DNA of 64,000 bases. Origin: Sphingomonas sp. Leaf412 (lineage in GTDB: Bacteria; Pseudomonadota; Alphaproteobacteria; Sphingomonadales; Sphingomonadaceae). Below, piece by piece: positions 1 to 64,000 of this stretch. The stretch's first letter is position 1. Each line of letters begins with the position of its first letter. The DNA is taken from positions 422,144 through 486,143 of the forward strand of contig NZ_LMQP01000002.1 in the NCBI RefSeq assembly GCF_001425405.1, read 5' to 3'. The position numbers and the translations under genes are program-made. The notes beneath the pieces are model-generated. The model searched no databases. It saw only the letters and a list, made by a program, of their open reading frames with translations, and was not told the DNA's origin.

Positions 1-21
1 TCCCCGTGCTGGGGAGGATAG

Positions 22-2988
22 ATGGGCCGGCTGCGCCTCTACACCATCCCGGCGCACCGGGCGTTCGCCGACGCGCTGGTCGCGGGACTGCTGCGCCGGG
101 TCGGTGACGATCGGCTCGCGCTCGCGCGCGGCATCGTGCTCGTTCCCAACAACCGCGGCGCACTGGCGGTGCGCGATGCGTTCGTGCGGGCGAGCGGGGC
201 GGGGCTGCTGCTGCCGCGGATCGTCGCGCTGGGAAGCGACGATATCGGCGAGGCCCTGGGCGCCGCGCTCGACCCCGCCGATGCGCAGCCGCCGGTGCCG
301 CCCGCGATTCCGCCGCTTCGCCGCCGCCTCGTCCTCGCGCGGCTGGTCGCGGAGGAGCGCGCCGCCGCGCGGCGTCCGGTCGACGCGGCGGAGGCGGTGC
401 GGCTGGCGGGCGAACTGGCGCGCACGCTGGACCAGCTGGCGCTGGAGGATGTCGCGCCCGAACGCCTGGCGCAGATCGATCCCGGCGAGGGTCTGTCCGA
501 CCATTGGGAAAGCGCGTTGCGGCTGTTCCGCCTGCTGCTGGACCGCTGGCCGCAGGAGCGCGCGTCGCTGGGCGGCGTCGATGCGGCGGAGCGGCGGATG
601 CTGTTGTTGCGGCGGCAGGCGGATCGCTGGCGCGCGGCGCCGCCTGCCACGCTGGTCTGCGCGGCGGGCATCACCGACACCGCCCCCGCGGTTGCGGAGT
701 TGTTGCGCGTGGTCGCGGGATCGCCGCAGGGGATGACGGTCTTCGCGGGGCTGGACCGCGACATGCCGGCGGAGGAATGGGACGCGCTCGGCCCGCACCC
801 GCGCGACGAGGCGACCGGCCGCACGAAGCGCGCGATCGAGGTGCATCCGCAATTCCATCTGAAGTTGCTGCTGGGCCGCATCGGCGCGGGGCGGGACGAG
901 GTGATGCGCTGGGCCGACGGCAGCGAGCAGGACGCCCCCCCCTCGCGTGGCCGCGCCATCGCCGACGCGCTGGCGCCGGCCGCCTTCACGGGCAAATGGA
1001 CGCGGTTGTCGCCGGCCAGCCGCCGCCTCGACGGCGTCGCCGCCGCCGAACTGGCGACCCCGGCGGAGGAGGCGCAGGGAATCGCGCTCACGCTGCGCGG
1101 CGCGCTGGAGCGGGAGGGGCAGACCGCCGCGCTGGTGACGCCCGATCGCGCGCTGGCGCGCCGCGTCGCCGCGCATTGCCGCCGCTGGGGCATCGACGTC
1201 GACGACAGCGCGGGGCGTCCGCTGTCGATCCTGCCGCCGGGTACGCTGCTCACCGCGATCGTCGAGGCGGCGGCGCAGGACTTCGCGCCGCTCGCGCTGC
1301 TAACGCTGCTGAAGCATCCGCTGGTCCGCGCGGGCGAGGCGCGTGGCGCCTGGCTCGACGGCGTCCGCCGCCTCGACCGCGCGCTGCGCGGGCCGCGCCC
1401 CGGCCCGGGGCTGGACGGGATCGACGCGCACCTGCGCGACGCGCCCGAGCGCGAGAAGCACGTCCGCGCCGCGGCGGCAGCATTCTGGCCAGAAGCGCGC
1501 GCATTGCTGGAACCGCTCGCGCGCACGTTCGGCGACGGCACCGCGCCGCTGCCCGCGCTCGTCGCCTGCCTGCGCGTCGCGGCGGAGGCGCTGGCGGGGG
1601 AGGAGGCGTGGCGCGGCCCCGCCGGGCGCGCCGCATCGGACCTGCTGGCGGACCTGGAGGAACAGGCGCCGCTGGGGCCCGCCGCGGTCGAGCGCGGCGG
1701 GTTCGCGCCGTTGCTGCGGCTGCTGATGGACGAGGTCGCGATCCGCCGCGCGCCGGGCGACCGGCACCCCCGGCTGGCGATCTACGGCCTGCTGGAGGCG
1801 CGGTTGCAATCCGCGGACCTGATGATCCTGGGCGGGCTGAACGAGGGCACGTGGCCCGGCATCCCCGCGCCCGACCCGTGGCTGGCGCCGCGCATCCGCA
1901 GCGAGCTGGGCCTGCCGGGGCTGGAGCGGTCGATCGGCATCGCCGCGCACGATTTCGGGCAGGCGCTGGGCGCGAAGCAGGTTCTGCTGACGCGCAGCCG
2001 CCGCGACGTGCGCTCGCCCGCGCTCGCCTCGCGCTTCTGGTTGCGGCTGGAGGCGATGGCGGGGGACCGATTCGTGCGTGCGCGCGATTTGGAGGGGTGG
2101 ACCCGCGCGATCGACGACGGCGGCGTGCCGATGCCCGCCGCACGCCCCGCGCCGATGCCCGCGAAGGCGCACCGCCCCGATCGCATTTCGGTGACCGAGG
2201 TCGACCGGTTGAAGGCCGATCCCTTCGCCTTCTACGCCCGCCGCATCCTGAAGCTGATGCCGCTCGACGCGGTCGATGCGGATCCGAGCGCGGCGTGGCG
2301 CGGTACCGCGGTGCATGGCGTGCTGGAAGCCTGGGCGAAGGAGGACGATTGCGATCCCGCTGCGCTGATGCCGCGCGCGCTGGCGCTGCTGGACGATCCC
2401 GCCGCGCACCCGCTGCTGCGCGCCTTGTGGCAGCCGCGCCTGCTCGCGGGGTTCGAGTGGATCGCGCGCCGCACCGCGGAGCAGCGCGCGGAGGGGCGCG
2501 AGGTGCTGTCGGTCGAGGGGCAGGGCGGCGCGCGCATCGCGGGCATCGACCTGTCGGGCCGCTACGACCGGATCGACCGCATGCCCGACGGCGGGCTGGG
2601 CATCGTCGATTACAAGACCGGCAAGGCCCCCTCCACTGCCGCGGTGGAGGGCGGGTTCAACCTGCAACTCGGCCTGCTCGGCGCGATCGCGGAGGCGGGG
2701 GGATTCGAACGGGCGACGGGGACGGCGACCGCGTTCGAATATTGGTCGCTGGCGAAGAAGGACGATTCGTTCGGCGTCGTCAGCAGCCCGGCCGATCCCG
2801 CGGGAAAGAACGGGCGTATCCCGACCGACGATTTCGTCCGCACCGCGGTCGACAGCTTCACCGACAGCGCCAAGAAATGGTTGCTGGGCGAGGAGCCGTT
2901 CACCGCGAAGCTGCACCCGGAATTCGCGCCCTATGCGGAGTATGACCAGCTGATGCGGCGCGACGAATGGTATGGCCGTGAGGGGTGA
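22..2988 (+). CDS. addB: Double-strand break repair protein AddB
   Basis: This 988-aa protein is the nuclease/inactivated-helicase subunit of the AddAB (RecBCD-like) enzyme, which resects double-strand breaks in the cytoplasm to load RecA. The C-terminal PD-(D/E)XK nuclease is visible as GIVDYKTGK, followed by a typical alphaproteobacterial AddB tail. The N-terminus has the weak helicase-like fold of the family without a clear Walker A. The length matches alphaproteobacterial AddB. The ATG follows GGAGGA. addA lies 123 bp downstream on the same strand, the usual sphingomonad order, so the two probably form one transcription unit. An in-frame TAG at 19-21 may be the end of an upstream gene outside the window. 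Confidence 0.95.
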   Translation: MGRLRLYTIPAHRAFADALVAGLLRRVGDDRLALARGIVLVPNNRGALAVRDAFVRASGAGLLLPRIVALGSDDIGEALGAALDPADAQPPVPPAIPPLRRRLVLARLVAEERAAARRPVDAAEAVRLAGELARTLDQLALEDVAPERLAQIDPGEGLSDHWESALRLFRLLLDRWPQERASLGGVDAAERRMLLLRRQADRWRAAPPATLVCAAGITDTAPAVAELLRVVAGSPQGMTVFAGLDRDMPAEEWDALGPHPRDEATGRTKRAIEVHPQFHLKLLLGRIGAGRDEVMRWADGSEQDAPPSRGRAIADALAPAAFTGKWTRLSPASRRLDGVAAAELATPAEEAQGIALTLRGALEREGQTAALVTPDRALARRVAAHCRRWGIDVDDSAGRPLSILPPGTLLTAIVEAAAQDFAPLALLTLLKHPLVRAGEARGAWLDGVRRLDRALRGPRPGPGLDGIDAHLRDAPEREKHVRAAAAAFWPEARALLEPLARTFGDGTAPLPALVACLRVAAEALAGEEAWRGPAGRAASDLLADLEEQAPLGPAAVERGGFAPLLRLLMDEVAIRRAPGDRHPRLAIYGLLEARLQSADLMILGGLNEGTWPGIPAPDPWLAPRIRSELGLPGLERSIGIAAHDFGQALGAKQVLLTRSRRDVRSPALASRFWLRLEAMAGDRFVRARDLEGWTRAIDDGGVPMPAARPAPMPAKAHRPDRISVTEVDRLKADPFAFYARRILKLMPLDAVDADPSAAWRGTAVHGVLEAWAKEDDCDPAALMPRALALLDDPAAHPLLRALWQPRLLAGFEWIARRTAEQRAEGREVLSVEGQGGARIAGIDLSGRYDRIDRMPDGGLGIVDYKTGKAPSTAAVEGGFNLQLGLLGAIAEAGGFERATGTATAFEYWSLAKKDDSFGVVSSPADPAGKNGRIPTDDFVRTAVDSFTDSAKKWLLGEEPFTAKLHPEFAPYAEYDQLMRRDEWYGREG

Positions 2989-2995
2989 CATGTCC

Positions 2996-3095
2996 GTCAT
3001 GCCGGACGTGATCCGGCATCCATCGTGCCGCGAGAGCAACGCCTGCAAGCCTGCGCGGCGCGATGGACCCCGGATCGAGTCCGGGGTGACGGATG
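2996..3095. repeat. Palindromic intergenic repeat between addB and addA
   Basis: Two palindromic units lie in the addB-addA gap: gtcatgccggacgtgatccg (from 2996) and a ggaccccgga...tccggggt dyad at about 3065-3088. Such extragenic palindromes are common between sphingomonad and caulobacter genes. The transcript would form stem-loops here, which could tune addA expression or mRNA stability. The repeat status is inferred from its type; the window holds only related, not identical, elements. Confidence 0.6.
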
Positions 3096-3111
3096 TTTCG
3101 GGGCGAAGCGT

Positions 3112-6100
3112 ATGACCACCGTCCGTCCGCTCCCCACCCTCGTCGGCGAGCAATTGCGCGCCAGTCGTCCCGACGCGCACGTATGGCTGTCCGCGTCCGC
3201 GGGTACCGGCAAGACGCAGGTGCTCGCCGCCCGCGTGTTCCGGCTATTGCTGCGCGGGACCGATCCGTCCGCGATCCTGTGCCTGACCTTCACGAAGGCG
3301 GGGGCGGCGGAGATGGCGACGCGGATCAACCGGCAGCTCGCGCACTGGGTCCGCATCGACGATACCGCGCTGTTCGACGATCTGCGCGCGCTGGGCGAGC
3401 CCGGCGGCCCTGCGCAGCGCGATTTCGCGCGGACGCTGTTTGCCAAGGTCCTCGATGCGCCCGGCGGCGGCCTGCGCATCCAGACGATCCACGGCTTCTG
3501 CCAATCGCTGCTCGCCGCTTTCCCGATCGAGGCGGGGCTGGTCCCCGGTTTCCGCCCGATCGAGCCGCGCGAGGAGGCGTTGCTGCGGCGGCAGTCGCTC
3601 GCCGACCTGCTGGTCGACGCGCAGCGCGACGGGCGCGAGGGGCCGGTGCGGACGATCGGCGCGCTCAGCGTGCGGCTGGGGGAGCAGGGGGCGGAGGGGT
3701 TCCTTGCCGCCTGTTCGCGCGCCGGGGAGGCGCTGGATGCGCTGCCCAGCGGCATCGCGCCGTTCGTGCGCGGGCAATTGGGCGTGCCGCTGGAGGATAT
3801 CGAGGCGGTCATCGCCGCGGGGTGCGACGACCTCGATACGTCCGCCGTCGAGCGCCTCGGCGTCGCCAACCGCGCGTGGGGAACCGCGACGGGCACGAAA
3901 CACGCCGACGCGATCGCAGGCTGGCTCGCCGCCGATATCGCGGGGCGGGTGGCGATGCTGCCGGGCCTGCTGGCGGTCGTGCAGACCGGGAAGGGCGAGC
4001 CGCGCAAGGCGTCGGCGAAGCTGCTGGCGGCGGAGCCGGATTACGTCGAACTGGCGGCCGACCTCGGGGATGCCTGCGCCGAACTGATCGGCCTGCGCAT
4101 CCGCGCCGCCTATGCCGATGCGCTGGGCGCGGCGCTGGAGGTCGGGCGCGACTATGCCCGCGCCTATGCCGGCGCGAAACGGCGCGCGGGGGCGGTGGAT
4201 TTCGACGACCTGATCCGTGCCGCGGTGGACCTGCTGCGCCAGCCGGGGATCGGCGAGTGGATCCGCTACAAGCTGGACCAGGTGACCGAACACGTGCTGG
4301 TCGACGAGGCGCAGGACACCAATGTCGCGCAATGGACGATCGTGCGCGCGCTGGTGGACGAATATTTCGTCGGCCGCGGCGTCTTCGCGCCGTCGGTGCG
4401 GACGCTGTTCACGGTCGGCGACCTGAAGCAGGCGATCTTCGGTTTCCAGGGCACCGATCCGCTGTTCTTCCAGGCGGCGGAGGAGCATTTCCGGCGCGCC
4501 GCCGAACAGGTGGCGGGCGACGACATGATGCCCGACGACGAACGCGGCCTGCCGCTCGAACGCCTGTCGCTGACCGATTCCTTCCGCTCCACCGCGCCGA
4601 TCCTGCAATTCGTCGACGCCGCGATCGAGACGGTCGGCGCGGATGCGCTGGGCACCGACGTCGTCCCTGCGCATGCCAGCCGCGTGGCCGGGCCGGGGGA
4701 GATCGAGCTGTGGCCCCCCGTCGTCGCGGGCCAGACCGAGGGGGAGGATGCGGGCGAGGAGGGATGGATCGAGGATGCGGTGCGCGAGAATGCGACGCGC
4801 ATCGCCAAGCAGGTCCGCCGGTGGCTGGACGACGGATTGTGGCTGGGTGCGAAGCGACGCGCATTGCGGCCCGAGGACGTCATGATCCTGGTCAAGCGAC
4901 GCGGCGACCTCGCGCAATTGCTCGTCGCGCGGCTGTATGCGGAAGGGGTGCCGGTCGCGGGCGTCGATCGCCTGCGCCTCGCCGCGCCGCTGGCCGTGCA
5001 GGATTTGCTGGCGGCGGTGCGGTTCGTGTTGCAGCCCGACGACGACCTCAGCCTGGCGGGGCTGCTCGTCTCCCCGCTGATCGGCTGGACGCAGGACGAG
5101 TTGATGGCGCGCGCGATCCCGCGCGAGGGCCCGCTGTGGCGGCATCTGCTGCGCACCTGTCCGGAGCATCTGGAGGCTGTGCGCGCGATCCTGGCGAACG
5201 GCGCGATCGACACGCCGTATCGCTTTCTGGAACAGATCCTGTCCGGTCCGCTCGACGGGCGGCGCAAGTTGCTGTCGCGACTGGGGGAGGAGGCGCGCGA
5301 TCCGATCGAGGAATTGCTGAACGCCGCGCTCGATTTCGAGACGAACACGACGCCCTCGCTGCAACGCTTCCTCGACTGGTTCGAGCGTGACGAGGTGGAG
5401 ATCGTCCGCGACGCCGCCGCGCCGCTCGACGCGGTGCGCGTGATGACCGCGCACGGGGCGAAGGGGTTGCAGGCGCCGCTGGTGATCCTGGCCGACGCGA
5501 CGGTCGATCCCGATTCGACGCCGCGATCGGTGGTGATGTGGACGCCCGACGATCACGATGCCGCGGTCCCGGTCTTCCGCCCGCGCAAGGCCGAGCGCGC
5601 GGGCGCGATCGATGCCGCACTGTCCGCGGTGGAGACGCGCGAGCGGCAGGAGCATTGGCGGCTGTTCTACGTCGCCGCGACGCGCGCGGAGGAGCGGCTG
5701 GTGATCGCGGGTGCCCTGGGACCGAAGGCGAAGGGCGTCCCGCCGGAGGCGAGCTGGTACGCCGCCGCGGCGCGCACGTTCGATGCGCTGGGGGTCGCGG
5801 GCGGGGAGGGGGAGGCGCGCCGTTTTGCGGGCAGCACCCCCGCCGCCGCCCGCGCGCCTGAGCCTGCCGCGCCATCGGCGGTGGAGCCGCGCGCGGCGCT
5901 TCCCGACTGGGCGCGCCTGCCCGCGCCGCCGGAATCGCGGCCGACGCGGCCGCTGGCGCCGTCGTCGCTGGGCGAGGACGGCGTCGCGGATGCGCCGCCC
6001 ACGCCCGCGATGCGCGCCGCCGCGGCGCGCGGGCGGTTGATGCATGCGCTGTTCGAGCGACTGCCGCCGCTGGCCCATGGCGCGCGCCGCGCCGCCGCCG

Positions 6101-6510
6101 CGACGTGGCTGGCGGCACGGACCGACGACCCCGCCGCGGTGATCGATCCGGTGATGGGGGTGCTGGACGATCCCGCGATGACCGACCTGTTCGGGCCGGA
6201 CGCCCTTGCGGAAGCGCCGATCAGCGCGACCCTGCCCGACGGTCGCGTCATCGCGGGGACGGTCGACCGGTTGCTGGTCGCGGATGGGGTCGTGCGCGTG
6301 ATCGATTACAAGACCGGTCGCCACGTCCCCGCCGACGCGGCCGACGTGCCGCCCTATCACCGCGCGCAGATGGCGGCGTATCGCGCCGCATTGGCGGTCA
6401 TCTTTCCCGATGCGCGGATCGAGGCGGCGCTGCTGTACACCGCCGGCCCGCGGCTGATCGTCCTTTCGGAAGAAGCTCTTGTCGCCGACGGAGCAAAGCT
6501 TGCCCCCTGA
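3112..6510 (+). CDS. addA: Double-strand break repair helicase AddA
   Basis: The 1132-aa AddA subunit is an SF1A (UvrD-type) ATP-dependent 3'-5' helicase fused to a C-terminal nuclease; with AddB it processes DNA ends for recombination. Walker A is SASAGTGKT near the N-terminus, Walker B is LVDEAQDT, helicase motif IV/V regions follow (AHGAKGLQAP), and the C-terminal PD-(D/E)XK motif is VIDYKTGRH. I place the start at the ATG at 3112, after a GGGGCGAAG ribosome-binding stretch, because residues encoded upstream of it come from the palindromic repeat. It follows addB directly. Confidence 0.95.
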   Translation: MTTVRPLPTLVGEQLRASRPDAHVWLSASAGTGKTQVLAARVFRLLLRGTDPSAILCLTFTKAGAAEMATRINRQLAHWVRIDDTALFDDLRALGEPGGPAQRDFARTLFAKVLDAPGGGLRIQTIHGFCQSLLAAFPIEAGLVPGFRPIEPREEALLRRQSLADLLVDAQRDGREGPVRTIGALSVRLGEQGAEGFLAACSRAGEALDALPSGIAPFVRGQLGVPLEDIEAVIAAGCDDLDTSAVERLGVANRAWGTATGTKHADAIAGWLAADIAGRVAMLPGLLAVVQTGKGEPRKASAKLLAAEPDYVELAADLGDACAELIGLRIRAAYADALGAALEVGRDYARAYAGAKRRAGAVDFDDLIRAAVDLLRQPGIGEWIRYKLDQVTEHVLVDEAQDTNVAQWTIVRALVDEYFVGRGVFAPSVRTLFTVGDLKQAIFGFQGTDPLFFQAAEEHFRRAAEQVAGDDMMPDDERGLPLERLSLTDSFRSTAPILQFVDAAIETVGADALGTDVVPAHASRVAGPGEIELWPPVVAGQTEGEDAGEEGWIEDAVRENATRIAKQVRRWLDDGLWLGAKRRALRPEDVMILVKRRGDLAQLLVARLYAEGVPVAGVDRLRLAAPLAVQDLLAAVRFVLQPDDDLSLAGLLVSPLIGWTQDELMARAIPREGPLWRHLLRTCPEHLEAVRAILANGAIDTPYRFLEQILSGPLDGRRKLLSRLGEEARDPIEELLNAALDFETNTTPSLQRFLDWFERDEVEIVRDAAAPLDAVRVMTAHGAKGLQAPLVILADATVDPDSTPRSVVMWTPDDHDAAVPVFRPRKAERAGAIDAALSAVETRERQEHWRLFYVAATRAEERLVIAGALGPKAKGVPPEASWYAAAARTFDALGVAGGEGEARRFAGSTPAAARAPEPAAPSAVEPRAALPDWARLPAPPESRPTRPLAPSSLGEDGVADAPPTPAMRAAAARGRLMHALFERLPPLAHGARRAAAATWLAARTDDPAAVIDPVMGVLDDPAMTDLFGPDALAEAPISATLPDGRVIAGTVDRLLVADGVVRVIDYKTGRHVPADAADVPPYHRAQMAAYRAALAVIFPDARIEAALLYTAGPRLIVLSEEALVADGAKLAP

Positions 6511-6563
6511 CGGTTGAGCGGGCGATGCGCGCGCCCTAGCTAAGGGGCGAAGGAGATTTCGAC

Positions 6564-6887
6564 ATGGCGACGAAGAAGGTTACCGACGCGAGTTTCAAGG
6601 CCGACGTGCTGGATGCCGACAAGCCCGTGCTGGTGGATTTCTGGGCCGAATGGTGCGGCCCGTGCAAGATGATCGGCCCGAGCCTGGAGGAATTGTCCGA
6701 CGAGCTGGGCGAGCAGGTGACGATCGCCAAGATCAACATCGACGAGAATCCGGAGGCCCCTGGCGCCTATGGCGTGCGCGGCATTCCGACGATGATCCTG
6801 TTCAAGGCCGGCGCCCCCGCTGCGACGAAGGTCGGTGCGTCGCCCAAGGGACAGATCAAGGGCTGGCTTGAGGGCGAGCTGCGCTAG
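6564..6887 (+). CDS. trxA: Thioredoxin
   Basis: This 107-aa classical thioredoxin reduces protein disulfides in the cytoplasm using electrons from thioredoxin reductase. The active site WCGPCK and the cis-proline segment RGIPTM are intact, and the length is standard. The ATG follows AAGGAGA. It sits 53 bp after addA, the conserved addB-addA-trxA order of sphingomonads. A strong palindromic repeat follows the stop. Confidence 0.97.
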
Positions 6888-6896
6888 GTCTTTCGT

Positions 6897-6968
6897 CGTT
6901 GCGAGCGTAGCGACGCAATCCAGTGTATCTCGCGAAACACTGGATTGCTTCGCTCCGCTCGCAATGAC
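6897..6968. repeat. Inverted-repeat intergenic element, possible bidirectional terminator
   Basis: Arms of about 28 nt are near-perfect inverted copies: ttgcgagcg...cgcaatccagtg on the left and cactggattg...cgctcgcaa on the right, with a short spacer. The element lies between the convergent trxA and alkylsulfatase genes, so a folded transcript could terminate both. This sequence type recurs widely in sphingomonad genomes (family knowledge). Confidence 0.65.
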
Positions 6969-6976
6969 GGTATCGA

Positions 6977-8890
6977 TTACGGCGTGACGATCGCGAAGTT
7001 CGGATCGGGCGCGTCGAACCAGCCCGCGAAACGTGCCAGCAGCGCGCCGTCGCCCTCGATCCGTGCTGCGCCGCTCGCCACCTGATCCGCCAGCGGCGCA
7101 CCGCCGCCGAGGCTGTCGAGGAACGCGGCGCGTGGCACCGTCAGCGTCGCATCCGCCGTTCCCGTCGCGCCGATCCGGTGGGTCAGTACGCCGTTCGCCA
7201 CCGACACCAGTACGCGCTCGTTCCGCTCCGGGAAGACGAAGGCGATCCGTGCTGTGCCCGCCTTCGCGGGGTCGAGCCGCGTCGCGAGCACGTCGAACAC
7301 CGCCGCGGTCGGCAACGCGCCCAGTCGCGCGGGCGCCCGCGGTGACGGCGTCACCCCGCGCCGCAACTCGGCCGCGCCCGACAGATAAAAATTGCGCCAC
7401 AGGCTCGTCTCGCTCTGCCACGCAAGCTGCTCGTAGCAGCGCGCCAGCAGCGTCTTCGCCGCAGCGTCGCCCGCGTCCGCGAACACCCCGCGGTTCAGCA
7501 GTTCCGCCGCCCACGCGTAATCGCCCGCGTCATAGGCGGCCTGCGCGAGCGCCAATACCTTCGCCGCGCCCCCCATCGCCGCGACGTACTTCCGCCCGCC
7601 CTCCTCCGCAGGCAGCGGCGCGAGATGCGCGGGATTGCCGTCGAAGAAACCCAGATAATATTGGTACACCGCGCGCGCGTTGAAGCTGGTGGAGCCGTAA
7701 TAGGGCCGGTTGTACCATTGCCGCGCGAGGACGGGCGGCAGCTTTAGCGTCGCGGCGATCTCGTCCCCTGTCATCCCCTTGTTCATCATCCGCACGGTCT
7801 GGTCGTGGAGATAGGCATAGGCGTCGCGATGCTTGCCGAGATAGTCCGCCACCTCGGCCTGCCCGAAGCGCGGCCAGCCGTGGCTGGCGATCAGCACGTT
7901 CGACCCGGCGTACAGGTCGATCGCCTCGGACAGCCCGCGGGCCCAGCGGCGCGCGTCGCGGATCTGCGCGCCGCGCGGGGTAAGGATGTTGTGCTGCGTC
8001 GCATTGGCGTTCTCCGCCATGTCCACCACGCGCCAGTCGGGGAAGCCGACGTTCATTTCGGCGGGCGCCTCCGTCCCCGGCGTGAACTGGAACAGCATCC
8101 TGACGCCGTCGATCGTCACCTCCTCGCCGGTCCGCGCGATCTCGCGCGTCGGCGGGACCAGCGAGGGCGTACCTTGCGCGACGGCGGGGCCGATGCCGCT
8201 GTTGACCAGGCCGGTCGCGCTGCGCGGCAGGGCCATGCCGAGGTGGTAGGTCGCGCGGCGCTGCATCGCCGGGCCGGCGATGACGTTCTCGCTGATCGCG
8301 GATTCGAGGAAGCCGCGTGGGGCGATGACGGGCACGTCCTTCACCGCGAAGGGAAGCAGCCCGCCGGTGCCGCCATAATGATCGGCGTGGCTGTGCGTCA
8401 GGACGATCGCCGCGATCGGGCGCTTGCCCAGCTTCTCGGTGACGAGGTCGTAGGCCGCCTTCGCGGTTTCGGTGCTGGTCAGCGCGTCGATGACGATCCA
8501 GCCGGTGCCGCCCTTCACGAAGGTGATGTTGGCGAGGTCGAAGCCGCGTACCTGCCAGATGCGGTCCGTGACCCTGAACAGCCCGTGCCGCGCCATCAGG
8601 CCCGCCTGCCGCCACAGGCTGGGGTGGACGCTGCCCGGTGTCTGTTTCGCACGCGTGAAGGCGAAGGCGTCGAGGTCGAACACCGTCCGCCCATCCGCGG
8701 CCTTGATGAGCGGATCCTTGCGCGTGCCGACGAAGCCGCGGGTGGCGCGGTCGATGTCGGCGCGGTCGGCCCAGTTCAGCGCGGCGGCGTCCGCCTTCTG
8801 CTTCGCCAGCGTCGCGGGGGAGGGAGGATCGACCTGCGCCCCTGCCAGTGTCGCGATCGCCAGCGCCAGCGCGCTCCAATATCGTGTCAT
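6977..8890 (-). CDS. Alkyl/aryl-sulfatase, metallo-beta-lactamase fold
   Basis: This 637-aa protein is of the SDS-hydrolase/BDS1 group, which cleaves alkyl sulfate esters. A hydrophobic N-terminus (YWSALALAIATLAGA) suggests a signal peptide and periplasmic location. The zinc motif THSHADHYGG is intact in the middle of the N-terminal half, followed by an alkylsulfatase dimerisation domain and a C-terminal SCP2-like domain (about residues 500-637), the complete family architecture. The ATG at 8890 follows GGGGAGAGGGA; the longer reading frame upstream runs through a palindromic repeat and is unlikely. The substrate cannot be told from sequence. Confidence 0.88.
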   Translation of the reverse strand: MTRYWSALALAIATLAGAQVDPPSPATLAKQKADAAALNWADRADIDRATRGFVGTRKDPLIKAADGRTVFDLDAFAFTRAKQTPGSVHPSLWRQAGLMARHGLFRVTDRIWQVRGFDLANITFVKGGTGWIVIDALTSTETAKAAYDLVTEKLGKRPIAAIVLTHSHADHYGGTGGLLPFAVKDVPVIAPRGFLESAISENVIAGPAMQRRATYHLGMALPRSATGLVNSGIGPAVAQGTPSLVPPTREIARTGEEVTIDGVRMLFQFTPGTEAPAEMNVGFPDWRVVDMAENANATQHNILTPRGAQIRDARRWARGLSEAIDLYAGSNVLIASHGWPRFGQAEVADYLGKHRDAYAYLHDQTVRMMNKGMTGDEIAATLKLPPVLARQWYNRPYYGSTSFNARAVYQYYLGFFDGNPAHLAPLPAEEGGRKYVAAMGGAAKVLALAQAAYDAGDYAWAAELLNRGVFADAGDAAAKTLLARCYEQLAWQSETSLWRNFYLSGAAELRRGVTPSPRAPARLGALPTAAVFDVLATRLDPAKAGTARIAFVFPERNERVLVSVANGVLTHRIGATGTADATLTVPRAAFLDSLGGGAPLADQVASGAARIEGDGALLARFAGWFDAPDPNFAIVTP

Positions 8891-8960
8891 CGTCCCTCTC
8901 CCCGCTTTCCGAAGAAGGTAGAAGGGTTCCCGGCCGGATGACCAGCCCTTGTACTCTGTG

Positions 8961-9008
8961 CTCCCGCGAAGGCGGGAGGCCAGACTGGGTCCCCGCCTGC
9001 GCGGGGAC
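8961..9008. repeat. Palindromic intergenic repeat
   Basis: Two adjacent palindromes, ctcccgcgaaggcgggag (8961-8978) and gtccccgcctgcgcggggac (8989-9008), fill the gap between dapE and the alkylsulfatase gene. The pair (a CTCCCGCGAAGGCGGGAG unit, then a GTCCCCGC-type unit) is a familiar sphingomonad extragenic palindrome. Confidence 0.6.
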
Positions 9009-9017
9009 ACGAGGGGA

Positions 9018-10136
9018 TCACCCCAGCGCCCGCCGGATCACCCCTGCATAGATCGCCGTCAGCGTGTGCAGGTCCGCCACCGCCACCGCCTCGTCCAGCT
9101 TGTGCATCGTGGCGTTGAGCAGCCCGAACTCCACCACCGGACACAGCGCGCGCAGGAAGCGGGCGTCGGACGTGCCACCGGTGGTGGACAGTTCCGGCAC
9201 CCGCCCCGTCTCCTCCTCGATCGCGGCGGACACCAGTGCGGACAGCGGGCCCGGCGGGGTAAGGAATGCCTCGCCCGATACCTTCGCGGTCACCACCGCA
9301 TCGGGCGCATGCAGCCGGACGATCGCGGTCACGCGCTCGGCCAGACCCTGTCCGGTGTGGAGGTCGTTGAAGCGGATGCTGATCCGCGCCGATGCCTTCG
9401 CCGGGATGACGTTGGTCGCGGGGTTGCCGACGGTCACGTCGGTGATCTCCAGGTTCGACGGCTGGAACCAGTCGGTGCCGTCGTCCAGCACCAGCGCGTC
9501 GAGCGCCGCCAGCGCGGCGACCAGTCGCGGGACCGGATTGTCGGCGAGATGGGGATAGGCGACATGCCCCTGTCGCCCGGGCACGTCGATCCACATGTTC
9601 ACCGATCCGCGCCGTCCGATCTTGACCATGTCGCCGAGCTGCGCGGTGGAGGTCGGCTCGCCGACCAGGCAGAGGTTCGGTGCGATCCCGCGCGCGCGCA
9701 TCCGTTCGATCAGCGCGACCGTGCCATGGGTCGCCGGTCCCTCCTCGTCGCCTGTGATGACGAGGGTGAGCTGCCCGGCATGCGCCGTCCGTGCCGCCGC
9801 GGCGACGAAGGCAGCGATCGCACCCTTCATGTCCACCGCGCCGCGCCCGTAGAGCATCTCCCCGCGCACCTCCGGCACGAACGCCCCGGCGGTCCACCCC
9901 TCGCCGGGCGGCACCACGTCCACATGCCCCGCGAAGGCCAGATGCGGCGCGCCGGTCCCGCGCGTCGCCAGCAGATTTTCGACCGGCCCGTCGGGCGCGG
10001 TTCCGTCCACGGTCCGTTCGACCGCGAAGCCGATCGCGACCAGCGCCGCCTCCAGCACGTCGAACACCGCGCCGCGCGCGGGGGTGACGCTGTTGCAGGC
10101 GATCAGGCGCGCGGTAAGGTCGACGGGATCGATCAT
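9018..10136 (-). CDS. dapE: Succinyl-diaminopimelate desuccinylase
   Basis: This 372-aa M20-family zinc/cobalt metallopeptidase hydrolyses N-succinyl-LL-diaminopimelate in lysine and peptidoglycan precursor synthesis. Metal-ligand motifs are present: FAGHVDVVPPGEGW, GRGAVDMKGAIAAF, TGDEEGPATHGT and a C-terminal TTGGTSDARF. The length fits DapE. I use the ATG at 10136 (MIDPVDL). The divergent cupin gene begins only 11 bp away, so each gene's promoter must lie within the other gene or overlap it. Confidence 0.93.
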   Translation of the reverse strand: MIDPVDLTARLIACNSVTPARGAVFDVLEAALVAIGFAVERTVDGTAPDGPVENLLATRGTGAPHLAFAGHVDVVPPGEGWTAGAFVPEVRGEMLYGRGAVDMKGAIAAFVAAAARTAHAGQLTLVITGDEEGPATHGTVALIERMRARGIAPNLCLVGEPTSTAQLGDMVKIGRRGSVNMWIDVPGRQGHVAYPHLADNPVPRLVAALAALDALVLDDGTDWFQPSNLEITDVTVGNPATNVIPAKASARISIRFNDLHTGQGLAERVTAIVRLHAPDAVVTAKVSGEAFLTPPGPLSALVSAAIEEETGRVPELSTTGGTSDARFLRALCPVVEFGLLNATMHKLDEAVAVADLHTLTAIYAGVIRRALG

Positions 10137-10147
10137 GGGAGGCGCCA

Positions 10148-10582
10148 TTGCCGAAGCTGGATCTGGACGCAATCGCGCATGAACCGGATAGCGATTATCC
10201 CGAACCGTTCCGCGCCGCCGCCGCGGGGCGGCTGGTCCGGGTGCTGTCGCACGCGGGCGGACTGACCGATTTCGTCGCGACGCATGTGACGGTGCCGCCG
10301 GGCGGCTGGTCGTCGCAGCGGCACTGGCACGAGGAAGAGGACGAGATCGTGCTCGTCGTATCGGGGGAGGGGACGTTGGTCGACAACGCCGGTCGCCACC
10401 CGCTGCGCGCGGGGGACGTGGCGACGTTCGCGAAGGGCGACGGCAACGCGCATCATATCGCGAACGACGGCGCCGCGCCGCTGGTCCTGTTCGCGCTCAG
10501 CCTGCCCGAACGCGGCCGGGTCCATTACCCCGACATCGGCATGGCGTGGACGCCCGGCGGCGACATGGTGGAGGAACGCTGA
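10148..10582 (+). CDS. Cupin-domain protein
   Basis: This 144-aa single-domain cupin has the two conserved motifs: motif 1 around GGWSSQRHWHEEEDEIVLVVSG (metal-binding His-Glu-His-type ligands) and motif 2 around GDVATFAKGDGNAHHI. Proteins of this shape bind a metal and act as small-molecule enzymes or sensors; the ligand is unknown. The start appears to be TTG at 10148 after GGGAGG. Divergent from dapE with almost no spacer. Confidence 0.85.
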   Translation: MPKLDLDAIAHEPDSDYPEPFRAAAAGRLVRVLSHAGGLTDFVATHVTVPPGGWSSQRHWHEEEDEIVLVVSGEGTLVDNAGRHPLRAGDVATFAKGDGNAHHIANDGAAPLVLFALSLPERGRVHYPDIGMAWTPGGDMVEER

Positions 10583-10591
10583 CCCGCGCCG

Positions 10592-11257
10592 TCACGCTGT
10601 CGCCGGCTGCTCGTACTTCTCGATCACCCACTCCTCCGCCTGCGCCGCGGCGATCCAGTCCTGCATGAACGGGTGCTGCAAGACCGCCATGACATAGGCC
10701 GTCGCGAAGCGCGGCGTGGGCAGCGAATAGGTGACGATGCGGGTGCACACCGGCGCGAACATGATGTCCGCCGCGCCGAATTCGCCGTACAGGAAGTCGC
10801 CCTCTCCGCCGAACCGCGCGCGCGCCTGCGCCCATAGTTCGAACAGGCGCGACAGGTCGGCCAGGACCGCGTCGGACGGCGCCACCGGATCGAAGATCTG
10901 GCGCACGTTCATGCTGTGCTCGCGGCGCAGCGCGGCGAAGCTTGAATGCATCTCCGCCGCCATCGACCGCGCCATCGCGCGCGCCGCCTCGTCCGTGGGC
11001 CAGAACCGGTCGCGCCCGACGCGATCGGCGAGGAAGTCGACGATGGCCAGGCTGTCCCAGACGACCATGTCGCCGTCCCACAGGATCGGGACCTTGCCCG
11101 ACGACGGCGCGAACTCGTCGCCCTCGCGCCGCTTGTCCCAGTCGGCGTCGTACATCGGCACGACGACCTCCTCGAACGGAAGGCCCGACTGCCGGCACGC
11201 GAGCCAGCCGCGGAGGGACCAGGAACTGTACGCCTTGTTGCCGATGATGAGTTTCAT
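10592..11257 (-). CDS. Glutathione S-transferase family protein
   Basis: This 221-aa protein has an N-terminal thioredoxin-like domain (KLIIGNKAYSSWSLRGWLA, then GKVPIL with the cis-proline and WDSLAIVDFLAD with the Glu/Asp-Ser glutathione site) and an all-helical C-terminal domain. This class conjugates glutathione to electrophiles or reduces substrates with it. The ATG at 11257 gives the standard N-terminus; the longer frame is spurious. It is convergent with the cupin gene and just downstream of engB on the same strand. Confidence 0.88.
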   Translation of the reverse strand: MKLIIGNKAYSSWSLRGWLACRQSGLPFEEVVVPMYDADWDKRREGDEFAPSSGKVPILWDGDMVVWDSLAIVDFLADRVGRDRFWPTDEAARAMARSMAAEMHSSFAALRREHSMNVRQIFDPVAPSDAVLADLSRLFELWAQARARFGGEGDFLYGEFGAADIMFAPVCTRIVTYSLPTPRFATAYVMAVLQHPFMQDWIAAAQAEEWVIEKYEQPATA

Positions 11258-11277
11258 GGCCGCAGGGTGTAGCCGCG

Positions 11278-11937
11278 CTATCCGATCGCGTCGAGGACCG
11301 CGGCGCGCAGTTCGGGAATGCCGAGGCCGGTATCGCTCGACGTCGAGATGACCTCCGGATAGGCCGCCGCGCGCGTCCGCGCCTCCGCCACCGTGGCGGC
11401 GAGGACCGCTTCGTGGTCGGTCGCCTTGATCTTGTCGACCTTGGTCAGGACGAGGCGGTATCCGACCGCGGCGCGGTCCAGCATCTCCAGGATTTCGCGA
11501 TCCACGTCCTTGATCCCGTGGCGGCTGTCGATCAGCACCAGTGCGCGTTTCAGCGCCTGCCGCCCACGCAGGAAGTCGTTTACCAGGTAGCGCCACTTGC
11601 GCACCACGTCCTTGGGCGCCTTCGCGAAGCCGTAGCCCGGCATGTCGACCAGCCGCATCGTCAGCGGCGTGCCCTCGGAACCGCCGACGTCGAAGAAGTT
11701 CAGCTCCTGCGTCCGCCCCGGCGTGACCGAGGTGCGCGCCAGCGCCTTGCGCCCCGTCAGCGCGTTCAGCAGCGACGACTTGCCGACGTTCGACCGGCCC
11801 GCGAACGCCACCTCGGGCACCACCGGATCGGGCAGATGCTCCAGCGCGGGCGCGGATTTCAGGAACGCGATCGGCCCGGCGAACAGCTTGCGCGCGGTTT
11901 CGATGTCCGCCGCGGGATCGACCTCGGGGTCCGTCAT
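11278..11937 (-). CDS. engB: Ribosome biogenesis GTPase EngB (YihA/YsxC)
   Basis: This 219-aa circularly unpermuted Era-type GTPase is needed for 50S subunit assembly. G1 is GRSNVGKSS, G3 is DMPGYG, G4 is TKVDK, and the family GRTQ-LNFF signature is present. Its ATG overlaps the yidC stop by four bases (ATGA), so it is translationally coupled to yidC. Last gene of the rpmH-rnpA-yidD-yidC-engB string. Confidence 0.95.
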   Translation of the reverse strand: MTDPEVDPAADIETARKLFAGPIAFLKSAPALEHLPDPVVPEVAFAGRSNVGKSSLLNALTGRKALARTSVTPGRTQELNFFDVGGSEGTPLTMRLVDMPGYGFAKAPKDVVRKWRYLVNDFLRGRQALKRALVLIDSRHGIKDVDREILEMLDRAAVGYRLVLTKVDKIKATDHEAVLAATVAEARTRAAAYPEVISTSSDTGLGIPELRAAVLDAIG

Positions 11938-13649
11938 TTGACCGGTGCTTCCTTCAATTGCGGATGGCGGCTGTACAGCCACCGCTGCTGCGCGATCGAG
12001 ATGCAGTTGGTCGTGATCCAGTACACCTGAAGCCCGACAGCGAACGGCGCCATCACGAACATCAGCACCCACGGCAGGATCGCGAAGATCTGCTTCTGCG
12101 TGTCGTCGATCGGGGCGGGGTTCAGCTTGAACTGGAAATACATGCTGATGCCCAGCAGGATCGGCACGACGCCGATCGCGATGAAGTGCGGCGGGGTGAA
12201 GGCCAGCAGGCCGAACAGGTTGACCGGGGTCAACGGATCGGGGGCGGACAGATCCTTGATCCACAGCACGAACGGCTGGTGGCGCATCTCGATCGTGATG
12301 AGCAGCACCTTGTACAATGCGTAGAAGATCGGGATCTGGATCAGCGTGGGCAGGCATCCGGCGAAGGGATTGACCTTCTCCGCCTTGTACAGCGCCATGA
12401 TCTCCTGCTGCTGGCGCTGCTTGTCGTCCTTGTGACGCTCCTGGATCGCCTTCATCTTCGGCTGGATCGCACGCATCGCCGCCATGCTGGCGAACTGGCG
12501 CTGCGCGATCGGGAAGACGAGGAGGCGGATCGTCAGCGTCAGCAGGATGATCGACACGCCGAAATTGCCGACGTGGCGGAACAGCCAGTCGAGATAGTAG
12601 AAGATCGGCTTCTCGACGATGCGGAACCAGCCCCAGTCGATCGCGAAGTCGAGTCGCGCGACGCCCTGCTGGTCGGTGTAGCGGTCGAGCAGCGGCACTT
12701 CCTTCGCACCAGCGAAGAAGCGCGTCGTCTGCGTCAGTTGCCGCCCCGCGGGCAGCAATTGCGCGGCGGCGGTGTAATCCGCCTGATAGGCGCGGCCGGC
12801 GCCCGTGCCGCCCCCGGTGCGGAACTGCCCGTCGAAGGCGCGCGCCTGATCGGGGATCAGTGCGGTCAGCCAGTATTTGTCGGTGAAGCCCAGCCAGCCC
12901 CCGGTGGTGGTGAACCGCTGCGCGCCCTCGTCGATCGTCGTGAAGTCGACGTCATAGTCGGCCTTGTCGTTGTGCGCGCTGATCGGTCCGGTGTGGACGG
13001 TCCAGCTGTCCGCGTCCTTCGACACGCCGACGCGGTTGACCAGGCCGTAGGCCGCGACCGGCACCGCGCCGCTGCCCGCATTGGCGACGGTCTGGCGCAC
13101 CGTGAACATATAGCCGTCGTCGACCGCCAGCTCGATCGCGAAGCGCTGCCCCGCGGCGTTGCTTGCGGTCAGCGTCACCGGACGGCCGGGGGCGAGGAGC
13201 TGCCCCGACGCGGTCCAGACCGCATCGGCGGCGGGCGGGCGGAGGCCGGCGTCGCGCCAGCCGAACGACGCGAAATAGGCGTCGCCGGTGCCCGCTGGGG
13301 ACAGCAGGCGGATCGGCGGCGAATCCTTCGCCACCGTCTCGCGATGCCGTTTGAGCACCAGATCGTCGATGCGCGCGCCGCGCAGGTTGATCGAGCCCGA
13401 CAGGCGCGGCGTATCGATGCGGATGCGCGGCGTCTCCGCCAGCACCGCGCGGCGGTCGCGGATTGCGGCAGGACCATCGGCGGCAGGATCCGCCTGCGGC
13501 TGGGGCAGCGGCTTCGACTTGCCGTCCACGATCTTCGTCACCGGCGGGTTCGCGGTGGGGAAGAAGCGCCCCTGCACCAGCGGCCAGCCGAACAGGATCA
13601 GCGCCGCGATCACCGCGAACAGCACGAAGTTCTTGTTGTCGTCCTTCAC
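11934..13649 (-). CDS. yidC: Membrane protein insertase YidC
   Basis: The 571-aa YidC inserts proteins into the inner membrane, alone or with SecYEG. It starts with a membrane segment (NFVLFAVIAALILFGWPLV), then a large periplasmic beta domain (about residues 70-330), then the conserved C-terminal insertase core with membrane segments around 350-380, 430-455 and 500-545. The length is typical for proteobacteria. It sits between yidD and engB in the conserved operon. Confidence 0.96.
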   Translation of the reverse strand: MKDDNKNFVLFAVIAALILFGWPLVQGRFFPTANPPVTKIVDGKSKPLPQPQADPAADGPAAIRDRRAVLAETPRIRIDTPRLSGSINLRGARIDDLVLKRHRETVAKDSPPIRLLSPAGTGDAYFASFGWRDAGLRPPAADAVWTASGQLLAPGRPVTLTASNAAGQRFAIELAVDDGYMFTVRQTVANAGSGAVPVAAYGLVNRVGVSKDADSWTVHTGPISAHNDKADYDVDFTTIDEGAQRFTTTGGWLGFTDKYWLTALIPDQARAFDGQFRTGGGTGAGRAYQADYTAAAQLLPAGRQLTQTTRFFAGAKEVPLLDRYTDQQGVARLDFAIDWGWFRIVEKPIFYYLDWLFRHVGNFGVSIILLTLTIRLLVFPIAQRQFASMAAMRAIQPKMKAIQERHKDDKQRQQQEIMALYKAEKVNPFAGCLPTLIQIPIFYALYKVLLITIEMRHQPFVLWIKDLSAPDPLTPVNLFGLLAFTPPHFIAIGVVPILLGISMYFQFKLNPAPIDDTQKQIFAILPWVLMFVMAPFAVGLQVYWITTNCISIAQQRWLYSRHPQLKEAPVK

Positions 13650-13665
13650 GGCGTATCCCGGCTAA

Positions 13666-13878
13666 TCATGGGACGGGGTCGTACCCGTGCCCACCCCATG
13701 GATGGCAGCGCGCGATCCGCCGCGCGGCGAGCCATCCCCCTTTCAGCGCGCCATAGCGGGCAAGCGCCTCGATTGCATAGGCGGAACATGACGGCGCGTA
13801 CCGGCACGAGGGCGGCAGGACCAGCGACGGCCCCAGTTGCCACGCGCGCGCGACGAGGATCAGGAGCTTCGCGAGCAT
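13666..13878 (-). CDS. yidD: Membrane protein insertion efficiency factor YidD
   Basis: This 70-aa protein has the family signature CRYAPSCSAYAIEAL and a C-terminal CHPWGGHGYDPVP. YidD assists membrane protein insertion by YidC and associates with the inner membrane. It overlaps the end of rnpA by 19 bases and lies 16 bp before yidC. Confidence 0.95.
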   Translation of the reverse strand: MLAKLLILVARAWQLGPSLVLPPSCRYAPSCSAYAIEALARYGALKGGWLAARRIARCHPWGGHGYDPVP

Positions 13879-14183
13879 TTCGCCAATGCCTTCGACAGGT
13901 CGGTGCGGAGCTGCGCGAAATCGCGTTCGATCCCGCCGGCGCGGCCGATCAGGACGTGGTCCGCGCCCGCGATCCCGGCCTGCGGCAGGATCTCGCGCGC
14001 CAGGGCGCGGAAGCGACGCTTGATGCGGTTGCGGACGACGGCGTTGCCGACCTTCTTCGTCACGGTGATGCCGATCCGCATCATCATGTCCCGGTCGTCG
14101 CGGGGCCGCACCAGAAGCACGAAGCCGGGCATCGGAGCCCGACGCCCGGCATTCGCCGCCAGATAGTCCGCCCGTTTCGTCAT
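13860..14183 (-). CDS. rnpA: Ribonuclease P protein component
   Basis: This 107-aa basic protein binds the RNase P RNA and matures tRNA 5' ends. The signature RNRIKRRFRALAR (RNR motif) is intact, preceded by GITVTKKVGNAVV. The start at 14183 (MTKRADYL) gives the standard length. It follows rpmH and overlaps yidD. Confidence 0.95.
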   Translation of the reverse strand: MTKRADYLAANAGRRAPMPGFVLLVRPRDDRDMMMRIGITVTKKVGNAVVRNRIKRRFRALAREILPQAGIAGADHVLIGRAGGIERDFAQLRTDLSKALAKCSRSS

Positions 14184-14218
14184 CCTTCCCACGGAAGGAC
14201 GCACGGGCGCGATGCCGG

Positions 14219-14353
14219 TTACGCCGACAGCTTCTTGCGGCCGCGCGCGCGACGCGCCCGGATCACCGCCCGGCCGCCGACCGTCGCCATCCGCGCGCGA
14301 AAGCCGTGACGGCGGGCACGCACCAGGTTGCTCGGCTGAAAGGTCCGCTTCAT
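14219..14353 (-). CDS. rpmH: 50S ribosomal protein L34
   Basis: A 44-codon reading frame encodes the very basic L34: it begins [20 protein letters not shown] and ends GRKKLSA, the family pattern along the whole length. L34 is a structural protein of the large ribosomal subunit. It heads the rnpA-yidD-yidC-engB string, and the promoter should lie in 14354-14454. The gene is shorter than usual ORF cut-offs and easily missed. Confidence 0.97.
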
Positions 14354-14454
14354 CGTTCATGTCCCGAATACAAATACCAAGGGCCGCCTCCGCCAGGAAA
14401 CTGGTTGAGGACGACCCGTATGTCGGGGGCGGTTAGGCGAAGGGGCGGCGAAAG

Positions 14455-14736
14455 TCAACGCGGCCCCTTGCGCCGCGCGCGCCGCCGCAGCGCGCTCCGC
14501 CGCCGCATCGCGACGTCGACGGCATGGCCGATCCTGGGCCAGCGTCGCTTCGCGCGCGCGAACCGCACCCGCGCGCCGCGCGAGTTGCGCAGGACCAGCA
14601 CCATCCCGCCCGCGAACAGGAAGATGCCGCCCGGTCCGGGCAACGGCCCGACGATCCCCGCCGCCACGATCAGCAGCGCGCCGAGCGTCAGCTGCGTCAC
14701 GCGTGCGACGGGATGGCGATCGGTCATGGCGGGCAT
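14455..14736 (-). CDS. PGPGW-type small membrane protein
   Basis: This 93-aa protein has a hydrophobic segment QLTLGALLIVAAGIVGPLPG, the motif PLPGPGGIF typical of the putative transmembrane PGPGW family, a second hydrophobic stretch FLFAGGMVLVLRN, and a very basic cytoplasmic tail. The function of the family is unknown. The start could be 14736 or 14727. It lies upstream of rpmH on the same strand. Confidence 0.7.
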   Translation of the reverse strand: MPAMTDRHPVARVTQLTLGALLIVAAGIVGPLPGPGGIFLFAGGMVLVLRNSRGARVRFARAKRRWPRIGHAVDVAMRRRSALRRRARRKGPR

Positions 14737-14813
14737 GTGGTCGGGCCTTCCGGCATTGCAAGGCAGGTTTCGCCGTCTGGCAAACCGGCTATGAACGCGG
14801 TCTGACAGGGGGA

Positions 14814-15533
14814 ATGATGGTCGCGATCGTATCGACGGTGGCGTACCTCGGGCTGGAGGCCCGGGGCGTCGAGGTGCAGGTGCAGCTGATCCCCGGCTTG
14901 CCCGCGTTCAACGTCGTCGGCCTGGCCGACAAGGCGGTGGGCGAAAGCCGCGAGCGCGTCCGCGGCGCCATCGCGGGCATGGGGCTGGCGTTGCCGCCGA
15001 AGCGGATCGCGGTGAACCTGTCGCCCGCCGACTTGCCCAAGGAAGGTTCGCATTTCGACCTGCCGATCGCGCTCGGCCTGCTCGCCGCGATGGGCGTGGT
15101 CGATGCGGAGACGCTGGCCGATTACGTCGTCGTCGGGGAACTCGGCCTCGACGGCCGTCTGGCCGCGTCGCCGGGCGTGCTGCTCGCCGCGCTGCATGCG
15201 GCGGAGACGGGCAGGGGGCTGATCTGTCCCGCGGCGCAGGGGGCGGAGGCGGCGTGGGCGGGCAGCGTGGAGGTCGTCGCCGCGCCCGACCTGCTGTCCC
15301 TGCTGGCGCATCTGAAGGGCGACCAGCTTCTTGCCCGCCCGCGTCCCGGCGACGTGGCGGAGGCGCGGACCGGCCCCGACCTGCGCCAGGTGAAGGCACA
15401 GGAGATCGCGAAGCGCGCGCTGGAGATCGCGGCGGCGGGTGCGCACAACCTGCTAAGGTTATGCAAGGCTACACCTCACGGTCGTTTGATCGTATGGGAG
15501 TTCGCCGGACGAGCTACGGAAGGCGGGAAATGA
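14814..15533 (+). pseudogene. comM: 5' portion of comM/yifB (Mg-chelatase-like AAA+ protein), interrupted
   Basis: The reading frame starts as a normal YifB/ComM N-terminal domain (MVAIVSTVAYLGLEARGVEV, then the GLADKAVGESRERVR and NLSPADLPKEGSHFDLPIA signatures). It follows the family to QEIAKRALEIAAAGAHNLL at about 15450. There the AAA+ core, which should begin with a Walker A (family pattern GPPGxGK), is missing; 27 unrelated residues and a stop follow. ComM is a branch-migration helicase used in natural transformation. About two thirds is absent and the break is followed at once by a serine recombinase, so I read this as disruption by integration. RBS CAGGGGGA precedes the ATG. Confidence 0.9.
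15440..15475. other. Predicted left attachment junction (attL) inside comM
   Basis: Sequence to the left codes for the conserved GAHNLL of ComM; to the right it no longer matches. The change falls at or just after 15452 (gcgcacaacctgct|aagg). Large serine recombinases integrate at short attB sites in conserved genes and leave hybrid attL/attR without duplicating much sequence. The exact core dinucleotide cannot be fixed without attR or an empty site. Confidence 0.65.
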
Positions 15534-15632
15534 GGTGCGGTGTCTGGGCGTGATCGTGTGATCTGGCATCGCCAGGGGGTGCGGTCGCGGGTCGCAAGGT
15601 AGCACCGGCCGTCGTTTTGTGGGAGCGTTTTC

Positions 15633-17231
15633 GTGGACACCGTCATCTACATACGATGGTCCAGTGCGGAGCAGGGCAAGGGCAGCAGCCTCGAGCGGCA
15701 GCGCGAGGATTGCCGCCGACACGCCGCGCGCAAGGGATGGAACGTCGTCGATCAGATGGTCGATGACGGCGTGTCTGCCTTCAAGGGAAGGCACTCCTCC
15801 GTGGGCGAGCTGGGGCGGTTCATGTCGGCGGTCGAGGCGGGTGCCTATCCGGACGGCGTGGTGCTGCTGACGGAGAAGCTGGATCGCCTTTCCCGCGAAA
15901 GCGCGAAGACGGTCTTCTCCTGGATGCTCCGCGTCACCGAGCTCGGCGTGATCGTCGCGACGGTCGAAGGCGACAGGCAGTACAGTCGCACCAACATGGA
16001 CATGCCGGCGATCATCGAGGTGATCGTGAAGGCGCAGCTGGCCAACGAGGAGTCGGAGAAGAAGGCGTCGCGCCTCTCCGCCGCGTGGGCGTCCAAGCGC
16101 GGACGGCTGGAGCGGGGCGAGGAACTTGTGCTGACCCGCCGGGCGCCCGCCTGGCTGACGGTTGCGGGGACGCCGCCCAGGTTCGAGGTCGTCGCCGAGC
16201 GGGCGGCCGTCGTGCGCCGCATCTTCGAGGAGACGGTCGCAGGTATGGGTAAGCACCACATCGCGAGGAACCTCAACCAGGACGGCGTCGCGCCGTTCGG
16301 ACGGGCGGAGGGGTGGCACTCCTCATACATCCAGAAGATCCTCAAGAGCCCGGCCGTGCTGGGCGAGTACCAGCCGGGCCAGAAGCCCCGTGGCGAGGTG
16401 CGCCGGGAGGTGGGGGAGGCGATCCCGAACTATTATCCGAAGGTCATCGATTCGGACCTGCACGCTAACGCGATGCGCAGCATGGCCGGGCGCCAGCGGC
16501 AGGTGGCGGGACGCGGCAGGCGGCTCGTCAACCTGTTCGCCGGCCTCGCGGTCTGCGGCTCATGCGGCTCGCGCATGACGTTCAGGGGGAAGGGGCTGAA
16601 GCGCCGCGCGGACGGATCGATGGTCAGCGAGGACTATCTGATCTGCGACGGCTACCAGCGCGGACTGGGCTGCGACAGCGGCCACCACTTCAACTATCCG
16701 CTCTGGGAGAGCGGCATCCTCGACGCGATCCTGCTCGACGCGATGGAGGACCGGCACTTCGCGTCGCCCGAGGCATTGCGTCCGCTCGAGATCGAGCTGG
16801 CCGAGCGGATTCGTAGGCGCGCGGCGGACAAGGAGCGGTCCGGGAACGCGATGGCGCTCCACGTCGATACCGGACGGCCGGAGGCGAAGGCGATGTGGCT
16901 GTCGCTCGCCGAGATGGTCGACGAGCATGACGTCGCCATCTCGGAGCTTCGGCGAAGGGTCAAGGATGCCCGCGGCGCCGTGTCCCCGGAGGAGCACCGC
17001 CGGCGAATCTTCGCGCTGCGCGACACGCTCGAGGACGACGACGAGCAGGTGCGCTTCGAGACGCGGTCGCGGATCATGGAGGCGGCCCATGAACTCATCG
17101 CAAGCATGGCCTTCAGATCCAGCCCGAACTTCGTCGAGATCACGACGAAGGGTGCCGTCGTCATGCATCTGACCTACGAGGAATGGGCCGGGCAGAAGGG
17201 CATCGTCTGTTCGAAGTGGATGCCGCAATGA
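15633..17231 (+). CDS. Large serine recombinase (site-specific integrase)
   Basis: This 532-aa serine integrase has an N-terminal resolvase domain with catalytic Ser10 in YIRWSSAEQ and the DRLSR motif near residue 85. A recombinase domain follows (AWASKRGRLERG onward, about 155-265), then a zinc ribbon (CGSCGSRM around residue 310 with a second Cys pair) and a coiled-coil-rich C-terminus, the complete large-serine-recombinase plan. Start is GTG at 15633 after GGGAGC. Its position 180 bp from the broken comM makes it the probable integrase of this island; no excision (directionality) factor is obvious nearby. Confidence 0.92.
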   Translation: MDTVIYIRWSSAEQGKGSSLERQREDCRRHAARKGWNVVDQMVDDGVSAFKGRHSSVGELGRFMSAVEAGAYPDGVVLLTEKLDRLSRESAKTVFSWMLRVTELGVIVATVEGDRQYSRTNMDMPAIIEVIVKAQLANEESEKKASRLSAAWASKRGRLERGEELVLTRRAPAWLTVAGTPPRFEVVAERAAVVRRIFEETVAGMGKHHIARNLNQDGVAPFGRAEGWHSSYIQKILKSPAVLGEYQPGQKPRGEVRREVGEAIPNYYPKVIDSDLHANAMRSMAGRQRQVAGRGRRLVNLFAGLAVCGSCGSRMTFRGKGLKRRADGSMVSEDYLICDGYQRGLGCDSGHHFNYPLWESGILDAILLDAMEDRHFASPEALRPLEIELAERIRRRAADKERSGNAMALHVDTGRPEAKAMWLSLAEMVDEHDVAISELRRRVKDARGAVSPEEHRRRIFALRDTLEDDDEQVRFETRSRIMEAAHELIASMAFRSSPNFVEITTKGAVVMHLTYEEWAGQKGIVCSKWMPQ

Positions 17232-17337
17232 CGGCATCGGGGGTCGCGGACCAGGTGCCGATCGATCGCCGCGACCGTCGCCGCTGGCTGACCCTCGGAC
17301 GCGGCGGGCCTGTGCCCCTCACCCTGCTTTGTGCCGT

Positions 17338-18852
17338 CTACGGTGACGACGGTGCCGTCACCGGCGGCCACGGCGGCCGGCCACGCACGGGCAGCGCGCG
17401 AAGGCCATCGAGCAGGACGGCGGAGGCGACGACGTCGTCGTGGTTGTATTCGACGATGCGGCGGCGGACGGCTGGGTCGCCGCTTGCCTGATACTCGGCG
17501 AACCACGCGATGGAGGCGGCGCCGCCCGCCTCGGCATCGCGCCAGCGGAATCCGAGGGTCTTCGCGAGCGTCTTGATGCTGACGTTCCTGGTCGGCCATT
17601 CCGTGTCGGGCATCACGACGTGGAGCAGGAGGTCGACGGCGCGTCCCCTGGCGAACAGGGCCTCGACGTCCTCGGGCGAGCAGACCGACGGGTGGCGGCG
17701 CTGGAGCGCGCGGTAAGCGACGGGTTCGAACGCGCTGTAGTGGTAGATGACCGCGCTTGGATCCTCCGTGAGGTGGGCCATCGCGGCGGCGAACGCCTCG
17801 CGCTCGCCGTCGGGCCCGTCGGCGAAGAAGTGGACGAAGCGGTCCTCGGCGCCGGCCTGGCGCTCGAGGATGCCGTGGAGGTAGGTGAGCGGGATCGAGG
17901 GATCCGCCTCGAGGTCGAGGTGGAGTTCGCGCCGCGGCCGGGGCAGGTCGAGTGGGCGGCGCGCGTAGGGAGTCGCGCCCGGCGTCTTCAGCAGCCGCGC
18001 GCGGTCCTGGAAACGCTCCAGGCGTACCCTGCCGACGCCCTTCAAGGCTGTGCGCTCGCCACGGGCGGCGAGGGTGCCGACATCGAGGTCGGCGAGCGCC
18101 AGCACCGTTCGGGCCGCCGGCGCGATGGCGTCGCGGAGCGAACGGCCGAGACCTGCGATCAGCGACAGGTCGTCGAGCGCCTCCAGCTCTGCCGTGCACG
18201 CCGTCCTCCACTTGCATAGGCCACACGCCGCCGAGAGTGCGCCTCTCGTCTCCGCGTCGCCGCCGATCATCCGACGGGCCTTGTCCGTCAGCTCGCCCGC
18301 CAGTGACGCGGGCGTCCTGCCCGCCCGGTCGATCGCTTCGCCGAGGTCGTAGGTGGTCCGCTCGCCGTCCGCGCCGATCACGATCGCGGTCGTGCCGTCG
18401 CCGTGGCCCGCCGTGCGCAGCAGGTCGGCGTAGTGCGCGACCTGCACGGCGTACTCGACCTTCGGGCGCCGTCCGTCCGGCTGGAGCGGGGAGCCCGCCT
18501 TCACGTCGGCCGCCGTCCAGCCGACGTCGCCACGCAGGAGGATGTCCGGCATGCCGATGCGGTCGGCGCTGGCGAGCGTCGCGCCGAGGATGGTGTCGGA
18601 CCGGCCGGCCATCGCCTCCTGCGTCGCGCCGGCGCGCAGATGCCGGGGCACCTCCCGCAGATCGGCGACCGCGCCCGGCAGCTCCGCGAGGATGCGCGCC
18701 TCGTGCCGCACGCCGGACGCCCACAGCATCTCGACGAAGGGCGACGTGGGATCGCGCTTCGCCGGTGGCGAGTGCAGGTCGTGGTGGGCCCGCCGCTCAC
18801 ACAGCCACAGGTCGCGCAGCATGGTGCCGGTCACCGGCCGTGGCTCAGCCAC
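17338..18852 (-). CDS. TM0106-like RecB nuclease / DnaQ-type exonuclease fusion
   Basis: This 504-aa protein has an N-terminal PD-(D/E)XK (Cas4/RecB-like) region with DILL...WTAADVKAG and a downstream QVAHYADLL motif. Four conserved-type cysteines (LCERR; CGLCKW...C) could bind a cluster. Its C-terminal RNase H-like 3'-5' exonuclease (YprB/RNase_H_2 type) shows HLDLEADPS, IYHYSAFEP, SIKTLAK and YNHDDV. This is the TM0106-family architecture. It starts with GTG overlapping the end of the upstream kinase-like gene by 8 bases, so the two are coupled. The substrate is unknown; a nucleic-acid processing or defence role is inferred. Confidence 0.72.
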   Translation of the reverse strand: MAEPRPVTGTMLRDLWLCERRAHHDLHSPPAKRDPTSPFVEMLWASGVRHEARILAELPGAVADLREVPRHLRAGATQEAMAGRSDTILGATLASADRIGMPDILLRGDVGWTAADVKAGSPLQPDGRRPKVEYAVQVAHYADLLRTAGHGDGTTAIVIGADGERTTYDLGEAIDRAGRTPASLAGELTDKARRMIGGDAETRGALSAACGLCKWRTACTAELEALDDLSLIAGLGRSLRDAIAPAARTVLALADLDVGTLAARGERTALKGVGRVRLERFQDRARLLKTPGATPYARRPLDLPRPRRELHLDLEADPSIPLTYLHGILERQAGAEDRFVHFFADGPDGEREAFAAAMAHLTEDPSAVIYHYSAFEPVAYRALQRRHPSVCSPEDVEALFARGRAVDLLLHVVMPDTEWPTRNVSIKTLAKTLGFRWRDAEAGGAASIAWFAEYQASGDPAVRRRIVEYNHDDVVASAVLLDGLRALPVRGRPPWPPVTAPSSP

Positions 18853-19522
18853 GGCCGCGGACCCTAGCGAGCGCGGTCATGTCGAGCGGCAGCGTCACGG
18901 TCACCGTGGTGCCCGCGACCCCGGTGCGGCGCTCGATCGTGCCCTCGGACAGGTGGACCAGGTCGTCGACGATGCCCGTGCCCTGGCCCGTGCCGCCGGT
19001 GGCGGCGGACGGTGCGATGCCGGGGCCGTCGTCGGCCACCGTCATAACGGCGTCCGTACCCTCGACCGTCAGCGCGACCTCCAGCCGCGACCCGCCGACG
19101 GCGAGGGAGTGGTGCAGGGCGTTGGCCACCAGCTCCGCCGCGATGAGCAGCAGGCGTCGGGCCGTGGCGCCATCGAGCCAGAGGTCGGGGATAGAGAGGG
19201 TGACCGTCTTCCTCCCGCCGAGCCGCCGGCCCTCGACGATCTTGCGGCAGAGCTGCTCCAGGTCGGCGCCCGCGTTAACCGACGTGACCGGGAGGTGCGC
19301 GAGCAGCCGGTGCGTCCCGGCGAAGCCCTCGAGCCGCAACAGCGCCTCGTCGACCATGCGCAGCCGCGCGTCGGGTCCGCGAGCCGCCTTGACCAGCCTG
19401 AGCGCCGCGATCGCCGCGGTGATCTCGTTGGCGGTGCGGTGCACGCTCTCGTCGAGCAGCAGTCTGTCCTCGCTGCGCGGCGGTCGCGCCTCGACCATAC
19501 CGCGTTCATTTTGATGTCCCAT
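18845..19522 (-). CDS. Histidine-kinase-like ATPase (HisKA_2 type), no sensor domain
   Basis: This 225-aa protein has a HisKA_2-type phospho-acceptor segment (LLLDESVHRTANEI, His at about residue 29) and a HATPase domain: N box LLIAAELVANALHHSL, G1 box VADDGPGIAP, and G2-like GQGTGIVDDLV. There is no transmembrane or sensor region, so input must come from another protein. AGGAGGT precedes the ATG, and a dyad (19561-19578) lies 39 bp upstream. It is co-transcribed with the nuclease downstream; the pairing of kinase and nuclease is unusual. The partner response regulator is not adjacent. Confidence 0.8.
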   Translation of the reverse strand: MGHQNERGMVEARPPRSEDRLLLDESVHRTANEITAAIAALRLVKAARGPDARLRMVDEALLRLEGFAGTHRLLAHLPVTSVNAGADLEQLCRKIVEGRRLGGRKTVTLSIPDLWLDGATARRLLLIAAELVANALHHSLAVGGSRLEVALTVEGTDAVMTVADDGPGIAPSAATGGTGQGTGIVDDLVHLSEGTIERRTGVAGTTVTVTLPLDMTALARVRGRG

Positions 19523-19560
19523 AGTTCACCTCCTGATCGGCGGGAACTAGACACTGTCAT

Positions 19561-19578
19561 CACTACCTACAAGTAGTG
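19561..19578. promoter_or_regulatory. ACTAC-N6-GTAGT dyad, site 1
   Basis: CACTACCTACAAGTAGTG is a near-palindrome upstream of the kinase-like gene and downstream of the XRE gene. Seventeen of 18 bases match the centre of the 48-kb palindrome read on the other strand, and 14 of 18 match the site at 36895. A shared operator, probably overlapping the promoter, is the simplest reading. The neighbouring XRE protein is a candidate binder. Confidence 0.55.
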
Positions 19579-19614
19579 TTTTTTATCAGGTGACTCGTTT
19601 CGGGACCGGTCCCG

Positions 19615-19914
19615 CTACGCGCCCTTTCCGGTCGTGACGCCCGGGATCGTTCCGGTCGCGGCGATCTTAGCCTCCAGGCCAGCGGTCAGTTCGGCGACCG
19701 TGGTCCCCAGTCCTTGGGCGATCCGAATGAGGGTGCGGAGCTGGACGTTCTGCCGCCCGTCCTCGATACGCCAGATGTACGCGGGGCTGAGTTCGGACCT
19801 GCGTGCGAGTTCCTCCTTGCTCATCTCCCGCTCGGCGCGCACCTCGGCGACCCGCTGGCCGAGCGCCACGTAGGCCGGGTCGCGCGCGTCGCCCTCGATG
19901 TCCTTCTTGGCCAT
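19615..19914 (-). CDS. XRE-family helix-turn-helix regulator
   Basis: This 99-aa protein has a Cro/C1-type HTH (LGQRVAEVRAEREMSKEELARRSELSPAYIWRIEDGRQNVQLRTL in outline: SKEELARRSELSPAYI is helix-turn-helix, with the recognition helix at the end). I chose the ATG at 19914 (MAKKDIEG) over an upstream start because the HTH then begins where it does in relatives. It lies upstream of the kinase-nuclease operon on the same strand and may control it through the dyad at 19561. Confidence 0.82.
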   Translation of the reverse strand: MAKKDIEGDARDPAYVALGQRVAEVRAEREMSKEELARRSELSPAYIWRIEDGRQNVQLRTLIRIAQGLGTTVAELTAGLEAKIAATGTIPGVTTGKGA

Positions 19915-20064
19915 GGCCCATTGTAGGATGAGCGAGGGGTGTAGGCCAAGCGCCATCGCGTGGCGGGCGCGACAAGGGGACGCGGGACGTTCGCATCCGA
20001 TCTATGCGGCGACCCTCGGCGCGGAGATGCTCCCTCGGCTGCAGTTATGACGGTCTGCGGCGCT

Positions 20065-20775
20065 TTAAGGGACTTGATGGGACGGGGTTTCCGCCAGCCT
20101 GTGCTCGGCGCGGCTCAGGTCGGCGTGCGGTAAGCCAGCCCGCCGCAGGCTGCCGGTCGTGACGTCGTAGATCGCGGTCAGGTCGATCGTGACCTGCGGC
20201 GGTGGGAGCGAGCCTCCAGCGTTCCTTGCGTCCTGCCGACCGGTCAGCGTCAGCGTACCAACCGGGTCCTCGGAGAACCGGCCCGAGCGCATGCCGTCGC
20301 GTCCCGTGTGCGACAGCGCATCGATCGCCACGGTGACCTCCGCCCTCTCGCCCCGTGCCGCGGCCGCCCAGAGCGCGTCGAGCGTCGGCCGGTTGCCCGT
20401 GAGGAGCGCGGCGGCGGCGGCGGGGGGCACGAACGCCCGCTGCAACGTCAGTGCGAGCGCGACGTCGAGCGCGTCCGGCAGCCCGTTGCGATGGCCCCGG
20501 CCGCGGCCTGGCGCGGGCCCGGCGTGGCGACGCAGGCCAAGTCCCAAGAGCGCCTTGACCCGCGCGCCCATTGCCTCGGTTCCCTTGTCAGGCGTTCCGA
20601 AGGCCGCGACCAGCGCGTCGCGCAGCACGTTGTACCTGATGACGAGCGCAGCGACGTCATTTATGTCCCGGGGATTGTGAGCAATCCCGGTTGCGCGGCG
20701 CGTCTGGGCACGGGGGCGTTGGTCGCGAGGCGTGGCGATCGCCGGCTGTGGCGCCGAGGCAACGGACGTGGCCAT
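20065..20775 (-). CDS. Unknown protein, island paralogue of the 38394 gene
   Basis: I do not recognise this 236-aa protein. Its middle (YNVLRDALVAAFG..., then RVKALL, and DALDVALALTLQRAFVPPAAAAALL) follows the same helix pattern as the product of 38394-39080 (GMLLAAFG..., RIKQMQ, QSLRILTAAALLDAGYGPTDAI). The two are probably distant homologues, perhaps with a MerR-like or other small DNA-binding helical domain. The ATG follows a GGGAAAAGAGA stretch. The C-terminal part (VTIDLTAIYDVTTG) looks beta-rich. No function is proposed. Confidence 0.5.
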   Translation of the reverse strand: MATSVASAPQPAIATPRDQRPRAQTRRATGIAHNPRDINDVAALVIRYNVLRDALVAAFGTPDKGTEAMGARVKALLGLGLRRHAGPAPGRGRGHRNGLPDALDVALALTLQRAFVPPAAAAALLTGNRPTLDALWAAAARGERAEVTVAIDALSHTGRDGMRSGRFSEDPVGTLTLTGRQDARNAGGSLPPPQVTIDLTAIYDVTTGSLRRAGLPHADLSRAEHRLAETPSHQVP

Positions 20776-21267
20776 TCTCTTTTCCCTTCAATAATTTTTG
20801 GACCCCTCCACCGTCTCGGCGGGCTTTTTTTGCGCAAGGGCATCGACGTTGTGGACCGGGCTGGATCTTCGATGGCGCGGTTTGGATATCGATGCGGGAC
20901 CCGTTCGGATGTCGATCCGCGGGCCGCCGGGTTGCGCACATCGATGGTCGATCCATGGAGGGTGAGAAAGAAGTTGCACTCCTCATCGTCACGTATATGT
21001 GGAAAAGACCGCGACATGGTTTTGCGGGCGCTCCACCCCTCGACTCGGTCGAGGGGGCGGCAACGTGGGTAGGTCGATCAGCTCGGCACGCCTTCACGCC
21101 TCGGGCTCGCCTCAACGGACCGTTGCCGCCCTGCATGACGCCGGCCGACCGCCGGTAAGTGTTGGGGGATGCGCACGGAGCGATGCTCCTTGGCAACCTG
21201 GATCCACGCAACCAAGTGTGCGTCCGGGATAGCCGCGTGCTCCCGGCGCCTGCCGAGGAGTATGGCG
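20776..21267. other. 492-bp intergenic region
   Basis: No convincing gene is visible. It holds a T-rich run after a GC-rich stretch (cggcgggctttttttg, about 20816-20831) that could be a terminator on the plus strand, and two imperfect repeats, ggatatcgatgcgggacc (20884) and ggatgtcgatccgcgggcc (20907). The promoter of the minus-strand gene at 20775 and of the HicA-like gene should lie here. Confidence 0.4.
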
Positions 21268-21477
21268 ATGTCCGCCCATTCTACGATGACCAAGCTGCTG
21301 CGCGAACTCGAGCGCGACGGCTTCACCGCCACCCGCACCCCCGGTGGCCACCTCCGGTTCCAGCACCCCGCGATCAGCGGATGCGTGTTCGGCCCGAGCA
21401 CGCCGTCCGACCACCGCGGCGTGAAGAACCTGCTCGCGACGCTGAAGCGCAAGCTGCGCACCGCCAACGACGGTTGA
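21268..21477 (+). CDS. HicA-like type II toxin domain protein
   Basis: This 69-aa protein resembles the HicA/YcfA mRNA-interferase fold: KLLRELERDGFTATRTPGGHLRFQHP carries the catalytic-type His after Gly-Gly, and GPSTPSDHRGVKNLLATLKRKL matches the C-terminal helix. HicA toxins cleave mRNA and are normally encoded with a HicB antitoxin; none is adjacent. GAGGAG precedes the ATG at 21268. A hairpin terminator follows the stop, so it is probably monocistronic. It may be an orphan toxin or a repurposed RNA-binding domain. Confidence 0.65.
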   Translation: MSAHSTMTKLLRELERDGFTATRTPGGHLRFQHPAISGCVFGPSTPSDHRGVKNLLATLKRKLRTANDG

Positions 21478-21481
21478 GGAC

Positions 21482-21514
21482 GGGCGCGGCGGGGCCCCAC
21501 GTCCCGCTGCGCCC
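21482..21514 (+). terminator. Hairpin after the HicA-like gene
   Basis: A 12-bp stem (gggcgcggcggg / cccgctgcgccc, 11 of 12 paired) with a short loop starts 5 bases after the stop and is followed by TTCTGCC. The position and strength fit a terminator, though the T tract is short. Confidence 0.6.
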
Positions 21515-21574
21515 TTCTGCCGCATTCCACATCTAGGATCGATGCGGGCCATGGCCCGCCAAGGAGCTTTCAAC

Positions 21575-23626
21575 ATGGCCAAGACCAACCTCGACGACCA
21601 CGTCCTTCCCCGCCCGGTCGAGCGTCTGCCCGATTACGCCCACGCCAAGTCGCGCCAGTCGCTCGCCGAGCGCCTGCACGACGCCTTCGGGCTGACGCCG
21701 CAGTCCGCCAGCACGATCGCCGACGCGATCGTCGACCCGAGCGACGTTCGGCGCTCGATCGGCGAGCCTAGCGAGCCCGACGTCGAGCGCATCCCCGTGC
21801 CTGGCGGCACGCTGCTCGGCATCCGCACACAGGTGTGGGCGCGCCGGGTGATGCCCGACCCGCGCAACCCGCGCACCCTGCCGTCGCGCCGCCACCCGTT
21901 CGCTGTCGATCCCGGTTCGGGTGACGAGGACTCGCGCTTCCGGCCTGTGCCGGAACCGCAGCCGCTCGACGCCGCGCGGCCGCAGTCGGCCGAGTTGGTC
22001 GTAGACGTCGAGAGCCGCCACCATCTCGCCTGGGCCGCGCAGCAGACGGCGGCGTACGTCCTCAACGAGAACGACTGGCGCGTCTCGATCCGCAGCCAGG
22101 GCGTCATGGAGGCGGTGTGGCTCGTCGCGACGACGTTCCGGCATGCCGACGGCTCTGACTCGTCGACGACGCTGACGACCGCCGAGGGCTCGTCGCGCGC
22201 GACCGCGGTGCACAGCATTCTCAACATCGTTTCGGCCGACGTGCCGTACGATGATAACGACGCGGGGATGCGCGCACGCGTGAAGCGCATTAACGAGGCG
22301 TTCGACCGCGGCGAGCGCGACGCCGACACGATCTTCGCGCTGCGTTGCGAGCGCGTGCCGGCGCTGATCCTGGTGGGGTTCGAACCCTATCCGGGCGGCG
22401 CGACCACCTTCCCGACGGCGGTGCGTTCGCTCGTCGCGCTGCGCCACGTCGATCCGCCCAAGCCGTGGGGGGAGGGTCCGGAGAACGAGTCCCTTGCGGA
22501 CGAGGTTCTGGACGAGTTGATGCGCCGTGGCCTCGTGACCTCGACCGAGCGCGAATACTATGCCGGCTCATGCACGAAGGCGGAAGCCCGCGCCGCGCAT
22601 CTGCCCGATGATCCAGTGCTGCGCGCCGCCAGGCTCGTCCACCTGTTTAGCGCCGGTGGTGAAGAGGTGTACGAGGCGATCCGGGTCGCGGTCACCAGCC
22701 AGTCGACGCGCAAGCGCATGACTCAGAAGCTGATGAACGACCTCGCCACCGCGCTGATCCTTCGGGCGGTGTCCAAGGACCGCGCCGACATCGACCAGGC
22801 CCGCCGCTACCTCCGCCACGCGTTCGGCAAGGCGGCCCACCGCCGCGACGCCTGGACTGCGACCAGCCGGCCGACCGCCGAGCTCGTGGCGGCCGCGCTG
22901 AAGGAGGTGGAGACCGCGATCGCATCGGACCGGGACGAGCCCGGCCCGGCCTCGGTCGAGCTCGCCGTGCGCGCGGCCTTCCCGCTGGTGGTCGACGGCC
23001 GCCTGAACGCGGACCGGGGCACGTCGGGCAACGACCAGCCGGACCGTCGCACGCCCGGCGAGGTGCTCGACGCGATGCGGCGCAAGCCGCAGGGCATTCG
23101 CCAGCTCGGACAGGCGCTGGGCGACTTCGCCGAGGATATCGACATCCGCGCGGTCGGCGAGGACGGTGGAGTCCGCCGGCTCGAGGACGGGTCGGCGGAC
23201 CAGGTCCTGAGCGACGTCTGGCTCCGCAACGAGTATCCGCCCGCGGGGAAGGCGAAGGCGGCCCGGCCGGGCGACTCGCCGACCGACCGCTACGACCGCG
23301 CCGTCGAGGCGCTCGGCGGCGCGATGGAGGAGCTCTCCCGGTGCTTCGTCGAGCTGGCCAAGGTCGCGGGGGAGGACGGGCAGCCGCTGGTCGATCGCCG
23401 CGGGGTGGAGGCGCGGCTGACCGACCCGTGGCGCAAGACGCTCCGCTCGGTGGACGAGGAGCTGCTGCTGTGGGCCCGCGCGTACCGCAAGCGGCACGGC
23501 CAGGGTCGGCCAGCGCCGCTCGCCACCGGCGGGGACGACGATGACGATGCGGAGGACGGCGGCATCGAGGCGGAATGGGACGCCGCCGACGACGCCCCTG
23601 TGGTCACTGCGGACGAGGAGGCCTGA
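21575..23626 (+). CDS. Large ParB/DndB-like protein of unknown function
   Basis: This 683-aa protein is not firmly recognised. Residues of about 85-215 resemble the ParB/Srx fold: a VMPDPRNPR segment as in ParB box I, and TTAEGSSRATAVHSIL where ParB has its GERR box and DndB its DGQHR motif. The rest is helical; the tail is acidic (GDDDDDAEDGG...). The ATG follows AAGGAGC. A hairpin terminator ends it, and a PD-(D/E)XK gene follows 131 bp on. A sequence-specific DNA-binding or nicking role would fit, but this is inference from two short motifs. Confidence 0.5.
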   Translation: MAKTNLDDHVLPRPVERLPDYAHAKSRQSLAERLHDAFGLTPQSASTIADAIVDPSDVRRSIGEPSEPDVERIPVPGGTLLGIRTQVWARRVMPDPRNPRTLPSRRHPFAVDPGSGDEDSRFRPVPEPQPLDAARPQSAELVVDVESRHHLAWAAQQTAAYVLNENDWRVSIRSQGVMEAVWLVATTFRHADGSDSSTTLTTAEGSSRATAVHSILNIVSADVPYDDNDAGMRARVKRINEAFDRGERDADTIFALRCERVPALILVGFEPYPGGATTFPTAVRSLVALRHVDPPKPWGEGPENESLADEVLDELMRRGLVTSTEREYYAGSCTKAEARAAHLPDDPVLRAARLVHLFSAGGEEVYEAIRVAVTSQSTRKRMTQKLMNDLATALILRAVSKDRADIDQARRYLRHAFGKAAHRRDAWTATSRPTAELVAAALKEVETAIASDRDEPGPASVELAVRAAFPLVVDGRLNADRGTSGNDQPDRRTPGEVLDAMRRKPQGIRQLGQALGDFAEDIDIRAVGEDGGVRRLEDGSADQVLSDVWLRNEYPPAGKAKAARPGDSPTDRYDRAVEALGGAMEELSRCFVELAKVAGEDGQPLVDRRGVEARLTDPWRKTLRSVDEELLLWARAYRKRHGQGRPAPLATGGDDDDDAEDGGIEAEWDAADDAPVVTADEEA

Positions 23627-23633
23627 CGGCCGG

Positions 23634-23660
23634 CCGGGCGGGGGCTTAGACCCCGCCCGG
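23634..23660 (+). terminator. Hairpin after the ParB-like gene
   Basis: The stem ccgggcgggg / ccccgcccgg (10 bp, perfect) has a 7-nt loop and is followed by tgttcgttc. It begins 7 bases after the stop. It suggests that the next gene has its own promoter. Confidence 0.65.
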
Positions 23661-23757
23661 TGTTCGTTCAGATCTGGCTTCGCACGGTACCGCCGTCGCG
23701 GTTCGACGCGCGGCGATGATCGATGATCGCCGGCTGCGATGGAAACGAAAATTGGGG

Positions 23758-25116
23758 ATGACCGAGATGCCAAGGGACAACACGCTCTGGATCGCGCAGC
23801 GCGAGGGGCAGGACTGGCGCGACGAGGACGTGCTGGCCGGTGTTGGCTGGCTGCGTTCGCTCGTGCCGTCAGCGGAGTGGGCAGACCGCGAGGCGGCGGT
23901 CGAGATGCGTTTCCAGGCTGCCAAGCGCGAATGGGCGCAGGGACGACGGGTGCCGCTGTTCGATCCCGAGGACGCGATCGCCTGGTACGTGCATCAGGCG
24001 ACCAGGTATGCCGACCCCGCGCTACGCCCCGATTTCTTCCTGCCCGAGGGCTACCGCATCGCGCCGCTGTTCAAGCGTATCGGCCAGCTCCGCGACGCGC
24101 TCATCGGCATCGAGGGCGGCGAGGCCCGCGCCGCCCGGCTCATGACGGAGAATACGGCGCAGCCCGACGATAGCATCTACGAGCTGCTGGTCGCTGGCGC
24201 CTACGCCAGACGGGGATGGGCCACCGTCCGCTTCGTGCCCGAGACGCCGGGCGTCGGGAAACGCCACGACCTCATGGTCGAGCGGCCCGGTGAAGGCTGG
24301 GGCGTCGAGTGCAAGCGGTCCGGACGCTCGGGATACGCGCGCGACGAGCGGCTTGCCGGCGAACGCATGGCCGACGGCGCGCACGCGTTGTCGCGCCGTG
24401 CCGGACGGCCCCTCATCGTGCTCGCCCGGTTCCGCGAGGAGCTCCATACCCTCGGCGATGACTATCTTGCCGCGCGGGTCGGGTATTTCCTGAACGCCGT
24501 GGGTCCATACGAGTGGGACGACGAGGGCGGTGAGGGCATGGTCGCCGACGTCGATTGGACAAGGCTGCACTCGGTCATGGTCGAGGACGACATCTACTTC
24601 GGGTCGAGCCGCATGGTCGAGCTGCTGCTCGGCAGCTACGAGCCCGCGGTCGACTTCACGATGGCGGGCGACTGGACCCCGGCCGATGGCCGCCCGCTCC
24701 ACGCGGAATGGGTCGATCACCTGAGCCTCGTCGGTTGGAGGAGCGTCTCCGACGAGGCGGCGCGCCGCAAGTCGATGCACTTCCGCGGGCTGGTGGCCAA
24801 GGCGTCGACGCAGCTTCCGGGCGACCGGCCCGGCGCGATCCACGTCGGCTACGAGGGCGTGGGCGGCAATAGCGAGGATGGCCGCCGCCACGAGCTCAAC
24901 CGACGGGAGATGGCTTCGTTCGAACCTGGCAGGACGGGCCTGCGCATGGTCTACGGCAACTACTTCATGCCGGAGCTGGTCACGTCGCGGAACGAGAGTG
25001 CGGCCGTCAGCGAGACTTTGGCGTGGTATCCGGTCGGACGGGGTGGGGTTCGCGATCCGTTGCCGGGCCACATGCTATTCATGGACGAGGACGGCCGGCC
25101 GGGATCGCATCTCTGA
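23758..25116 (+). CDS. Predicted PD-(D/E)XK nuclease-like protein
   Basis: This 452-aa protein carries a restriction-endonuclease-like core at about residues 140-205: a helix with Glu (YELLVAGAYARRGW), then KRHDLMVE (the Asp) and WGVECKRSG (the E-x-K). The flanking parts are not recognised: an N-terminal helical region and a C-terminal mixed region. The start is uncertain (23716, 23758 or 23767); 23758 is the middle choice. It follows the ParB-like gene on the same strand and converges on the GHKL operon. A DNA-cutting role in defence is inferred. Confidence 0.6.
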   Translation: MTEMPRDNTLWIAQREGQDWRDEDVLAGVGWLRSLVPSAEWADREAAVEMRFQAAKREWAQGRRVPLFDPEDAIAWYVHQATRYADPALRPDFFLPEGYRIAPLFKRIGQLRDALIGIEGGEARAARLMTENTAQPDDSIYELLVAGAYARRGWATVRFVPETPGVGKRHDLMVERPGEGWGVECKRSGRSGYARDERLAGERMADGAHALSRRAGRPLIVLARFREELHTLGDDYLAARVGYFLNAVGPYEWDDEGGEGMVADVDWTRLHSVMVEDDIYFGSSRMVELLLGSYEPAVDFTMAGDWTPADGRPLHAEWVDHLSLVGWRSVSDEAARRKSMHFRGLVAKASTQLPGDRPGAIHVGYEGVGGNSEDGRRHELNRREMASFEPGRTGLRMVYGNYFMPELVTSRNESAAVSETLAWYPVGRGGVRDPLPGHMLFMDEDGRPGSHL

Positions 25117-25173
25117 CGGCCTGCTCCCTGAGGTTCGTGAACGCCCGGCGCCGTTCCGACGGACATGCTGTCC

Positions 25174-27441
25174 TCAGGGATGGGGCCGCGCGATCGCCGC
25201 GATCTGGTATGGTTCCTCCCAGCGGTCGATGTGGCGGGCGAGGATCACTTGGTCGCCGCTGCCGTCCAGTTCCTGCGAGGCGACGCGCTCGACCGCTCGC
25301 CGAAGCCCGTCGCGCTCCTTCTCGTCGTGGACGAGGAACGCGATGCTTGCCTTGCGGTCGAGCGGGGGCTTCACCGACACTAACACCCCGTGCTCCATAC
25401 CCTTCGCTCTTCGGCGGACGGCCTTCCGCGCCCGTTCGAGCAAGCGGACCAGACGCGCTTGCTCCCCTTGGTCCGCCGCGCTCAGCAGGTGCATGCCGAT
25501 GAGGGTCCAACCGGCGGGTCGGCGCGTCGCCAGCGCGTCCAGGATGGATGCGAAGTACCTCCCCAATTTCGGTCGCGGCTTTTCGAGGATCCGACCCGCG
25601 TCCCGCGCGTCGTAGTATCTGTCGATCGCCTCCGACATGCCGGATGGTGAGAGGCTCATCTCCTGCGGCACGCCACCGAGGTTGAAGCCGCTTTCCAGAT
25701 AGAGTCCGAGAAAGTCGAGCTCGTCGCCGAGAAGTTGGAAGTGCCGCTGGAACGGGCCGCGCTCCGCCATGTAGTGCAGGAAAATTACTGGACGGTCGAG
25801 CACATCGGCGATCGCGAGCAGATCCGCGATGTTCATCATCGGCGCGAGCACGTGGTCGGGCGGCACCCACCCGGCGTCGCGAAGCTCCTGCTCTGCGGAT
25901 GCGAGCACGGAGAGATCGTCAAGCGATACCGAGATCCTGATGATGCGGTCGATGTCCCCGGGCGCGGTGATGCCTGCCTCAGCCACCGTGGCGAGGGCCT
26001 CGGCGGAGCCCGCCTGCGCGTCACACACGACACCCTCGAGCCGCGCCGACTGCAGCGATGGCTCCACGACCATGTCGCGAACGTGGCGCCTGACGCGGTC
26101 CGGAGCGCCGCGAAGGCCCTGCGGTGTCAGGTGGTTGGCCTTGGCCTCCGCGATCAGAAGCACCTTGTCGATCTGGACGATCGCGTCCGTCTCGAACCGC
26201 TGGTCCCCGTAAGACCATGTCACGCCCGCTCTGACTGCCGCCATCGGCAAGGCCATCCGCAGTGCCTCCACCATCCGCCGCTCGAGGTAGGCGTTGCGGG
26301 CGGTATCCAGCCGGTTCAACGCGCCCGCCTCTTCGGCAAGCCTCCGCACGATCGCGTGTATGTGGCTCAGGATCGCCTGCGGCATCGGCGCGAGGAAGGT
26401 ATCGCCGAGGTCGATGAGGGGCGCGAGCCAGATGGGGTTTGCGAGGAACAGAAAGTCGAGGTTGTGGCTGGACAGAGCGCCGGGCTTAAGCGAGATCGCC
26501 CGGAGTGCCCTTTCGGTTCGGGCGCCGTCCAAACCCGCGAGTTCGCCAAGCTCCTTCGCGCCGAAGCTCATGTTGTCGGGATGTCGCAGATCGGCATGCC
26601 CCAGCAACATGGCTAACACCTGCTGGCGAGTGATCCCTGACGGTAGTCGCTCCGTAAGTTCCTTGGCCGACCCGGCGATGTCGGGAAAACCTTCGCAGTA
26701 GCGCGCGAGCATCTCGGGAACCGACCTCGCGTTGGCGACAGATCGCATGGCGCCCGTCCAGAGATTGGCGCGACGCTCGAGTTCGGCGACCATGGTGCGG
26801 CCGAGCTCGATCACATCGCTCGCGGCGAAGCCGTGATGCGCGAGGAAGGCCGCATCGAGCGGTGAGTACATCTCCCTGGACATCGAGACGACGTCGCCGA
26901 AATAGCCCCAGTTGCGCACCGCGTGCGTGTGTAAACGTATCCGTTCCTGGAGGGCGGCTATCGTCCTCGCCTGGGGATCGTCCGTCTCTACGCCCGCGAC
27001 GATTCGCTGCGCCAAAAAGCCGAGGGCCAGTGAAGGGAGTTCATCGAAGACGCGCTGGACGGCGCTCGGCACGGACGGGTTGTCCGACCAGTCAGCATGC
27101 GGAACGGTAAGGAGGACTGCTTGAAGCAGTTCGACGTGGTGCTGTTCGAGCTTGCTCGAGATCGGGGTGGTCGATCCGTCCTCGAGGACGCCGCGCTGAA
27201 GTCCGTAGTATGCCGCCGAGGCGATGAGCCCGGCGGGGTCGTGCTCGCGGAACAGCTGCTGGAACGCGGCGAACATCTCCGGCACTCGGGCCACGTGGGC
27301 TTTCGCCCCGGCCGCCATCTTCGCGCGGAACCCCTCGCGGTCGGCCGGCGGGGAGATGATCCTGAAGGTCGGCCCTCCGCCGTGGCCCGCCGGCGGCACG
27401 GTGTGATCCGTCTTCTTCCTGCGTCCTCGGCTCTTCGGCAT
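25174..27441 (-). CDS. Unknown 755-aa protein with nuclease-like core
   Basis: The family is not recognised. The protein starts with a short basic segment (MPKSRGRRKKTD) and is mainly helical. A PD-(D/E)XK-like motif occurs in the middle: a Glu-bearing helix (LERRMVEALRMAL), then RFETDAIVQID and LLIAEAKANHL (about residues 475-500), which fits E...D...ExK. It is the last gene of the minus-strand operon, 50 bp after the REC-like gene. It may be the effector of the GHKL/REC pair. It converges with the 23758 gene with a 57-bp gap. Confidence 0.55.
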   Translation of the reverse strand: MPKSRGRRKKTDHTVPPAGHGGGPTFRIISPPADREGFRAKMAAGAKAHVARVPEMFAAFQQLFREHDPAGLIASAAYYGLQRGVLEDGSTTPISSKLEQHHVELLQAVLLTVPHADWSDNPSVPSAVQRVFDELPSLALGFLAQRIVAGVETDDPQARTIAALQERIRLHTHAVRNWGYFGDVVSMSREMYSPLDAAFLAHHGFAASDVIELGRTMVAELERRANLWTGAMRSVANARSVPEMLARYCEGFPDIAGSAKELTERLPSGITRQQVLAMLLGHADLRHPDNMSFGAKELGELAGLDGARTERALRAISLKPGALSSHNLDFLFLANPIWLAPLIDLGDTFLAPMPQAILSHIHAIVRRLAEEAGALNRLDTARNAYLERRMVEALRMALPMAAVRAGVTWSYGDQRFETDAIVQIDKVLLIAEAKANHLTPQGLRGAPDRVRRHVRDMVVEPSLQSARLEGVVCDAQAGSAEALATVAEAGITAPGDIDRIIRISVSLDDLSVLASAEQELRDAGWVPPDHVLAPMMNIADLLAIADVLDRPVIFLHYMAERGPFQRHFQLLGDELDFLGLYLESGFNLGGVPQEMSLSPSGMSEAIDRYYDARDAGRILEKPRPKLGRYFASILDALATRRPAGWTLIGMHLLSAADQGEQARLVRLLERARKAVRRRAKGMEHGVLVSVKPPLDRKASIAFLVHDEKERDGLRRAVERVASQELDGSGDQVILARHIDRWEEPYQIAAIARPHP

Positions 27442-27491
27442 GTTTCTGTTCGTCGCGCTTGAGCTGAGTTCGGTCGGCGGTTGAGGACGCG

Positions 27492-29213
27492 TCAGGGTTC
27501 GAAGTCGATGTCGAATGCCCGCCGGCCGAGCACCAGGAGCGTCGTCTCCAGCAGGGCGGAGGAGAACGGGGGGCGCACCCGGCCGATCCGCCTGAGGTTC
27601 CAGCTGACCCTCTCGGGCAGTGGACCCCGCTGATCGCCCTGTCGCTGAAGCGCCGCCTTGCGGATCCCGATACGTACCTGTTGCACCTTGACCGTCCGCG
27701 AGGTCGTCAGGATCAGGTCTTCCACTAGAGGTGGCGCGGGCATGGCTGGTGCCCCGAGCACCGCGTCGAGAGGCCCAGTGATCGCGACGTAGGCGGACGC
27801 GAGTCCTGCCAGGAGGTCCTCGTTCGGCGTGTGGCCCGTGTCCAGCCTTACCCTGCCGTCCGGTCTCAGGCTGGCGAGATCGAGCGCCGCAAGGCGCGCG
27901 AACGTGCAGTTCTCGATGTCGAGCTTCCACTCGGCCCCGTCGAGCTTGAAGGGAAGGAGGGGCATCTTGAGCCGCTCGTTCCCGGCACCCTCGTGTCGCC
28001 GCAGTGGGATGAGCATGGCTTCATGTTGCCGCCGCCCCCCATCAGCTCTGATCATGATGTCGCATGGCTGCCCGAGCAGAATGAAGCGGGTCGAGGCGGT
28101 CGCCCCGGGCTCGTTGGCGTCGATCTCGAAGAGGTCCCCATTCGCGACCGGGGAAAGCGCGCGGTTGACCACCTGCTCTCCGTCGAGAACCTCGGCCCGG
28201 CGGAGAGCGGAAAGAGCTTCGGAAGCGTCCTCACCCTCAGTGTCCAGGACCGTGGCGCGCAGCGCTCTCAGGGCGCGTCCCGCACCGATCGCCGTCTCAT
28301 CCGTCGCGAAGAACTCACGCAGCCGCTGCGACTGCCCTGCCGCGAGTGCGCGTTCCACCACGTGGAGTTCGGACACCCCTTCCCGAAAGCCGCGTTCGAA
28401 AACGTGCGTCTCCAGGCGTTCCGGCACGATGTCCAGCAGCGCTCCCGCCGACTTGTCGAACGCGTCCTGCAGCTGGCCCCTCGCCGCGCGCAGGACGTCG
28501 CTGAGCGCCTTACGGAGGCCCGCCCTCTTGAACCCGATCTGCAGCGCACTCTCGATCGCGGCGGCGTCGCCCTCGAGGCGTTTCTTCGCCATGACGGTGA
28601 CCGGAATGACCTCGCCTTCGGGGCCTCGCGGCAGGCTATTGCCAAGCTCCCTCTCCAGGGTTCCTTCGCCCGCCGCGTCGGTCGCGTGCGTCAGGATGAA
28701 GGGCGTTCCCCGCGACGCCCGCGCGCAGAGATCTGCGAGGACGTCGGCTCCGCGCCTGTCGTCGCCGGCGCCTTCGTTGAGGTCGACGACGTAGCCAATG
28801 CGCCCGTCATCGCCGGCAAGAGCGGGGAGCTTCGCCAGCGCGTCGTCGAACGACCACCTGTCCTCCGGCGCGATGCGCAGCACCGCACAGATTGCATCGG
28901 TGGTTTCCGTTGAGAGTTCGGCGGTGGCGAAATCACCTGGGGGGGCTTCGGCTGTCTCGGCCGCGAGCGCGGCGGTGAGGATCTCGGCGCGCCGATCGGA
29001 GCTGAGGTCGGCGAGACGCTGCTCGAGCTCGCCGGTGACATCGCCGCCGACGGCGATTACCGCGGTCAGCTCTGCGATCTCCGCGAAGCCGGCGCCCGCC
29101 GCTGGGTATACGAGCAGAAGTTCCGTAAGGTCGTGCGGCTTTGTGATCAGCTTGTCATCGATCCAGATCACCCGATCGATGCCCAGAGCGGTCCTGATCT
29201 CCTCGAGTGCCAT
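27492..29213 (-). CDS. REC-like (response-receiver) protein with large C-terminal region
   Basis: The first ~230 of 573 residues follow a receiver-domain order: acidic pair after strand 1 (VIWIDDK, residues 14-20), phospho-acceptor-type Asp after strand 3 (YVVDLNEG, then GADVLADL), Thr after strand 4 (PFILTHAT) and Lys after strand 5 (VMAKKRL). A long insertion separates strands 1 and 3. The remaining ~340 residues are unrecognised. The start at 29213 (MALEEIRTAL) lies 2 bases after the stop of the kinase-like ATPase gene, so they are coupled. Phosphotransfer from that kinase is the likely input. Confidence 0.6.
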   Translation of the reverse strand: MALEEIRTALGIDRVIWIDDKLITKPHDLTELLLVYPAAGAGFAEIAELTAVIAVGGDVTGELEQRLADLSSDRRAEILTAALAAETAEAPPGDFATAELSTETTDAICAVLRIAPEDRWSFDDALAKLPALAGDDGRIGYVVDLNEGAGDDRRGADVLADLCARASRGTPFILTHATDAAGEGTLERELGNSLPRGPEGEVIPVTVMAKKRLEGDAAAIESALQIGFKRAGLRKALSDVLRAARGQLQDAFDKSAGALLDIVPERLETHVFERGFREGVSELHVVERALAAGQSQRLREFFATDETAIGAGRALRALRATVLDTEGEDASEALSALRRAEVLDGEQVVNRALSPVANGDLFEIDANEPGATASTRFILLGQPCDIMIRADGGRRQHEAMLIPLRRHEGAGNERLKMPLLPFKLDGAEWKLDIENCTFARLAALDLASLRPDGRVRLDTGHTPNEDLLAGLASAYVAITGPLDAVLGAPAMPAPPLVEDLILTTSRTVKVQQVRIGIRKAALQRQGDQRGPLPERVSWNLRRIGRVRPPFSSALLETTLLVLGRRAFDIDFEP

Positions 29214-29215
29214 CT

Positions 29216-31762
29216 TCAGATCCCGGTGGTGACGGCGCTGAGATCGACCGTGAAGCGATACCGACGTCCTTCCTCGTTTCGATCGGGCGAGAGGGCTATC
29301 GAGCATCCATCGATCGCGAGCAGCTGGTTGACGATGAAAAGGCCGAGACCCTGGCCTTCCTCCTCCTGGTGCTTGGTCGTGACGAATAGGTCGAAGAGGC
29401 TCTCCTCCACGCGCGGGTCGACGCCTGGTCCAGTGTCCTCGAGGATAAACCCTCCTGGAGTTGTCTGCACCGTGATCATCCGCTTGCCCTCCGGGGTCGA
29501 GCGGCGCATCCAGAAGAGGCTGTTGCGCACGAGATTGTCGACCACCTGCAGGAGCCGCGCTCGGTTCATGCGAACGCTGGTGTCGGGGCCCTGGACAGCT
29601 GCCGTCGCGCCCCAGCGCGCCAACGTGCCGTCACGCTGCTCGAGATACGTCTGCACGAACTCGACCAAGCCGAACCTGTCCTTCACCGCTCTGGACCGCT
29701 GCATCAGCGGATCGACCAGCGAGGCCGCCTGCTGGAGGGCGGCGCACGAGCGCTTGATCGCCACTAGGTGCTGCTTGGCCGCGGTGCCGCCCCCGGCGCT
29801 TCGCTCGAGCCGGGTCACCCGCTGCCGGATCTCGCCCAGATGCGTGCGGAGCTCGTGGGTGAGGCCGCGCGCCGCGAGCCCCACGGCGGCGCTCTCCACC
29901 AGCCTCTCGGCCTGCGCACGACCCTCCTCCACCTCGAGTTGCAGACGCTTGAGCAGGTCGCTGTCCGGCGTCGCCTCCGTCAGGGCCGCACCCGCTTCGT
30001 CGATGCTGCGCAGCGCTTCGCGAACAACGGCGGCCGCCCGTGACGGATCGGCCCCCGGGGCCCCGAGATCGTCCAGTTCCTTCGTGAGCCGCACGGTGGC
30101 CGCGCCCAGTCCCGCGCGCATCGCGACGACGGTCTTGAGGCGCCTCCCCACGGTCGAGAGCGCGCCCTCGAAGGTCTGCTCCGGTGGCGGAAGCCGATCC
30201 ATCTCCAGCTTCTTCGCGAACGCGTCGACGGAACGCCGCACGTCGACGAGCGCCCCGTTCGCGAAGTCGCGGCAGCGACGGGCGATGCGCAGGAAGCCCC
30301 GGTAATTGGCGTCCTCGACGAAGCCCTCCCGGTCCGACTTCTCCACGAGGCGGTGGTTCTCGGAACCGCTCAGCACGAAGTACCCGACGGTGTTGTCCAC
30401 GCGCATGTTGTACGTGCTTCCCGACGTCATGCCCGACGATAGCTCGAGCCAGTCGCCGCGCGACCTGACCTGGAAGCCGTCGCGGAGGATGGCGACGCCC
30501 GCCATGCTCTTCACCAGGCTGGGTGTCACGCCGCTGCCGGAGGCGGTCCCGTCGGCATCGTCGTCGTCGCCGACGAGGTGGAAGAAGTAGAACGCGCCTC
30601 GGAACGGACCCGGGTCGGCTGCGACCGCCGCATCCGCCGCGAGGGTGTCGTCATGCGCGTCGGTGCGATCGAGCTCGGCGAACCACGCGCCGTCGGGGTC
30701 GATCGACAGATCGTCGTAGCGCTTCCTCAGCCGGGGGCTGGCGCGCAGCGTCTCGGCGAAGGCGGCGCCCCCGTCGGCTTCGAAGACCGCCGCCGTTCGC
30801 GTCCGCTGCCGATCTGACCGCATTGGCGCCAGCAGGCGCTTGCGCAGCCGGGCGGTCGCGTGGAGCACGTTGGGTCCGCCCTCGAACGCCGGGCCCCAGT
30901 TGAAGTCGAAGCGCGCGACGGCGCGCGAGAGGAGCTCGTCGGTGACCATGCCGAGCGTGTTCTCGCGACCGTCGAGCTCGACCGTGACGGGGAAGGTGGA
31001 TGTGGCCTCGAAGGGGGATATGAGGCGCGCCAGACTGGCGGTGATCTCGGCCAGCCGCCTGTCGCGTCGCCATTCCGCCAAGTCCCTCAGTCCAAGGACC
31101 GAGACCCTCGTTCCCTTGAAGCCGTCGATGTTGGGTCTGCTGCCGAGCGCCACGGGTATCTGGTCAATCGTGTCCGCGGTGTCGCAGTCGCGCCATCGGA
31201 ACTGGGCGGAGGCGATCTCCGCGTCCGGCGCGATCGCCGTCTCCACGAGCAGGATGTCCCCCAGCTTCATCGACCCGAGGCGGCCCAGACCCTTGTCGCC
31301 GAGCGGAGTGCGTCCCAGCGCCGTGCGCGCCTTGGGTCCGCCGCCGTCCGCGCGCTTGCCCGACCCGCTGACGACCAGCCACGAGTTGGCGAGGTCCGCA
31401 GACGCTATGCCGGTCCCCGCGTCCTCGACGGTGATGCGGCCCTCGTAGTCCAGCCGGCGGACGACCGGGGTGTCGGGTCCGGGCTCCGAGCTCAGGGGCT
31501 GGCCGTCGACGCCTTCGATCGTCGCCAGAACCGTATCGGTGTCCTCGATGAAGCGGGCGAGGCGGGCGGCGGTGCCCGTCTCCGTCCTCGATGCGCGCTC
31601 GCGCGTGTCGATCTCGATGCGACAGGTCGGCGAGTCCGCGTCGTATGCGTTCTTGACGCACTCCAGGATCGCCTGCTCGGCGTCGGTGACGAGTTCGCTG
31701 CCGAGCTGGACGAGGACGTGCGCCCCGACGCGCAGCTCTGCGATGCTCTCTGTCAAACCCAA
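29216..31762 (-). CDS. Double GHKL ATPase: Hsp90-like N-terminus fused to histidine-kinase C-terminus
   Basis: The 848-aa protein contains two ATPase modules of the gyrase-Hsp90-kinase-MutL fold. The N-terminal one has ECVKNAYDAD (34-43), VEDAGTG (112-118) and GDKGLGRLG (155-163), as in Hsp90/MORC-type proteins. The C-terminal one is a kinase core with LTHELRTHL (His636), NLVRNSLFW (743-751), DTGPGVD (776-782) and GQGLGLF (803-809). No transmembrane segment is seen. It heads a three-gene operon with the REC-like and nuclease-like genes. I infer a sensor that couples clamp-like ATP binding to phosphorelay signalling. Confidence 0.8.
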   Translation of the reverse strand: MGLTESIAELRVGAHVLVQLGSELVTDAEQAILECVKNAYDADSPTCRIEIDTRERASRTETGTAARLARFIEDTDTVLATIEGVDGQPLSSEPGPDTPVVRRLDYEGRITVEDAGTGIASADLANSWLVVSGSGKRADGGGPKARTALGRTPLGDKGLGRLGSMKLGDILLVETAIAPDAEIASAQFRWRDCDTADTIDQIPVALGSRPNIDGFKGTRVSVLGLRDLAEWRRDRRLAEITASLARLISPFEATSTFPVTVELDGRENTLGMVTDELLSRAVARFDFNWGPAFEGGPNVLHATARLRKRLLAPMRSDRQRTRTAAVFEADGGAAFAETLRASPRLRKRYDDLSIDPDGAWFAELDRTDAHDDTLAADAAVAADPGPFRGAFYFFHLVGDDDDADGTASGSGVTPSLVKSMAGVAILRDGFQVRSRGDWLELSSGMTSGSTYNMRVDNTVGYFVLSGSENHRLVEKSDREGFVEDANYRGFLRIARRCRDFANGALVDVRRSVDAFAKKLEMDRLPPPEQTFEGALSTVGRRLKTVVAMRAGLGAATVRLTKELDDLGAPGADPSRAAAVVREALRSIDEAGAALTEATPDSDLLKRLQLEVEEGRAQAERLVESAAVGLAARGLTHELRTHLGEIRQRVTRLERSAGGGTAAKQHLVAIKRSCAALQQAASLVDPLMQRSRAVKDRFGLVEFVQTYLEQRDGTLARWGATAAVQGPDTSVRMNRARLLQVVDNLVRNSLFWMRRSTPEGKRMITVQTTPGGFILEDTGPGVDPRVEESLFDLFVTTKHQEEEGQGLGLFIVNQLLAIDGCSIALSPDRNEEGRRYRFTVDLSAVTTGI

Positions 31763-32316
31763 CGCTTCCCCGTTTCACACTACGTCCTGGCGGTACCGCC
31801 CACGGACGGACCACCGTCGCAACCCAGCCGGACATGCGCAAGAGCGTTCCGTCGAAACGATTGGGCGAGGAGAAGCCCGAGCACAAGCGCGACTCGCGTC
31901 CCACACCCGGCAGCGTCACGAGGCGCGTCGACGGTCTGTCGCATCACCGCGACGCGGCTGATGACGTCTGGATCAGCTCAGTCAACGCCTCGGGCGTGCC
32001 GCGGACGAGCCCACCGGGAGGGGGCGGCGGCTTTGCTGAGCGGCGTTGTGCCGGTCGCGTGGTTTGCTCGTCGGCCGGATCGGCGAACGGGAACGGACAG
32101 CGAAACAGCCGCTTTTCTGGCGCTTTTACAGGCCGTCAAGTATCACCAGCGATGCCCCGCATTCCACCGCAGGGGGCTAGTTCTCAGTTAGTGTACCACC
32201 AAATGCCCGTTTTAGCGGTCTGTAGGACCGCTAATTTAGGAAATAAAACCTTTCCGCATATTGATTTTATTTGGTGCTGTCATATATCCGGTGTATCGCT
32301 CATCCAGGAGGTTCAT
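31763..32316. other. 554-bp divergent intergenic region
   Basis: This region separates the minus-strand GHKL-kinase operon from the plus-strand MORC-like operon and must hold both promoters. The right half is AT-richer than its surroundings (ctaatttaggaaataaaacc, about 32230-32250). It holds a perfect 8-bp dyad at 32213-32233 and a TGTATCGC octamer at 32292-32299 that recurs near the HTH gene at 36.4-36.7 kb. No gene is seen in it. Confidence 0.55.
32213..32233. promoter_or_regulatory. Perfect dyad upstream of the MORC-like operon
   Basis: tagcggtc-tgtag-gaccgcta is an 8-bp perfect inverted repeat with a 5-bp spacer, about 84 bp before the ATG at 32317 and next to an AT-rich stretch suited to a promoter. 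It looks like a repressor operator; the binding protein is unknown. Confidence 0.5.
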
Positions 32317-32577
32317 ATGGCGCGTGCAGATACAGATCAGACCGACCAGCCTGGCATCCGGGACAAGCGCACGAAGTTCGTGTCGCTGGCCGAGAGCCGG
32401 ACCGCTGCGGCGATCAAGGCGATCCGCGTCGTCGCGAAGCTCGGGAACCAGTCCCACTACGACTACACCGAGACGGACGTGCGCAAGATCGCGACCGCGC
32501 TGAACAAGGAGGTCGACGCCATGAAGACGCGCATGTTGTCTCGCGGCGGCAAGGAAACGGTCGAATTCAAGCTGTGA
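32317..32577 (+). CDS. Small conserved-type protein preceding the MORC-like ATPase
   Basis: This 86-aa charged, helical protein (KFVSLAESRTAAAIKAIRVV...YDYTETDVRKIATALNKEV) ends in a beta-like tail (KETVEFKL). I know the pattern of small proteins of this shape next to ATPases on mobile elements but cannot name a function. CAGGAGG precedes the ATG. The next gene starts 7 bases after its stop and shares the ribosome-binding region, so the two are coupled, perhaps as subunits. Confidence 0.6.
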   Translation: MARADTDQTDQPGIRDKRTKFVSLAESRTAAAIKAIRVVAKLGNQSHYDYTETDVRKIATALNKEVDAMKTRMLSRGGKETVEFKL

Positions 32578-32584
32578 GGTGACG

Positions 32585-35104
32585 ATGACGAGGCTGACCA
32601 ACAAGGAGTTGTGCGAGGCGCTCCTCCGGGCGGACACGGAGGATGCCGTCATCAGCCTCCTCACCGAACAGGGCCACTGGACGGACGCATCGGCGTGGCG
32701 CCACTACGGCGACGTCGAGAACAACTGGGGCCAGAGCGGCAATCAGCAGAGCCTCGCGGAGGCCGCGCTGGCGGAGAAGGTCGTCAACTCGGTCGACGCC
32801 ACTCTGATCGGCAAGTGCCGCGAGGCTGGCATCGATCCCGAGGGGAAGGCGGCGCCGCAGACCATCCGCGCGGCCGTCTCCCGTTTCTATGACGTCGGCA
32901 GCGACAACATCGCGTCGGGCGGCAAGGTCACGGATTGGACGCCGGAGAAGCGCCGTGCGGTCGCGGAGACGATCACGCTGGCCGCGACCGGTGCCTCCCC
33001 CGAGATGTCGCTCACGATCTCGGACATGGGGGAGGGGCAGACGCCGGACCGCGTCCCGGAAACGATCCTGTCGCTCAACCGCAGCAACAAGATGCGCATC
33101 CCGTTCGTCCAGGGGCAGTTCAACCAGGGCGGGACGGGGGCGTTGCGGTTCGCCGGCAAGAACAACCTGCAGCTTGTCGTGACGCGGCGGAACCCGGCGT
33201 TCGTCCCCGCCGACGCGGTGGAGCGGGATCGCGAATGGGGGTTCACCCTCGTGCGGCGCGAGCGGCCGAGCCAGACCCAGAGCCGGAACTCGATCTACAC
33301 CTTCCTCGCGCCGGTCGGCGTCGATCAGGGTCGCGACGGCGGCATACTGACGTTCGCGGCGGAACGGTTCGGCATCTTCCCCGATCAGGACACCGCCTAC
33401 GGTCGCGAAGCGGCGCACGGCACCGCGATCAAGCTATACGACTACAGTTTCATCGGTGAGCGCTCGAACATCCTGCGGGGCAAGAGCCTGTTCTCGCGGC
33501 TGGACCTGCTGCTGCCGCGCATCGCGCTGCCGGTTCGCGTCTACGACCTGCGCAGGCGCCGCAGCGGGAAGCTGCTGCCGGTCGGGAGCCGCGAGACGAC
33601 GCTCGACGGACTCGTTCGTCGTCTGGGCGAGTCAAGCAACCTCGAGCCGGGCTTCCCGGTCTACGTGCCGTTCTCGCCCTTGGGCGAGCGACTGACGGCC
33701 TGCATCTACGCTGGCAAGAAGGCCGGGTCTTCAGCCGACGACGCCGACGACGACAACACCGACGAGGACCGCCGCAAGGTTGGAGGCCTCAAGCGGTACC
33801 GGAAGCGTGAGGGTGTCATCTTCACGCGTAACGGGCAGACGCAGGGTTCGCTGCCCAAGGAGTTCTTCCAGCGGCCCGGCGTCAAGATGAAGCCGATCGC
33901 GGAGGACCTGCTCGTCTTCGTCGACTGCGACGGCCTGAGCGCGGACACCCGCGAGGACCTCTTCATGGCGAGCCGCGACCGTCTCGTCGATGGTGCCTTC
34001 AAGGCCGCGGCGGTTCGCGAGCTTGAGATCGCGCTCGCGAGCTGCGAGGAGCTCAAGGAGCTTCGCAACCGCCGCCAGCAGCAGGAGCTGGAGGAGAAGA
34101 TCAAGGACGACCGGCCGCTCACCCAGGTGCTCGAGAGCCTGATCGACAAGTCGCCGAACCTGCGCCAGCTGCTGCGGCTGGGCACCCGCATCCAGACGCC
34201 GCTCCGCATCGTGCAGAACGATGTCGACGTGACGAAGCCGGCCAAGCTCGAGGCCTATCCCAGCTACTTCACGCTTCGTGGCTCAAGGGACGGCAAACCT
34301 CTCCCGAAGCCGTGTCCGATCAACCAGCGATCACGGTTCACCTTCGACACCGACGTGCGCGACGACTACTTCGTGCGGGACGAGCGCGAGAGGGGAAACC
34401 TCGGATGCCAGTCCGCCGACGGTACCATGATCTCGTTCTCCGGTCCGAACCTCCGTTCGGGCGTCGCGACCATCACCATGTCGCTGCCGGAAGGGGTCAG
34501 GGTCGGCGACGTGCTGCGGCTGACCTTCACGGTCAAGGACGATTTCCGTGAGTTCGTCAGCGAGGCCGAGGTCCGGGTGACGCCTGCTGCGGAACGGGCC
34601 GAGCCGCGGCCGCCGCAACCGCGTAAGGACGGTCGGAAGCGCGAAGGTGAAGGCCCGGACGGCCCATCGCGGCTGAACCCGCCGCATATCGAGAAGGTGT
34701 TCCGGGCCGATTGGGTCGAGCGCGGGTTCGACGAGACGACCGCGATGGTCGTGCAGAGCGCCGGCTACGACCAGGACGAGAAGGAGATCCGCAAGTTCCT
34801 CGTCAACATGGACAATGCCTCGCTGCTCCACGAGGCCGTGCAGAACAAGATGCATCTCGAGCTGGCGCGTAACCAGTTCCTGTACGCGAACGTCCTGTTC
34901 GGCTTGGCCCTCCTGCTCGACGACGCGAAGCGGTCGCACAGTACGCTCGGCGAAGGACCGACCGAGGTCGAGCCGGAGACGATCGAGAACCTGATCGCCC
35001 GCACGACCCGGGCGCTCGCGCCCTTCATGTTGGCGATCGCCTCGCTCGGCGGCACCGAACTCGGCGAAGGGATGGAGGTGGACGGACTCGAGGACGTGGC
35101 CTGA
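32585..35104 (+). CDS. MORC/MutL-type GHKL ATPase
   Basis: The 839-aa protein begins with a GHKL ATPase: N box EKVVNSVDA (64-72), G1 box DMGEG (147-151) and G2 box GQFNQGGTG (177-185). An S5-like transducer region probably follows, then a long coiled-coil-prone stretch (LEIALASCEELKELRNRRQQQ, about 480-510) and a beta-rich C-terminal half. Prokaryotic MORC relatives (paraMORC) are known to occur in restriction-modification loci. The start at 32585 is preferred to a GTG 6 bases upstream because GAGGTG then serves as ribosome-binding site. Its stop abuts the methyltransferase stop. Confidence 0.75.
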   Translation: MTRLTNKELCEALLRADTEDAVISLLTEQGHWTDASAWRHYGDVENNWGQSGNQQSLAEAALAEKVVNSVDATLIGKCREAGIDPEGKAAPQTIRAAVSRFYDVGSDNIASGGKVTDWTPEKRRAVAETITLAATGASPEMSLTISDMGEGQTPDRVPETILSLNRSNKMRIPFVQGQFNQGGTGALRFAGKNNLQLVVTRRNPAFVPADAVERDREWGFTLVRRERPSQTQSRNSIYTFLAPVGVDQGRDGGILTFAAERFGIFPDQDTAYGREAAHGTAIKLYDYSFIGERSNILRGKSLFSRLDLLLPRIALPVRVYDLRRRRSGKLLPVGSRETTLDGLVRRLGESSNLEPGFPVYVPFSPLGERLTACIYAGKKAGSSADDADDDNTDEDRRKVGGLKRYRKREGVIFTRNGQTQGSLPKEFFQRPGVKMKPIAEDLLVFVDCDGLSADTREDLFMASRDRLVDGAFKAAAVRELEIALASCEELKELRNRRQQQELEEKIKDDRPLTQVLESLIDKSPNLRQLLRLGTRIQTPLRIVQNDVDVTKPAKLEAYPSYFTLRGSRDGKPLPKPCPINQRSRFTFDTDVRDDYFVRDERERGNLGCQSADGTMISFSGPNLRSGVATITMSLPEGVRVGDVLRLTFTVKDDFREFVSEAEVRVTPAAERAEPRPPQPRKDGRKREGEGPDGPSRLNPPHIEKVFRADWVERGFDETTAMVVQSAGYDQDEKEIRKFLVNMDNASLLHEAVQNKMHLELARNQFLYANVLFGLALLLDDAKRSHSTLGEGPTEVEPETIENLIARTTRALAPFMLAIASLGGTELGEGMEVDGLEDVA

Positions 35105-36367
35105 TCAGTGGGCGCGCAGGCGGTGGAACAGCACCACCTCGCGCGCGCCGCCGGTCTGCCCACGGCTCGTCGCGTGCCACTTCCGGTTCGGGACGGAGCG
35201 CCAGAGACGGCCGTCCTCCTCGCCCGCAAGCGTGGAGAGCCCGAACTCCTGCCAGCCCGATCGATCGGCGACCTCGAGATAGCGCGCCAGCTGCCACTCC
35301 GGATCGGCGAAGGCCACGACCTGAACCAGGGTCGTCGCGCCATCGGCGATCGACGCGAGCGATCGCAGCGCGCCGCCTAGCTGGTCGAAGTACTTGTGGA
35401 GACCCGGACCCTTGCGACCTCCCATGGTGTAGTAGCTCTCGCCCGATCCATCCAACGCCTTGGCGATGAAGAACGGGGCCGGCGATTCCTTCCGGCCGTC
35501 GACCTGCCAGCGATGGTATAGCACATGGACACCGGGGTAGGGGGGGCTGGTCATGATCAGGCGCGGTGCGCCTGCCTTGATGATCGTCGGATCGGCCTCG
35601 AGCCCGATCACCGAACGGTTGAGGACGATGGGGCGTCCACCCGGGAACGCCCAGCTGGCTTTCTGCAGTGCGAGCGCACCCTCGACGATCAGCGACGCGC
35701 TTCCCGAGAGGGTCCGCCTGAAGGCGTCGGTCGACGGTAGCTGCTTGCGCCCGTCCAGTGCCCAATGGGCGGTGCGGAGCACGGCGCAGCGCGCGAGCGC
35801 CTCTAAGGTGGGATCGCTGATCTCCTCGATGGCGGACACGGCCTGCGCGATCGCCTTCCGTAGCCGCCACCGCTGGCTGGTGCCCATGTTCCGGAAGTAT
35901 CCCTTCGTCGCCCAATCGTCGAAGGGGGGCTCGGGAAGCCGGAGGTTGATCCGACCGGCGATCCCCGCGATGACCTCGATGAAGCGCTCGGCGCGGTCCT
36001 GCGTCAGCGTCATCAGCTTCGCATTGGCCACGAAGGTCGCCAGCGTGCTGATGTCGCTGCCGATCGCTTCGCGCCCGCGCGCGTATGCCTCGACCAGGGT
36101 GGTGCCGCCGCCGACGTAGGGGTCCAGCACCAAGTCGCCCGGGAGGGTGAACGTCTCGATCGCCTCGGCGACGAGCAGCGGGGAGAAGCGGGCGGGGTAG
36201 TTGTAGTGCCGGTGGGTCAGCCCGCCGACCGCCTGCGTGTCCCGCGCCCGGTCGATCAGCGCGCGTTGGCTGGCCTCGCTCAGGGGGAGCGGTGCCGGCG
36301 GCGGGGCTAGCGAGTACGCTTCGCTCGATGTTTCGTTCGGCGCGACAGATGTGGGCTCAACGCGCAT
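35105..36367 (-). CDS. DNA methyltransferase (TSPPY type)
   Basis: This 420-aa amino-methyltransferase has an AdoMet-binding motif DPYVGGGTT (82-90) and catalytic motif TSPPY (273-277), which fits N4-cytosine or N6-adenine methylation. An N-terminal HRHYNYPARFSP segment precedes the AdoMet site. A specificity region of about 180 residues lies between the motifs. I use the ATG at 36367 behind GAAGG; a GTG at 36394 is possible. It overlaps the upstream HTH gene by 11 bases. Its stop codon touches that of the MORC-like gene (tgatca at 35102-35107). It probably protects host DNA from the nucleases of this region. Confidence 0.85.
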   Translation of the reverse strand: MRVEPTSVAPNETSSEAYSLAPPPAPLPLSEASQRALIDRARDTQAVGGLTHRHYNYPARFSPLLVAEAIETFTLPGDLVLDPYVGGGTTLVEAYARGREAIGSDISTLATFVANAKLMTLTQDRAERFIEVIAGIAGRINLRLPEPPFDDWATKGYFRNMGTSQRWRLRKAIAQAVSAIEEISDPTLEALARCAVLRTAHWALDGRKQLPSTDAFRRTLSGSASLIVEGALALQKASWAFPGGRPIVLNRSVIGLEADPTIIKAGAPRLIMTSPPYPGVHVLYHRWQVDGRKESPAPFFIAKALDGSGESYYTMGGRKGPGLHKYFDQLGGALRSLASIADGATTLVQVVAFADPEWQLARYLEVADRSGWQEFGLSTLAGEEDGRLWRSVPNRKWHATSRGQTGGAREVVLFHRLRAH

Positions 36368-36707
36368 TGCACTGGCCTTCGGTACCGAGGTCACGCTCCA
36401 GAACGGTCGTCATGTATCGCAGCACCTGGAGCGCGATACCTGGCACGTCGCGGTTCGGATGTATCGCTTTTGTATCGGATGTATCGCTTTTGGCTGAGCC
36501 GTCAGCATTACGGTCTAGTGACTCCAGCAGTTTCCACAACTCGTTGCGTACGGCTGGCGTCGCGCCTCCCCCCTTTTTCCGTATCCGGTTCAAACGTAGG
36601 CGGGTCGTGCCGATGCGACGCGCCGCCTCGGACTCGTTCCCGCCTGCCTGTTCCACCACGGCTTCGATCGCGTCGAACAGGAGAATGTTGGGATCAACCT
36701 TCGGCAT
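36357..36707 (-). CDS. Helix-turn-helix regulator upstream of the methyltransferase
   Basis: This 116-aa protein has an HTH of Fis/XRE-like spacing: GGNESEAARRIGTTRLRLNRIRKKG (about residues 22-46). The remainder is linker-like. The position, overlapping the methyltransferase start, matches control (C) proteins of restriction-modification loci. Four ATGTATCGC copies lie within and just upstream of the gene, a possible autoregulatory site set. Confidence 0.7.
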   Translation of the reverse strand: MPKVDPNILLFDAIEAVVEQAGGNESEAARRIGTTRLRLNRIRKKGGGATPAVRNELWKLLESLDRNADGSAKSDTSDTKAIHPNRDVPGIALQVLRYMTTVLERDLGTEGQCNAR

Positions 36708-36727
36708 CGTGTTTCAGATGTATCGCA
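36412..36727. promoter_or_regulatory. Cluster of four ATGTATCGC sites
   Basis: ATGTATCGC occurs at 36412, 36459, 36479 and 36719. The second and third lie in a 16-nt direct repeat (cggatgtatcgctttt, starts 36456 and 36476, period 20), so codon use does not explain them. The last is just upstream of the HTH gene. The octamer TGTATCGC also occurs at 32292, before the MORC-like operon. A binding site for the HTH protein is the natural guess. Confidence 0.45.
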
Positions 36728-36894
36728 AGGATTGATGAAACGCAACAACTGATACGAAGCATTGGAGATGAGGTTGCTGAGCGTCGGTACTGGTCGCGGT
36801 GGCGGATCGCCTCGCTGACGGGAGCGCAACGCACGCGAAGCCGGAGGTATCGAGCGGCACCCGGGTGCGTCGTCGAGCATGGACGGAACTGAAT

Positions 36895-36912
36895 AACTAC
36901 CCAGGAGTAGTG
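36895..36912. promoter_or_regulatory. ACTAC-N6-GTAGT dyad, site 2
   Basis: AACTACCCAGGAGTAGTG lies 26 bp before the gene at 36939 and matches site 1 (19561) at 14 of 18 positions, keeping both half-sites. As at site 1, the gene downstream encodes a kinase-type ATPase domain, which argues for shared control. Confidence 0.5.
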
Positions 36913-36938
36913 ATGTTCTCAGCATCTGGATTTGCCTA

Positions 36939-37574
36939 ATGCATGCCGACGTTACACTCGACCCGCCCCCCTTGCAGGTTCCTGGCCTGATGCTGGCGAT
37001 CCTGCGGGAAGCTCGCATGGGAAGGCGGAACCGGGCCGAGCGTCTCTTCGCGGGTCCTTCCACAGACCACGGATGTGAGCGCGATCGCGCGCGGCGGAAG
37101 CGCGCGAGGATGATGGTGGAGCGGCTGCTCTCGGCCCGTTCGGAAGGGGTGGTCGATCTGGGTTGCCTCGTCGCCCGCCATGCCACGCTCGAGCAGATCG
37201 CCACCCCAGGCGTCATGCGCCTGCACACCAGCGTCGAACGCATCCTGGTGCCGGACTGGTCGGCCCGCCTGCTGCTCGTGGCTCTCAGCGAATTGATCCA
37301 TGCGGCCGGTACCGCGGCGCTGACGCCGTGCGGGGCGGCGCTGTACCTGGCGGTAGGCTGGAGCGGTGGGCAGCTCGTCGTCGCGCTCGCCGTCCGGCAT
37401 CCGGATTGCGCGCCGGTCCTGACGGGTAGCGGGGCCGACGCATTCATGCGAGCGGACCGGGTCGCCCGCGCGATGGGCGGTGGCCTGGTCCGGGGGATGG
37501 AGCGGGACGGCATGCTGTTCGGCCTCACGTTCGAGTGGCCGTCCGCCGACCCCGGCGACTGGATTCCGTTCTGA
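36939..37574 (+). CDS. Degenerate histidine-kinase-like ATPase domain protein
   Basis: The C-terminal two thirds of this 211-aa protein follow a HATPase layout: N-box-like LVALSELIHAAG (the Asn is lost), LYLAVGWSGGQLVVALAVR as the central strands, and GSGADAFMRADRVARAMGGGLVRG where the ATP lid and G2 box should be. The DxGxG motif is absent, so ATP binding is doubtful. It resembles the gene at 18845 in plan and upstream site. The ribosome-binding site is weak. The next gene starts one base after its stop. Confidence 0.5.
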   Translation: MHADVTLDPPPLQVPGLMLAILREARMGRRNRAERLFAGPSTDHGCERDRARRKRARMMVERLLSARSEGVVDLGCLVARHATLEQIATPGVMRLHTSVERILVPDWSARLLLVALSELIHAAGTAALTPCGAALYLAVGWSGGQLVVALAVRHPDCAPVLTGSGADAFMRADRVARAMGGGLVRGMERDGMLFGLTFEWPSADPGDWIPF

Positions 37575-37575
37575 C

Positions 37576-38307
37576 ATGGCACGCCTGCCGTCTTTCAGGA
37601 TGTCGCCGGATCTGCGGAACGCCGCCCACCTCACCAGCGAAGCCGCATGCCGAGTGCGAGCGCACCGGCTCGCCCGGGGTCACGTTTCGTTCAAGGGTTC
37701 CGTGCGAGAACGCTGGCTCTACAGAGGACATGGAACGCCAAGCATGCCGATCGAGCTCGCGGACCCGGAACTGGTGGATACCCTTGAGCGGGTCGGTGTC
37801 CGCAGCGTGTACGAGCCGCTGGTTCCCTTCCTCGCTGACGCAACCGTCGACCTGGACAGGACCGTCGCGATCGCGACCGACGTACACCGCGAGGGCCTCC
37901 GCTCGGTGCCGAGCGCCCACGCGGCGCTCATCATCACCCGGATGACCTACGGCGCGCCGCCGACATGCTTCGAGCCCTATGTGGAGGAGGGCGTGCTCGG
38001 CGGGTTCATCCCGTTCTCACCGGATGTCTGGGGGGTCTGCCGCCATGGGCGTCTCGCCGTCCGCACGTATCAGCAGTTTCCCGACACGGTGCGGGTTGCG
38101 CTGGCGGGTCGGCCCTTGCGGCGGCTCATCGACGTGCCAGCGTTCGCAAACCGGGCCTACGTAATCGATGACTGCGTCGTCGAAGGCGGGGTGACGGTCG
38201 CCACGTGCACCGTTGAAACGCTGCCGGTCGGCGAGGCGGTGCGGCGGGCGTTGGAGATGCGGGCGGCCGCAGCGCCGGTCACGGCGTCCGATGCCGACGT
38301 CGACTAG
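37576..38307 (+). CDS. Unknown protein, paralogue of the 39489-40708 gene
   Basis: This 243-aa protein is not recognised. Its C-terminal segment (FPDTVRVALAGRPLRRLIDVPAF... with IDD) lines up with LPDTLMAAVQGRPVTELISHQLL...ICD of the frameshifted gene at 39489-40708, so the two probably share a domain. The ATG is one base after the previous stop, which implies a two-gene operon with the degenerate ATPase. Confidence 0.5.
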   Translation: MARLPSFRMSPDLRNAAHLTSEAACRVRAHRLARGHVSFKGSVRERWLYRGHGTPSMPIELADPELVDTLERVGVRSVYEPLVPFLADATVDLDRTVAIATDVHREGLRSVPSAHAALIITRMTYGAPPTCFEPYVEEGVLGGFIPFSPDVWGVCRHGRLAVRTYQQFPDTVRVALAGRPLRRLIDVPAFANRAYVIDDCVVEGGVTVATCTVETLPVGEAVRRALEMRAAAAPVTASDADVD

Positions 38308-38393
38308 CCAGTGAAGTCGATGTCGACCGATCGATATCGGGGGCACGTTGTGTCAGCCCACCCAGGCGGCCGCGTGACCGCGCCTCGCGCGGC

Positions 38394-39080
38394 TTAGCCG
38401 GCCCCTCGACTGGCCCCGCGACGTCGCGGCGACAGATATCTGTCCCCTAGCGGATGGTCGCTGGCGACATAGCCGTGGCCGCGCGTCGTGGCATGCGCAG
38501 CCTCGCGAAACAGCGCGTCGAAGCCCTCCGATCCCCCCCCTTCGCCACCAAGGAGCTTCCGCACGCCGCGACCGGCCATGCCGGCGAGATCGAGCAGCAT
38601 CGCGCCGCGGCCATGCTGCTCCTCCGCCAACATCGAGGCGATCTCGGCGCCGGTGATCGGCGTCAGGGTGAGCGCCGACGGATCGGAGAGCCGGTTGGTC
38701 GCGGGCCCAACCGCGCCGGGCCGGTGCAGCGCGTGCATGCGGCCCTTTGGGTTTCGGTGGCCAACGCCGGTCGCCATGATCGCGAGCACTGCGTTCTCGT
38801 TCTCGCGCGCGAGCCTGATCGCGTCGGTGGGGCCGTAGCCCGCGTCGAGCAGCGCGGCGGCGGTGAGGATGCGGAGTGACTGGCGGGGGGTGTAGCCCTT
38901 CCTAAGGTCGACATCGGTCGAGGTGGTGTCCGGCCAGTCGTGCCGCTGCATCTGCTTGATGCGCCACCTGATGTCGGGGGCGTCTCCGTCAGTGATGCCG
39001 AATGCGGCGAGAAGCATCCCTTCGACAGCCGCCAGGCCGAACCTTCTCTGGGTAACCGGCTCGCGATTTTCGGTGCTCAT
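38394..39080 (-). CDS. Unknown protein, paralogue of the 20065 gene
   Basis: This 228-aa protein is unrecognised. GMLLAAFG, RIKQMQ and a helical hairpin (RQSLRILTAAALLDAGYGPTDAI) match the pattern in the gene at 20065-20775. The ATG at 39080 follows GAAGGA. It diverges from the AlpA-like gene at 39199, and an imperfect 19-bp dyad lies between them, suggesting that one of the two proteins represses both. Confidence 0.5.
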   Translation of the reverse strand: MSTENREPVTQRRFGLAAVEGMLLAAFGITDGDAPDIRWRIKQMQRHDWPDTTSTDVDLRKGYTPRQSLRILTAAALLDAGYGPTDAIRLARENENAVLAIMATGVGHRNPKGRMHALHRPGAVGPATNRLSDPSALTLTPITGAEIASMLAEEQHGRGAMLLDLAGMAGRGVRKLLGGEGGGSEGFDALFREAAHATTRGHGYVASDHPLGDRYLSPRRRGASRGAG

Positions 39081-39119
39081 GCTGATTCCTTCTCGCATCT
39101 TGACGATCGTTCACGCTCA

Positions 39120-39186
39120 CTCGGCTTAGCTTATATCCATTGACAAACGGCGTCATCGTCCTATTTCGGATATAAGTTAAACCGAG
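39120..39186. promoter_or_regulatory. Operator-like dyad between divergent genes
   Basis: The arms ctcggcttagcttatatcc (39120-39138) and ggatataagttaaaccgag (39168-39186) are inverted copies at 17 of 19 positions, 29 bp apart. The region is AT-rich and contains ttgacaaa-like -35 sequence (39140). It fits a divergent promoter under joint control. Confidence 0.55.
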
Positions 39187-39198
39187 AAGGAGTTTCTG

Positions 39199-39414
39199 AT
39201 GAATAGGCTTGCAGACGACATCCTTCGCGGGGCCAAGGCGATCGCGGAATTCACCGGCCTGGAGGAGTGGGAGGTCTACTACCTGAAGAAGTCCGGCGCG
39301 CTGCCGGTCTTCAAGTTGCCCGGTTGCCGCGGTCTGTTCGCCCGCAAGTCGGAGATCGAGCGCGCGTTCAGCGCGCGCGGTTTGCAGGCGGGGGGTCTCG
39401 CGGAGGCGGCCTGA
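39199..39414 (+). CDS. AlpA/excisionase-like DNA-binding protein
   Basis: This 71-aa protein has a winged-HTH of MerR/excisionase type: ILRGAKAIAEFTGLEEWEVYYLKKSGALPVFKL with the hallmark turn before the wing, then GCRGLFARKSEIERAF. Such proteins act as excision (directionality) factors or prophage/ICE regulators. GAAGGAG precedes the ATG. It is a candidate directionality factor for one of the two integration modules. Confidence 0.7.
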   Translation: MNRLADDILRGAKAIAEFTGLEEWEVYYLKKSGALPVFKLPGCRGLFARKSEIERAFSARGLQAGGLAEAA

Positions 39415-39442
39415 CCGTCCCGCGATCCGTTCCCGCAGAAGC

Positions 39443-39475
39443 CACCCGCCCCTGATGGGGCGATACCGCGCGGGT
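39443..39475. terminator. Hairpin between convergent genes
   Basis: An inner stem cgcccc-tgat-ggggcg (39447-39462) is flanked by a further pairing of cacccg with cgggtg. It lies between the AlpA-like gene and the convergent gene ending at 39489, so it could terminate both transcripts. Confidence 0.5.
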
Positions 39476-39488
39476 GCCGCCGTTGGCG

Positions 39489-40708
39489 TCAACAAACGAT
39501 CCCGGGCATGTCGGTGCCAGCGCCCACCGCCCTTCCCATGCGGTCGATGGGCACGAGCGGCATGTCCAACGACAATTCCAGCCGTGGACCCGTGGCGGAC
39601 TGCACGTTTACGATGTCGCAGATCCTAAGCCGATCGCTGAGCAACTGGTGGCTGATCAATTCGGTTACCGGTCGCCCCTGGACCGCCGCCATCAGCGTGT
39701 CCGGAAGGCTCCAGCCCTCGATCGACATCGATGTACCACACCATCCGATCCCGGCTGCCGTCCCGCCGAGCGAGCGCAGGACGCCCTGATGCCAGAACAG
39801 CACGAGGTCGGCATGTGCGAGCCCCACCGTTCTGCCAAACGGATCCGGAATCTCCGCCTCAGCGCCGAACTGCGAGATCGCGCGCAGCGTCAGCTCGTCG
39901 GCCCAAGCCACACCCCCAACGGATGCGCACGCCTTCCGCGCGCTTAGGCGGCGCCTGAGCTTGGCTAGATCCCAGGCGAATTCGCGCCGCAGCAAAGCCG
40001 GGTCGGCGACATCCTTTATGATCGGCGCGGGCATTAGCCGATCATCGATACCTTCAAGTGAGACGGAGAAACGATCGGCTGCCGCCGGCGTCCAGCTGCT
40101 GCGCGCGGTGAGCTCGACCCCGGCAACGCCCGTCGCGATGCCGCGCGAGACTGCGATGGCCGCCAGTGCCACGGCGGCTCGCGACATCTCGAGCCGCGCC
40201 GCCGCGAGCTCGACGCGGCGCGGCGCGTTCGCCTCGACGGCCTCTCCGACTAGCTTCGCCGCGTTGGCCCCCTGATCGACCTCGGCGACGCCCGGCCGGG
40301 CGACGTACTCGATCGGCAGGATGAGGTCGGTGGTTAGCGCGACTTCGAACCGGAGGCCTGGACCCCAAGCCTGTCGATATGGGTCGTCGCGATCAGGCGC
40401 GGCCGGTCTCCCGGTCCACCGACGCTCGACGACAGGCGACGCTCGACGGCGGTGATCAACGGCTCGGCTGCGACGTGCCTGAGCAAACCCTCCGTCGCGA
40501 TCACGCCATGACGCATCGCTGCGTTCACGCGCCACGTCAGGTCGCGCATGTCTCGGGGCGAGATGCTGGCGGGCGGGGGGCCTGCCGGCGCGGGATGCCG
40601 GACTCTGTCGCTGTTGGCCGCTGACCTGACGATGGCATCATGGCTCTCCCCCACGACGGAAGTCGCCAAGCGATCCGCGGAACCGCGATCGGGATGCTTC
40701 GGCGTCAT
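39489..40708 (-). pseudogene. Unknown gene split by a frameshift
   Basis: Two minus-strand frames make one apparent protein of about 400 residues. The 5' part (40708 to 40334, MTPKHPDRG... to ...DRLGVQASGSKSR) has a clear start but ends early. The 3' part (LRFEVALTTDLILPIEYVARP... to 39489) has no good start of its own. A one-base change at the G run near 40362 (cttgggg) would join them by a -1 step. The 3' part shares the PDT...GRP segment with the gene at 37576. It could be a true pseudogene, a sequencing error in a homopolymer, or two genes. Confidence 0.5.
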
Positions 40709-41095
40709 TGCCGTCCCCCAGTGAACAGTTCGCAGGAGGGTGCCGCTCGCCGGAAAATAGTGGGAGTTGAAGCTAGTTGAAGCTCGTTGGAGGCCAGTAC
40801 AGTCGGTTCGAAGTCGAAAAGACAAGATTCCTCTGAACAGAACAGATCCTTGCAGTATAAGTTGTGTTAACACTCGCGGTTTCGCCTGTTCAGCAGAGCA
40901 TCTCGCGAACCGTTCACATCTACTCGCACTCAGCGATAGCTACAAGATTAGCAGGAATTTTCACCGAAGGTCTGGACTGTTGAACGCTGTCACAAGCGTT
41001 ATTTGGTTGCCTCCACCGAGTCGCGACGACGACGGCGCTGACCTTTCAGCGGGGTCTAGCTAGGTCATCGCGGCCCCATCCCGGAGGCCGATCCG
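40709..41095. promoter_or_regulatory. 387-bp region before the recombinase operon
   Basis: This stretch is AT-richer than its surroundings and has no gene. It contains a tandem repeat agttgaagct (40765 and 40775) with a third partial copy, the palindrome gtgttaacac (about 40864), and inverted copies of ctgaacag (40833) and ctgttcag (about 40890). It should carry the promoters of the split gene and of the four-gene recombinase operon, and could hold one end of that mobile module. Confidence 0.45.
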
Positions 41096-42391
41096 ATGCC
41101 CATCGATGTCCAGCGCTACAACCCGCTCGCCACCACGACGCCGCTCTCCCGGGTGCCGCTCGAGGTGCGCAAGGACTCGATCGTGCCGGTCGGTTTCTCG
41201 TACCTCGTCAAGCGCACGTCCCGCGAGATTCTGCCGGAGGAGTTCGCCTATCTGATGTCCGTCGCCGACGTGCCCAAGCGCAAGGAGACAGGCAGCTATC
41301 CGCAACAGACCAACCGGATCTACGCCTACGACCTCCGCCCCTACGCGATCGTGCGCGAGATGGAGGGGCGCCCCTTCCGCTACATGTGCGACGACGTGGT
41401 GCAGGCGGCGGTGATCGGGATGACCATGGGCGTCACCCAGCGCGGCCAGTCCTACAAGCGCGGCACAATCGCGCAGTCGCTGCGGACCTTGTTGCGCTGC
41501 GTCGATCACGCGAACAAGGCCGATGGCTGCGACATCCAGCTCGACGGCGACGCCGCGTTATGCCGCGCCTGGGGTGTCGAGCGGCTCCGCGACGATGACG
41601 GCAAGGCGATCGACCCCTCCCATGTCGACGCGGCGCGGCGCCATATGATCCGGCCGCTCGCGCCGGACACCCGACGGCGGCTGGCGGCGTCGATGGTGGT
41701 CCTCCCGTCCGAATGGGTGCGCGGTGGGCCCTCCTCCAGGCCCGGTCTGGAGCTCGACCACGGCATGCGGGTCGGGTGCAGGCTGGTCGAGAACCTCGGT
41801 ATCCACTTCGAGGACGTCCTCAGGATCACGGTGGCGGACCCCACGCGCGAGTACCCGTTCGTGTTGAGGCGCACCAAGGGCGCGGACACGCGTGAGGTGC
41901 AGGTGCCAGGCAGGGTGCTGCTCCGCCAGCAGGACTACATCAGCAACGAGCGCGCCGCGTGCGTCGAGGAGGCGAGGGAGCTCCATGGCAGCAACTGGGA
42001 CGAGCCCGCCGAGTTGCTCGTAAACACCCTCGCCTCGGGCGTGCACGTCGGACACGCGACCCAGCCCAGCTCCATCCAGCGCGATTTCCGCGTCGCACAG
42101 GAGAGGCTCGGCATGGTGCGGCCGTTCGAGGGCGTTGACGAGGACGGCGGGCCCAGGACGATCGAGCTGCCCTGGCACTGCTACCACGACCAGCGTCACA
42201 CCTACGCGTTCGCTATGTACAAGGTGGCGCTCCGCCGCCGCGAGGCGGATCCGGTCGCGTTCGTCCAGCGTCGCCTGGGCCATGCCGACCGCGGCACGAC
42301 CGACCGCATCTACCTCTTCCCGGACCGCCGGCGCGTCGCCGAGGTGGGTGACATCGCGGTCGCGGGCACCGGGGCGATCATCCGTGGATGA
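41096..42391 (+). CDS. Tyrosine recombinase, first of trio (GmtY/TnpA-like)
   Basis: This 431-aa site-specific recombinase has Arg I in GMRVG (R225), HDQRH (His364, Arg367, His368), GH (394-395) and the nucleophile Tyr405 in DRIYLF, so the catalytic set looks complete. It is the first of four overlapping genes; its stop overlaps the next GTG by 8 bases. Three tyrosine recombinases in a row followed by a small protein is the plan of Tn554 and Gamma-Mobile-Trio elements. ATG at 41096. Confidence 0.85.
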   Translation: MPIDVQRYNPLATTTPLSRVPLEVRKDSIVPVGFSYLVKRTSREILPEEFAYLMSVADVPKRKETGSYPQQTNRIYAYDLRPYAIVREMEGRPFRYMCDDVVQAAVIGMTMGVTQRGQSYKRGTIAQSLRTLLRCVDHANKADGCDIQLDGDAALCRAWGVERLRDDDGKAIDPSHVDAARRHMIRPLAPDTRRRLAASMVVLPSEWVRGGPSSRPGLELDHGMRVGCRLVENLGIHFEDVLRITVADPTREYPFVLRRTKGADTREVQVPGRVLLRQQDYISNERAACVEEARELHGSNWDEPAELLVNTLASGVHVGHATQPSSIQRDFRVAQERLGMVRPFEGVDEDGGPRTIELPWHCYHDQRHTYAFAMYKVALRRREADPVAFVQRRLGHADRGTTDRIYLFPDRRRVAEVGDIAVAGTGAIIRG

Positions 42392-44408
42392 GCTGTCCGC
42401 CGCGGAGCGGCGCCACCTGCGCCTGAAGGAGGGGCTCCTCTCCGGCGCGGTCGTCATCCCGCCAGCGCGCGGTGCCGTGCCGCCAGCGCCGCTGACGGCA
42501 GGCGCTGACGGCGGCGCGGCGGCGGAGCTGGCTGGCGCGCTGCCGGTGCTGCCCGGCTCCGGCCGCTGCGATCCGGCCGCGCCTGTCACGCTCATGCTCG
42601 CCGACGGCGGCCAGCCCTTCCTCGACCTGCCGCTGCGCACCGGCCTGTCCGGGCGCTGCGCGGTCGGGCTCGAGGATGTCTGGGCGCTCCCGCTGATCCG
42701 CGCCCCGCTGATCGGCGCGGTCGCCCGCTACGCGGAGGGCAGGGCGGAGGCCACCGCCAGGGCCGCCGCATGGGCGGCCGTCGCGCTCGCCCGTCAGATC
42801 GCGGCGCTTGGCCTCGGGGCTTCGCCACCGGAAGGTCTGCCCGCGGACCTCTTCGACCAGATCCATATCGCCGAGGAGGCTCGCACGGGCGAGCCGATGC
42901 ATGCGAACCTCAGGCGCCGGCTCAACGTGGCGCGCGACCTGGTCGGCCGCATCCCCGGATGCGCGCACGTCGATGTCCGCGCGGAGAGCGTGGACCGTCC
43001 TGTGCCCGACGGCGACTGCGGCGGGATCTCGGGCGACGTGGATCTGCAGCGGCTGCTGAAGGAGTGCGCCGCGCGTGTTGATCGCGTGGTGCGCGAACAG
43101 ACCCGCCTGGCCGCCGTGCTCGCAGGCGGTGACGGTGGCGACCGCGCCGATGACGGCGACGCCAGCGAAGATGGCGGTGACGGCGGTGGGGAACTCGACC
43201 CCGACGACGCGGATCGCTCCGAGCTCGCCGCGTTCCTGGCGACCGCCTATCCCGGCGGACCGCCACCGTGCCGCGAGCTGACGGCCGACGACCCGGTGCT
43301 GAGGAAGCGGATCCGCAGGTTGGGCTACCGGGCCATCTGCCGGATCGCGTGGCCCACCGTCTCCGACATGGTCGCCTTCGCGGTGCTGATCGGCATCCAG
43401 ACGCGCTACAATGCGGGGATCCTGGCGTGTCTGCCCGTGGACGCGTTCATCTCCGAGGAGGGACCGGCGGGCCCGGGCGACGGAAACAGTGCCGAAGACG
43501 ATGGTTGGGAAGACGATCTCGGCGACGTCGGCGCGCCACCTGCCGGTGGCGATCGCGTCGTCGCGTCGCAGTACAAGCCCCGGGCGGGACGGGAGCAGCC
43601 GGTCAGCTTCCCCGACTCCGGCGACCCGTGGGGTCCCGCGGTACTGGTCGAGTTCGTGCGCTCGTGGACGACCCCGATCCGCGAACACGCGGGCGGCCTG
43701 AGGGGCTACCTCTTCATTTACGCCAGGGAACGCAAGGCGGCCACCGTATGCTCGTTCGCCACGCAAGGCGGGGCGAACCTGCGGAGGGCTCTGGCGGAGC
43801 TTTCCCGCGACCTGGGGTTCGACGGCAAGGTCAGGAACAAGGACCTGCGCCCCGCCGGCGTCGACATCATCCACGAGGCCACGGGCGGCGACCCCCTGAT
43901 GATCCGCGCGGCGGGCTGGTGGCGCAACGTCGTGACGGGCGTGCGGCACTACCTCGGGGGACCGGCGCGGCTCCGCGACGAGGAGCGGCTCATCTGGGGT
44001 CTGAAGATCGAGCACCGCCGCCTGCTGTGGGGCATCGAGGTCTACGGCCGGCCCGATGGCGCCGACCTGTTCAGCGCGACCGACGGCTTCCGCTGCGGGG
44101 ATCCGCTGCGCGGGCCGCTCGGGCAGGATCCACGCGAGCTCTGCCGGGCGCGGGGCCTCTGCCCGATCTGCCCGCACGCTGACGTCGACGTCGCGGCGCC
44201 TGCCTGGTCGTGCGCGCAGATGGTGGCGCTGGCCGACCACCTTCACCGCGAGCTCGCCCACGGCGACCGCTCGCTCCGGTGGCGGGCCCGATGGCGCCCG
44301 GTGCTGACCGAGCTGCTCGACCTGTGGATCCCGCTCTTCCCCGACGCGGTCGTCGCCGAGGCGCGCCGCCTGCCCACCATCCGGATCGAAGGACTTGGCA
44401 ATGGCTGA
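42384..44408 (+). CDS. Tyrosine recombinase-like protein, second of trio
   Basis: This 674-aa protein has a recombinase-like core in its C-terminal part: an Arg I candidate in GIQTRYNAGILA, then DLRPAGVDIIHEATGG with Arg and His, AGWWRN and VRHYL with the Tyr. The sequence departs from canonical spacing. A low-complexity acidic insert (GDGNSAEDDGWEDDLGD) splits the core. Cysteines near the C-terminus (CRARGLCPICPHAD) could bind zinc. GTG start at 42384 inside the end of the first recombinase; it overlaps the third gene by 8 bases. Confidence 0.7.
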   Translation: MDELSAAERRHLRLKEGLLSGAVVIPPARGAVPPAPLTAGADGGAAAELAGALPVLPGSGRCDPAAPVTLMLADGGQPFLDLPLRTGLSGRCAVGLEDVWALPLIRAPLIGAVARYAEGRAEATARAAAWAAVALARQIAALGLGASPPEGLPADLFDQIHIAEEARTGEPMHANLRRRLNVARDLVGRIPGCAHVDVRAESVDRPVPDGDCGGISGDVDLQRLLKECAARVDRVVREQTRLAAVLAGGDGGDRADDGDASEDGGDGGGELDPDDADRSELAAFLATAYPGGPPPCRELTADDPVLRKRIRRLGYRAICRIAWPTVSDMVAFAVLIGIQTRYNAGILACLPVDAFISEEGPAGPGDGNSAEDDGWEDDLGDVGAPPAGGDRVVASQYKPRAGREQPVSFPDSGDPWGPAVLVEFVRSWTTPIREHAGGLRGYLFIYARERKAATVCSFATQGGANLRRALAELSRDLGFDGKVRNKDLRPAGVDIIHEATGGDPLMIRAAGWWRNVVTGVRHYLGGPARLRDEERLIWGLKIEHRRLLWGIEVYGRPDGADLFSATDGFRCGDPLRGPLGQDPRELCRARGLCPICPHADVDVAAPAWSCAQMVALADHLHRELAHGDRSLRWRARWRPVLTELLDLWIPLFPDAVVAEARRLPTIRIEGLGNG

Positions 44409-46560
44409 ACTCGAGACCACCGCCCTCTCGCGGACGGGAACATGGCTTCGCACGATGGCGGAGCATCGTTCCCTGAGTGAGACGGTGCGCGTGTCGCGCG
44501 CCTCGGTCGTCACCGACGGACGCTGGACCGTGGACCTGCGCCAGCCCAGCGATGCCCGCACCTCGGTCATCTACCTCGACGGCCTGCCCGAACCGCTGGC
44601 CGACGAGATCAGGATCGCCTTGCTGGTGGGGATGGCCCATCCGTCGTCGACCGCCCGGTCTGCGAAGTCCATGGCCGCGTTGGGGCACTCGCTCACCATG
44701 ATCGGGCGATGGATGGTCCACGGGAAGATCGGTTCCTTCGGCGAGCTGGGGGCGGGCTGCGGCGAGCTCTTTCTGGATGCCCTCAAGCAGTTCCACGAGC
44801 GCAAGCGGTCCGACACCCACGAGCCGGGGCGCGGACATTGGGAGCCCCGTCCCCGGTTCGGCAAGCGGCCCGGCAAGATCGGCGATACGCCCCGCGCGAC
44901 GCGTGGGCTGGTCAAGGACGTGGCCAGCGCGTTCCTCTTCCTGCGCCGCAACGCGGCGCTCCTCGAGCGGTATGGCGGTGCCGCCCCGCGCGGAGATCCC
45001 TTCGGGCATACCGCCGCCCAGGCGGTGGCGACGGACTGGGCCGACGATGGCGCCGACCGCACGACCGAGCGCCTCCCCGACGCGGTGCTCGAACGGCTCG
45101 TTTCTGGCGCGACGCGCATGATGGGCGTGCCGGCCGACGACGCGATCCGCCTGGTCAAGCGGCTTGCCGCGCTCTGCGCGCGTGGACTGACCGGCGCGGA
45201 GGCGGCCGAACGCCTCCGCGACTTTCGCTTCGGGAAGGTCGAGGGGGAGACCTCGCGCTGGCGCGATGGCTTGCTCGTCGAGGGGATGAGCCCGATTGAC
45301 TCGATCCGGCAGATCGTGCACCTCGTGCGCGACGCCGCGTATGCGCTCCACTTGCTTGGCGTTGGCCAGCGGCCGGGCGAGGCACTCGGCCTGCGCGGCG
45401 GGAGGCATCCGCCGAAGGGGACGGAGCGCGCCGGCGGGTTCGGCTTGGCCGGGCGCCCGGACGCCCCCTGGTGCCTGTCGGAGGCGCCGAGCAAGAGCGG
45501 CTTCTCGACGGTGCTGCATCTGCACGGCCACGTCTACAAGCGCGAGGCGACGCCCAGGCCGGTGCGGTGGGTGGTCGGCGGGCGGCAGCCCGGCGAGGGG
45601 CCGCCCGACGCGCTGCTCGCGCTCGAGGTGCTCGAGCGTCTGCACGCGCCGCTTCGCAGGTTCGCGCCCAAGGAGGCCCAGGGGCTGCTGGTGGTCGACT
45701 TCGCGTCGGAGGCCGGGGAGCCTCTCCGGACCGACTGGCTGGTCGTCACCCGGCTGTCGGCTTCCATGAAGCGCTCGATCCCGCGCTTCGCCGACTTCAG
45801 TGGCATCCCTGACGAGGAGATGGGCCGCGATCTCCGCAAGTACCGCGAGCCGGGGCCGAGCTGCATCGCCCTGTACGCCTTCCGCAAGACCTACGCGCAG
45901 ACGCTCTACAAGCTCTACCCCGGGCTTCTGATGGCGATCGCCAGGCAGTTGCAGCACGCCTCGCCGGACTTCACCATGAAGGACTACGTGACGGGTGATC
46001 CGTCCTTCCAGCGCGAGCTGGAGCTCTTCCGCTCCAGGCACACCGTCCTGCTGTTCGACGAGATCATGGACGGGGTCGCGACCACGGCGCACACCATGGA
46101 CGCGGCCATGGACCGTGTGCTGGGGCGCGTCGCCGGACGCGGCGCGGCGATCGATCCGACGCGGCGCGATGCGATCTGGGCCGAGCAGGCCGCCGCCCCG
46201 CAACCGCTGTTCGCGCGCGACGGCCTGCGCCCCGCCGCCGGCCTCGTCGCTGCCTTCATGGGAGCGGGCACCGGATCGGATCTGGCCATGGAAGGATCCG
46301 TCCCGGACAGCATCGGCGCCGGCGCCCCTCGGCCGGACCGCGCGCGCAATGGGGCCGCCATCATGCGAACGTACGTGACGGAGCGGCGGCGGGCGGTCGC
46401 GGCAGCCGCCGCGGGCGACTCCGCCGCTGGCCGGGAGGCAAGGGACCGCGTGCTGGCGGCAGCGCGGGCCCTCGGGAGCTCGGGCTTCAGGAACAGGCAT
46501 CAGGCCGCCGCGACCGCGCCCGGCATCACTACCAGCGAAGGAGAGTACGATGACGAATGA
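44401..46560 (+). CDS. Tyrosine recombinase-like protein, third of trio (GmtZ-like)
   Basis: This 719-aa protein has a recombinase-like helix set at about residues 495-535: YAFRKTYAQTLYKLYPGLL stands where active enzymes have the HxxR box, then QLQHAS (GH-like) and MKDYV with a Tyr. An Arg I candidate lies in VGQRPGEALGLR. The His box is altered, so activity may depend on the partners. Start ATG at 44401 is inside the previous gene; its stop overlaps the next gene by 11 bases. Confidence 0.65.
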   Translation: MAELETTALSRTGTWLRTMAEHRSLSETVRVSRASVVTDGRWTVDLRQPSDARTSVIYLDGLPEPLADEIRIALLVGMAHPSSTARSAKSMAALGHSLTMIGRWMVHGKIGSFGELGAGCGELFLDALKQFHERKRSDTHEPGRGHWEPRPRFGKRPGKIGDTPRATRGLVKDVASAFLFLRRNAALLERYGGAAPRGDPFGHTAAQAVATDWADDGADRTTERLPDAVLERLVSGATRMMGVPADDAIRLVKRLAALCARGLTGAEAAERLRDFRFGKVEGETSRWRDGLLVEGMSPIDSIRQIVHLVRDAAYALHLLGVGQRPGEALGLRGGRHPPKGTERAGGFGLAGRPDAPWCLSEAPSKSGFSTVLHLHGHVYKREATPRPVRWVVGGRQPGEGPPDALLALEVLERLHAPLRRFAPKEAQGLLVVDFASEAGEPLRTDWLVVTRLSASMKRSIPRFADFSGIPDEEMGRDLRKYREPGPSCIALYAFRKTYAQTLYKLYPGLLMAIARQLQHASPDFTMKDYVTGDPSFQRELELFRSRHTVLLFDEIMDGVATTAHTMDAAMDRVLGRVAGRGAAIDPTRRDAIWAEQAAAPQPLFARDGLRPAAGLVAAFMGAGTGSDLAMEGSVPDSIGAGAPRPDRARNGAAIMRTYVTERRRAVAAAAAGDSAAGREARDRVLAAARALGSSGFRNRHQAAATAPGITTSEGEYDDE

Positions 46561-47182
46561 CGTTCAGACGGGCTGCGCAACCGACACGGCGGGTGCTCGT
46601 ACCATCGCCGGCGCTGCTCCGCCGTCGCGGACCGCCGGCGTCTATGCACCCACGTCCCCGTCGGCGCAGCCTTGGCCGTCGGGCCACGTCCCGTCGGGCC
46701 TGGTGGAGCGCGAGATGTGGGCGGCGTTCGCGGCGATCAGCCGGAAGCAGGGTGCCCGCCTGTCGCTGTCGGCCGTCGCTAGGCAGTCGGGGCACTCCCG
46801 CACGATGATCTCGCACGATGGGGGTGACTTCCCCGTGCTGCGTGGCGCCATCCTGGAGGAGATCGGTCGCAGGAAGCCGGCGAGGGCCGCCAAGCCGACG
46901 CGCGAGGAGGCGGAGGCGATCGCCGAGGCGCGGAGGGAGCGGAAGGTGAACCACTGGCGGGCGGTGGCCCGCGAGGCGGATGGCCGCAACGCCGAGTGCA
47001 TGGCGGCCGCGGTCGCGGCTGAGACCAGGACGGAGCGGGCGCACGGCGTGCTCCGGCGCATCCTGGACGACATGGTCGCCGGGCGCTGGGTACGCGCCGA
47101 CCCGTCCGCGGTCCTCCTCGGCGAGATCGAGGTGCTGCTGGGGTCGCCCGTCCGGACCGGCGCCGCCGACGCCGCCGGCTAG
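46550..47182 (+). CDS. Small DNA-binding accessory of the recombinase trio (GmtX/TnpC-like)
   Basis: This 210-aa protein has a helix-turn-helix-like segment (ISRKQGARLSLSAVARQSGHSRTMISHD) followed by a long charged helix that should form a coiled coil (REEAEAIAEARRERKVNHWRAVAREA). Tn554 TnpC and GmtX-type proteins have the same size and place. GAAGGAGA precedes the ATG. Its stop shares the bases ctag with the stop of the convergent gene at 47179. Confidence 0.65.
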   Translation: MTNDVQTGCATDTAGARTIAGAAPPSRTAGVYAPTSPSAQPWPSGHVPSGLVEREMWAAFAAISRKQGARLSLSAVARQSGHSRTMISHDGGDFPVLRGAILEEIGRRKPARAAKPTREEAEAIAEARRERKVNHWRAVAREADGRNAECMAAAVAAETRTERAHGVLRRILDDMVAGRWVRADPSAVLLGEIEVLLGSPVRTGAADAAG

Positions 47183-47892
47183 CGCGTTCGGCGCGCCGGC
47201 GAGATCGCGCCGGTCGCCCCCCAGTCAGGTGCCGGGAGGTCGAGGTCCAGTTCGGGTCGCCAGCCAAGGCCATCGAGGAGGTCGTGGACGGCGCGGTCGA
47301 GCAGGGGATGGTCGGCACCGCGCAGCATGGGCGATGGCCGGCCGCCTCTCAATACCCCGACTGTGAGCGCCGCCGCGCCGCGCGTCACCAGCGACCGGAC
47401 ACGTCGCTCGCGGTTGACCCAGGTGAAGTCGGTCAGCGCGCGCGCGAGCAGGGCGGCGGCGAGATCGTTTTCGACAAGCAGCTTGGCGTCGGCGGAAGCG
47501 ATCAGGTCGTGGCACGGGTCGGGCGGGGCGGCCGTGGGGAATCGGGCGGTGGCACCTTCGTCGGCATGGAAGGAGCCCTCGGCGTCCTGGGTCCCGCGGA
47601 CCGCGATCGGGCTGGCGCCGTCACGTATCAGCCAGACGCCGGTATCGCGGCCATCGTCGAGGATCAGGGGTACGGCGGCCGCACCTTCGGCGGCAGGCGG
47701 CAGCTCGCGCGCCAGCACGGCGGCGCGTGCGGACGCCGCCAGCCGGAGGCTCTGGCAGGCGTCGGCGACGTAGGCCGCCGCGACGGGAAGCCCGCCGTCG
47801 GCGAGTGCACGGTGACACAGCGCCGCGGCGTCGATCAGCTGCTCCAGGACGGCGACGTCAGGCCTCGCACCTCCGGTGGCGGACGCGCTCAC
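47179..47892 (-). CDS. Unknown protein
   Basis: This 237-aa protein is not recognised. It is mainly helical, with VLEQLIDAAALCHRALADGGLPVAAAYVADACQSLRLAA at the N-terminus and a C-terminal half containing DFTWVNRERRVRSLVTRGAAALTVGVLRG. I place the start at a GTG (47892); residues upstream in frame derive from the palindrome region and look non-coding. The gene starts 124 bp downstream of the perfect inverted repeat at 48016-48061. Confidence 0.4.
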   Translation of the reverse strand: MSASATGGARPDVAVLEQLIDAAALCHRALADGGLPVAAAYVADACQSLRLAASARAAVLARELPPAAEGAAAVPLILDDGRDTGVWLIRDGASPIAVRGTQDAEGSFHADEGATARFPTAAPPDPCHDLIASADAKLLVENDLAAALLARALTDFTWVNRERRVRSLVTRGAAALTVGVLRGGRPSPMLRGADHPLLDRAVHDLLDGLGWRPELDLDLPAPDWGATGAISPARRTR

Positions 47893-48015
47893 GCCGGGCC
47901 TTTCGCGGGGCGGCGCGCCGGCGCGGGCCGTGTCGACCTCTCCACGACGGACATGTCGGCGGCAGCCACGGCCGTGCCTTCGGCGACGGCCTCGCCGTCG
48001 CAGCGCAGAAAGGTG

Positions 48016-48061
48016 GAGACAGAGACAATCACTACTTGTAAGTAGTGATTGTCTCTGTCTC
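48016..48061. repeat. Perfect 21-bp inverted repeat containing ACTAC-N6-GTAGT site 3
   Basis: Two perfect 21-nt arms (gagacagagacaatc + actact, and its complement) flank a 4-nt centre. The middle 18 bases, CACTACTTGTAAGTAGTG, match site 1 at 17 of 18 positions on the opposite strand. It lies after the stop of the gene at 48121 and before the gene at 47892. It may be an operator, a terminator without a T tract, or a recombination site. No other copy with full arms is in the window. Confidence 0.7.
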
Positions 48062-48120
48062 GTCAATATGCGCGGGTTCGCAGACGTGTGGCCGGGTGCG
48101 GGTCGATTGCGATCAGCGGA

Positions 48121-49344
48121 TCACGCCGCGAGCGCCTGCGGCAGATCGTGGGTGACGGCGGCTTCCACCGGGATCGGCTTGCCGTCGTGGAAGATGTCGA
48201 GGGCACCCTGGCGGCTCTCGGCCCCGGTCGCGACCAGCTCGGCCGATACGAATGCCGGGTGGTCGACGAAGTCCGATAGCTTCCTTCCCGTGGCGCCGAG
48301 CGCCAGCGTTTCCGGGTAGCTGCCCCAGAGCGAGAGGGCGTTGTCCGAGTAGACGCCGCCTTCGAACTCAAGGAGGGCGACGAGTACGCCGTCCTGGTAG
48401 TGGAGGGTCTCGCGCTTGCCGTTCCTGTCGAACTGGACCCCGCCGCGGAAGTCTTCCGCACCCGCTGCCACCGCCTGCCGAAGCACCTCGCGGGGGTCGA
48501 GGCCCCGTTCCCTGACGATGGCCAGCGCGACCTCGCTGATCAGGCCCTGCGATCCGGCCGATTGTAGATTGGCCAGTGCGGTCGCGCGGCTCCGGTGTTC
48601 CCGATGGTGGTACCCGTAGTGGCTGCGGATCTCCCTGACCGTGCGGATGCGCTCGTCGCCGGTCGGCGCCCAGACGAGGCCCCGGTTCAGCGCGACCATC
48701 AGCATGACGTAGCGCAGCTCCGCGATGTCCTTGGGCCTTCCGTAGTGGGGTAGGGGCTCCATCCGCAACCAAAGCGGCGCGGTGCCGCGTCCGATCTTCG
48801 CGGCGGTCTCCTCGAGTGCGCGGCGCAGGCCGGCCTCGCGCTTGGCGATCCGGCCGCGGACCCTGTCGGCGTGCGCGAGGATGTCGAGCATCCCACCCGC
48901 GATCTCGTCGACCGTCGGCTTCTCGGTGACCCAGTAGCGGCGGTGGTCGACGCAAAGCGGCAGGATGAAGTCGCCGAAGTCGAAATCGATGACCAGTGCG
49001 ATCTGGTCTGCCGTGCTGAGGCAGCACGTGCGGACGCTGTCAGGCATGGGGGGTGCGACGCCGGCGATTCGGAGTGCGAGGATGCCGCGGTGCAGTTCCC
49101 CGAGCAGCTGCGTGATCTCGGGTGCGCTCAGCATGACCGTCCGTTCGTCTTCGGAGCCGACGCGGATGTCCGACCGGCCATCCCACGCGTTGCCCACCCA
49201 CTCGATGCGGCTGATACGCTCCTGCGTCGCGGAGCGTGGTAGGGTGCTGACCCAGTCCTGCACGTCGCCCGCGCGCAGTTCCCAATAGTCGCGTCCCCGC
49301 GCGATGCTCGCCACGATCTCCAATCCGTCCGTCATGTTCTTCAT
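48121..49344 (-). CDS. Unknown protein
   Basis: This 407-aa protein is not recognised. It has a hydrophobic beta-like stretch (IALVIDFDFGDFILPLCVDHRRYWV) and a helix pair with Arg/Glu charges (DRVRGRIAKREAGLRRALEETAAKI). No membrane segment or known catalytic motif is evident. I use the ATG at 49344 (MKNMTDG); the first 17 residues of the longer frame look spurious. It stands alone between the recombinase side and the retron-like side. Confidence 0.5.
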   Translation of the reverse strand: MKNMTDGLEIVASIARGRDYWELRAGDVQDWVSTLPRSATQERISRIEWVGNAWDGRSDIRVGSEDERTVMLSAPEITQLLGELHRGILALRIAGVAPPMPDSVRTCCLSTADQIALVIDFDFGDFILPLCVDHRRYWVTEKPTVDEIAGGMLDILAHADRVRGRIAKREAGLRRALEETAAKIGRGTAPLWLRMEPLPHYGRPKDIAELRYVMLMVALNRGLVWAPTGDERIRTVREIRSHYGYHHREHRSRATALANLQSAGSQGLISEVALAIVRERGLDPREVLRQAVAAGAEDFRGGVQFDRNGKRETLHYQDGVLVALLEFEGGVYSDNALSLWGSYPETLALGATGRKLSDFVDHPAFVSAELVATGAESRQGALDIFHDGKPIPVEAAVTHDLPQALAA

Positions 49345-49716
49345 GCTCGTACCCCTGCTTCCTGTTTTCCCTCCAGCCGAAGGGAACACCTGCACTCTTC
49401 TGATGGAATAGACCTAGGGACGCACCGACGCGGCCCCACGATCGCGACCCTGATCCTCGCAACGACCAGGCCCCTCCCGAACGGGGCGAGGCGACGCCGT
49501 CCGCATGTTCGGCCGCGCTGCTCAAGAATTCGTGAAGGTCCGACCGAGCGCGATTGGCGTCGGCGCTGCCGACTGGCATGGTCTTCGGTCGCAGGTGCTT
49601 ATGCGGTCGTCATCAATACGGCGGCGGGAGGATACGTTCGATGAGAGTTCTTCTGGTCATTTCGGAGCGAGCGCAGGGATCAAGCCGCGGCACGGGCGCG
49701 GATCGAGGGTGAGGCC
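49345..49716. other. 372-bp divergent intergenic region
   Basis: No gene is evident. It separates the gene at 49344 (minus) from the HEPN-like gene (plus), so it should hold two promoters. It contains a hairpin of the type gcccctcccgaacggggc (about 49468-49485) and a GGGAGGAT segment at about 49627 that may belong to a short unannotated leader. Confidence 0.35.
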
Positions 49717-50421
49717 ATGCCGAACTTCTCGATGATCCTGAACGACGACGGTTCCGTTCGGCAGTTGCTGCGCGACGGCGAGCCATACGACCGCGCCATC
49801 CGGCTCGAGCCGGCGTACGCGATCGTGTCGACCTACTTCCGGCTTTCCGCGAGCAACATCGCCGGGCTCGCGGGCGCCGCCGATGACGAGCTGCGCCGCT
49901 TCCATGGCATCCAGGCCTTCCTGATGGCGCTCACCGGCGTCGAGGCGTTCACCAACGTCTTCTTCACGTTGCGCGCGCGGGAAACCGGCGACGACGCCCT
50001 CAAGGCGATCGTCGATGCGAAGAAGGGTTCCCTGCTGGCGCGGCTCGAGCGGTGCGTCGAACGTGCGTTCGCGGCCTCGCTCGACGATCAGGAAGCGCTG
50101 ATCGGACGGTTGCGCGAGCTCTTCGCCATGCGCGCGCAGATCGTGCATCCCCGCTGGGACCCGGCGTCGGCGACCATCGGCGGCTTCATCCCGCTGCACA
50201 TCGACGGCCTCTCGATGAACTTCCAGTCGAGCTTCGAGGACGAGCGCCTGTGCCGGGAGGCGTTCCTCTGGTGCCTGCTGCTGGTGATCAGGGTCGCGAA
50301 GGCGGCGGGTGCCGGGGACGTCGCCGCGTTCTGCCGGTTCTGGACCGGGCAGGAGAACGTCTCGGAGGAAGCCGTCCTGCGGCAGCTGGGTCTCGGCGCG
50401 GACGATGCGCCCGGTGGCTGA
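49717..50421 (+). CDS. HEPN-like domain protein, candidate ribonuclease
   Basis: The C-terminal half of this 234-aa helical protein carries FAMRAQIVHPRW (Arg139, His144), which fits the Rx4-6H active site of HEPN ribonucleases; many defence toxins use this motif. An aromatic helix (AFLMALTGVEAFTNVFF) precedes it. It lies 36 bp before the phosphoribosyltransferase gene on the same strand and is probably co-transcribed with it. The motif alone can be fortuitous, so the assignment is moderate. Confidence 0.55.
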   Translation: MPNFSMILNDDGSVRQLLRDGEPYDRAIRLEPAYAIVSTYFRLSASNIAGLAGAADDELRRFHGIQAFLMALTGVEAFTNVFFTLRARETGDDALKAIVDAKKGSLLARLERCVERAFAASLDDQEALIGRLRELFAMRAQIVHPRWDPASATIGGFIPLHIDGLSMNFQSSFEDERLCREAFLWCLLLVIRVAKAAGAGDVAAFCRFWTGQENVSEEAVLRQLGLGADDAPGG

Positions 50422-50457
50422 CGACGCGTCGTCTAGCTCGCGGGCTCGGCGACGCTG

Positions 50458-51606
50458 ATGGCGATCGCGCCTCGCACCGGTCATCCGCGCGTCGCCGCCT
50501 GGCTGTCAAACCTCCCGCCCAACCGGCAGGAGGCGGGGGCGCTGCTGGTGGACGGACTGCGGCTGGTGAGCGAGACCGACCTGCGCCGCGATCTGGGCGA
50601 CCTCGTCGAGCGCCTGCTGGGCCAGCTGCCCGGCCCCGTCGCGGCGTTCCCGGCGCGCGAGGTTCCGTCCGGCGAGTCGGCGCATCCCACCGGCCGCGAC
50701 GCCGGCTACGACGTGTTCCAGCCTGGACTGCCCGGCAGCGAGGCGGTCGTCGGGAACGTGCTGACCGGCGTGCTGCGGCAGCCGGCGGCGCGGGGCCAGC
50801 TGCTGCCCGATCACGGTCTCGCGCCGCTGCGGGCGGCCAAGGTGCGCACGATACTGCTGGTCGACGACTTCTCCGGCTCGGGCAAGCGGCTGGTCGACTT
50901 CGCGACCGCCCTCCGCCGTCACGCGACCGTGCGCAGCTGGGCCTCGGCGGGACTGATCGAGTTCCACGTGGCCGTGTTCGCCGCCACCGCCCGGGCGCTC
51001 CGGCTTCTCCACCGGCGGTTCGGGGAGGACCGCGTCCATCTGGTGCTGGCCGCGCCGACCTTCGCCGGCGCCGGCTGGACGGCCGAGCAGCTCGCCGACG
51101 TCGAGGCGATGTGCCTCGCCCAGGCCGGGAGGCGCCGCAAGGCGATGGCGCTTGGCTTCAAGGAGAGCCGCGCGCTGATCGCGTTCGAGCACACCGCGCC
51201 GAACAACCTGCCGTTTGTGCTCTGGAAGGTGGCGGACGGGTGGAACAGCCTATTCGAGGGAAAGGCGGTCCCGCGCGATCTGCTATCGCTGTTCGCGATG
51301 ACTCCCGCGCCGCCGCGCGAGCCGCTCGCAGGGACGGCGGGGGCGGAGCGCCTCGGGCGGGTGATCGACCTGCTCGGTCACCGTGTCCGTCGGCCCGATC
51401 GGATCGCCGAGGTCACGGACACGACCCCCGCCGAGGTCGCGCGGCTGCTCGCCCTCGCTCAGACCTTGGGGCTAGCGGGGTCCACGCTGAGGCTGACCGA
51501 TGCGGGTCTCGTCGAGCTCCGCCGCTGGCGGTCCGAGTACGCGCCCAGGGAGTTGCGCGACCACGACGAACCATACTATCCGTCGCAGCTGAGGGCGGAG
51601 CGGTGA
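50458..51606 (+). CDS. Phosphoribosyltransferase-like protein with winged-helix tail (retron effector type)
   Basis: This 382-aa protein has a PRTase-type PRPP loop LLVDDFSGSGKR (133-144): two acidic residues, then a small-residue loop and Lys. The C-terminus (about 300-370, PDRIAEVTDTTPAEVARLLALAQTLGL...LTDAGLVELRRW) is a winged-helix domain. PRTase plus winged helix is the effector of type III retrons. It lies upstream of a structured non-coding segment and a retron-type reverse transcriptase, which supports this role. The true enzymatic reaction is unknown. Confidence 0.75.
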   Translation: MAIAPRTGHPRVAAWLSNLPPNRQEAGALLVDGLRLVSETDLRRDLGDLVERLLGQLPGPVAAFPAREVPSGESAHPTGRDAGYDVFQPGLPGSEAVVGNVLTGVLRQPAARGQLLPDHGLAPLRAAKVRTILLVDDFSGSGKRLVDFATALRRHATVRSWASAGLIEFHVAVFAATARALRLLHRRFGEDRVHLVLAAPTFAGAGWTAEQLADVEAMCLAQAGRRRKAMALGFKESRALIAFEHTAPNNLPFVLWKVADGWNSLFEGKAVPRDLLSLFAMTPAPPREPLAGTAGAERLGRVIDLLGHRVRRPDRIAEVTDTTPAEVARLLALAQTLGLAGSTLRLTDAGLVELRRWRSEYAPRELRDHDEPYYPSQLRAER

Positions 51607-51787
51607 GCATCCAGCCTCCCGCCGGCCGCAAGGCCGGTCCATGCCCCGGCTCGTCCGGGGCGGGCTGGCGCGTCGCGCTTCGCCTGGGAGAAGGTGTCGC
51701 CGTGATCGGCCATGGTGAAGCGGACTCCGGCACCGACGAGGACTGGGCTCGTCCCCTCCACCATCGCCTCCTATCGGGTCAAAGTGG
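51607..51787 (+). ncRNA. Candidate retron msr-msd RNA
   Basis: The 181 bp between effector and reverse transcriptase fold well. Two short stem-loops stand first: ccggcc-gcaa-ggccgg (51622-51637, GNRA-type loop) and gccccgg-ctcgt-ccggggc (51643-51661). A long stem follows: 51708-51720 pairs with 51755-51767 at 11 of 13 positions, capped by gacgag / ctcgtc (51735-51740, 51748-51753). Short msr hairpins followed by one long msd hairpin is the retron RNA plan. The a1/a2 pairing is only weakly seen (gagcatcc at 51605 with ggatgatc at 51786). Boundaries are approximate. Confidence 0.55.
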
Positions 51788-52957
51788 ATGATCGGCGCTT
51801 CGCCCCACCGATACGTCGTCGACGGCCGCGCGTCGGGTCGGTCCGACGAGCTCCTCGTCCGGGCTCTCGCGCAGGCCCGGTCGGTCGAGGTGGCCGGCGC
51901 GCCCGCGATCGTGACGCTGCGTCACCTCGCGGCCCGGATGGGCGTGGACTACAGGTATCTCCGCTCGGTGATCGCAAACAGGTCGGGCGACCGCTACCGC
52001 GACTTCAGCATATCCAAGCGCGGCGGCGGGGGCAGGCGGATCGCCGTCCCCGAGCCGACGCTGATGGCCGTTCAGCGCTGGATAGTCCGCGAGATCCTTC
52101 GCGGACGGCCGGTCCATCCGGACAGTCACGCCTACGCCGCCGGCAGCTCGATCGTGGCCTGCGCGCGGCGCCACTGCATGGCGGGATGGCTGCTCAAGCT
52201 GGACATCCACGACTTCTTCGAGAGCGTGCCCGAGCGTTCGGTGTACGACGTCTTCCGGACTATCGGCTATCAGCCGCTCGTATCCTTCGAGCTCGCGCGC
52301 CTGTGCACGCGGCCATGGGTCGACCCTCCGCAGGACAGGCGCGCCGCCCGCACGGTCTCCAACCACGCCAACCGTGGCATCGACCTGTATCGCCGTGAAC
52401 TGACCGGCTTCCTCCCGCAAGGGGCGCCTACCAGTCCGATGCTGTCGAACCTCGCCTGCGTGGGACTCGACGGACGCCTGTCCAGCTTGGCCCGGTCCGC
52501 CGGGCTGACCTACACGCGCTACTCCGACGACCTGACGTTCTCAGGTCCGCCGGGCACGTTCGACCGAAGCCATGCCGTCGCGATGGTCGACGGCGTCCGG
52601 GACGTCCTGCGCGACCACGGCTTCCGCATGCACGAGCGCAAGATCTCGATCGTGCCGCCCGGCGGACGCAAGGTGGTGCTGGGCCTGCTCGTCGACCGGG
52701 ACCGTCCGCGGCTGCCGGGCGGGTTGCGCCAGCGGTTGTCGGACCACGTCCGCGGCATCGAGGGCTTCGGCATCGCCGCCCATGCAGCCGAGCGCAACTT
52801 CGAGGCGGTCACGGGCATGGTCAACCACATCGCCGGGCTGCTCCGCTTCGCGCGGGACGTCGAGCCCGCTTTCGCCGATCGGCTGCGGGTGCGCTTCGAG
52901 GCGGCGCTCGCGCGGCATGGGTGGGGTGCCGCCCCCGAGAGCGGGTCCGAACCGTAG
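51788..52957 (+). CDS. Retron-type reverse transcriptase
   Basis: This 389-aa reverse transcriptase has RT motifs in order: GRRIAVPE (about 82-89), CARRH (retron NAxxH position), KLDIHDFF with Asp139, LPQGAPTSPMLSN (209-221) and RYSDD (244-248) with the catalytic Asp pair. VLGLLVDRDRPRLP stands where retron enzymes carry VTG. The finger-palm-thumb order is complete; no endonuclease or maturase X domain is seen, so it is not a group II intron protein. With the upstream RNA and PRTase-type effector it would make multicopy single-stranded DNA in a type III-like retron. Confidence 0.85.
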   Translation: MIGASPHRYVVDGRASGRSDELLVRALAQARSVEVAGAPAIVTLRHLAARMGVDYRYLRSVIANRSGDRYRDFSISKRGGGGRRIAVPEPTLMAVQRWIVREILRGRPVHPDSHAYAAGSSIVACARRHCMAGWLLKLDIHDFFESVPERSVYDVFRTIGYQPLVSFELARLCTRPWVDPPQDRRAARTVSNHANRGIDLYRRELTGFLPQGAPTSPMLSNLACVGLDGRLSSLARSAGLTYTRYSDDLTFSGPPGTFDRSHAVAMVDGVRDVLRDHGFRMHERKISIVPPGGRKVVLGLLVDRDRPRLPGGLRQRLSDHVRGIEGFGIAAHAAERNFEAVTGMVNHIAGLLRFARDVEPAFADRLRVRFEAALARHGWGAAPESGSEP

Positions 52958-53406
52958 GTCTTAGCGCTCCGGAACAGGCCCGATCACGGCGGACGAGCCC
53001 AGCCGATCCGACTGATCCTGCTTCCTGCGAACAGACGGGGGCGTCGTGGGTTCGCGACGGGTAGGCGCATTTGCGTCTAGGCTTTGGGGACATGGCGCCG
53101 GACTATGGCCGCGCCCATTCTCGGCCTCGCGTCCCGCGCAGTCGGTGCCGTGCGCAAGCGGACCGGCGACGAGTGGAGGGGACGGGCGGCCGCCCGGGAA
53201 GGCCCGATTCTCGCGTTGGGGTAAAACACGGCAAGTCGCGCGTTGAAAGCGGTCTCGCCTTCGGTGGTTGGCGGTTTCCGAGCGGTCCCTCCGGCGCATC
53301 GCGCTGAACCGGGGTGACGGGTGCGGTATCGTGGGCAATGGCTTGACGATCGTCGCGCGGACGAAGGTTATGGCCTGTCGGGGCATCAAGGGGAATACGG
53401 GGGCTA
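52958..53406. other. 449-bp intergenic region
   Basis: I see no convincing gene. Short open frames here lack start signals and have shadow-like composition. The segment separates the retron-like locus from the small gene at 53407 and should contain its promoter. Confidence 0.35.
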
Positions 53407-53646
53407 ATGAGCTACATCGACGACCTGATCGAGAATGGCACCAACTTCCAGGTCCGGCGTGGGGAGGGCACCGCGTCGTTCACGCCGGTCAGCGGACGCG
53501 ACGAGGACATCGAGGCGTTCCAGGGCGTCGTGCGCGACCTGCGGTGCCACGAGGGTGACGGATACTCGATCCACATCGACCATCTGATGAGCGATCGGGC
53601 CGGTTCGTTCGTGGACGTGGTGATGATCACCTTCGACGCGAAGTGA
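53407..53646 (+). CDS. Small unknown protein
   Basis: This 79-aa protein (MSYIDDLIENGTNFQVRRGE..., ending VVMITFDAK) has alternating strand-like and acidic segments and no recognised motif. A GGGGG stretch precedes the ATG by a few bases. A strong hairpin 157 bp downstream lies between it and the convergent next gene. Coding status rests on the clean start and fold-like pattern. Confidence 0.4.
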   Translation: MSYIDDLIENGTNFQVRRGEGTASFTPVSGRDEDIEAFQGVVRDLRCHEGDGYSIHIDHLMSDRAGSFVDVVMITFDAK

Positions 53647-53802
53647 CATTAAGGGGCCCTCTATCGACGGAGGCCTCGGGGACCGCGATGCCGAGCTACC
53701 GCCGTGGACGGCTAGTGAGGCGTGGTCAGCGGCGGCGCGGTCGAGGCGCCACCAGCGGGCGGAGGGGCCGCGTCGACCGCGACGTTGGACCGCCTGCGGC
53801 CG

Positions 53803-53833
53803 GCCTGACGGCCGACCGCGTCGGCCGTCAGGC
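53803..53833. terminator. Perfect 13-bp hairpin, probable bidirectional terminator
   Basis: gcctgacggccga (53803-53815) and its perfect complement (53821-53833) flank the loop ccgcg. The right arm overlaps the stop codon of the minus-strand gene ending at 53828. Position between convergent genes and stem strength argue for termination. Confidence 0.65.
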
Positions 53834-54454
53834 TGCGAGCCGCGACGTCTCGGCGTATATGTCCTGCCCGACGTTGTGGATGCAGTGCATGTAGCCCTCG
53901 CGGTGCACGTCGCGCAGGGCGTCGGACGACAGCAGGCGCTGCATGCGCGCGCTGGCGCGCCGCAGGCCGGCCTGGAGGTCGCCCGGCACGGGCGCGTCGA
54001 CGAGCTTGAGCGTCCGCCCGGGCCGGAACGCGAAGTGGCCGACCTCCGGCCCGATGCCCATCGGCACAAGCAGGGCGCGGCCGTCGTTCGCCGGCGACCA
54101 GAGGCGGCAGTCGCCGTAGACGAACATGTTGTCGTCCTGCTTGCGGAACACCCCGGCGGCTAGCGGAGGCCCGGCCGCGTCGTCGACGTCGAAGGCGATG
54201 TAGATGTAGTCGGTGCCCGATCGCCGTGCGGCCGCCGCGCAGAGGTTCTGGTCGCCGTGCGTCAGCACGAACCCCGCCCCGAGCTGCGGCTCGCCCTGCC
54301 GCCGGTCCCGGCCGCGCCGCCCGGTGAGCATGATCGAGTACGCCGCGACGTACTTCATCATGTTCGCGCCGGCCGCCGGATCGGATGCGGAGAGCAATTG
54401 CAGGTCGTGGCGCGCCTGGCGCATCTCTTCGGTTTCTTCAGCCTTGTTCATCAT
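53828..54454 (-). CDS. Unknown protein
   Basis: This 208-aa protein is not recognised. It starts MMNKAEETEEMRQARHDLQLL and has a beta-rich centre (YIYIAFDVDDAAG...). CAGGAG precedes the ATG. No transmembrane segment or catalytic motif is evident. A strong hairpin overlaps its stop. Confidence 0.45.
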   Translation of the reverse strand: MMNKAEETEEMRQARHDLQLLSASDPAAGANMMKYVAAYSIMLTGRRGRDRRQGEPQLGAGFVLTHGDQNLCAAAARRSGTDYIYIAFDVDDAAGPPLAAGVFRKQDDNMFVYGDCRLWSPANDGRALLVPMGIGPEVGHFAFRPGRTLKLVDAPVPGDLQAGLRRASARMQRLLSSDALRDVHREGYMHCIHNVGQDIYAETSRLAA

Positions 54455-54700
54455 TTCTCAACTCCTGTGGTTCAATGCGAAGCGGCGGGGCGGACCCGTC
54501 CCCGCTTTTCCCCTCTGCACCGCTTCACACCCTCCGCCGTGCCGATGGGCACTGGCTCCTGCTGCGGCCCTGGGAAGGTGCCGCCGTCGCTGGGGCGGCT
54601 GCGGCTTCTCCGCTTCGCAGGCCGGCTGCCAGACTTGAGTCCCACGCCGCAGGCGGGCGAGCTTCAGGAATCCTTACCGTTTGCGTGCCACGGCGGATCC

Positions 54701-55258
54701 GTGGCTGAACGTGATCCCATCTATCCGGGCGAACGCGCCTCCGCCCGTGACTTGCACAGGCTCGCCGAGGTGTACCGGGACGCCGCCTTCCGCGCGGCCG
54801 GGGCCATCCAGCGCGGCGACCCGTTGACGGCCGCACCACTCCGGCTGCTCGCGCTGCATTCCGTCGAGCTGAACCTGTCTGCCTACCTCATCCTCAAGGG
54901 CGGCACCGCGGCGACGATCCGCCGCTTGGGGCACGATCTGGGCGCTCGCTTGGCATTGGCGACGGAAGCGGGACTCGTGCTTCGTCGGCGGACTGCGGCC
55001 CATGTCGAGGCGGTCGCCCGCGACCGCGAATATCTCGTCGCGAGATACGGCCCGGAGCTGCTGGGCACCGTGTCGCAGGTGAACCGCCTGCTGGCGACCA
55101 TGGAGGAGGTCGCCGGCAAGGTCTCCCGCGCCTTTGTCTGCGAGATCGCAACCGTCCCGTCGGCGATCGCACCGTTCGACGCGGCGTCATCTGCTGAGGG
55201 GAGGGTGGCAGGCCCGGCGGGTGCCGGCCCGATGTCGCAGACGAGCTTGGACCGGTGA
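54701..55258 (+). CDS. HEPN-like helical protein
   Basis: This 185-aa protein has the pattern of small HEPN proteins: LRLLALHSVELNLSAYLILKGG, then RRLGHDLGARLALATEAGL, similar to the HxxE...GHDL helices of HEPN-type partners. The canonical Rx4-6H is not seen, so it may be non-catalytic. I use a GTG at 54701 because the frame further upstream is shadow-like. Divergent from the gene at 54454. Confidence 0.45.
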   Translation: MAERDPIYPGERASARDLHRLAEVYRDAAFRAAGAIQRGDPLTAAPLRLLALHSVELNLSAYLILKGGTAATIRRLGHDLGARLALATEAGLVLRRRTAAHVEAVARDREYLVARYGPELLGTVSQVNRLLATMEEVAGKVSRAFVCEIATVPSAIAPFDAASSAEGRVAGPAGAGPMSQTSLDR

Positions 55259-55510
55259 CGCCCCAAGCCATCCGGAGGCTCCACCGTCTCGGTCGTGATC
55301 CCGTGGGACGGCCCCGGCGGAGCTTGGACTAGGCCGACTCGACCGCGCGATCGTCCTGACGCCGGGCAAGTAAGGGATATGGCTGTCCGCGGTTTCGCCT
55401 TCCTGCCGCTGCGGGGGATTGGGAAGGGGTGACGGCGGGACGCCTACACGGACCCATGGCCATGCCCATATCTCGGCGTTCCGCATCGCCGTGGTGGCCG
55501 GCGGCGACCG

Positions 55511-56614
55511 CTATGGGATCGGTTGGGCCTTGGCGAGCTGCAGCAACTGGTTGACCTCGGACCTGCTCGACGGGTCCTCGACGTGCAGCTTCACGCTCGA
55601 CGAGCGGTAGGTCCCTGCGCCCTGACGGAGCTGATCCAGCTTGCGGCCGACCCCGCGTGCGGTCGCGGTGTCCAGCATCCGCTTCATCCCGTCGACGTTG
55701 GCGTACCGCATGGCCAGCAGGCGGAGCATCTCGGTCTGCACCGCGCCCGCGACGAGGTTGTGGGCCAGGCAGCTCAGGGTATGCCGCCGCTGAGGTCCAT
55801 CCTGTGGGCGATGCCGGGCGAACAGTCCTGGTCGCCAGATCGTCCGCCCTCGCGTCGCTGCGTAGAGGGCGTCGCCGGCCACACCGTTGAGGGATCTCAT
55901 CGGCAGGAAGGCGGGCGGCTGGCCCAGTGGCGGAAGGATCGCGTTCTGCCAGTCCTGCGGCCATGCGGTGACGGCGTGCAGCTGGCGTTGCAACGGTTCG
56001 GGGACGGGTCCTGCCGGATCTCCGCCGGCGGCTTGCATGACTGTGTTGATGCTTATCGGCTCCGCCGACCGGGTCCCCGACGCGACGCCTGGGAAGTGGC
56101 AAGCGCGGTAGTGGTCCAGGAGATGCGTCACGACGTCAGGCAGCGTCGCGGTGGTCCCCGCGTTGACGAAGCTCGAGCCCAGTCGCAGCGTCCGGAGCCG
56201 CTCGACCCATTGGTCCAGCGTCAGCGCCGCACGCTTCGCGACGTGCACCGTGATCGCCACCACGAGACCGAACCGATAGCCGAACGCGTCGATGACGACG
56301 CGTTCCCCGAGGTCGGTTCCTATCGGTTCGGGGTCGCCCATGAGCCGGAGCGGCACGAAGGCCCTCCAGGCCCGTTCCGCGGGCACGTTGCCGGGTGAGT
56401 CCCCGAGGTAGTGGCGCCAGAACCCGCTCTTCTGGCTATCGCGCCACGGCATCGCGTATCTCAGCGGCGCGGAGCTGCCCCGGACGAGGTTGTAGACGTA
56501 GCCGTACATCCACTCGTCCGTGAAGGGCACGTCGTGGCCGTAGTGGCGGTCGAGGTGCCCATCGAAGCAGTCGCCGGCGATGAACGTGATCCGGGCATCG
56601 GTGATCGTCGTCAT
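55511..56614 (-). CDS. Unknown protein
   Basis: This 367-aa protein is not recognised. It begins MTTITDARITFIAGDCFDGHLDRHYGHDV; the early GDCFDG with HxxHYGHD could be a metal or catalytic site, but this is only a visual impression. It has a helical C-terminal third. The ATG at 56614 avoids an unlikely Arg-rich extension. It follows the membrane protein gene on the same strand with a 141-bp gap. Confidence 0.4.
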   Translation of the reverse strand: MTTITDARITFIAGDCFDGHLDRHYGHDVPFTDEWMYGYVYNLVRGSSAPLRYAMPWRDSQKSGFWRHYLGDSPGNVPAERAWRAFVPLRLMGDPEPIGTDLGERVVIDAFGYRFGLVVAITVHVAKRAALTLDQWVERLRTLRLGSSFVNAGTTATLPDVVTHLLDHYRACHFPGVASGTRSAEPISINTVMQAAGGDPAGPVPEPLQRQLHAVTAWPQDWQNAILPPLGQPPAFLPMRSLNGVAGDALYAATRGRTIWRPGLFARHRPQDGPQRRHTLSCLAHNLVAGAVQTEMLRLLAMRYANVDGMKRMLDTATARGVGRKLDQLRQGAGTYRSSSVKLHVEDPSSRSEVNQLLQLAKAQPIP

Positions 56615-56755
56615 GCCGCCGTTATTGCGCGTATGATCATCGGCTGCTAGTCGGCTCGGGACTGAGAGTGAACCGCGAGGCCTTGGCCTAACCGCCATCG
56701 TAAGTGGACGCTTAAGGGCGGGCCACAGGGTCCGCCCACCTCAGTCGCCCGAGAC

Positions 56756-58249
56756 TTAGCGCTGGGTCACTATCGACCCGGGACCCTCGGTCTGGTCGAG
56801 CCGGGCGGCGGGCACGATGCCCACGCCGCGGACGTCACCCGCCTGGGTCCAGTCGAGGCGTATGGCGCCCGCGGCGACGAGGTTCGCGAGGTGGTCACTC
56901 AGTTCCTTCGGGTCGCCGGCCCTGATCCTTCTGGCCAGTTCGAGCGCGTCGAACTCGGGCCGCGAGCGGTCCAGCACGTTCAGCTCGATCGCCGACGCGA
57001 CCCATGCCTGACCGGCGCCTGCCGCGGATTCGAGCGAGTATATCCGGCTGTCGTCGTCGAGGGTCACGAACGGGAGCAGCGCTGACGACTTCCGGCTCGC
57101 GAGCCTCTCCAGCAGCTCGATCGGCGCGAGATCCTGGTTGAACGCGGCCGCGGCGCGCCGGCGCGCGACCAGGCTGGCCACGGCCGCGGTGAGGAGTGCA
57201 GCCAGGATGCCCGTCGCGATTGAGATGATCCAGACCCGGATCACGTCACCCAGGTCGAAGCCGTAGAGGATGTCCCGGCGGCTGCCGAGCCACATCTTCA
57301 TCAGGCCGGGATAGATCCACACGAGGATCATCGACAGCGAGATCGCTACCAGCCAGTGGCCCGCCGACCACCCGAGCGAGAGGAGGCTCTCCTTGCCGTC
57401 CGCAGAGGGACCGGCGCCCGCGGCGGGACGGCGCAGCAGCCGCGTCGTGAGCGCGAACGCGGATACCAGCAGAAACCCGGGGAAGAGCAGGAAGGAGGGG
57501 ACCTGTAGCACACCCTGCACCTCCGCCATGCCAGGGACGCCGACCGAGAGCTCGGCATCGGCGACGACCTGTCCGCTCCAGGCGGGCGATCCGACCCTCC
57601 GCGCCGCGACGATCACGGCCACCTTGTGCTTGCCGCTGGCGACGGGGTGGTCCCCTGACCCCGCCGTCGAGACGGGGATCGGCACGATGACCGACGAGTG
57701 CGCCGCGACGCGGCGCCCCTTGCTCCACTCCCCCTCGCCGGCGGCGAGGAACGCGGGCAAAGCGGGCCGCAGCGTCATGTCGAGGGGCAGGTCGGACAGG
57801 TTCGACAGACGCACGAGGAGCGGCCGCGTGAAGCCGTCGAGCAGGGTCTCCCCCTCGAAGGAAAGCCCGGCGCTCAGGAGCGCGGAGGCGGCCGGAGAGG
57901 GCCGGGCCTTGATCATGAGGGGCGTGGCGAGCGTCCGCCGCCGATCCTTCGCCTCCACGATCGCGGTCGCCTCGCCGTCGAACCCGGGGCGAGCCTCCAG
58001 CTCGAGGACCCACTGCGCGCTCCCGAACCGCCGCGCGGTCCACCGGACCGAGGCGGGGCCGGAGACCGCGATCGAGCGCCGCGCGACGCCGCCGCCCTCG
58101 ACACGGACGAGCACCCGGCCCTCGTCGCCCGCGGCCAGCGTCACCGTGGATGGCTCGACGATCAGGCGTTGGGCTGCGGCGACGCCGGGACGGAGGAGGG
58201 CCGTCGCCAGCGACATAGCGAGCAGCATCAGGCCCACCACCTTGGTCAT
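56756..58249 (-). CDS. Exported/membrane protein of unknown function
   Basis: The N-terminus (VVGLMLLAMSLATALLRPGVAAAQ) is a signal peptide with an AAA-like cleavage site. A beta-rich extracytoplasmic region follows (about 28-240, Ig-like repeats), then three membrane segments: VPSFLLFPGFLLVSAFALTT, LVAISLSMILVWIYPGLM and VWIISIATGILAALLTAAVA. The cytoplasmic tail is helical (ELLERLASRKS... and LARRIRAGDPKELSDHL). No family is recognised. 497 aa. Confidence 0.5.
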   Translation of the reverse strand: MTKVVGLMLLAMSLATALLRPGVAAAQRLIVEPSTVTLAAGDEGRVLVRVEGGGVARRSIAVSGPASVRWTARRFGSAQWVLELEARPGFDGEATAIVEAKDRRRTLATPLMIKARPSPAASALLSAGLSFEGETLLDGFTRPLLVRLSNLSDLPLDMTLRPALPAFLAAGEGEWSKGRRVAAHSSVIVPIPVSTAGSGDHPVASGKHKVAVIVAARRVGSPAWSGQVVADAELSVGVPGMAEVQGVLQVPSFLLFPGFLLVSAFALTTRLLRRPAAGAGPSADGKESLLSLGWSAGHWLVAISLSMILVWIYPGLMKMWLGSRRDILYGFDLGDVIRVWIISIATGILAALLTAAVASLVARRRAAAAFNQDLAPIELLERLASRKSSALLPFVTLDDDSRIYSLESAAGAGQAWVASAIELNVLDRSRPEFDALELARRIRAGDPKELSDHLANLVAAGAIRLDWTQAGDVRGVGIVPAARLDQTEGPGSIVTQR

Positions 58250-58362
58250 GCTGTTACTGTCGGGCGGGGCGGCGTCATCCGGGATCGATAGACCAACTCG
58301 GCGCGACCCTACAATCGAGGGGACGGCGTTGGCCTCGCCAGCGGCAGCACTATATCGTCGCT

Positions 58363-59532
58363 ATGCCCGAACCCCGACGGATCTTCTGCGATGAATCCGG
58401 CCAGACCGGACCTAACCTGCTGGATCCGCAGCAGCGTCTGTTCGCATACTCCGGTGTCGCGACGTCGGACGAGGAGGCGTGGCGCCTCCTCGCGGCGGCG
58501 AGACGTGACCACGGCGTCCTGGATGACGAGCTCAAGGCCACCGCACTGCTGAAGAGCGAGCGTGGGCGCCTGTTCGTGCGGGACATCCTGCGGGCGGTGG
58601 AGGGGCGCTACTCGGTGGTGGTCTACGACAAGGCCTTGGCGCTCTGCGCGAAGGTCTTCGAGTACGTCTACGAGCCGGTCTTCCAGGACCGTCCGGAGCT
58701 GCTCTACGAGAAGGACCTCCACCGCTTCGTCGCGATGTACTGCTACACCTTCCTGATAACCAGGGACGAGCTGGGCGAGGAGGCCGTGCGGCAGTTCCTG
58801 GCGTTCATGCGCACCTATGACCCGGCGGCCGCGCCGCTCCTCTTCGGTGATGGGGGCGGCGGTCGGACGTTCGACGGCAACCCGTTCGAGATGGTGACGA
58901 GGTTCGCGAATGGCTATCGCGACGCGATCGTCGCCGACAACCAGTCCGAGCGCGACGCGCTGAGGCCGGGGACGCTCACGCTCGACTTGGCGGCGTCCGG
59001 TCTCTTCAGCCTGCTCTGCCACTTCGGGCAGGAGGGCCGTCCGCTGGACGTGACGTGCGACGAGCATCCCCAGCTGGAGAGGATCGCCCCCGCCCTCGTC
59101 GGCGGCGAGGACGATCCGGCGCTGCAGCGCGCGCGGCGCATGGCGTCCGGCGGGGCGCCTCTGGGCTGGTCGCTTGCCCGGCCGATCGACTTCGACGACT
59201 CGAGGAACCGGCCCGCGCTCCAGATCGCCGACCTCGTCGCCGGGACGGCCGGTGCCGTGGGATCTGGAAGGACAGCGACGCGCGGGCTGGAGGAGCACCT
59301 TGAGCTGATTGATCGGCACCTCAACCCGCACGCCATGCTGCCCGACTACTCCGTCGTCCGGCCGCAGCTTCGCGGCCCGATGGTGAACTGGGTCGTGCTG
59401 TACGGGCTCGGCGAGCGGGCGAGCAGGGGCGAGGACCCGTACCATCTGCTGCGGGAGGTCTACGAGGAGGCTGAGCGGGCCTGGGATGCTGGCGAGCTGA
59501 GGGTATCGACGTTGGCGGACGATGGCGGGTAG
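58363..59532 (+). CDS. DUF3800 domain protein
   Basis: The 389-aa protein starts with the DUF3800 signature IFCDESGQTG (residues 7-16), keeps a central acidic set (DDELKAT) and ends with a DDSRNRPALQIADLVAGTAG segment, giving the Asp residues of an RNase H-like fold. DUF3800 proteins are frequent on mobile elements and in some retron types, and are predicted nucleases. Here the reverse transcriptase is 5 kb away, so a link is not implied. ATG at 58363, divergent from the membrane protein. Confidence 0.8.
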   Translation: MPEPRRIFCDESGQTGPNLLDPQQRLFAYSGVATSDEEAWRLLAAARRDHGVLDDELKATALLKSERGRLFVRDILRAVEGRYSVVVYDKALALCAKVFEYVYEPVFQDRPELLYEKDLHRFVAMYCYTFLITRDELGEEAVRQFLAFMRTYDPAAAPLLFGDGGGGRTFDGNPFEMVTRFANGYRDAIVADNQSERDALRPGTLTLDLAASGLFSLLCHFGQEGRPLDVTCDEHPQLERIAPALVGGEDDPALQRARRMASGGAPLGWSLARPIDFDDSRNRPALQIADLVAGTAGAVGSGRTATRGLEEHLELIDRHLNPHAMLPDYSVVRPQLRGPMVNWVVLYGLGERASRGEDPYHLLREVYEEAERAWDAGELRVSTLADDGG

Positions 59533-59876
59533 CGACGCCGAGGGGGTCGCCCTTCGTGGTGCACCCGCCATTGCTCGGTAGCCGCCCCGTCGGAAAGTGG
59601 TTGGGCCGAGTGCGGTCGACCGGCCAATGCCCGACGTCGCCGGGTGGTCGCCGCTACGGCGCGGGGGGCGGGGACCCGCGGGATGACCGGACGTGGCAGG
59701 CTTCGGTCATCCGGTCGGAGACGCTTTCCGTCTTGATCGGTTTGAGTTCGCGGGACGACTTGCGGGCTCGACGCCGGCCGGGGCCGTTCATGGCCTGCGG
59801 GATGCCGGCGGCGGACGGAGTGGATCGGCATCGACGATCGACGCGATGACCACCCCTTCGGTCGATCACGGCGCCG
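59533..59876. other. 344-bp intergenic region
   Basis: The region lies between convergent genes. It contains cgggacttgcgggctcgacgcc-type GC-rich stretches but no clear gene and no perfect long hairpin that I could find. Confidence 0.35.
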
Positions 59877-60569
59877 TTACGTGGGGGGGTGTGCCTGAAC
59901 GACGCTTGGGCCCGCGCGGGCCGCCATATCGCGGAACGCCTGCGCCCAGAGTGCGAGCGAATACCCGGGGAGCATGTCGATCCTGGCGGGCGTTCCATCG
60001 CGTAGCGCACCCGGCCATCCTTCGGCCCACTCCGCGAGTGAGACGAGCGCGTCCGGAACGACGAGGTGGAACTCGTCCCCATGGACCATGCCGTCCGGCT
60101 CGGCGCGCAGGCCCGGCATGATCTCGGATGGTATCGTGACGGGCTTGTGGAATGCGAAGCCAACGGCTGGAACGATGCCCCGCGGGGCCTCGTTTCCCTT
60201 GAGCACGTGCGTCACGATTGCGGCGGGCGGGGTGCTGCCCAACGGGTCTTCGGTGAACAGCACGTGCGCCAGGGGAAGCTGCATCATGAGTTTGCCCAGT
60301 CCCTTGTCGCGCGCCTCGGGCGAGACCATCAGCCCGCCGACCTCCCATTCGTTTTTGGGTTCGTCGAAGCTGGCGTAGGACATCGCCAGGAACTCGTCGT
60401 TCGACGATATCGCACCCCAGACGCAGCGGTCCATGGCGAGTTCGAGGAAGTGCTTGGCCGTCCGCGGGTAGAGCGCGTCGTTGGTGGCGGCGAACTCCTC
60501 GTGCCACTGGTGCGCGCGACCGATCTCCGACGTGTCGAAGGCTCTCAACTCAACCTGCAATGCGACCAT
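59877..60569 (-). CDS. GNAT-family acetyltransferase
   Basis: This 230-aa protein has the acetyl-CoA binding motif A pattern WEVGGLMVSPEARDKGLGKLMM (about residues 75-96), with the V-x-x-x-x-R-x-x-G-x-G/A loop slightly altered (RDKGLGK). N- and C-terminal parts differ from the short GNAT core, giving a larger-than-usual protein. The substrate is unknown. Flanked by an XRE gene on the same strand. Confidence 0.7.
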   Translation of the reverse strand: MVALQVELRAFDTSEIGRAHQWHEEFAATNDALYPRTAKHFLELAMDRCVWGAISSNDEFLAMSYASFDEPKNEWEVGGLMVSPEARDKGLGKLMMQLPLAHVLFTEDPLGSTPPAAIVTHVLKGNEAPRGIVPAVGFAFHKPVTIPSEIMPGLRAEPDGMVHGDEFHLVVPDALVSLAEWAEGWPGALRDGTPARIDMLPGYSLALWAQAFRDMAARAGPSVVQAHPPT

Positions 60570-60648
60570 CCCCGTTGCCGGGCGCTCGTTATCGCCCGGA
60601 ACGGGATGGTTTAGCGACGCCCGGGGATTCGGGCAACGCGCGAGGCGT

Positions 60649-60999
60649 TCAGGACCTGAGGTTCTTGGCCTTGACGCGTGCGTGTCCGCCCAGCGCCTCG
60701 AAGATCGCGCCTCGGCCCAGCGGGTGTGGCTGCGAGACGCCTCGGATCCAACGGCCGACGGTCGGGCGCGACACTTTCAGCATGCGCGCCATTTCGCCAT
60801 CATCCAGCTCGAGGATACGCTGTGCCGCCTTCACCAGCCCGCCGAAGTCCACGTCCGCATCGGACGAGGAGGCGTCCGCCAGCTTAGCCACGAGTTCGTC
60901 GAGCGCGCCGGCCATCTGGGCACGCGCCGCCTCTACGAGCGCGACGAGATGCCCGATGTCGATGAAGGCGCCTGGCGACTGCGAATGTGCCTTGATCAT
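60649..60999 (-). CDS. HTH regulator
   Basis: This 116-aa protein has a C-terminal XRE-type HTH: LDDGEMARMLKVSRPTVGRWIRGVSQPHPLGR (about 63-95). The N-terminal part is a helix-rich segment. GAGGAG precedes the ATG. It may control itself or the acetyltransferase downstream. Confidence 0.75.
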   Translation of the reverse strand: MIKAHSQSPGAFIDIGHLVALVEAARAQMAGALDELVAKLADASSSDADVDFGGLVKAAQRILELDDGEMARMLKVSRPTVGRWIRGVSQPHPLGRGAIFEALGGHARVKAKNLRS

Positions 61000-61474
61000 G
61001 TCATGCTCCTCTGCCGGTTCATGCCCGGCTGATATCTGATAATATGCACAAAATGCTACTTATTCAAGATCCATCACCACTACGACATTTTTCAACTCCC
61101 TCAGCTACTTACGCGTCTGGCACCTCTGCTTCAACCGTGCATGATGCACAAATCCAGCTCGGGGAGGCGGAATTTCCCACCGACTCGCCGCCGCTTCGCC
61201 GGATGGGCCGGGGAGGCGCCCACTGGCCAGCGGCGGACACGTTCGCCGAGGCGATTGCGACCGAACCGAGGGCGCCGACGGTGTCGTCCGGCGCCGGGCC
61301 GCAGCGGCATCGGCCTCAGCTTCGAGGCCTGCCCAGATGGCGCGACCGGCGGAGCGGCCGCCCTCCCGAAGGTCGTCTTCGTCGATGGATTGCGGTCCGT
61401 CCGCTTCTGGGAGCCGATCAGCGGGAGCGCTGGCCGCCCGTCGCGCCGGATCGCTGATCCGTCTCCCTCCGGCG
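61000..61474. promoter_or_regulatory. 475-bp intergenic region with AT-rich promoter zone
   Basis: The left part (61030-61110) is the most AT-rich stretch nearby, with tgataatatgcacaaaatgc as a likely promoter for the XRE gene. The inverted pair gtgcatgatgcac lies at about 61136-61149. The remaining 300 bp is GC-rich and shows no gene. Confidence 0.4.
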
Positions 61475-62116
61475 CTAGACACCACGGCGGCTGATCGAGC
61501 GGCCCCATCGAAGCCATGTCTGGGAATTCGTCAGACTCGATGCGACGACGTCGAGCTCCGGGTTGCCGCTGATCTCGCGAAAGGTCTCGGCCACGCTGTC
61601 GAAGATCGTCGGCGCGATCCATGGATTGAGGACGATCCGCTTGATCCATGCCAGGTCGATCGTCAGGAAATGGACCTCCTCGTCGCAGGCACCCTCGAAG
61701 ATGACGCGGAACTCCTGCTCGGGTCCGAAGCCCGCCCCCTTCAGGAAGGGAAGACTCGCGATGTCGTAGTCGCAGTCCTCGATCTCGTTCAGGTGGATGT
61801 AGTCGACGGCGTTCGCCCGGTAGCGCGCGTCCGCCCTGATGCTGTCCAGCAGCTGCCGCCGGTCCAATTCGATGAAGCAGCCGTCGGCGGGCTGGGTGAA
61901 CACCTTCCAGTGGTGGTAGGTCTCCGAACTCTCGGTGCAGCAGAGGGCCTTCAGCCCCTCGCGGCCTGACCTGTTACGGTAGAGGCGCATGAATTCGGCG
62001 TCGTTGCGGTCGTCCCACTTGTCGGGGTTGACGAAGGCAAGGCGTCGGTTGCGGAGCGTGTCGATCGCTGATCCGATGCTCGTGAACCGCTTCAGATGGA
62101 CCTGTCGCTTGGGCAT
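61475..62116 (-). CDS. DUF2971 family protein
   Basis: This 213-aa protein follows the DUF2971 pattern: HLKRFTSIGSAIDTLRNRRLAFVNPDKWDDRNDAEF near the N-terminus, then a Cys/Trp-rich centre (LCCTESSETYHHWKVFTQ) and EQEFRVIFEG. Function unknown; common on mobile elements. GAGGTAG precedes the ATG. Its 5' end abuts the SMP-30 fragment, so the catabolic remnants begin here. Confidence 0.75.
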   Translation of the reverse strand: MPKRQVHLKRFTSIGSAIDTLRNRRLAFVNPDKWDDRNDAEFMRLYRNRSGREGLKALCCTESSETYHHWKVFTQPADGCFIELDRRQLLDSIRADARYRANAVDYIHLNEIEDCDYDIASLPFLKGAGFGPEQEFRVIFEGACDEEVHFLTIDLAWIKRIVLNPWIAPTIFDSVAETFREISGNPELDVVASSLTNSQTWLRWGRSISRRGV

Positions 62117-62130
62117 GTCGGCTTCTACCT

Positions 62131-62619
62131 CGCATTGATCCCGCGGGACACGGGTACGCGCTGCCGGATGGCAGCTCCATCCGCCAGGTGGTCTGGCCGA
62201 TGGATGGCGCGAACGGGATCGCGCTCACCCCCGACAACTCGGCGCTGCTCGTGGTCGAGACCTTCAACCGCTACCTCTGGCGGTTCCCGATCACCGCGCC
62301 GGGCGAGATCGCCCGCGACCCGCAATCGTTCATGCCGCACGGGGGCCACTTCGTCGCAGGTCCGGGCGGGCTGGGGAGCGTGGACAGCTTCTCCCTCGAC
62401 AGCGCGGGCAACGCGGTGATCGCCGCCCCACTCGCGGGCGCGCTCTACGTGATCTCGCCCGAGGGCGCGATCGAGACCATCCCGATGCCCGACATGGCCC
62501 CCACCAACACCTGCTTCGGCGGCGCGGACCTGGGCACGCTCTACGTCACCCTGGCGACGACGCAGCGCGTGCTGAGCATGCCGTGGCCGCGGCCCGGCCT
62601 CCCGCTGAACTTCCAGTGA
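62131..62619 (+). pseudogene. C-terminal fragment of SMP-30/gluconolactonase-like protein
   Basis: An open frame of about 162 residues encodes beta-propeller repeats of the SMP-30/LRE family: MDGANGIALTPDNSALLVVETFNRYLWRF and GSVDSFSLDSAGNAVIAA, then GTLYVTLATTQRVLSM. Relatives are about 300 residues, so the N-terminal half is missing; the frame opens without a start at about 62131. It is probably a relic of an aromatic-degradation cluster. Confidence 0.7.
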
Positions 62620-62641
62620 CAGCGGGCGGGGTGCGCGGTCG

Positions 62642-63445
62642 ATGCGTCCGGATCGCCTCGTGAGTGCGACCGAGCGGCTCGCGCGACGGCTTCGTGATGC
62701 GTACGGCTCTGGTCCGGTTGAGCCGCTGCGCGACGGCCTCGGTCCGACCGACGCCGCGGCGGCCTACGCGATCCAGGCGGCGAACACGCGGTTCTGGGCC
62801 GCCGGCGGGCGGCGCGTCGTCGGGCGCAAGATCGGCCTGACCGCGCGAGCGGTGCAGTTCCAGCTCGGCGTGGACCAGCCGGACTACGGGGTGCTCTTCG
62901 AGGACATGGCGAACCCGGACGGGGGCAGGCTGCGGCCATCGCGGACGCTCCAGCCCAAGGCCGAGGCGGAGGTGGCGCTGATCCTCGGGGCGGACCTCGA
63001 CGTGGTGGACGCGACGCGGGAGACGGTGGCGGCGGCGGTACAGGGGGTCGCCGCGGCCATCGAGATCGTCGACAGCCGCATCGCGGACTGGCGCATCTCC
63101 TTCGCCGACACAGTCGCCGACAACGGCTCGTCGGCCTTCTACGTCCTGAGCGATCGGGTGGTCCCGCTCGACGGCATCGACCTCTGGTCGTGCGGCATGG
63201 TGCTGGAGATCGACGGCGAGGTGGCCTCGGTGGGCGCGGGCGCCGCCTGCCTGGGCCATCCACTGGAGGCGGCCGCATGGCTCGCCCGCACGCTCGCGGC
63301 GTGCGGTGAGCCGCTGCGGGCCGGCGACGTCGTGCTGACGGGTGCCCTCGGGCCGATGGTGGCGCTCAAGGCCGGCGCGAGCGTCCGCGCGACCGTGGGC
63401 GGTTTGGGTTCGGTGGGGTTCCGGTTCGAGGAGGCGGGAGCGTGA
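62642..63445 (+). CDS. 2-oxopent-4-enoate hydratase (2-keto-4-pentenoate hydratase)
   Basis: This 267-aa protein is a hydratase of the MhpD/XylJ class, which adds water to 2-hydroxypenta-2,4-dienoate in the meta-cleavage pathway. Visible family features: [21 protein letters not shown], the metal-ligand segment AEAEVALIL and [12 protein letters not shown], and [10 protein letters not shown]. Length is normal and the frame intact. Its stop overlaps the GTG of the next (truncated) gene (GTGA), the usual coupling of this operon. Confidence 0.9.
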
Positions 63446-63700
63446 GCCGCACCAAGGTCGCCATCATCGGGTCGGGCAACATCGGCACCGACCTCATGAT
63501 CAAGGTCATTCGCCTCTCCGAGGTGCTCGAGGTCGCGGCCTTCGTGGGCATCGACCCGGAGTCGGACGGGCTGAAGCGCGCCGAACGGATGGGCGTCCCG
63601 GTCACCGCGGGGGGCATCGACGGTCTGGTCGCGATGCCGGGGTTCGGCGAGATCGCCATCGTCTTCGACGCGACGTCCGCCGCCGCTCATCTCCAGGCCG
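63442..63700 (+). pseudogene. Truncated acetaldehyde dehydrogenase (acylating)
   Basis: The frame opens with the MhpF-type NAD-binding motif [17 protein letters not shown] and runs through [18 protein letters not shown] at about residue 80. The relative is about 300 residues. After roughly 63690-63705 the sequence no longer fits, although the frame stays open to 63957. The enzyme converts acetaldehyde to acetyl-CoA in the meta pathway. A junction with unrelated DNA lies here. Confidence 0.75.
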
Positions 63701-63924
63701 ATCTCACGGCCCGTCGGCCTTTCCGATCCGGTGGCGCGGATGATCGTGCCGCCGTCGGCCAGAACGGACCTCGCGTCCGGCGCCCGGCCACGGTGCACCG
63801 CGGTGACCTCCGCCGGCTCGCAGAACAGCTGGGTCGTCCTCCGCGATGCCAGAAGCGGGTCGTCACCAAGGAGGAGGTACATCCCCGCATCGACCCGGTT
63901 GAGTGGTATGTCGGCGTTGAACAT
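63700..63924 (-). CDS. Unknown partial gene across the junction
   Basis: A minus-strand frame opens at 63924 behind AAGGACC and reads [20 protein letters not shown]..., ending or merging with the truncated dehydrogenase region near 63700. It looks like the N-terminal part of a gene cut by the same junction. I cannot identify the family. Confidence 0.35.
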
Positions 63925-64000
63925 TGGCCTGGTCCTTCGGATTGCGGAGAGCGGTGAATGCGGGATCCCTGATTTGAGCAGGGAAGCGGATGTCGACGGG

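Follow-up and report, generated by a model that had tools for sequence, protein, structure and literature searches.

A conserved ATPase–methyltransferase module beside a candidate phosphorelay pair in a Sphingomonas defence island

Do the neighbouring genes of a locus in Sphingomonas sp. Leaf412 form one new phosphorelay-controlled restriction system of six genes, as an initial annotation proposed, or do they fall into smaller units? We analysed the window, a stretch of 64,000 nucleotides of contig NZ_LMQP01000002.1, and found in it all the ORFs that the annotation had named (Table 1). The genes are present as described, with the exception that D and C lie outside the span of 29216–36707 that had been given for the cluster. 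The start of D is the ATG at 29213, 2 nt past the stop of E, which makes D a protein of 573 aa; C begins 50 nt after D. The start of G is best placed at the ATG at 32585. The plus-strand operon consists of F and G only, and H is convergent to it. A retron III-A is located in the same window, and the defence-island setting of the locus is supported.

Table 1. Genes of the locus, with positions in the window
Gene	Position	Strand	Description
E	29216..31762	-	double-GHKL kinase: HATPase_c_3 (MORC/HgiDII-like) at the N terminus, HATPase_c at the C terminus, H636 in the helical region between them
D	27492..29213	-	receiver domain (acid pair, phospho-acceptor Asp, Lys) and C-terminal domain modelled as a CcdB/MazF fold
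C	25174..27441	-	755 aa; PD-(D/E)xK-motif protein, third gene in the minus-strand run
F	32317..32577	+	86-aa protein directly upstream of G
G	32585..35104	+	GHKL ATPase, S5/middle domains (Hsp90/MORC3/GyrB-like) and C-terminal half without recognised fold
H	35105..36394	-	SPPY DNA methyltransferase, convergent with G
I	36357..36707	-	small protein, weak Fis-type HTH; overlaps the start of H

Pfam searches matched both GHKL domains of E (HATPase_c_3, 4.6e-11; HATPase_c, 2.6e-16) and N6_N4_Mtase in H (8.9e-12); G had no Pfam family match. The HTH partner ascribed to the methyltransferase stands only as a weak likeness, as I matched HTH_8 at an E-value of 0.0021, under the Pfam cut-off. In PADLOC, no match was observed for D, G, C and I at E-values up to 1, the sole matches of F (CasR, 0.0093) and E (REase_II, 6e-5) were weak, H was recognised as a generic MTase_II, and none of the window proteins A–I matched an Ssp model. 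Of the two enzymes of a type II restriction-modification system, a DNA methyltransferase is present in H. No nuclease family was recognised in F or G, the C-terminal half of G being barely covered by the fold search, and PDB sequence searches with the G and D profiles returned nothing or weak, chance-like rows. A name for F-G-H was not found in one open-access library.

We observed that F-G-H joins a conserved, unnamed ATPase partner to a DNA methyltransferase. The sample comprised the best 80 of 443 G loci, 68 of which had room for H. A homologue of H was convergent and adjacent in 43 of these 68 roomy loci (four of the 43, L017, L018, L050 and L069, did not pass the strict overlap rule and were included manually on the basis of their coordinates) and was missing from 22; a homologue of F stood just upstream of G in 31/80. 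The F-G-H loci belong to MAGs and isolates whose labels span a wide range of bacterial phyla. The distances of G and H were correlated (r 0.62), a value reached in none of 2000 permutations, and the H motif was SPPY in 46 of the 47 aligned rows and SPPF in one. Other partners of G were also methyltransferases, as in L075 (a DPPY methyltransferase followed by F and G) and in L077 and L086 (a large methyltransferase followed by F and G). The structure model of G has GHKL and S5-type domains, and its residues 43–498 matched Hsp90-family chains (TRAP1, Z 15.8, rmsd 4.2 over 292 aligned residues); Foldseek returned HtpG, GyrB and MORC3 at 1e-9 to 5e-8. The C-terminal part of G spans about residues 500–839. 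The proposed link between a methyltransferase and an ATPase of the MORC/Hsp90 type is supported. The MORC and paraMORC proteins, as far as the accessible text describes them (Iyer et al. 2008, PMC2292703), are like G in combining GHKL and S5 domains in an ATPase beside DNA methylases. Most of their operons, however, contain SFII helicases and REase-fold nucleases, whereas in F-G-H the ATPase is accompanied by an 86-aa protein and a convergent methyltransferase of the N type.

The second unit is the pair E-D, whose reading as a phosphorelay-type kinase and receiver is supported by conserved residues in the sequences. E was aligned with 58 of the 64 full-length viral rows and L074 (A6, 60 rows), and D with 54 of the 61 viral partners and L074 (A7, 56 rows), the rows dropped being near copies or of unfit size. 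Both HATPase_c_3 and HATPase_c are present in all 60 rows of E, in which both Bergerat motif sets and H636 are invariant. D has acids in receiver order and the Lys (D23-D24, D148 and K214, numbered as in alignments A2/A5/A7 from 4 codons upstream of the ATG, so that D148 is D144 when counted from the ATG), and the phospho-acceptor Asp is invariant in 56/56 partners. A receiver-like ORF pattern followed E in 61/64 viral loci; as 34% of all ORFs of at least 150 aa in the viral loci also show this pattern, it is the conservation of the Asp that carries weight. The double GHKL architecture with H636 and the acids of D in receiver order, both noted earlier, were confirmed, and the phosphorelay type of the pair is supported at the level of motifs. 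E and D are adjacent in the window, L074, L007, L008, L109 and L110. The D profile also matched that of D', from a more distant set of pairs (E'D'), with a probability of 96.5 and an E-value of 9.8e-10, and most rows of D and D' have in common the motif G-D-(I/L/V)-F ... CD(L/I). For D itself, tblastn against plasmids gave no match, viral scans found two contigs (the same two on repeat), and among 398 genomes of the phylum it was found in its own genome only.

Pairs of the same kind as E-D were already known from Bellieny-Rabelo et al. 2021 (PMC8011034). As given in the part of that paper available, HEF_HK/Response_reg_2 is a soluble two-component-like pair near restriction-modification genes and related to paraMORC, its receiver protein has no other known domain, and phosphorothioation terms are absent. 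Both pairs combine HATPase_c_3, His-bearing helices and a HATPase_c kinase with an adjoining divergent receiver near modification genes. The sequence families differ: E scored 15.4 bits against HEF_HK (PF19191; cut-off 24.1, E-value 0.027) and 0/60 of its rows matched at 1e-3; Response_reg_2 (PF19192) did not match D and matched 1/56 partners, and Pfam Response_reg matched 5/56. PADLOC offers no name that would refute the claim of an undescribed set of genes, but the type of pair had been described. The N-terminal GHKL domain of E also matched residues 45–198 of the BbrUII/HgiDII model (NCBIfam NF050001) at 5e-13, but its 48 bits fall short of the model's cut-off (550) and the rest of the model is unmatched. 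In the accessible part of PMC10853773, kinase and GHKL terms are absent, except that 'kinase' there refers to DndF.

Next, we asked whether the two units travel together. Among 397 genomes of the family, 3 matched the D model and 5 the G model; the window's own genome alone matched both. E and D accompany F-G-H in one of the best 80 of 443 G loci, L074. There, E-D immediately precedes H, both being on one strand, and the G falls in a different subgroup (39% to that of the window). The idea of one conserved set of six genes was therefore rejected, as they rarely co-occur, and we concluded that the six genes are two modules, F-G-H and E-D. The genes A and B, considered as linked, were dropped; neither they nor I had a homologue at 1e-4 in any fetched locus. 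A 107-aa ORF at H in L074 is placed like I, and a sequence match between the two was not found.

We regard it as highly improbable that one six-gene phosphorelay restriction system exists in which C is the controlled nuclease. E, D and C do form one tight minus-strand run, and C has an E-x-D ... E-(A/G)-K motif, assigned by eye to the PD-(D/E)xK type, that is kept in 5/5 aligned sequences including that of the window. In G499 (L110, L197), another E-D cassette also has a homologue 75% identical to C at a distance of 5.8 kb, but E is only about 30% identical there and mobile-element-like ORFs lie between. Three other homologues of C (L009, L010 and L011) have no E, D or G within about 8 kb, C is not tied to H in other loci, and no second locus with all the genes was found. 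C is probably a loosely linked passenger.

Among the relatives of E-D, a methyltransferase lies upstream of E in 4/4 closer cassettes examined (L007, L008, L109 and L110; the one in L110 was assigned by eye because it resembles the one in L109, which is under the Pfam cut-off), and beside these cassettes we saw no further restriction gene, annotated or otherwise. At the distant E'D' loci, Ssp phosphorothioation genes were present in 14/14 examined (10 had SspC and SspD, and in the other 4 the flank contained just SspG and SspH), and in L121 the pair sits inside the ssp operon. A viral E-D with a D-type partner (L126) had no methyltransferase by motif within about 5 kb. Of the 105 plasmid records with a match to E, 13 were opened. 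SspABCD acts with SspE or SspFGH according to the part of Wang et al. 2021 (PMC8092258) available; it is SspBCD that adjoins the relatives of E and D, and at five loci also G. DUF4007/PAPS-reductase genes beside G homologues had prompted the identification of D, E and G as SspF, SspG and SspH. This was ruled out, since SspF-H, a Walker A protein and an FtsK-like C-terminus among them in the same partial description, are unrelated to the window proteins and PADLOC does not fit either.

These neighbourhoods bear on whether the modules are simply unrelated and stand side by side in an island, F-G-H working alone and E-D using another mark or none. This explanation is somewhat unlikely in our estimate. 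It accords with the 79 of the best 80 of 443 G loci in which F-G-H occurs without E-D, with the four closer cassettes that have their own methyltransferase and no G, and with the gathering of defence genes in islands, of which the retron is an example here. It does not readily account for the E-D of the window, which has no methyltransferase of its own nearby, for the position of E-D beside H in L074 in spite of the different G subgroup, or for the five loci at which a distant G occurs with E'D' and Ssp genes (L002, L004, L111, L112 and L113). Against a link between the modules, E'D' is missing at 6/11 distant-G loci.

What might D do? Its C-terminal domain (about residues 340–573) may have a CcdB/MazF toxin-like fold, which would be a new observation. 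In the model, CcdB/MazF chains made up 22/50 among the fold matches listed, at Z 8.4–9.5 (a family missing from such a list is not thereby excluded), and the receiver part scored about 10. The model is of low confidence (mean pLDDT 58.4, pTM 0.40, built from six sequences), and Foldseek gave no row at an E-value of 0.001 or below, its best row being an unrelated enzyme and CcdB appearing with a probability of 0.96 but an E-value of 0.16. The likeness to the MazF and CcdB toxins thus lies in the modelled fold; these toxins have no sequence match to D, and D is fused to a receiver. The GD-x-F motif is placed in D presumably as in MazF. The residue that we take to be the catalytic arginine of MazF is not conserved in the D alignment, and a C-D ... 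R-x-x-G motif, invariant in the six closer rows, replaces the known MazF/CcdB catalytic residues.

E-D could alternatively be an ordinary soluble two-component regulator that controls how the island or the marking enzyme is transcribed, and not an effector. We consider this doubtful. The kinase/receiver architecture is that of such regulators, and at several Ssp loci (L116 and L121) a complete restriction set, SspFGH, stands alongside E'D', so that E'D' need not be the effector there. However, Pfam revealed no DNA-binding output domain in D, the modelled output domain resembles toxin folds, and no further restriction gene was noted next to the methyltransferase-E-D cassettes. In addition, sspE is missing from 5,518/5,530 Acinetobacter baumannii genomes bearing the Ssp system, according to the part of PMC12421847 available.

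On the basis of gene order, conserved motifs, recurring partners and fold models, we favour, at a little short of an even chance, the view that the locus has one methyltransferase and, around it, two GHKL-based defence modules guided by modification. In the scheme that we infer, H would methylate the DNA of the cell as a self mark, and G, as an Hsp90/MORC-type ATPase, would dimerise, clamp in an ATP-dependent manner and act with F on DNA without the mark. The N-terminal GHKL domain of E would sense a state of DNA or of nucleotides tied to missing marks, and its C-terminal kinase would phosphorylate H636, from which the phosphoryl group would be handed to the receiver at D148. The putative CcdB/MazF-like output domain of D would then be switched to halt the infection by arrest or damage of the cell. 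The mark read by E-D may come from H, which would thus serve both modules, and in other genomes from another methyltransferase or from phosphorothioation by SspBCD.

A more specific reading, which is rather unlikely as a whole, is a two-component restriction system in which a DNA-sensing GHKL-clamp kinase would read the self mark and switch a receiver-fused, CcdB/MazF-fold toxin by phosphotransfer. Such a pair would plug onto base methylation or SspBCD, G may join it, and it would be the missing effector of Ssp sets without SspE, for example in the main A. baumannii clone. Phosphorelay signalling and DNA-mark immunity are usually studied apart from each other. Should E-D prove to be an effector that depends on the mark and is switched by phosphate, the Ssp loci reported without a nuclease in the accessible part of PMC12421847 would gain a testable effector, and phosphate signalling may connect the marking of DNA with the defence of the cell.

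The window is part of a 3.46-Mb genome. It carries two divergent runs separated by a 554-nt gap (31763–32316): the double-GHKL kinase E, the receiver protein D and the PD-(D/E)xK-motif protein C on the minus strand, versus the 86-aa protein F and the GHKL ATPase G on the plus strand. G and the SPPY methyltransferase H are convergent, and the start of H is overlapped by the small, weakly HTH-like protein I. Pfam assigned two GHKL domains to E and an N6/N4 methyltransferase family to H; at E ≤ 1, it gave no trustworthy family for D, C, F or G. The N-terminus of E matches a restriction-enzyme family model (5e-13). PADLOC matched REase_II (E) and CasR (F) weakly and MTase_II (H) generically, and gave no other names. 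The presence of a type III-A retron within the window supports a defence-island setting.

Other features of the window
Feature	Position	Strand	Observation
Retron type III-A	50458-52957	+	PRTase (PRTase_III-A 3.2e-87) and reverse transcriptase (RT_III-A 1.4e-161)
Three overlapping recombinase-like ORFs	41096-42391, ~42390-44408, 44395-46560	+	By eye like recombinase-in-trio elements; no Pfam match at 1e-3
DUF3800 protein	58363-59532	+	5.5e-11
Two-gene run A-B	21542-25116	+	A, 694 aa, no family matched; B, 466 aa, phrog_37220 5e-10

B also has an HDLMV...ECK stretch resembling, by eye, a PD-(D/E)xK core. A homologue of C (75% identity over 721 aa) was observed in the genome holding loci L110 and L197. 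It lies at a distance of 5.8 kb from an E-D cassette, and the E of that cassette shares just ~30% identity with the window's.

Seven plasmid relatives of G (24–32% identity) were obtained by tblastn, and a profile from six of them, run against 84,980 species genomes, detected 443 relatives; viral contigs yielded 7 more. We analysed the best 80 of the 443 loci. Among the 68 of these having at least 1300 nt beyond G, an H homologue was convergent with and adjoining G in 43 and elsewhere within the locus in 3, while 22 had none. An F homologue precedes G in 31 of the 80. Three H-less loci (L075, L077 and L086) have a different methyltransferase in front of F-G, and several have no recognisable partner adjoining G. 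Distances of G and H correlate over 47 loci including the window (r 0.62; 0 of 2000 permutations as high), to which shared host descent could contribute. GHKL motif residues are kept across 40 aligned G proteins. The G model (mean pLDDT 80.9, pTM 0.70) matched Hsp90-family chains over residues 43–498 (best Z 15.8, rmsd 4.2, 292 aligned), as well as GyrB and MORC3 in Foldseek; no fold was assigned to its C-terminal 340 residues. MORC-like ATPases in R-M operons were described in 2008 (PMC2292703); as far as our searches go, the F-G-H cassette is new within the open-access literature covered.

The search for full-length E relatives covered plasmids (105 records) and viral contigs (71 loci). Across 60 aligned E proteins, H636 never varies, nor does either set of Bergerat motifs; D148 (alignment numbering, starting four codons before the ATG) is likewise invariant across 56 partners. 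All 56 have the acid pair (first D or E; second D, N or E) and 45 retain K214. Pfam Response_reg matched only 5 of the 56 partners, Response_reg_2 one, and HEF_HK (at 1e-3) none of the 60 kinases; therefore, the E-D pair belongs to a class broader than the published Pfam models. This kind of pair was already described in 2021 (PMC8011034). The D profile aligned with that of D', its counterpart in more distant E'D' pairs, at probability 96.5 (E 9.8e-10).

The 71 E-like proteins of viral origin lie on viral or proviral contigs (L126–L196). A methyltransferase-motif ORF, mostly of C5 type and just upstream, lies within ~5 kb at 16 of 64 full-length viral E loci.

Among 397 genomes of the window's family, 3 matched the D model and 5 the G model, with both present only in the window's own genome. 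Four of the five G-bearing genomes have an E-type kinase within ~10 kb: the window with D, and L111–L113 with E'D' and Ssp genes. In the wider set of loci, L074 (Sphingomonas sp. UNC305MFCol5.2) combines F-G and H with D (45%) and E (54%), E-D being co-oriented with H and upstream of it. As its G is just 39% identical to that of the window, two G subgroups are joined to this E-D type. Of 11 distant-G loci (L002–L006, L096–L098, L111–L113), E'D' occurs together with Ssp genes at five, Ssp genes occur alone at one, and neither is present at five; this Ssp-linked G set is likewise new in the open-access literature covered, as far as the searches go.

The order methyltransferase-E-D was observed with closer E-D relatives in Rhizobium etli (L007) and Hymenobacter (L008), and in two genomes of the window's family (L109, L110). 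Ssp genes accompany the distant E'D' pairs at all 14 loci examined: ten have SspC and SspD, and the other four SspG/SspH. PADLOC confirmed SspB, C, D and F at L121, where E'-D' lies between SspC and SspD; in A. baumannii (L119) the pair immediately adjoins SspBCD. A histidine-kinase two-component system adjoining a nuclease-less Ssp set was reported in this species in 2025 (PMC12421847). Within the open-access literature that our searches covered, the systematic E'D'-Ssp link appears new.

The D model is weak (mean pLDDT 58.4, built from six sequences). VIA-align of it recovered a receiver fold (Z ~10) and, for residues 355–567, CcdB/MazF entries in 22 of 50 rows (Z 8.4–9.5). Foldseek gave probabilities of 0.96 for CcdB and 0.66 for MazF, with all E-values of these >0.1 and no row at E ≤ 0.001. 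Six closer D proteins (alignment A5) and most D' rows share G-D-(L/V/I)-F, 15–24 residues, then a hydrophobic strand and a QPCD-like motif. MazF begins with strands arranged in this way, but its catalytic arginine is missing here. A CcdB/MazF fold is somewhat likely for the modelled C-terminal domain, for which we hypothesize a toxin function; such an output would be new in the open-access literature covered by the searches. Near a G homologue at L059, a 186-aa ORF (7318–7875, minus strand) carries GTIVDN...LTNACDV, by eye like the D output-domain motif.

As E joins a DNA-type GHKL domain to a kinase core, it is naturally read as a putative sensor of DNA state. D would be the phospho-acceptor, and its output may be a toxin. 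The self mark would be supplied by the partners, through methyltransferases or phosphorothioation, and G together with F may act as another ATPase reader/effector, linked to H.
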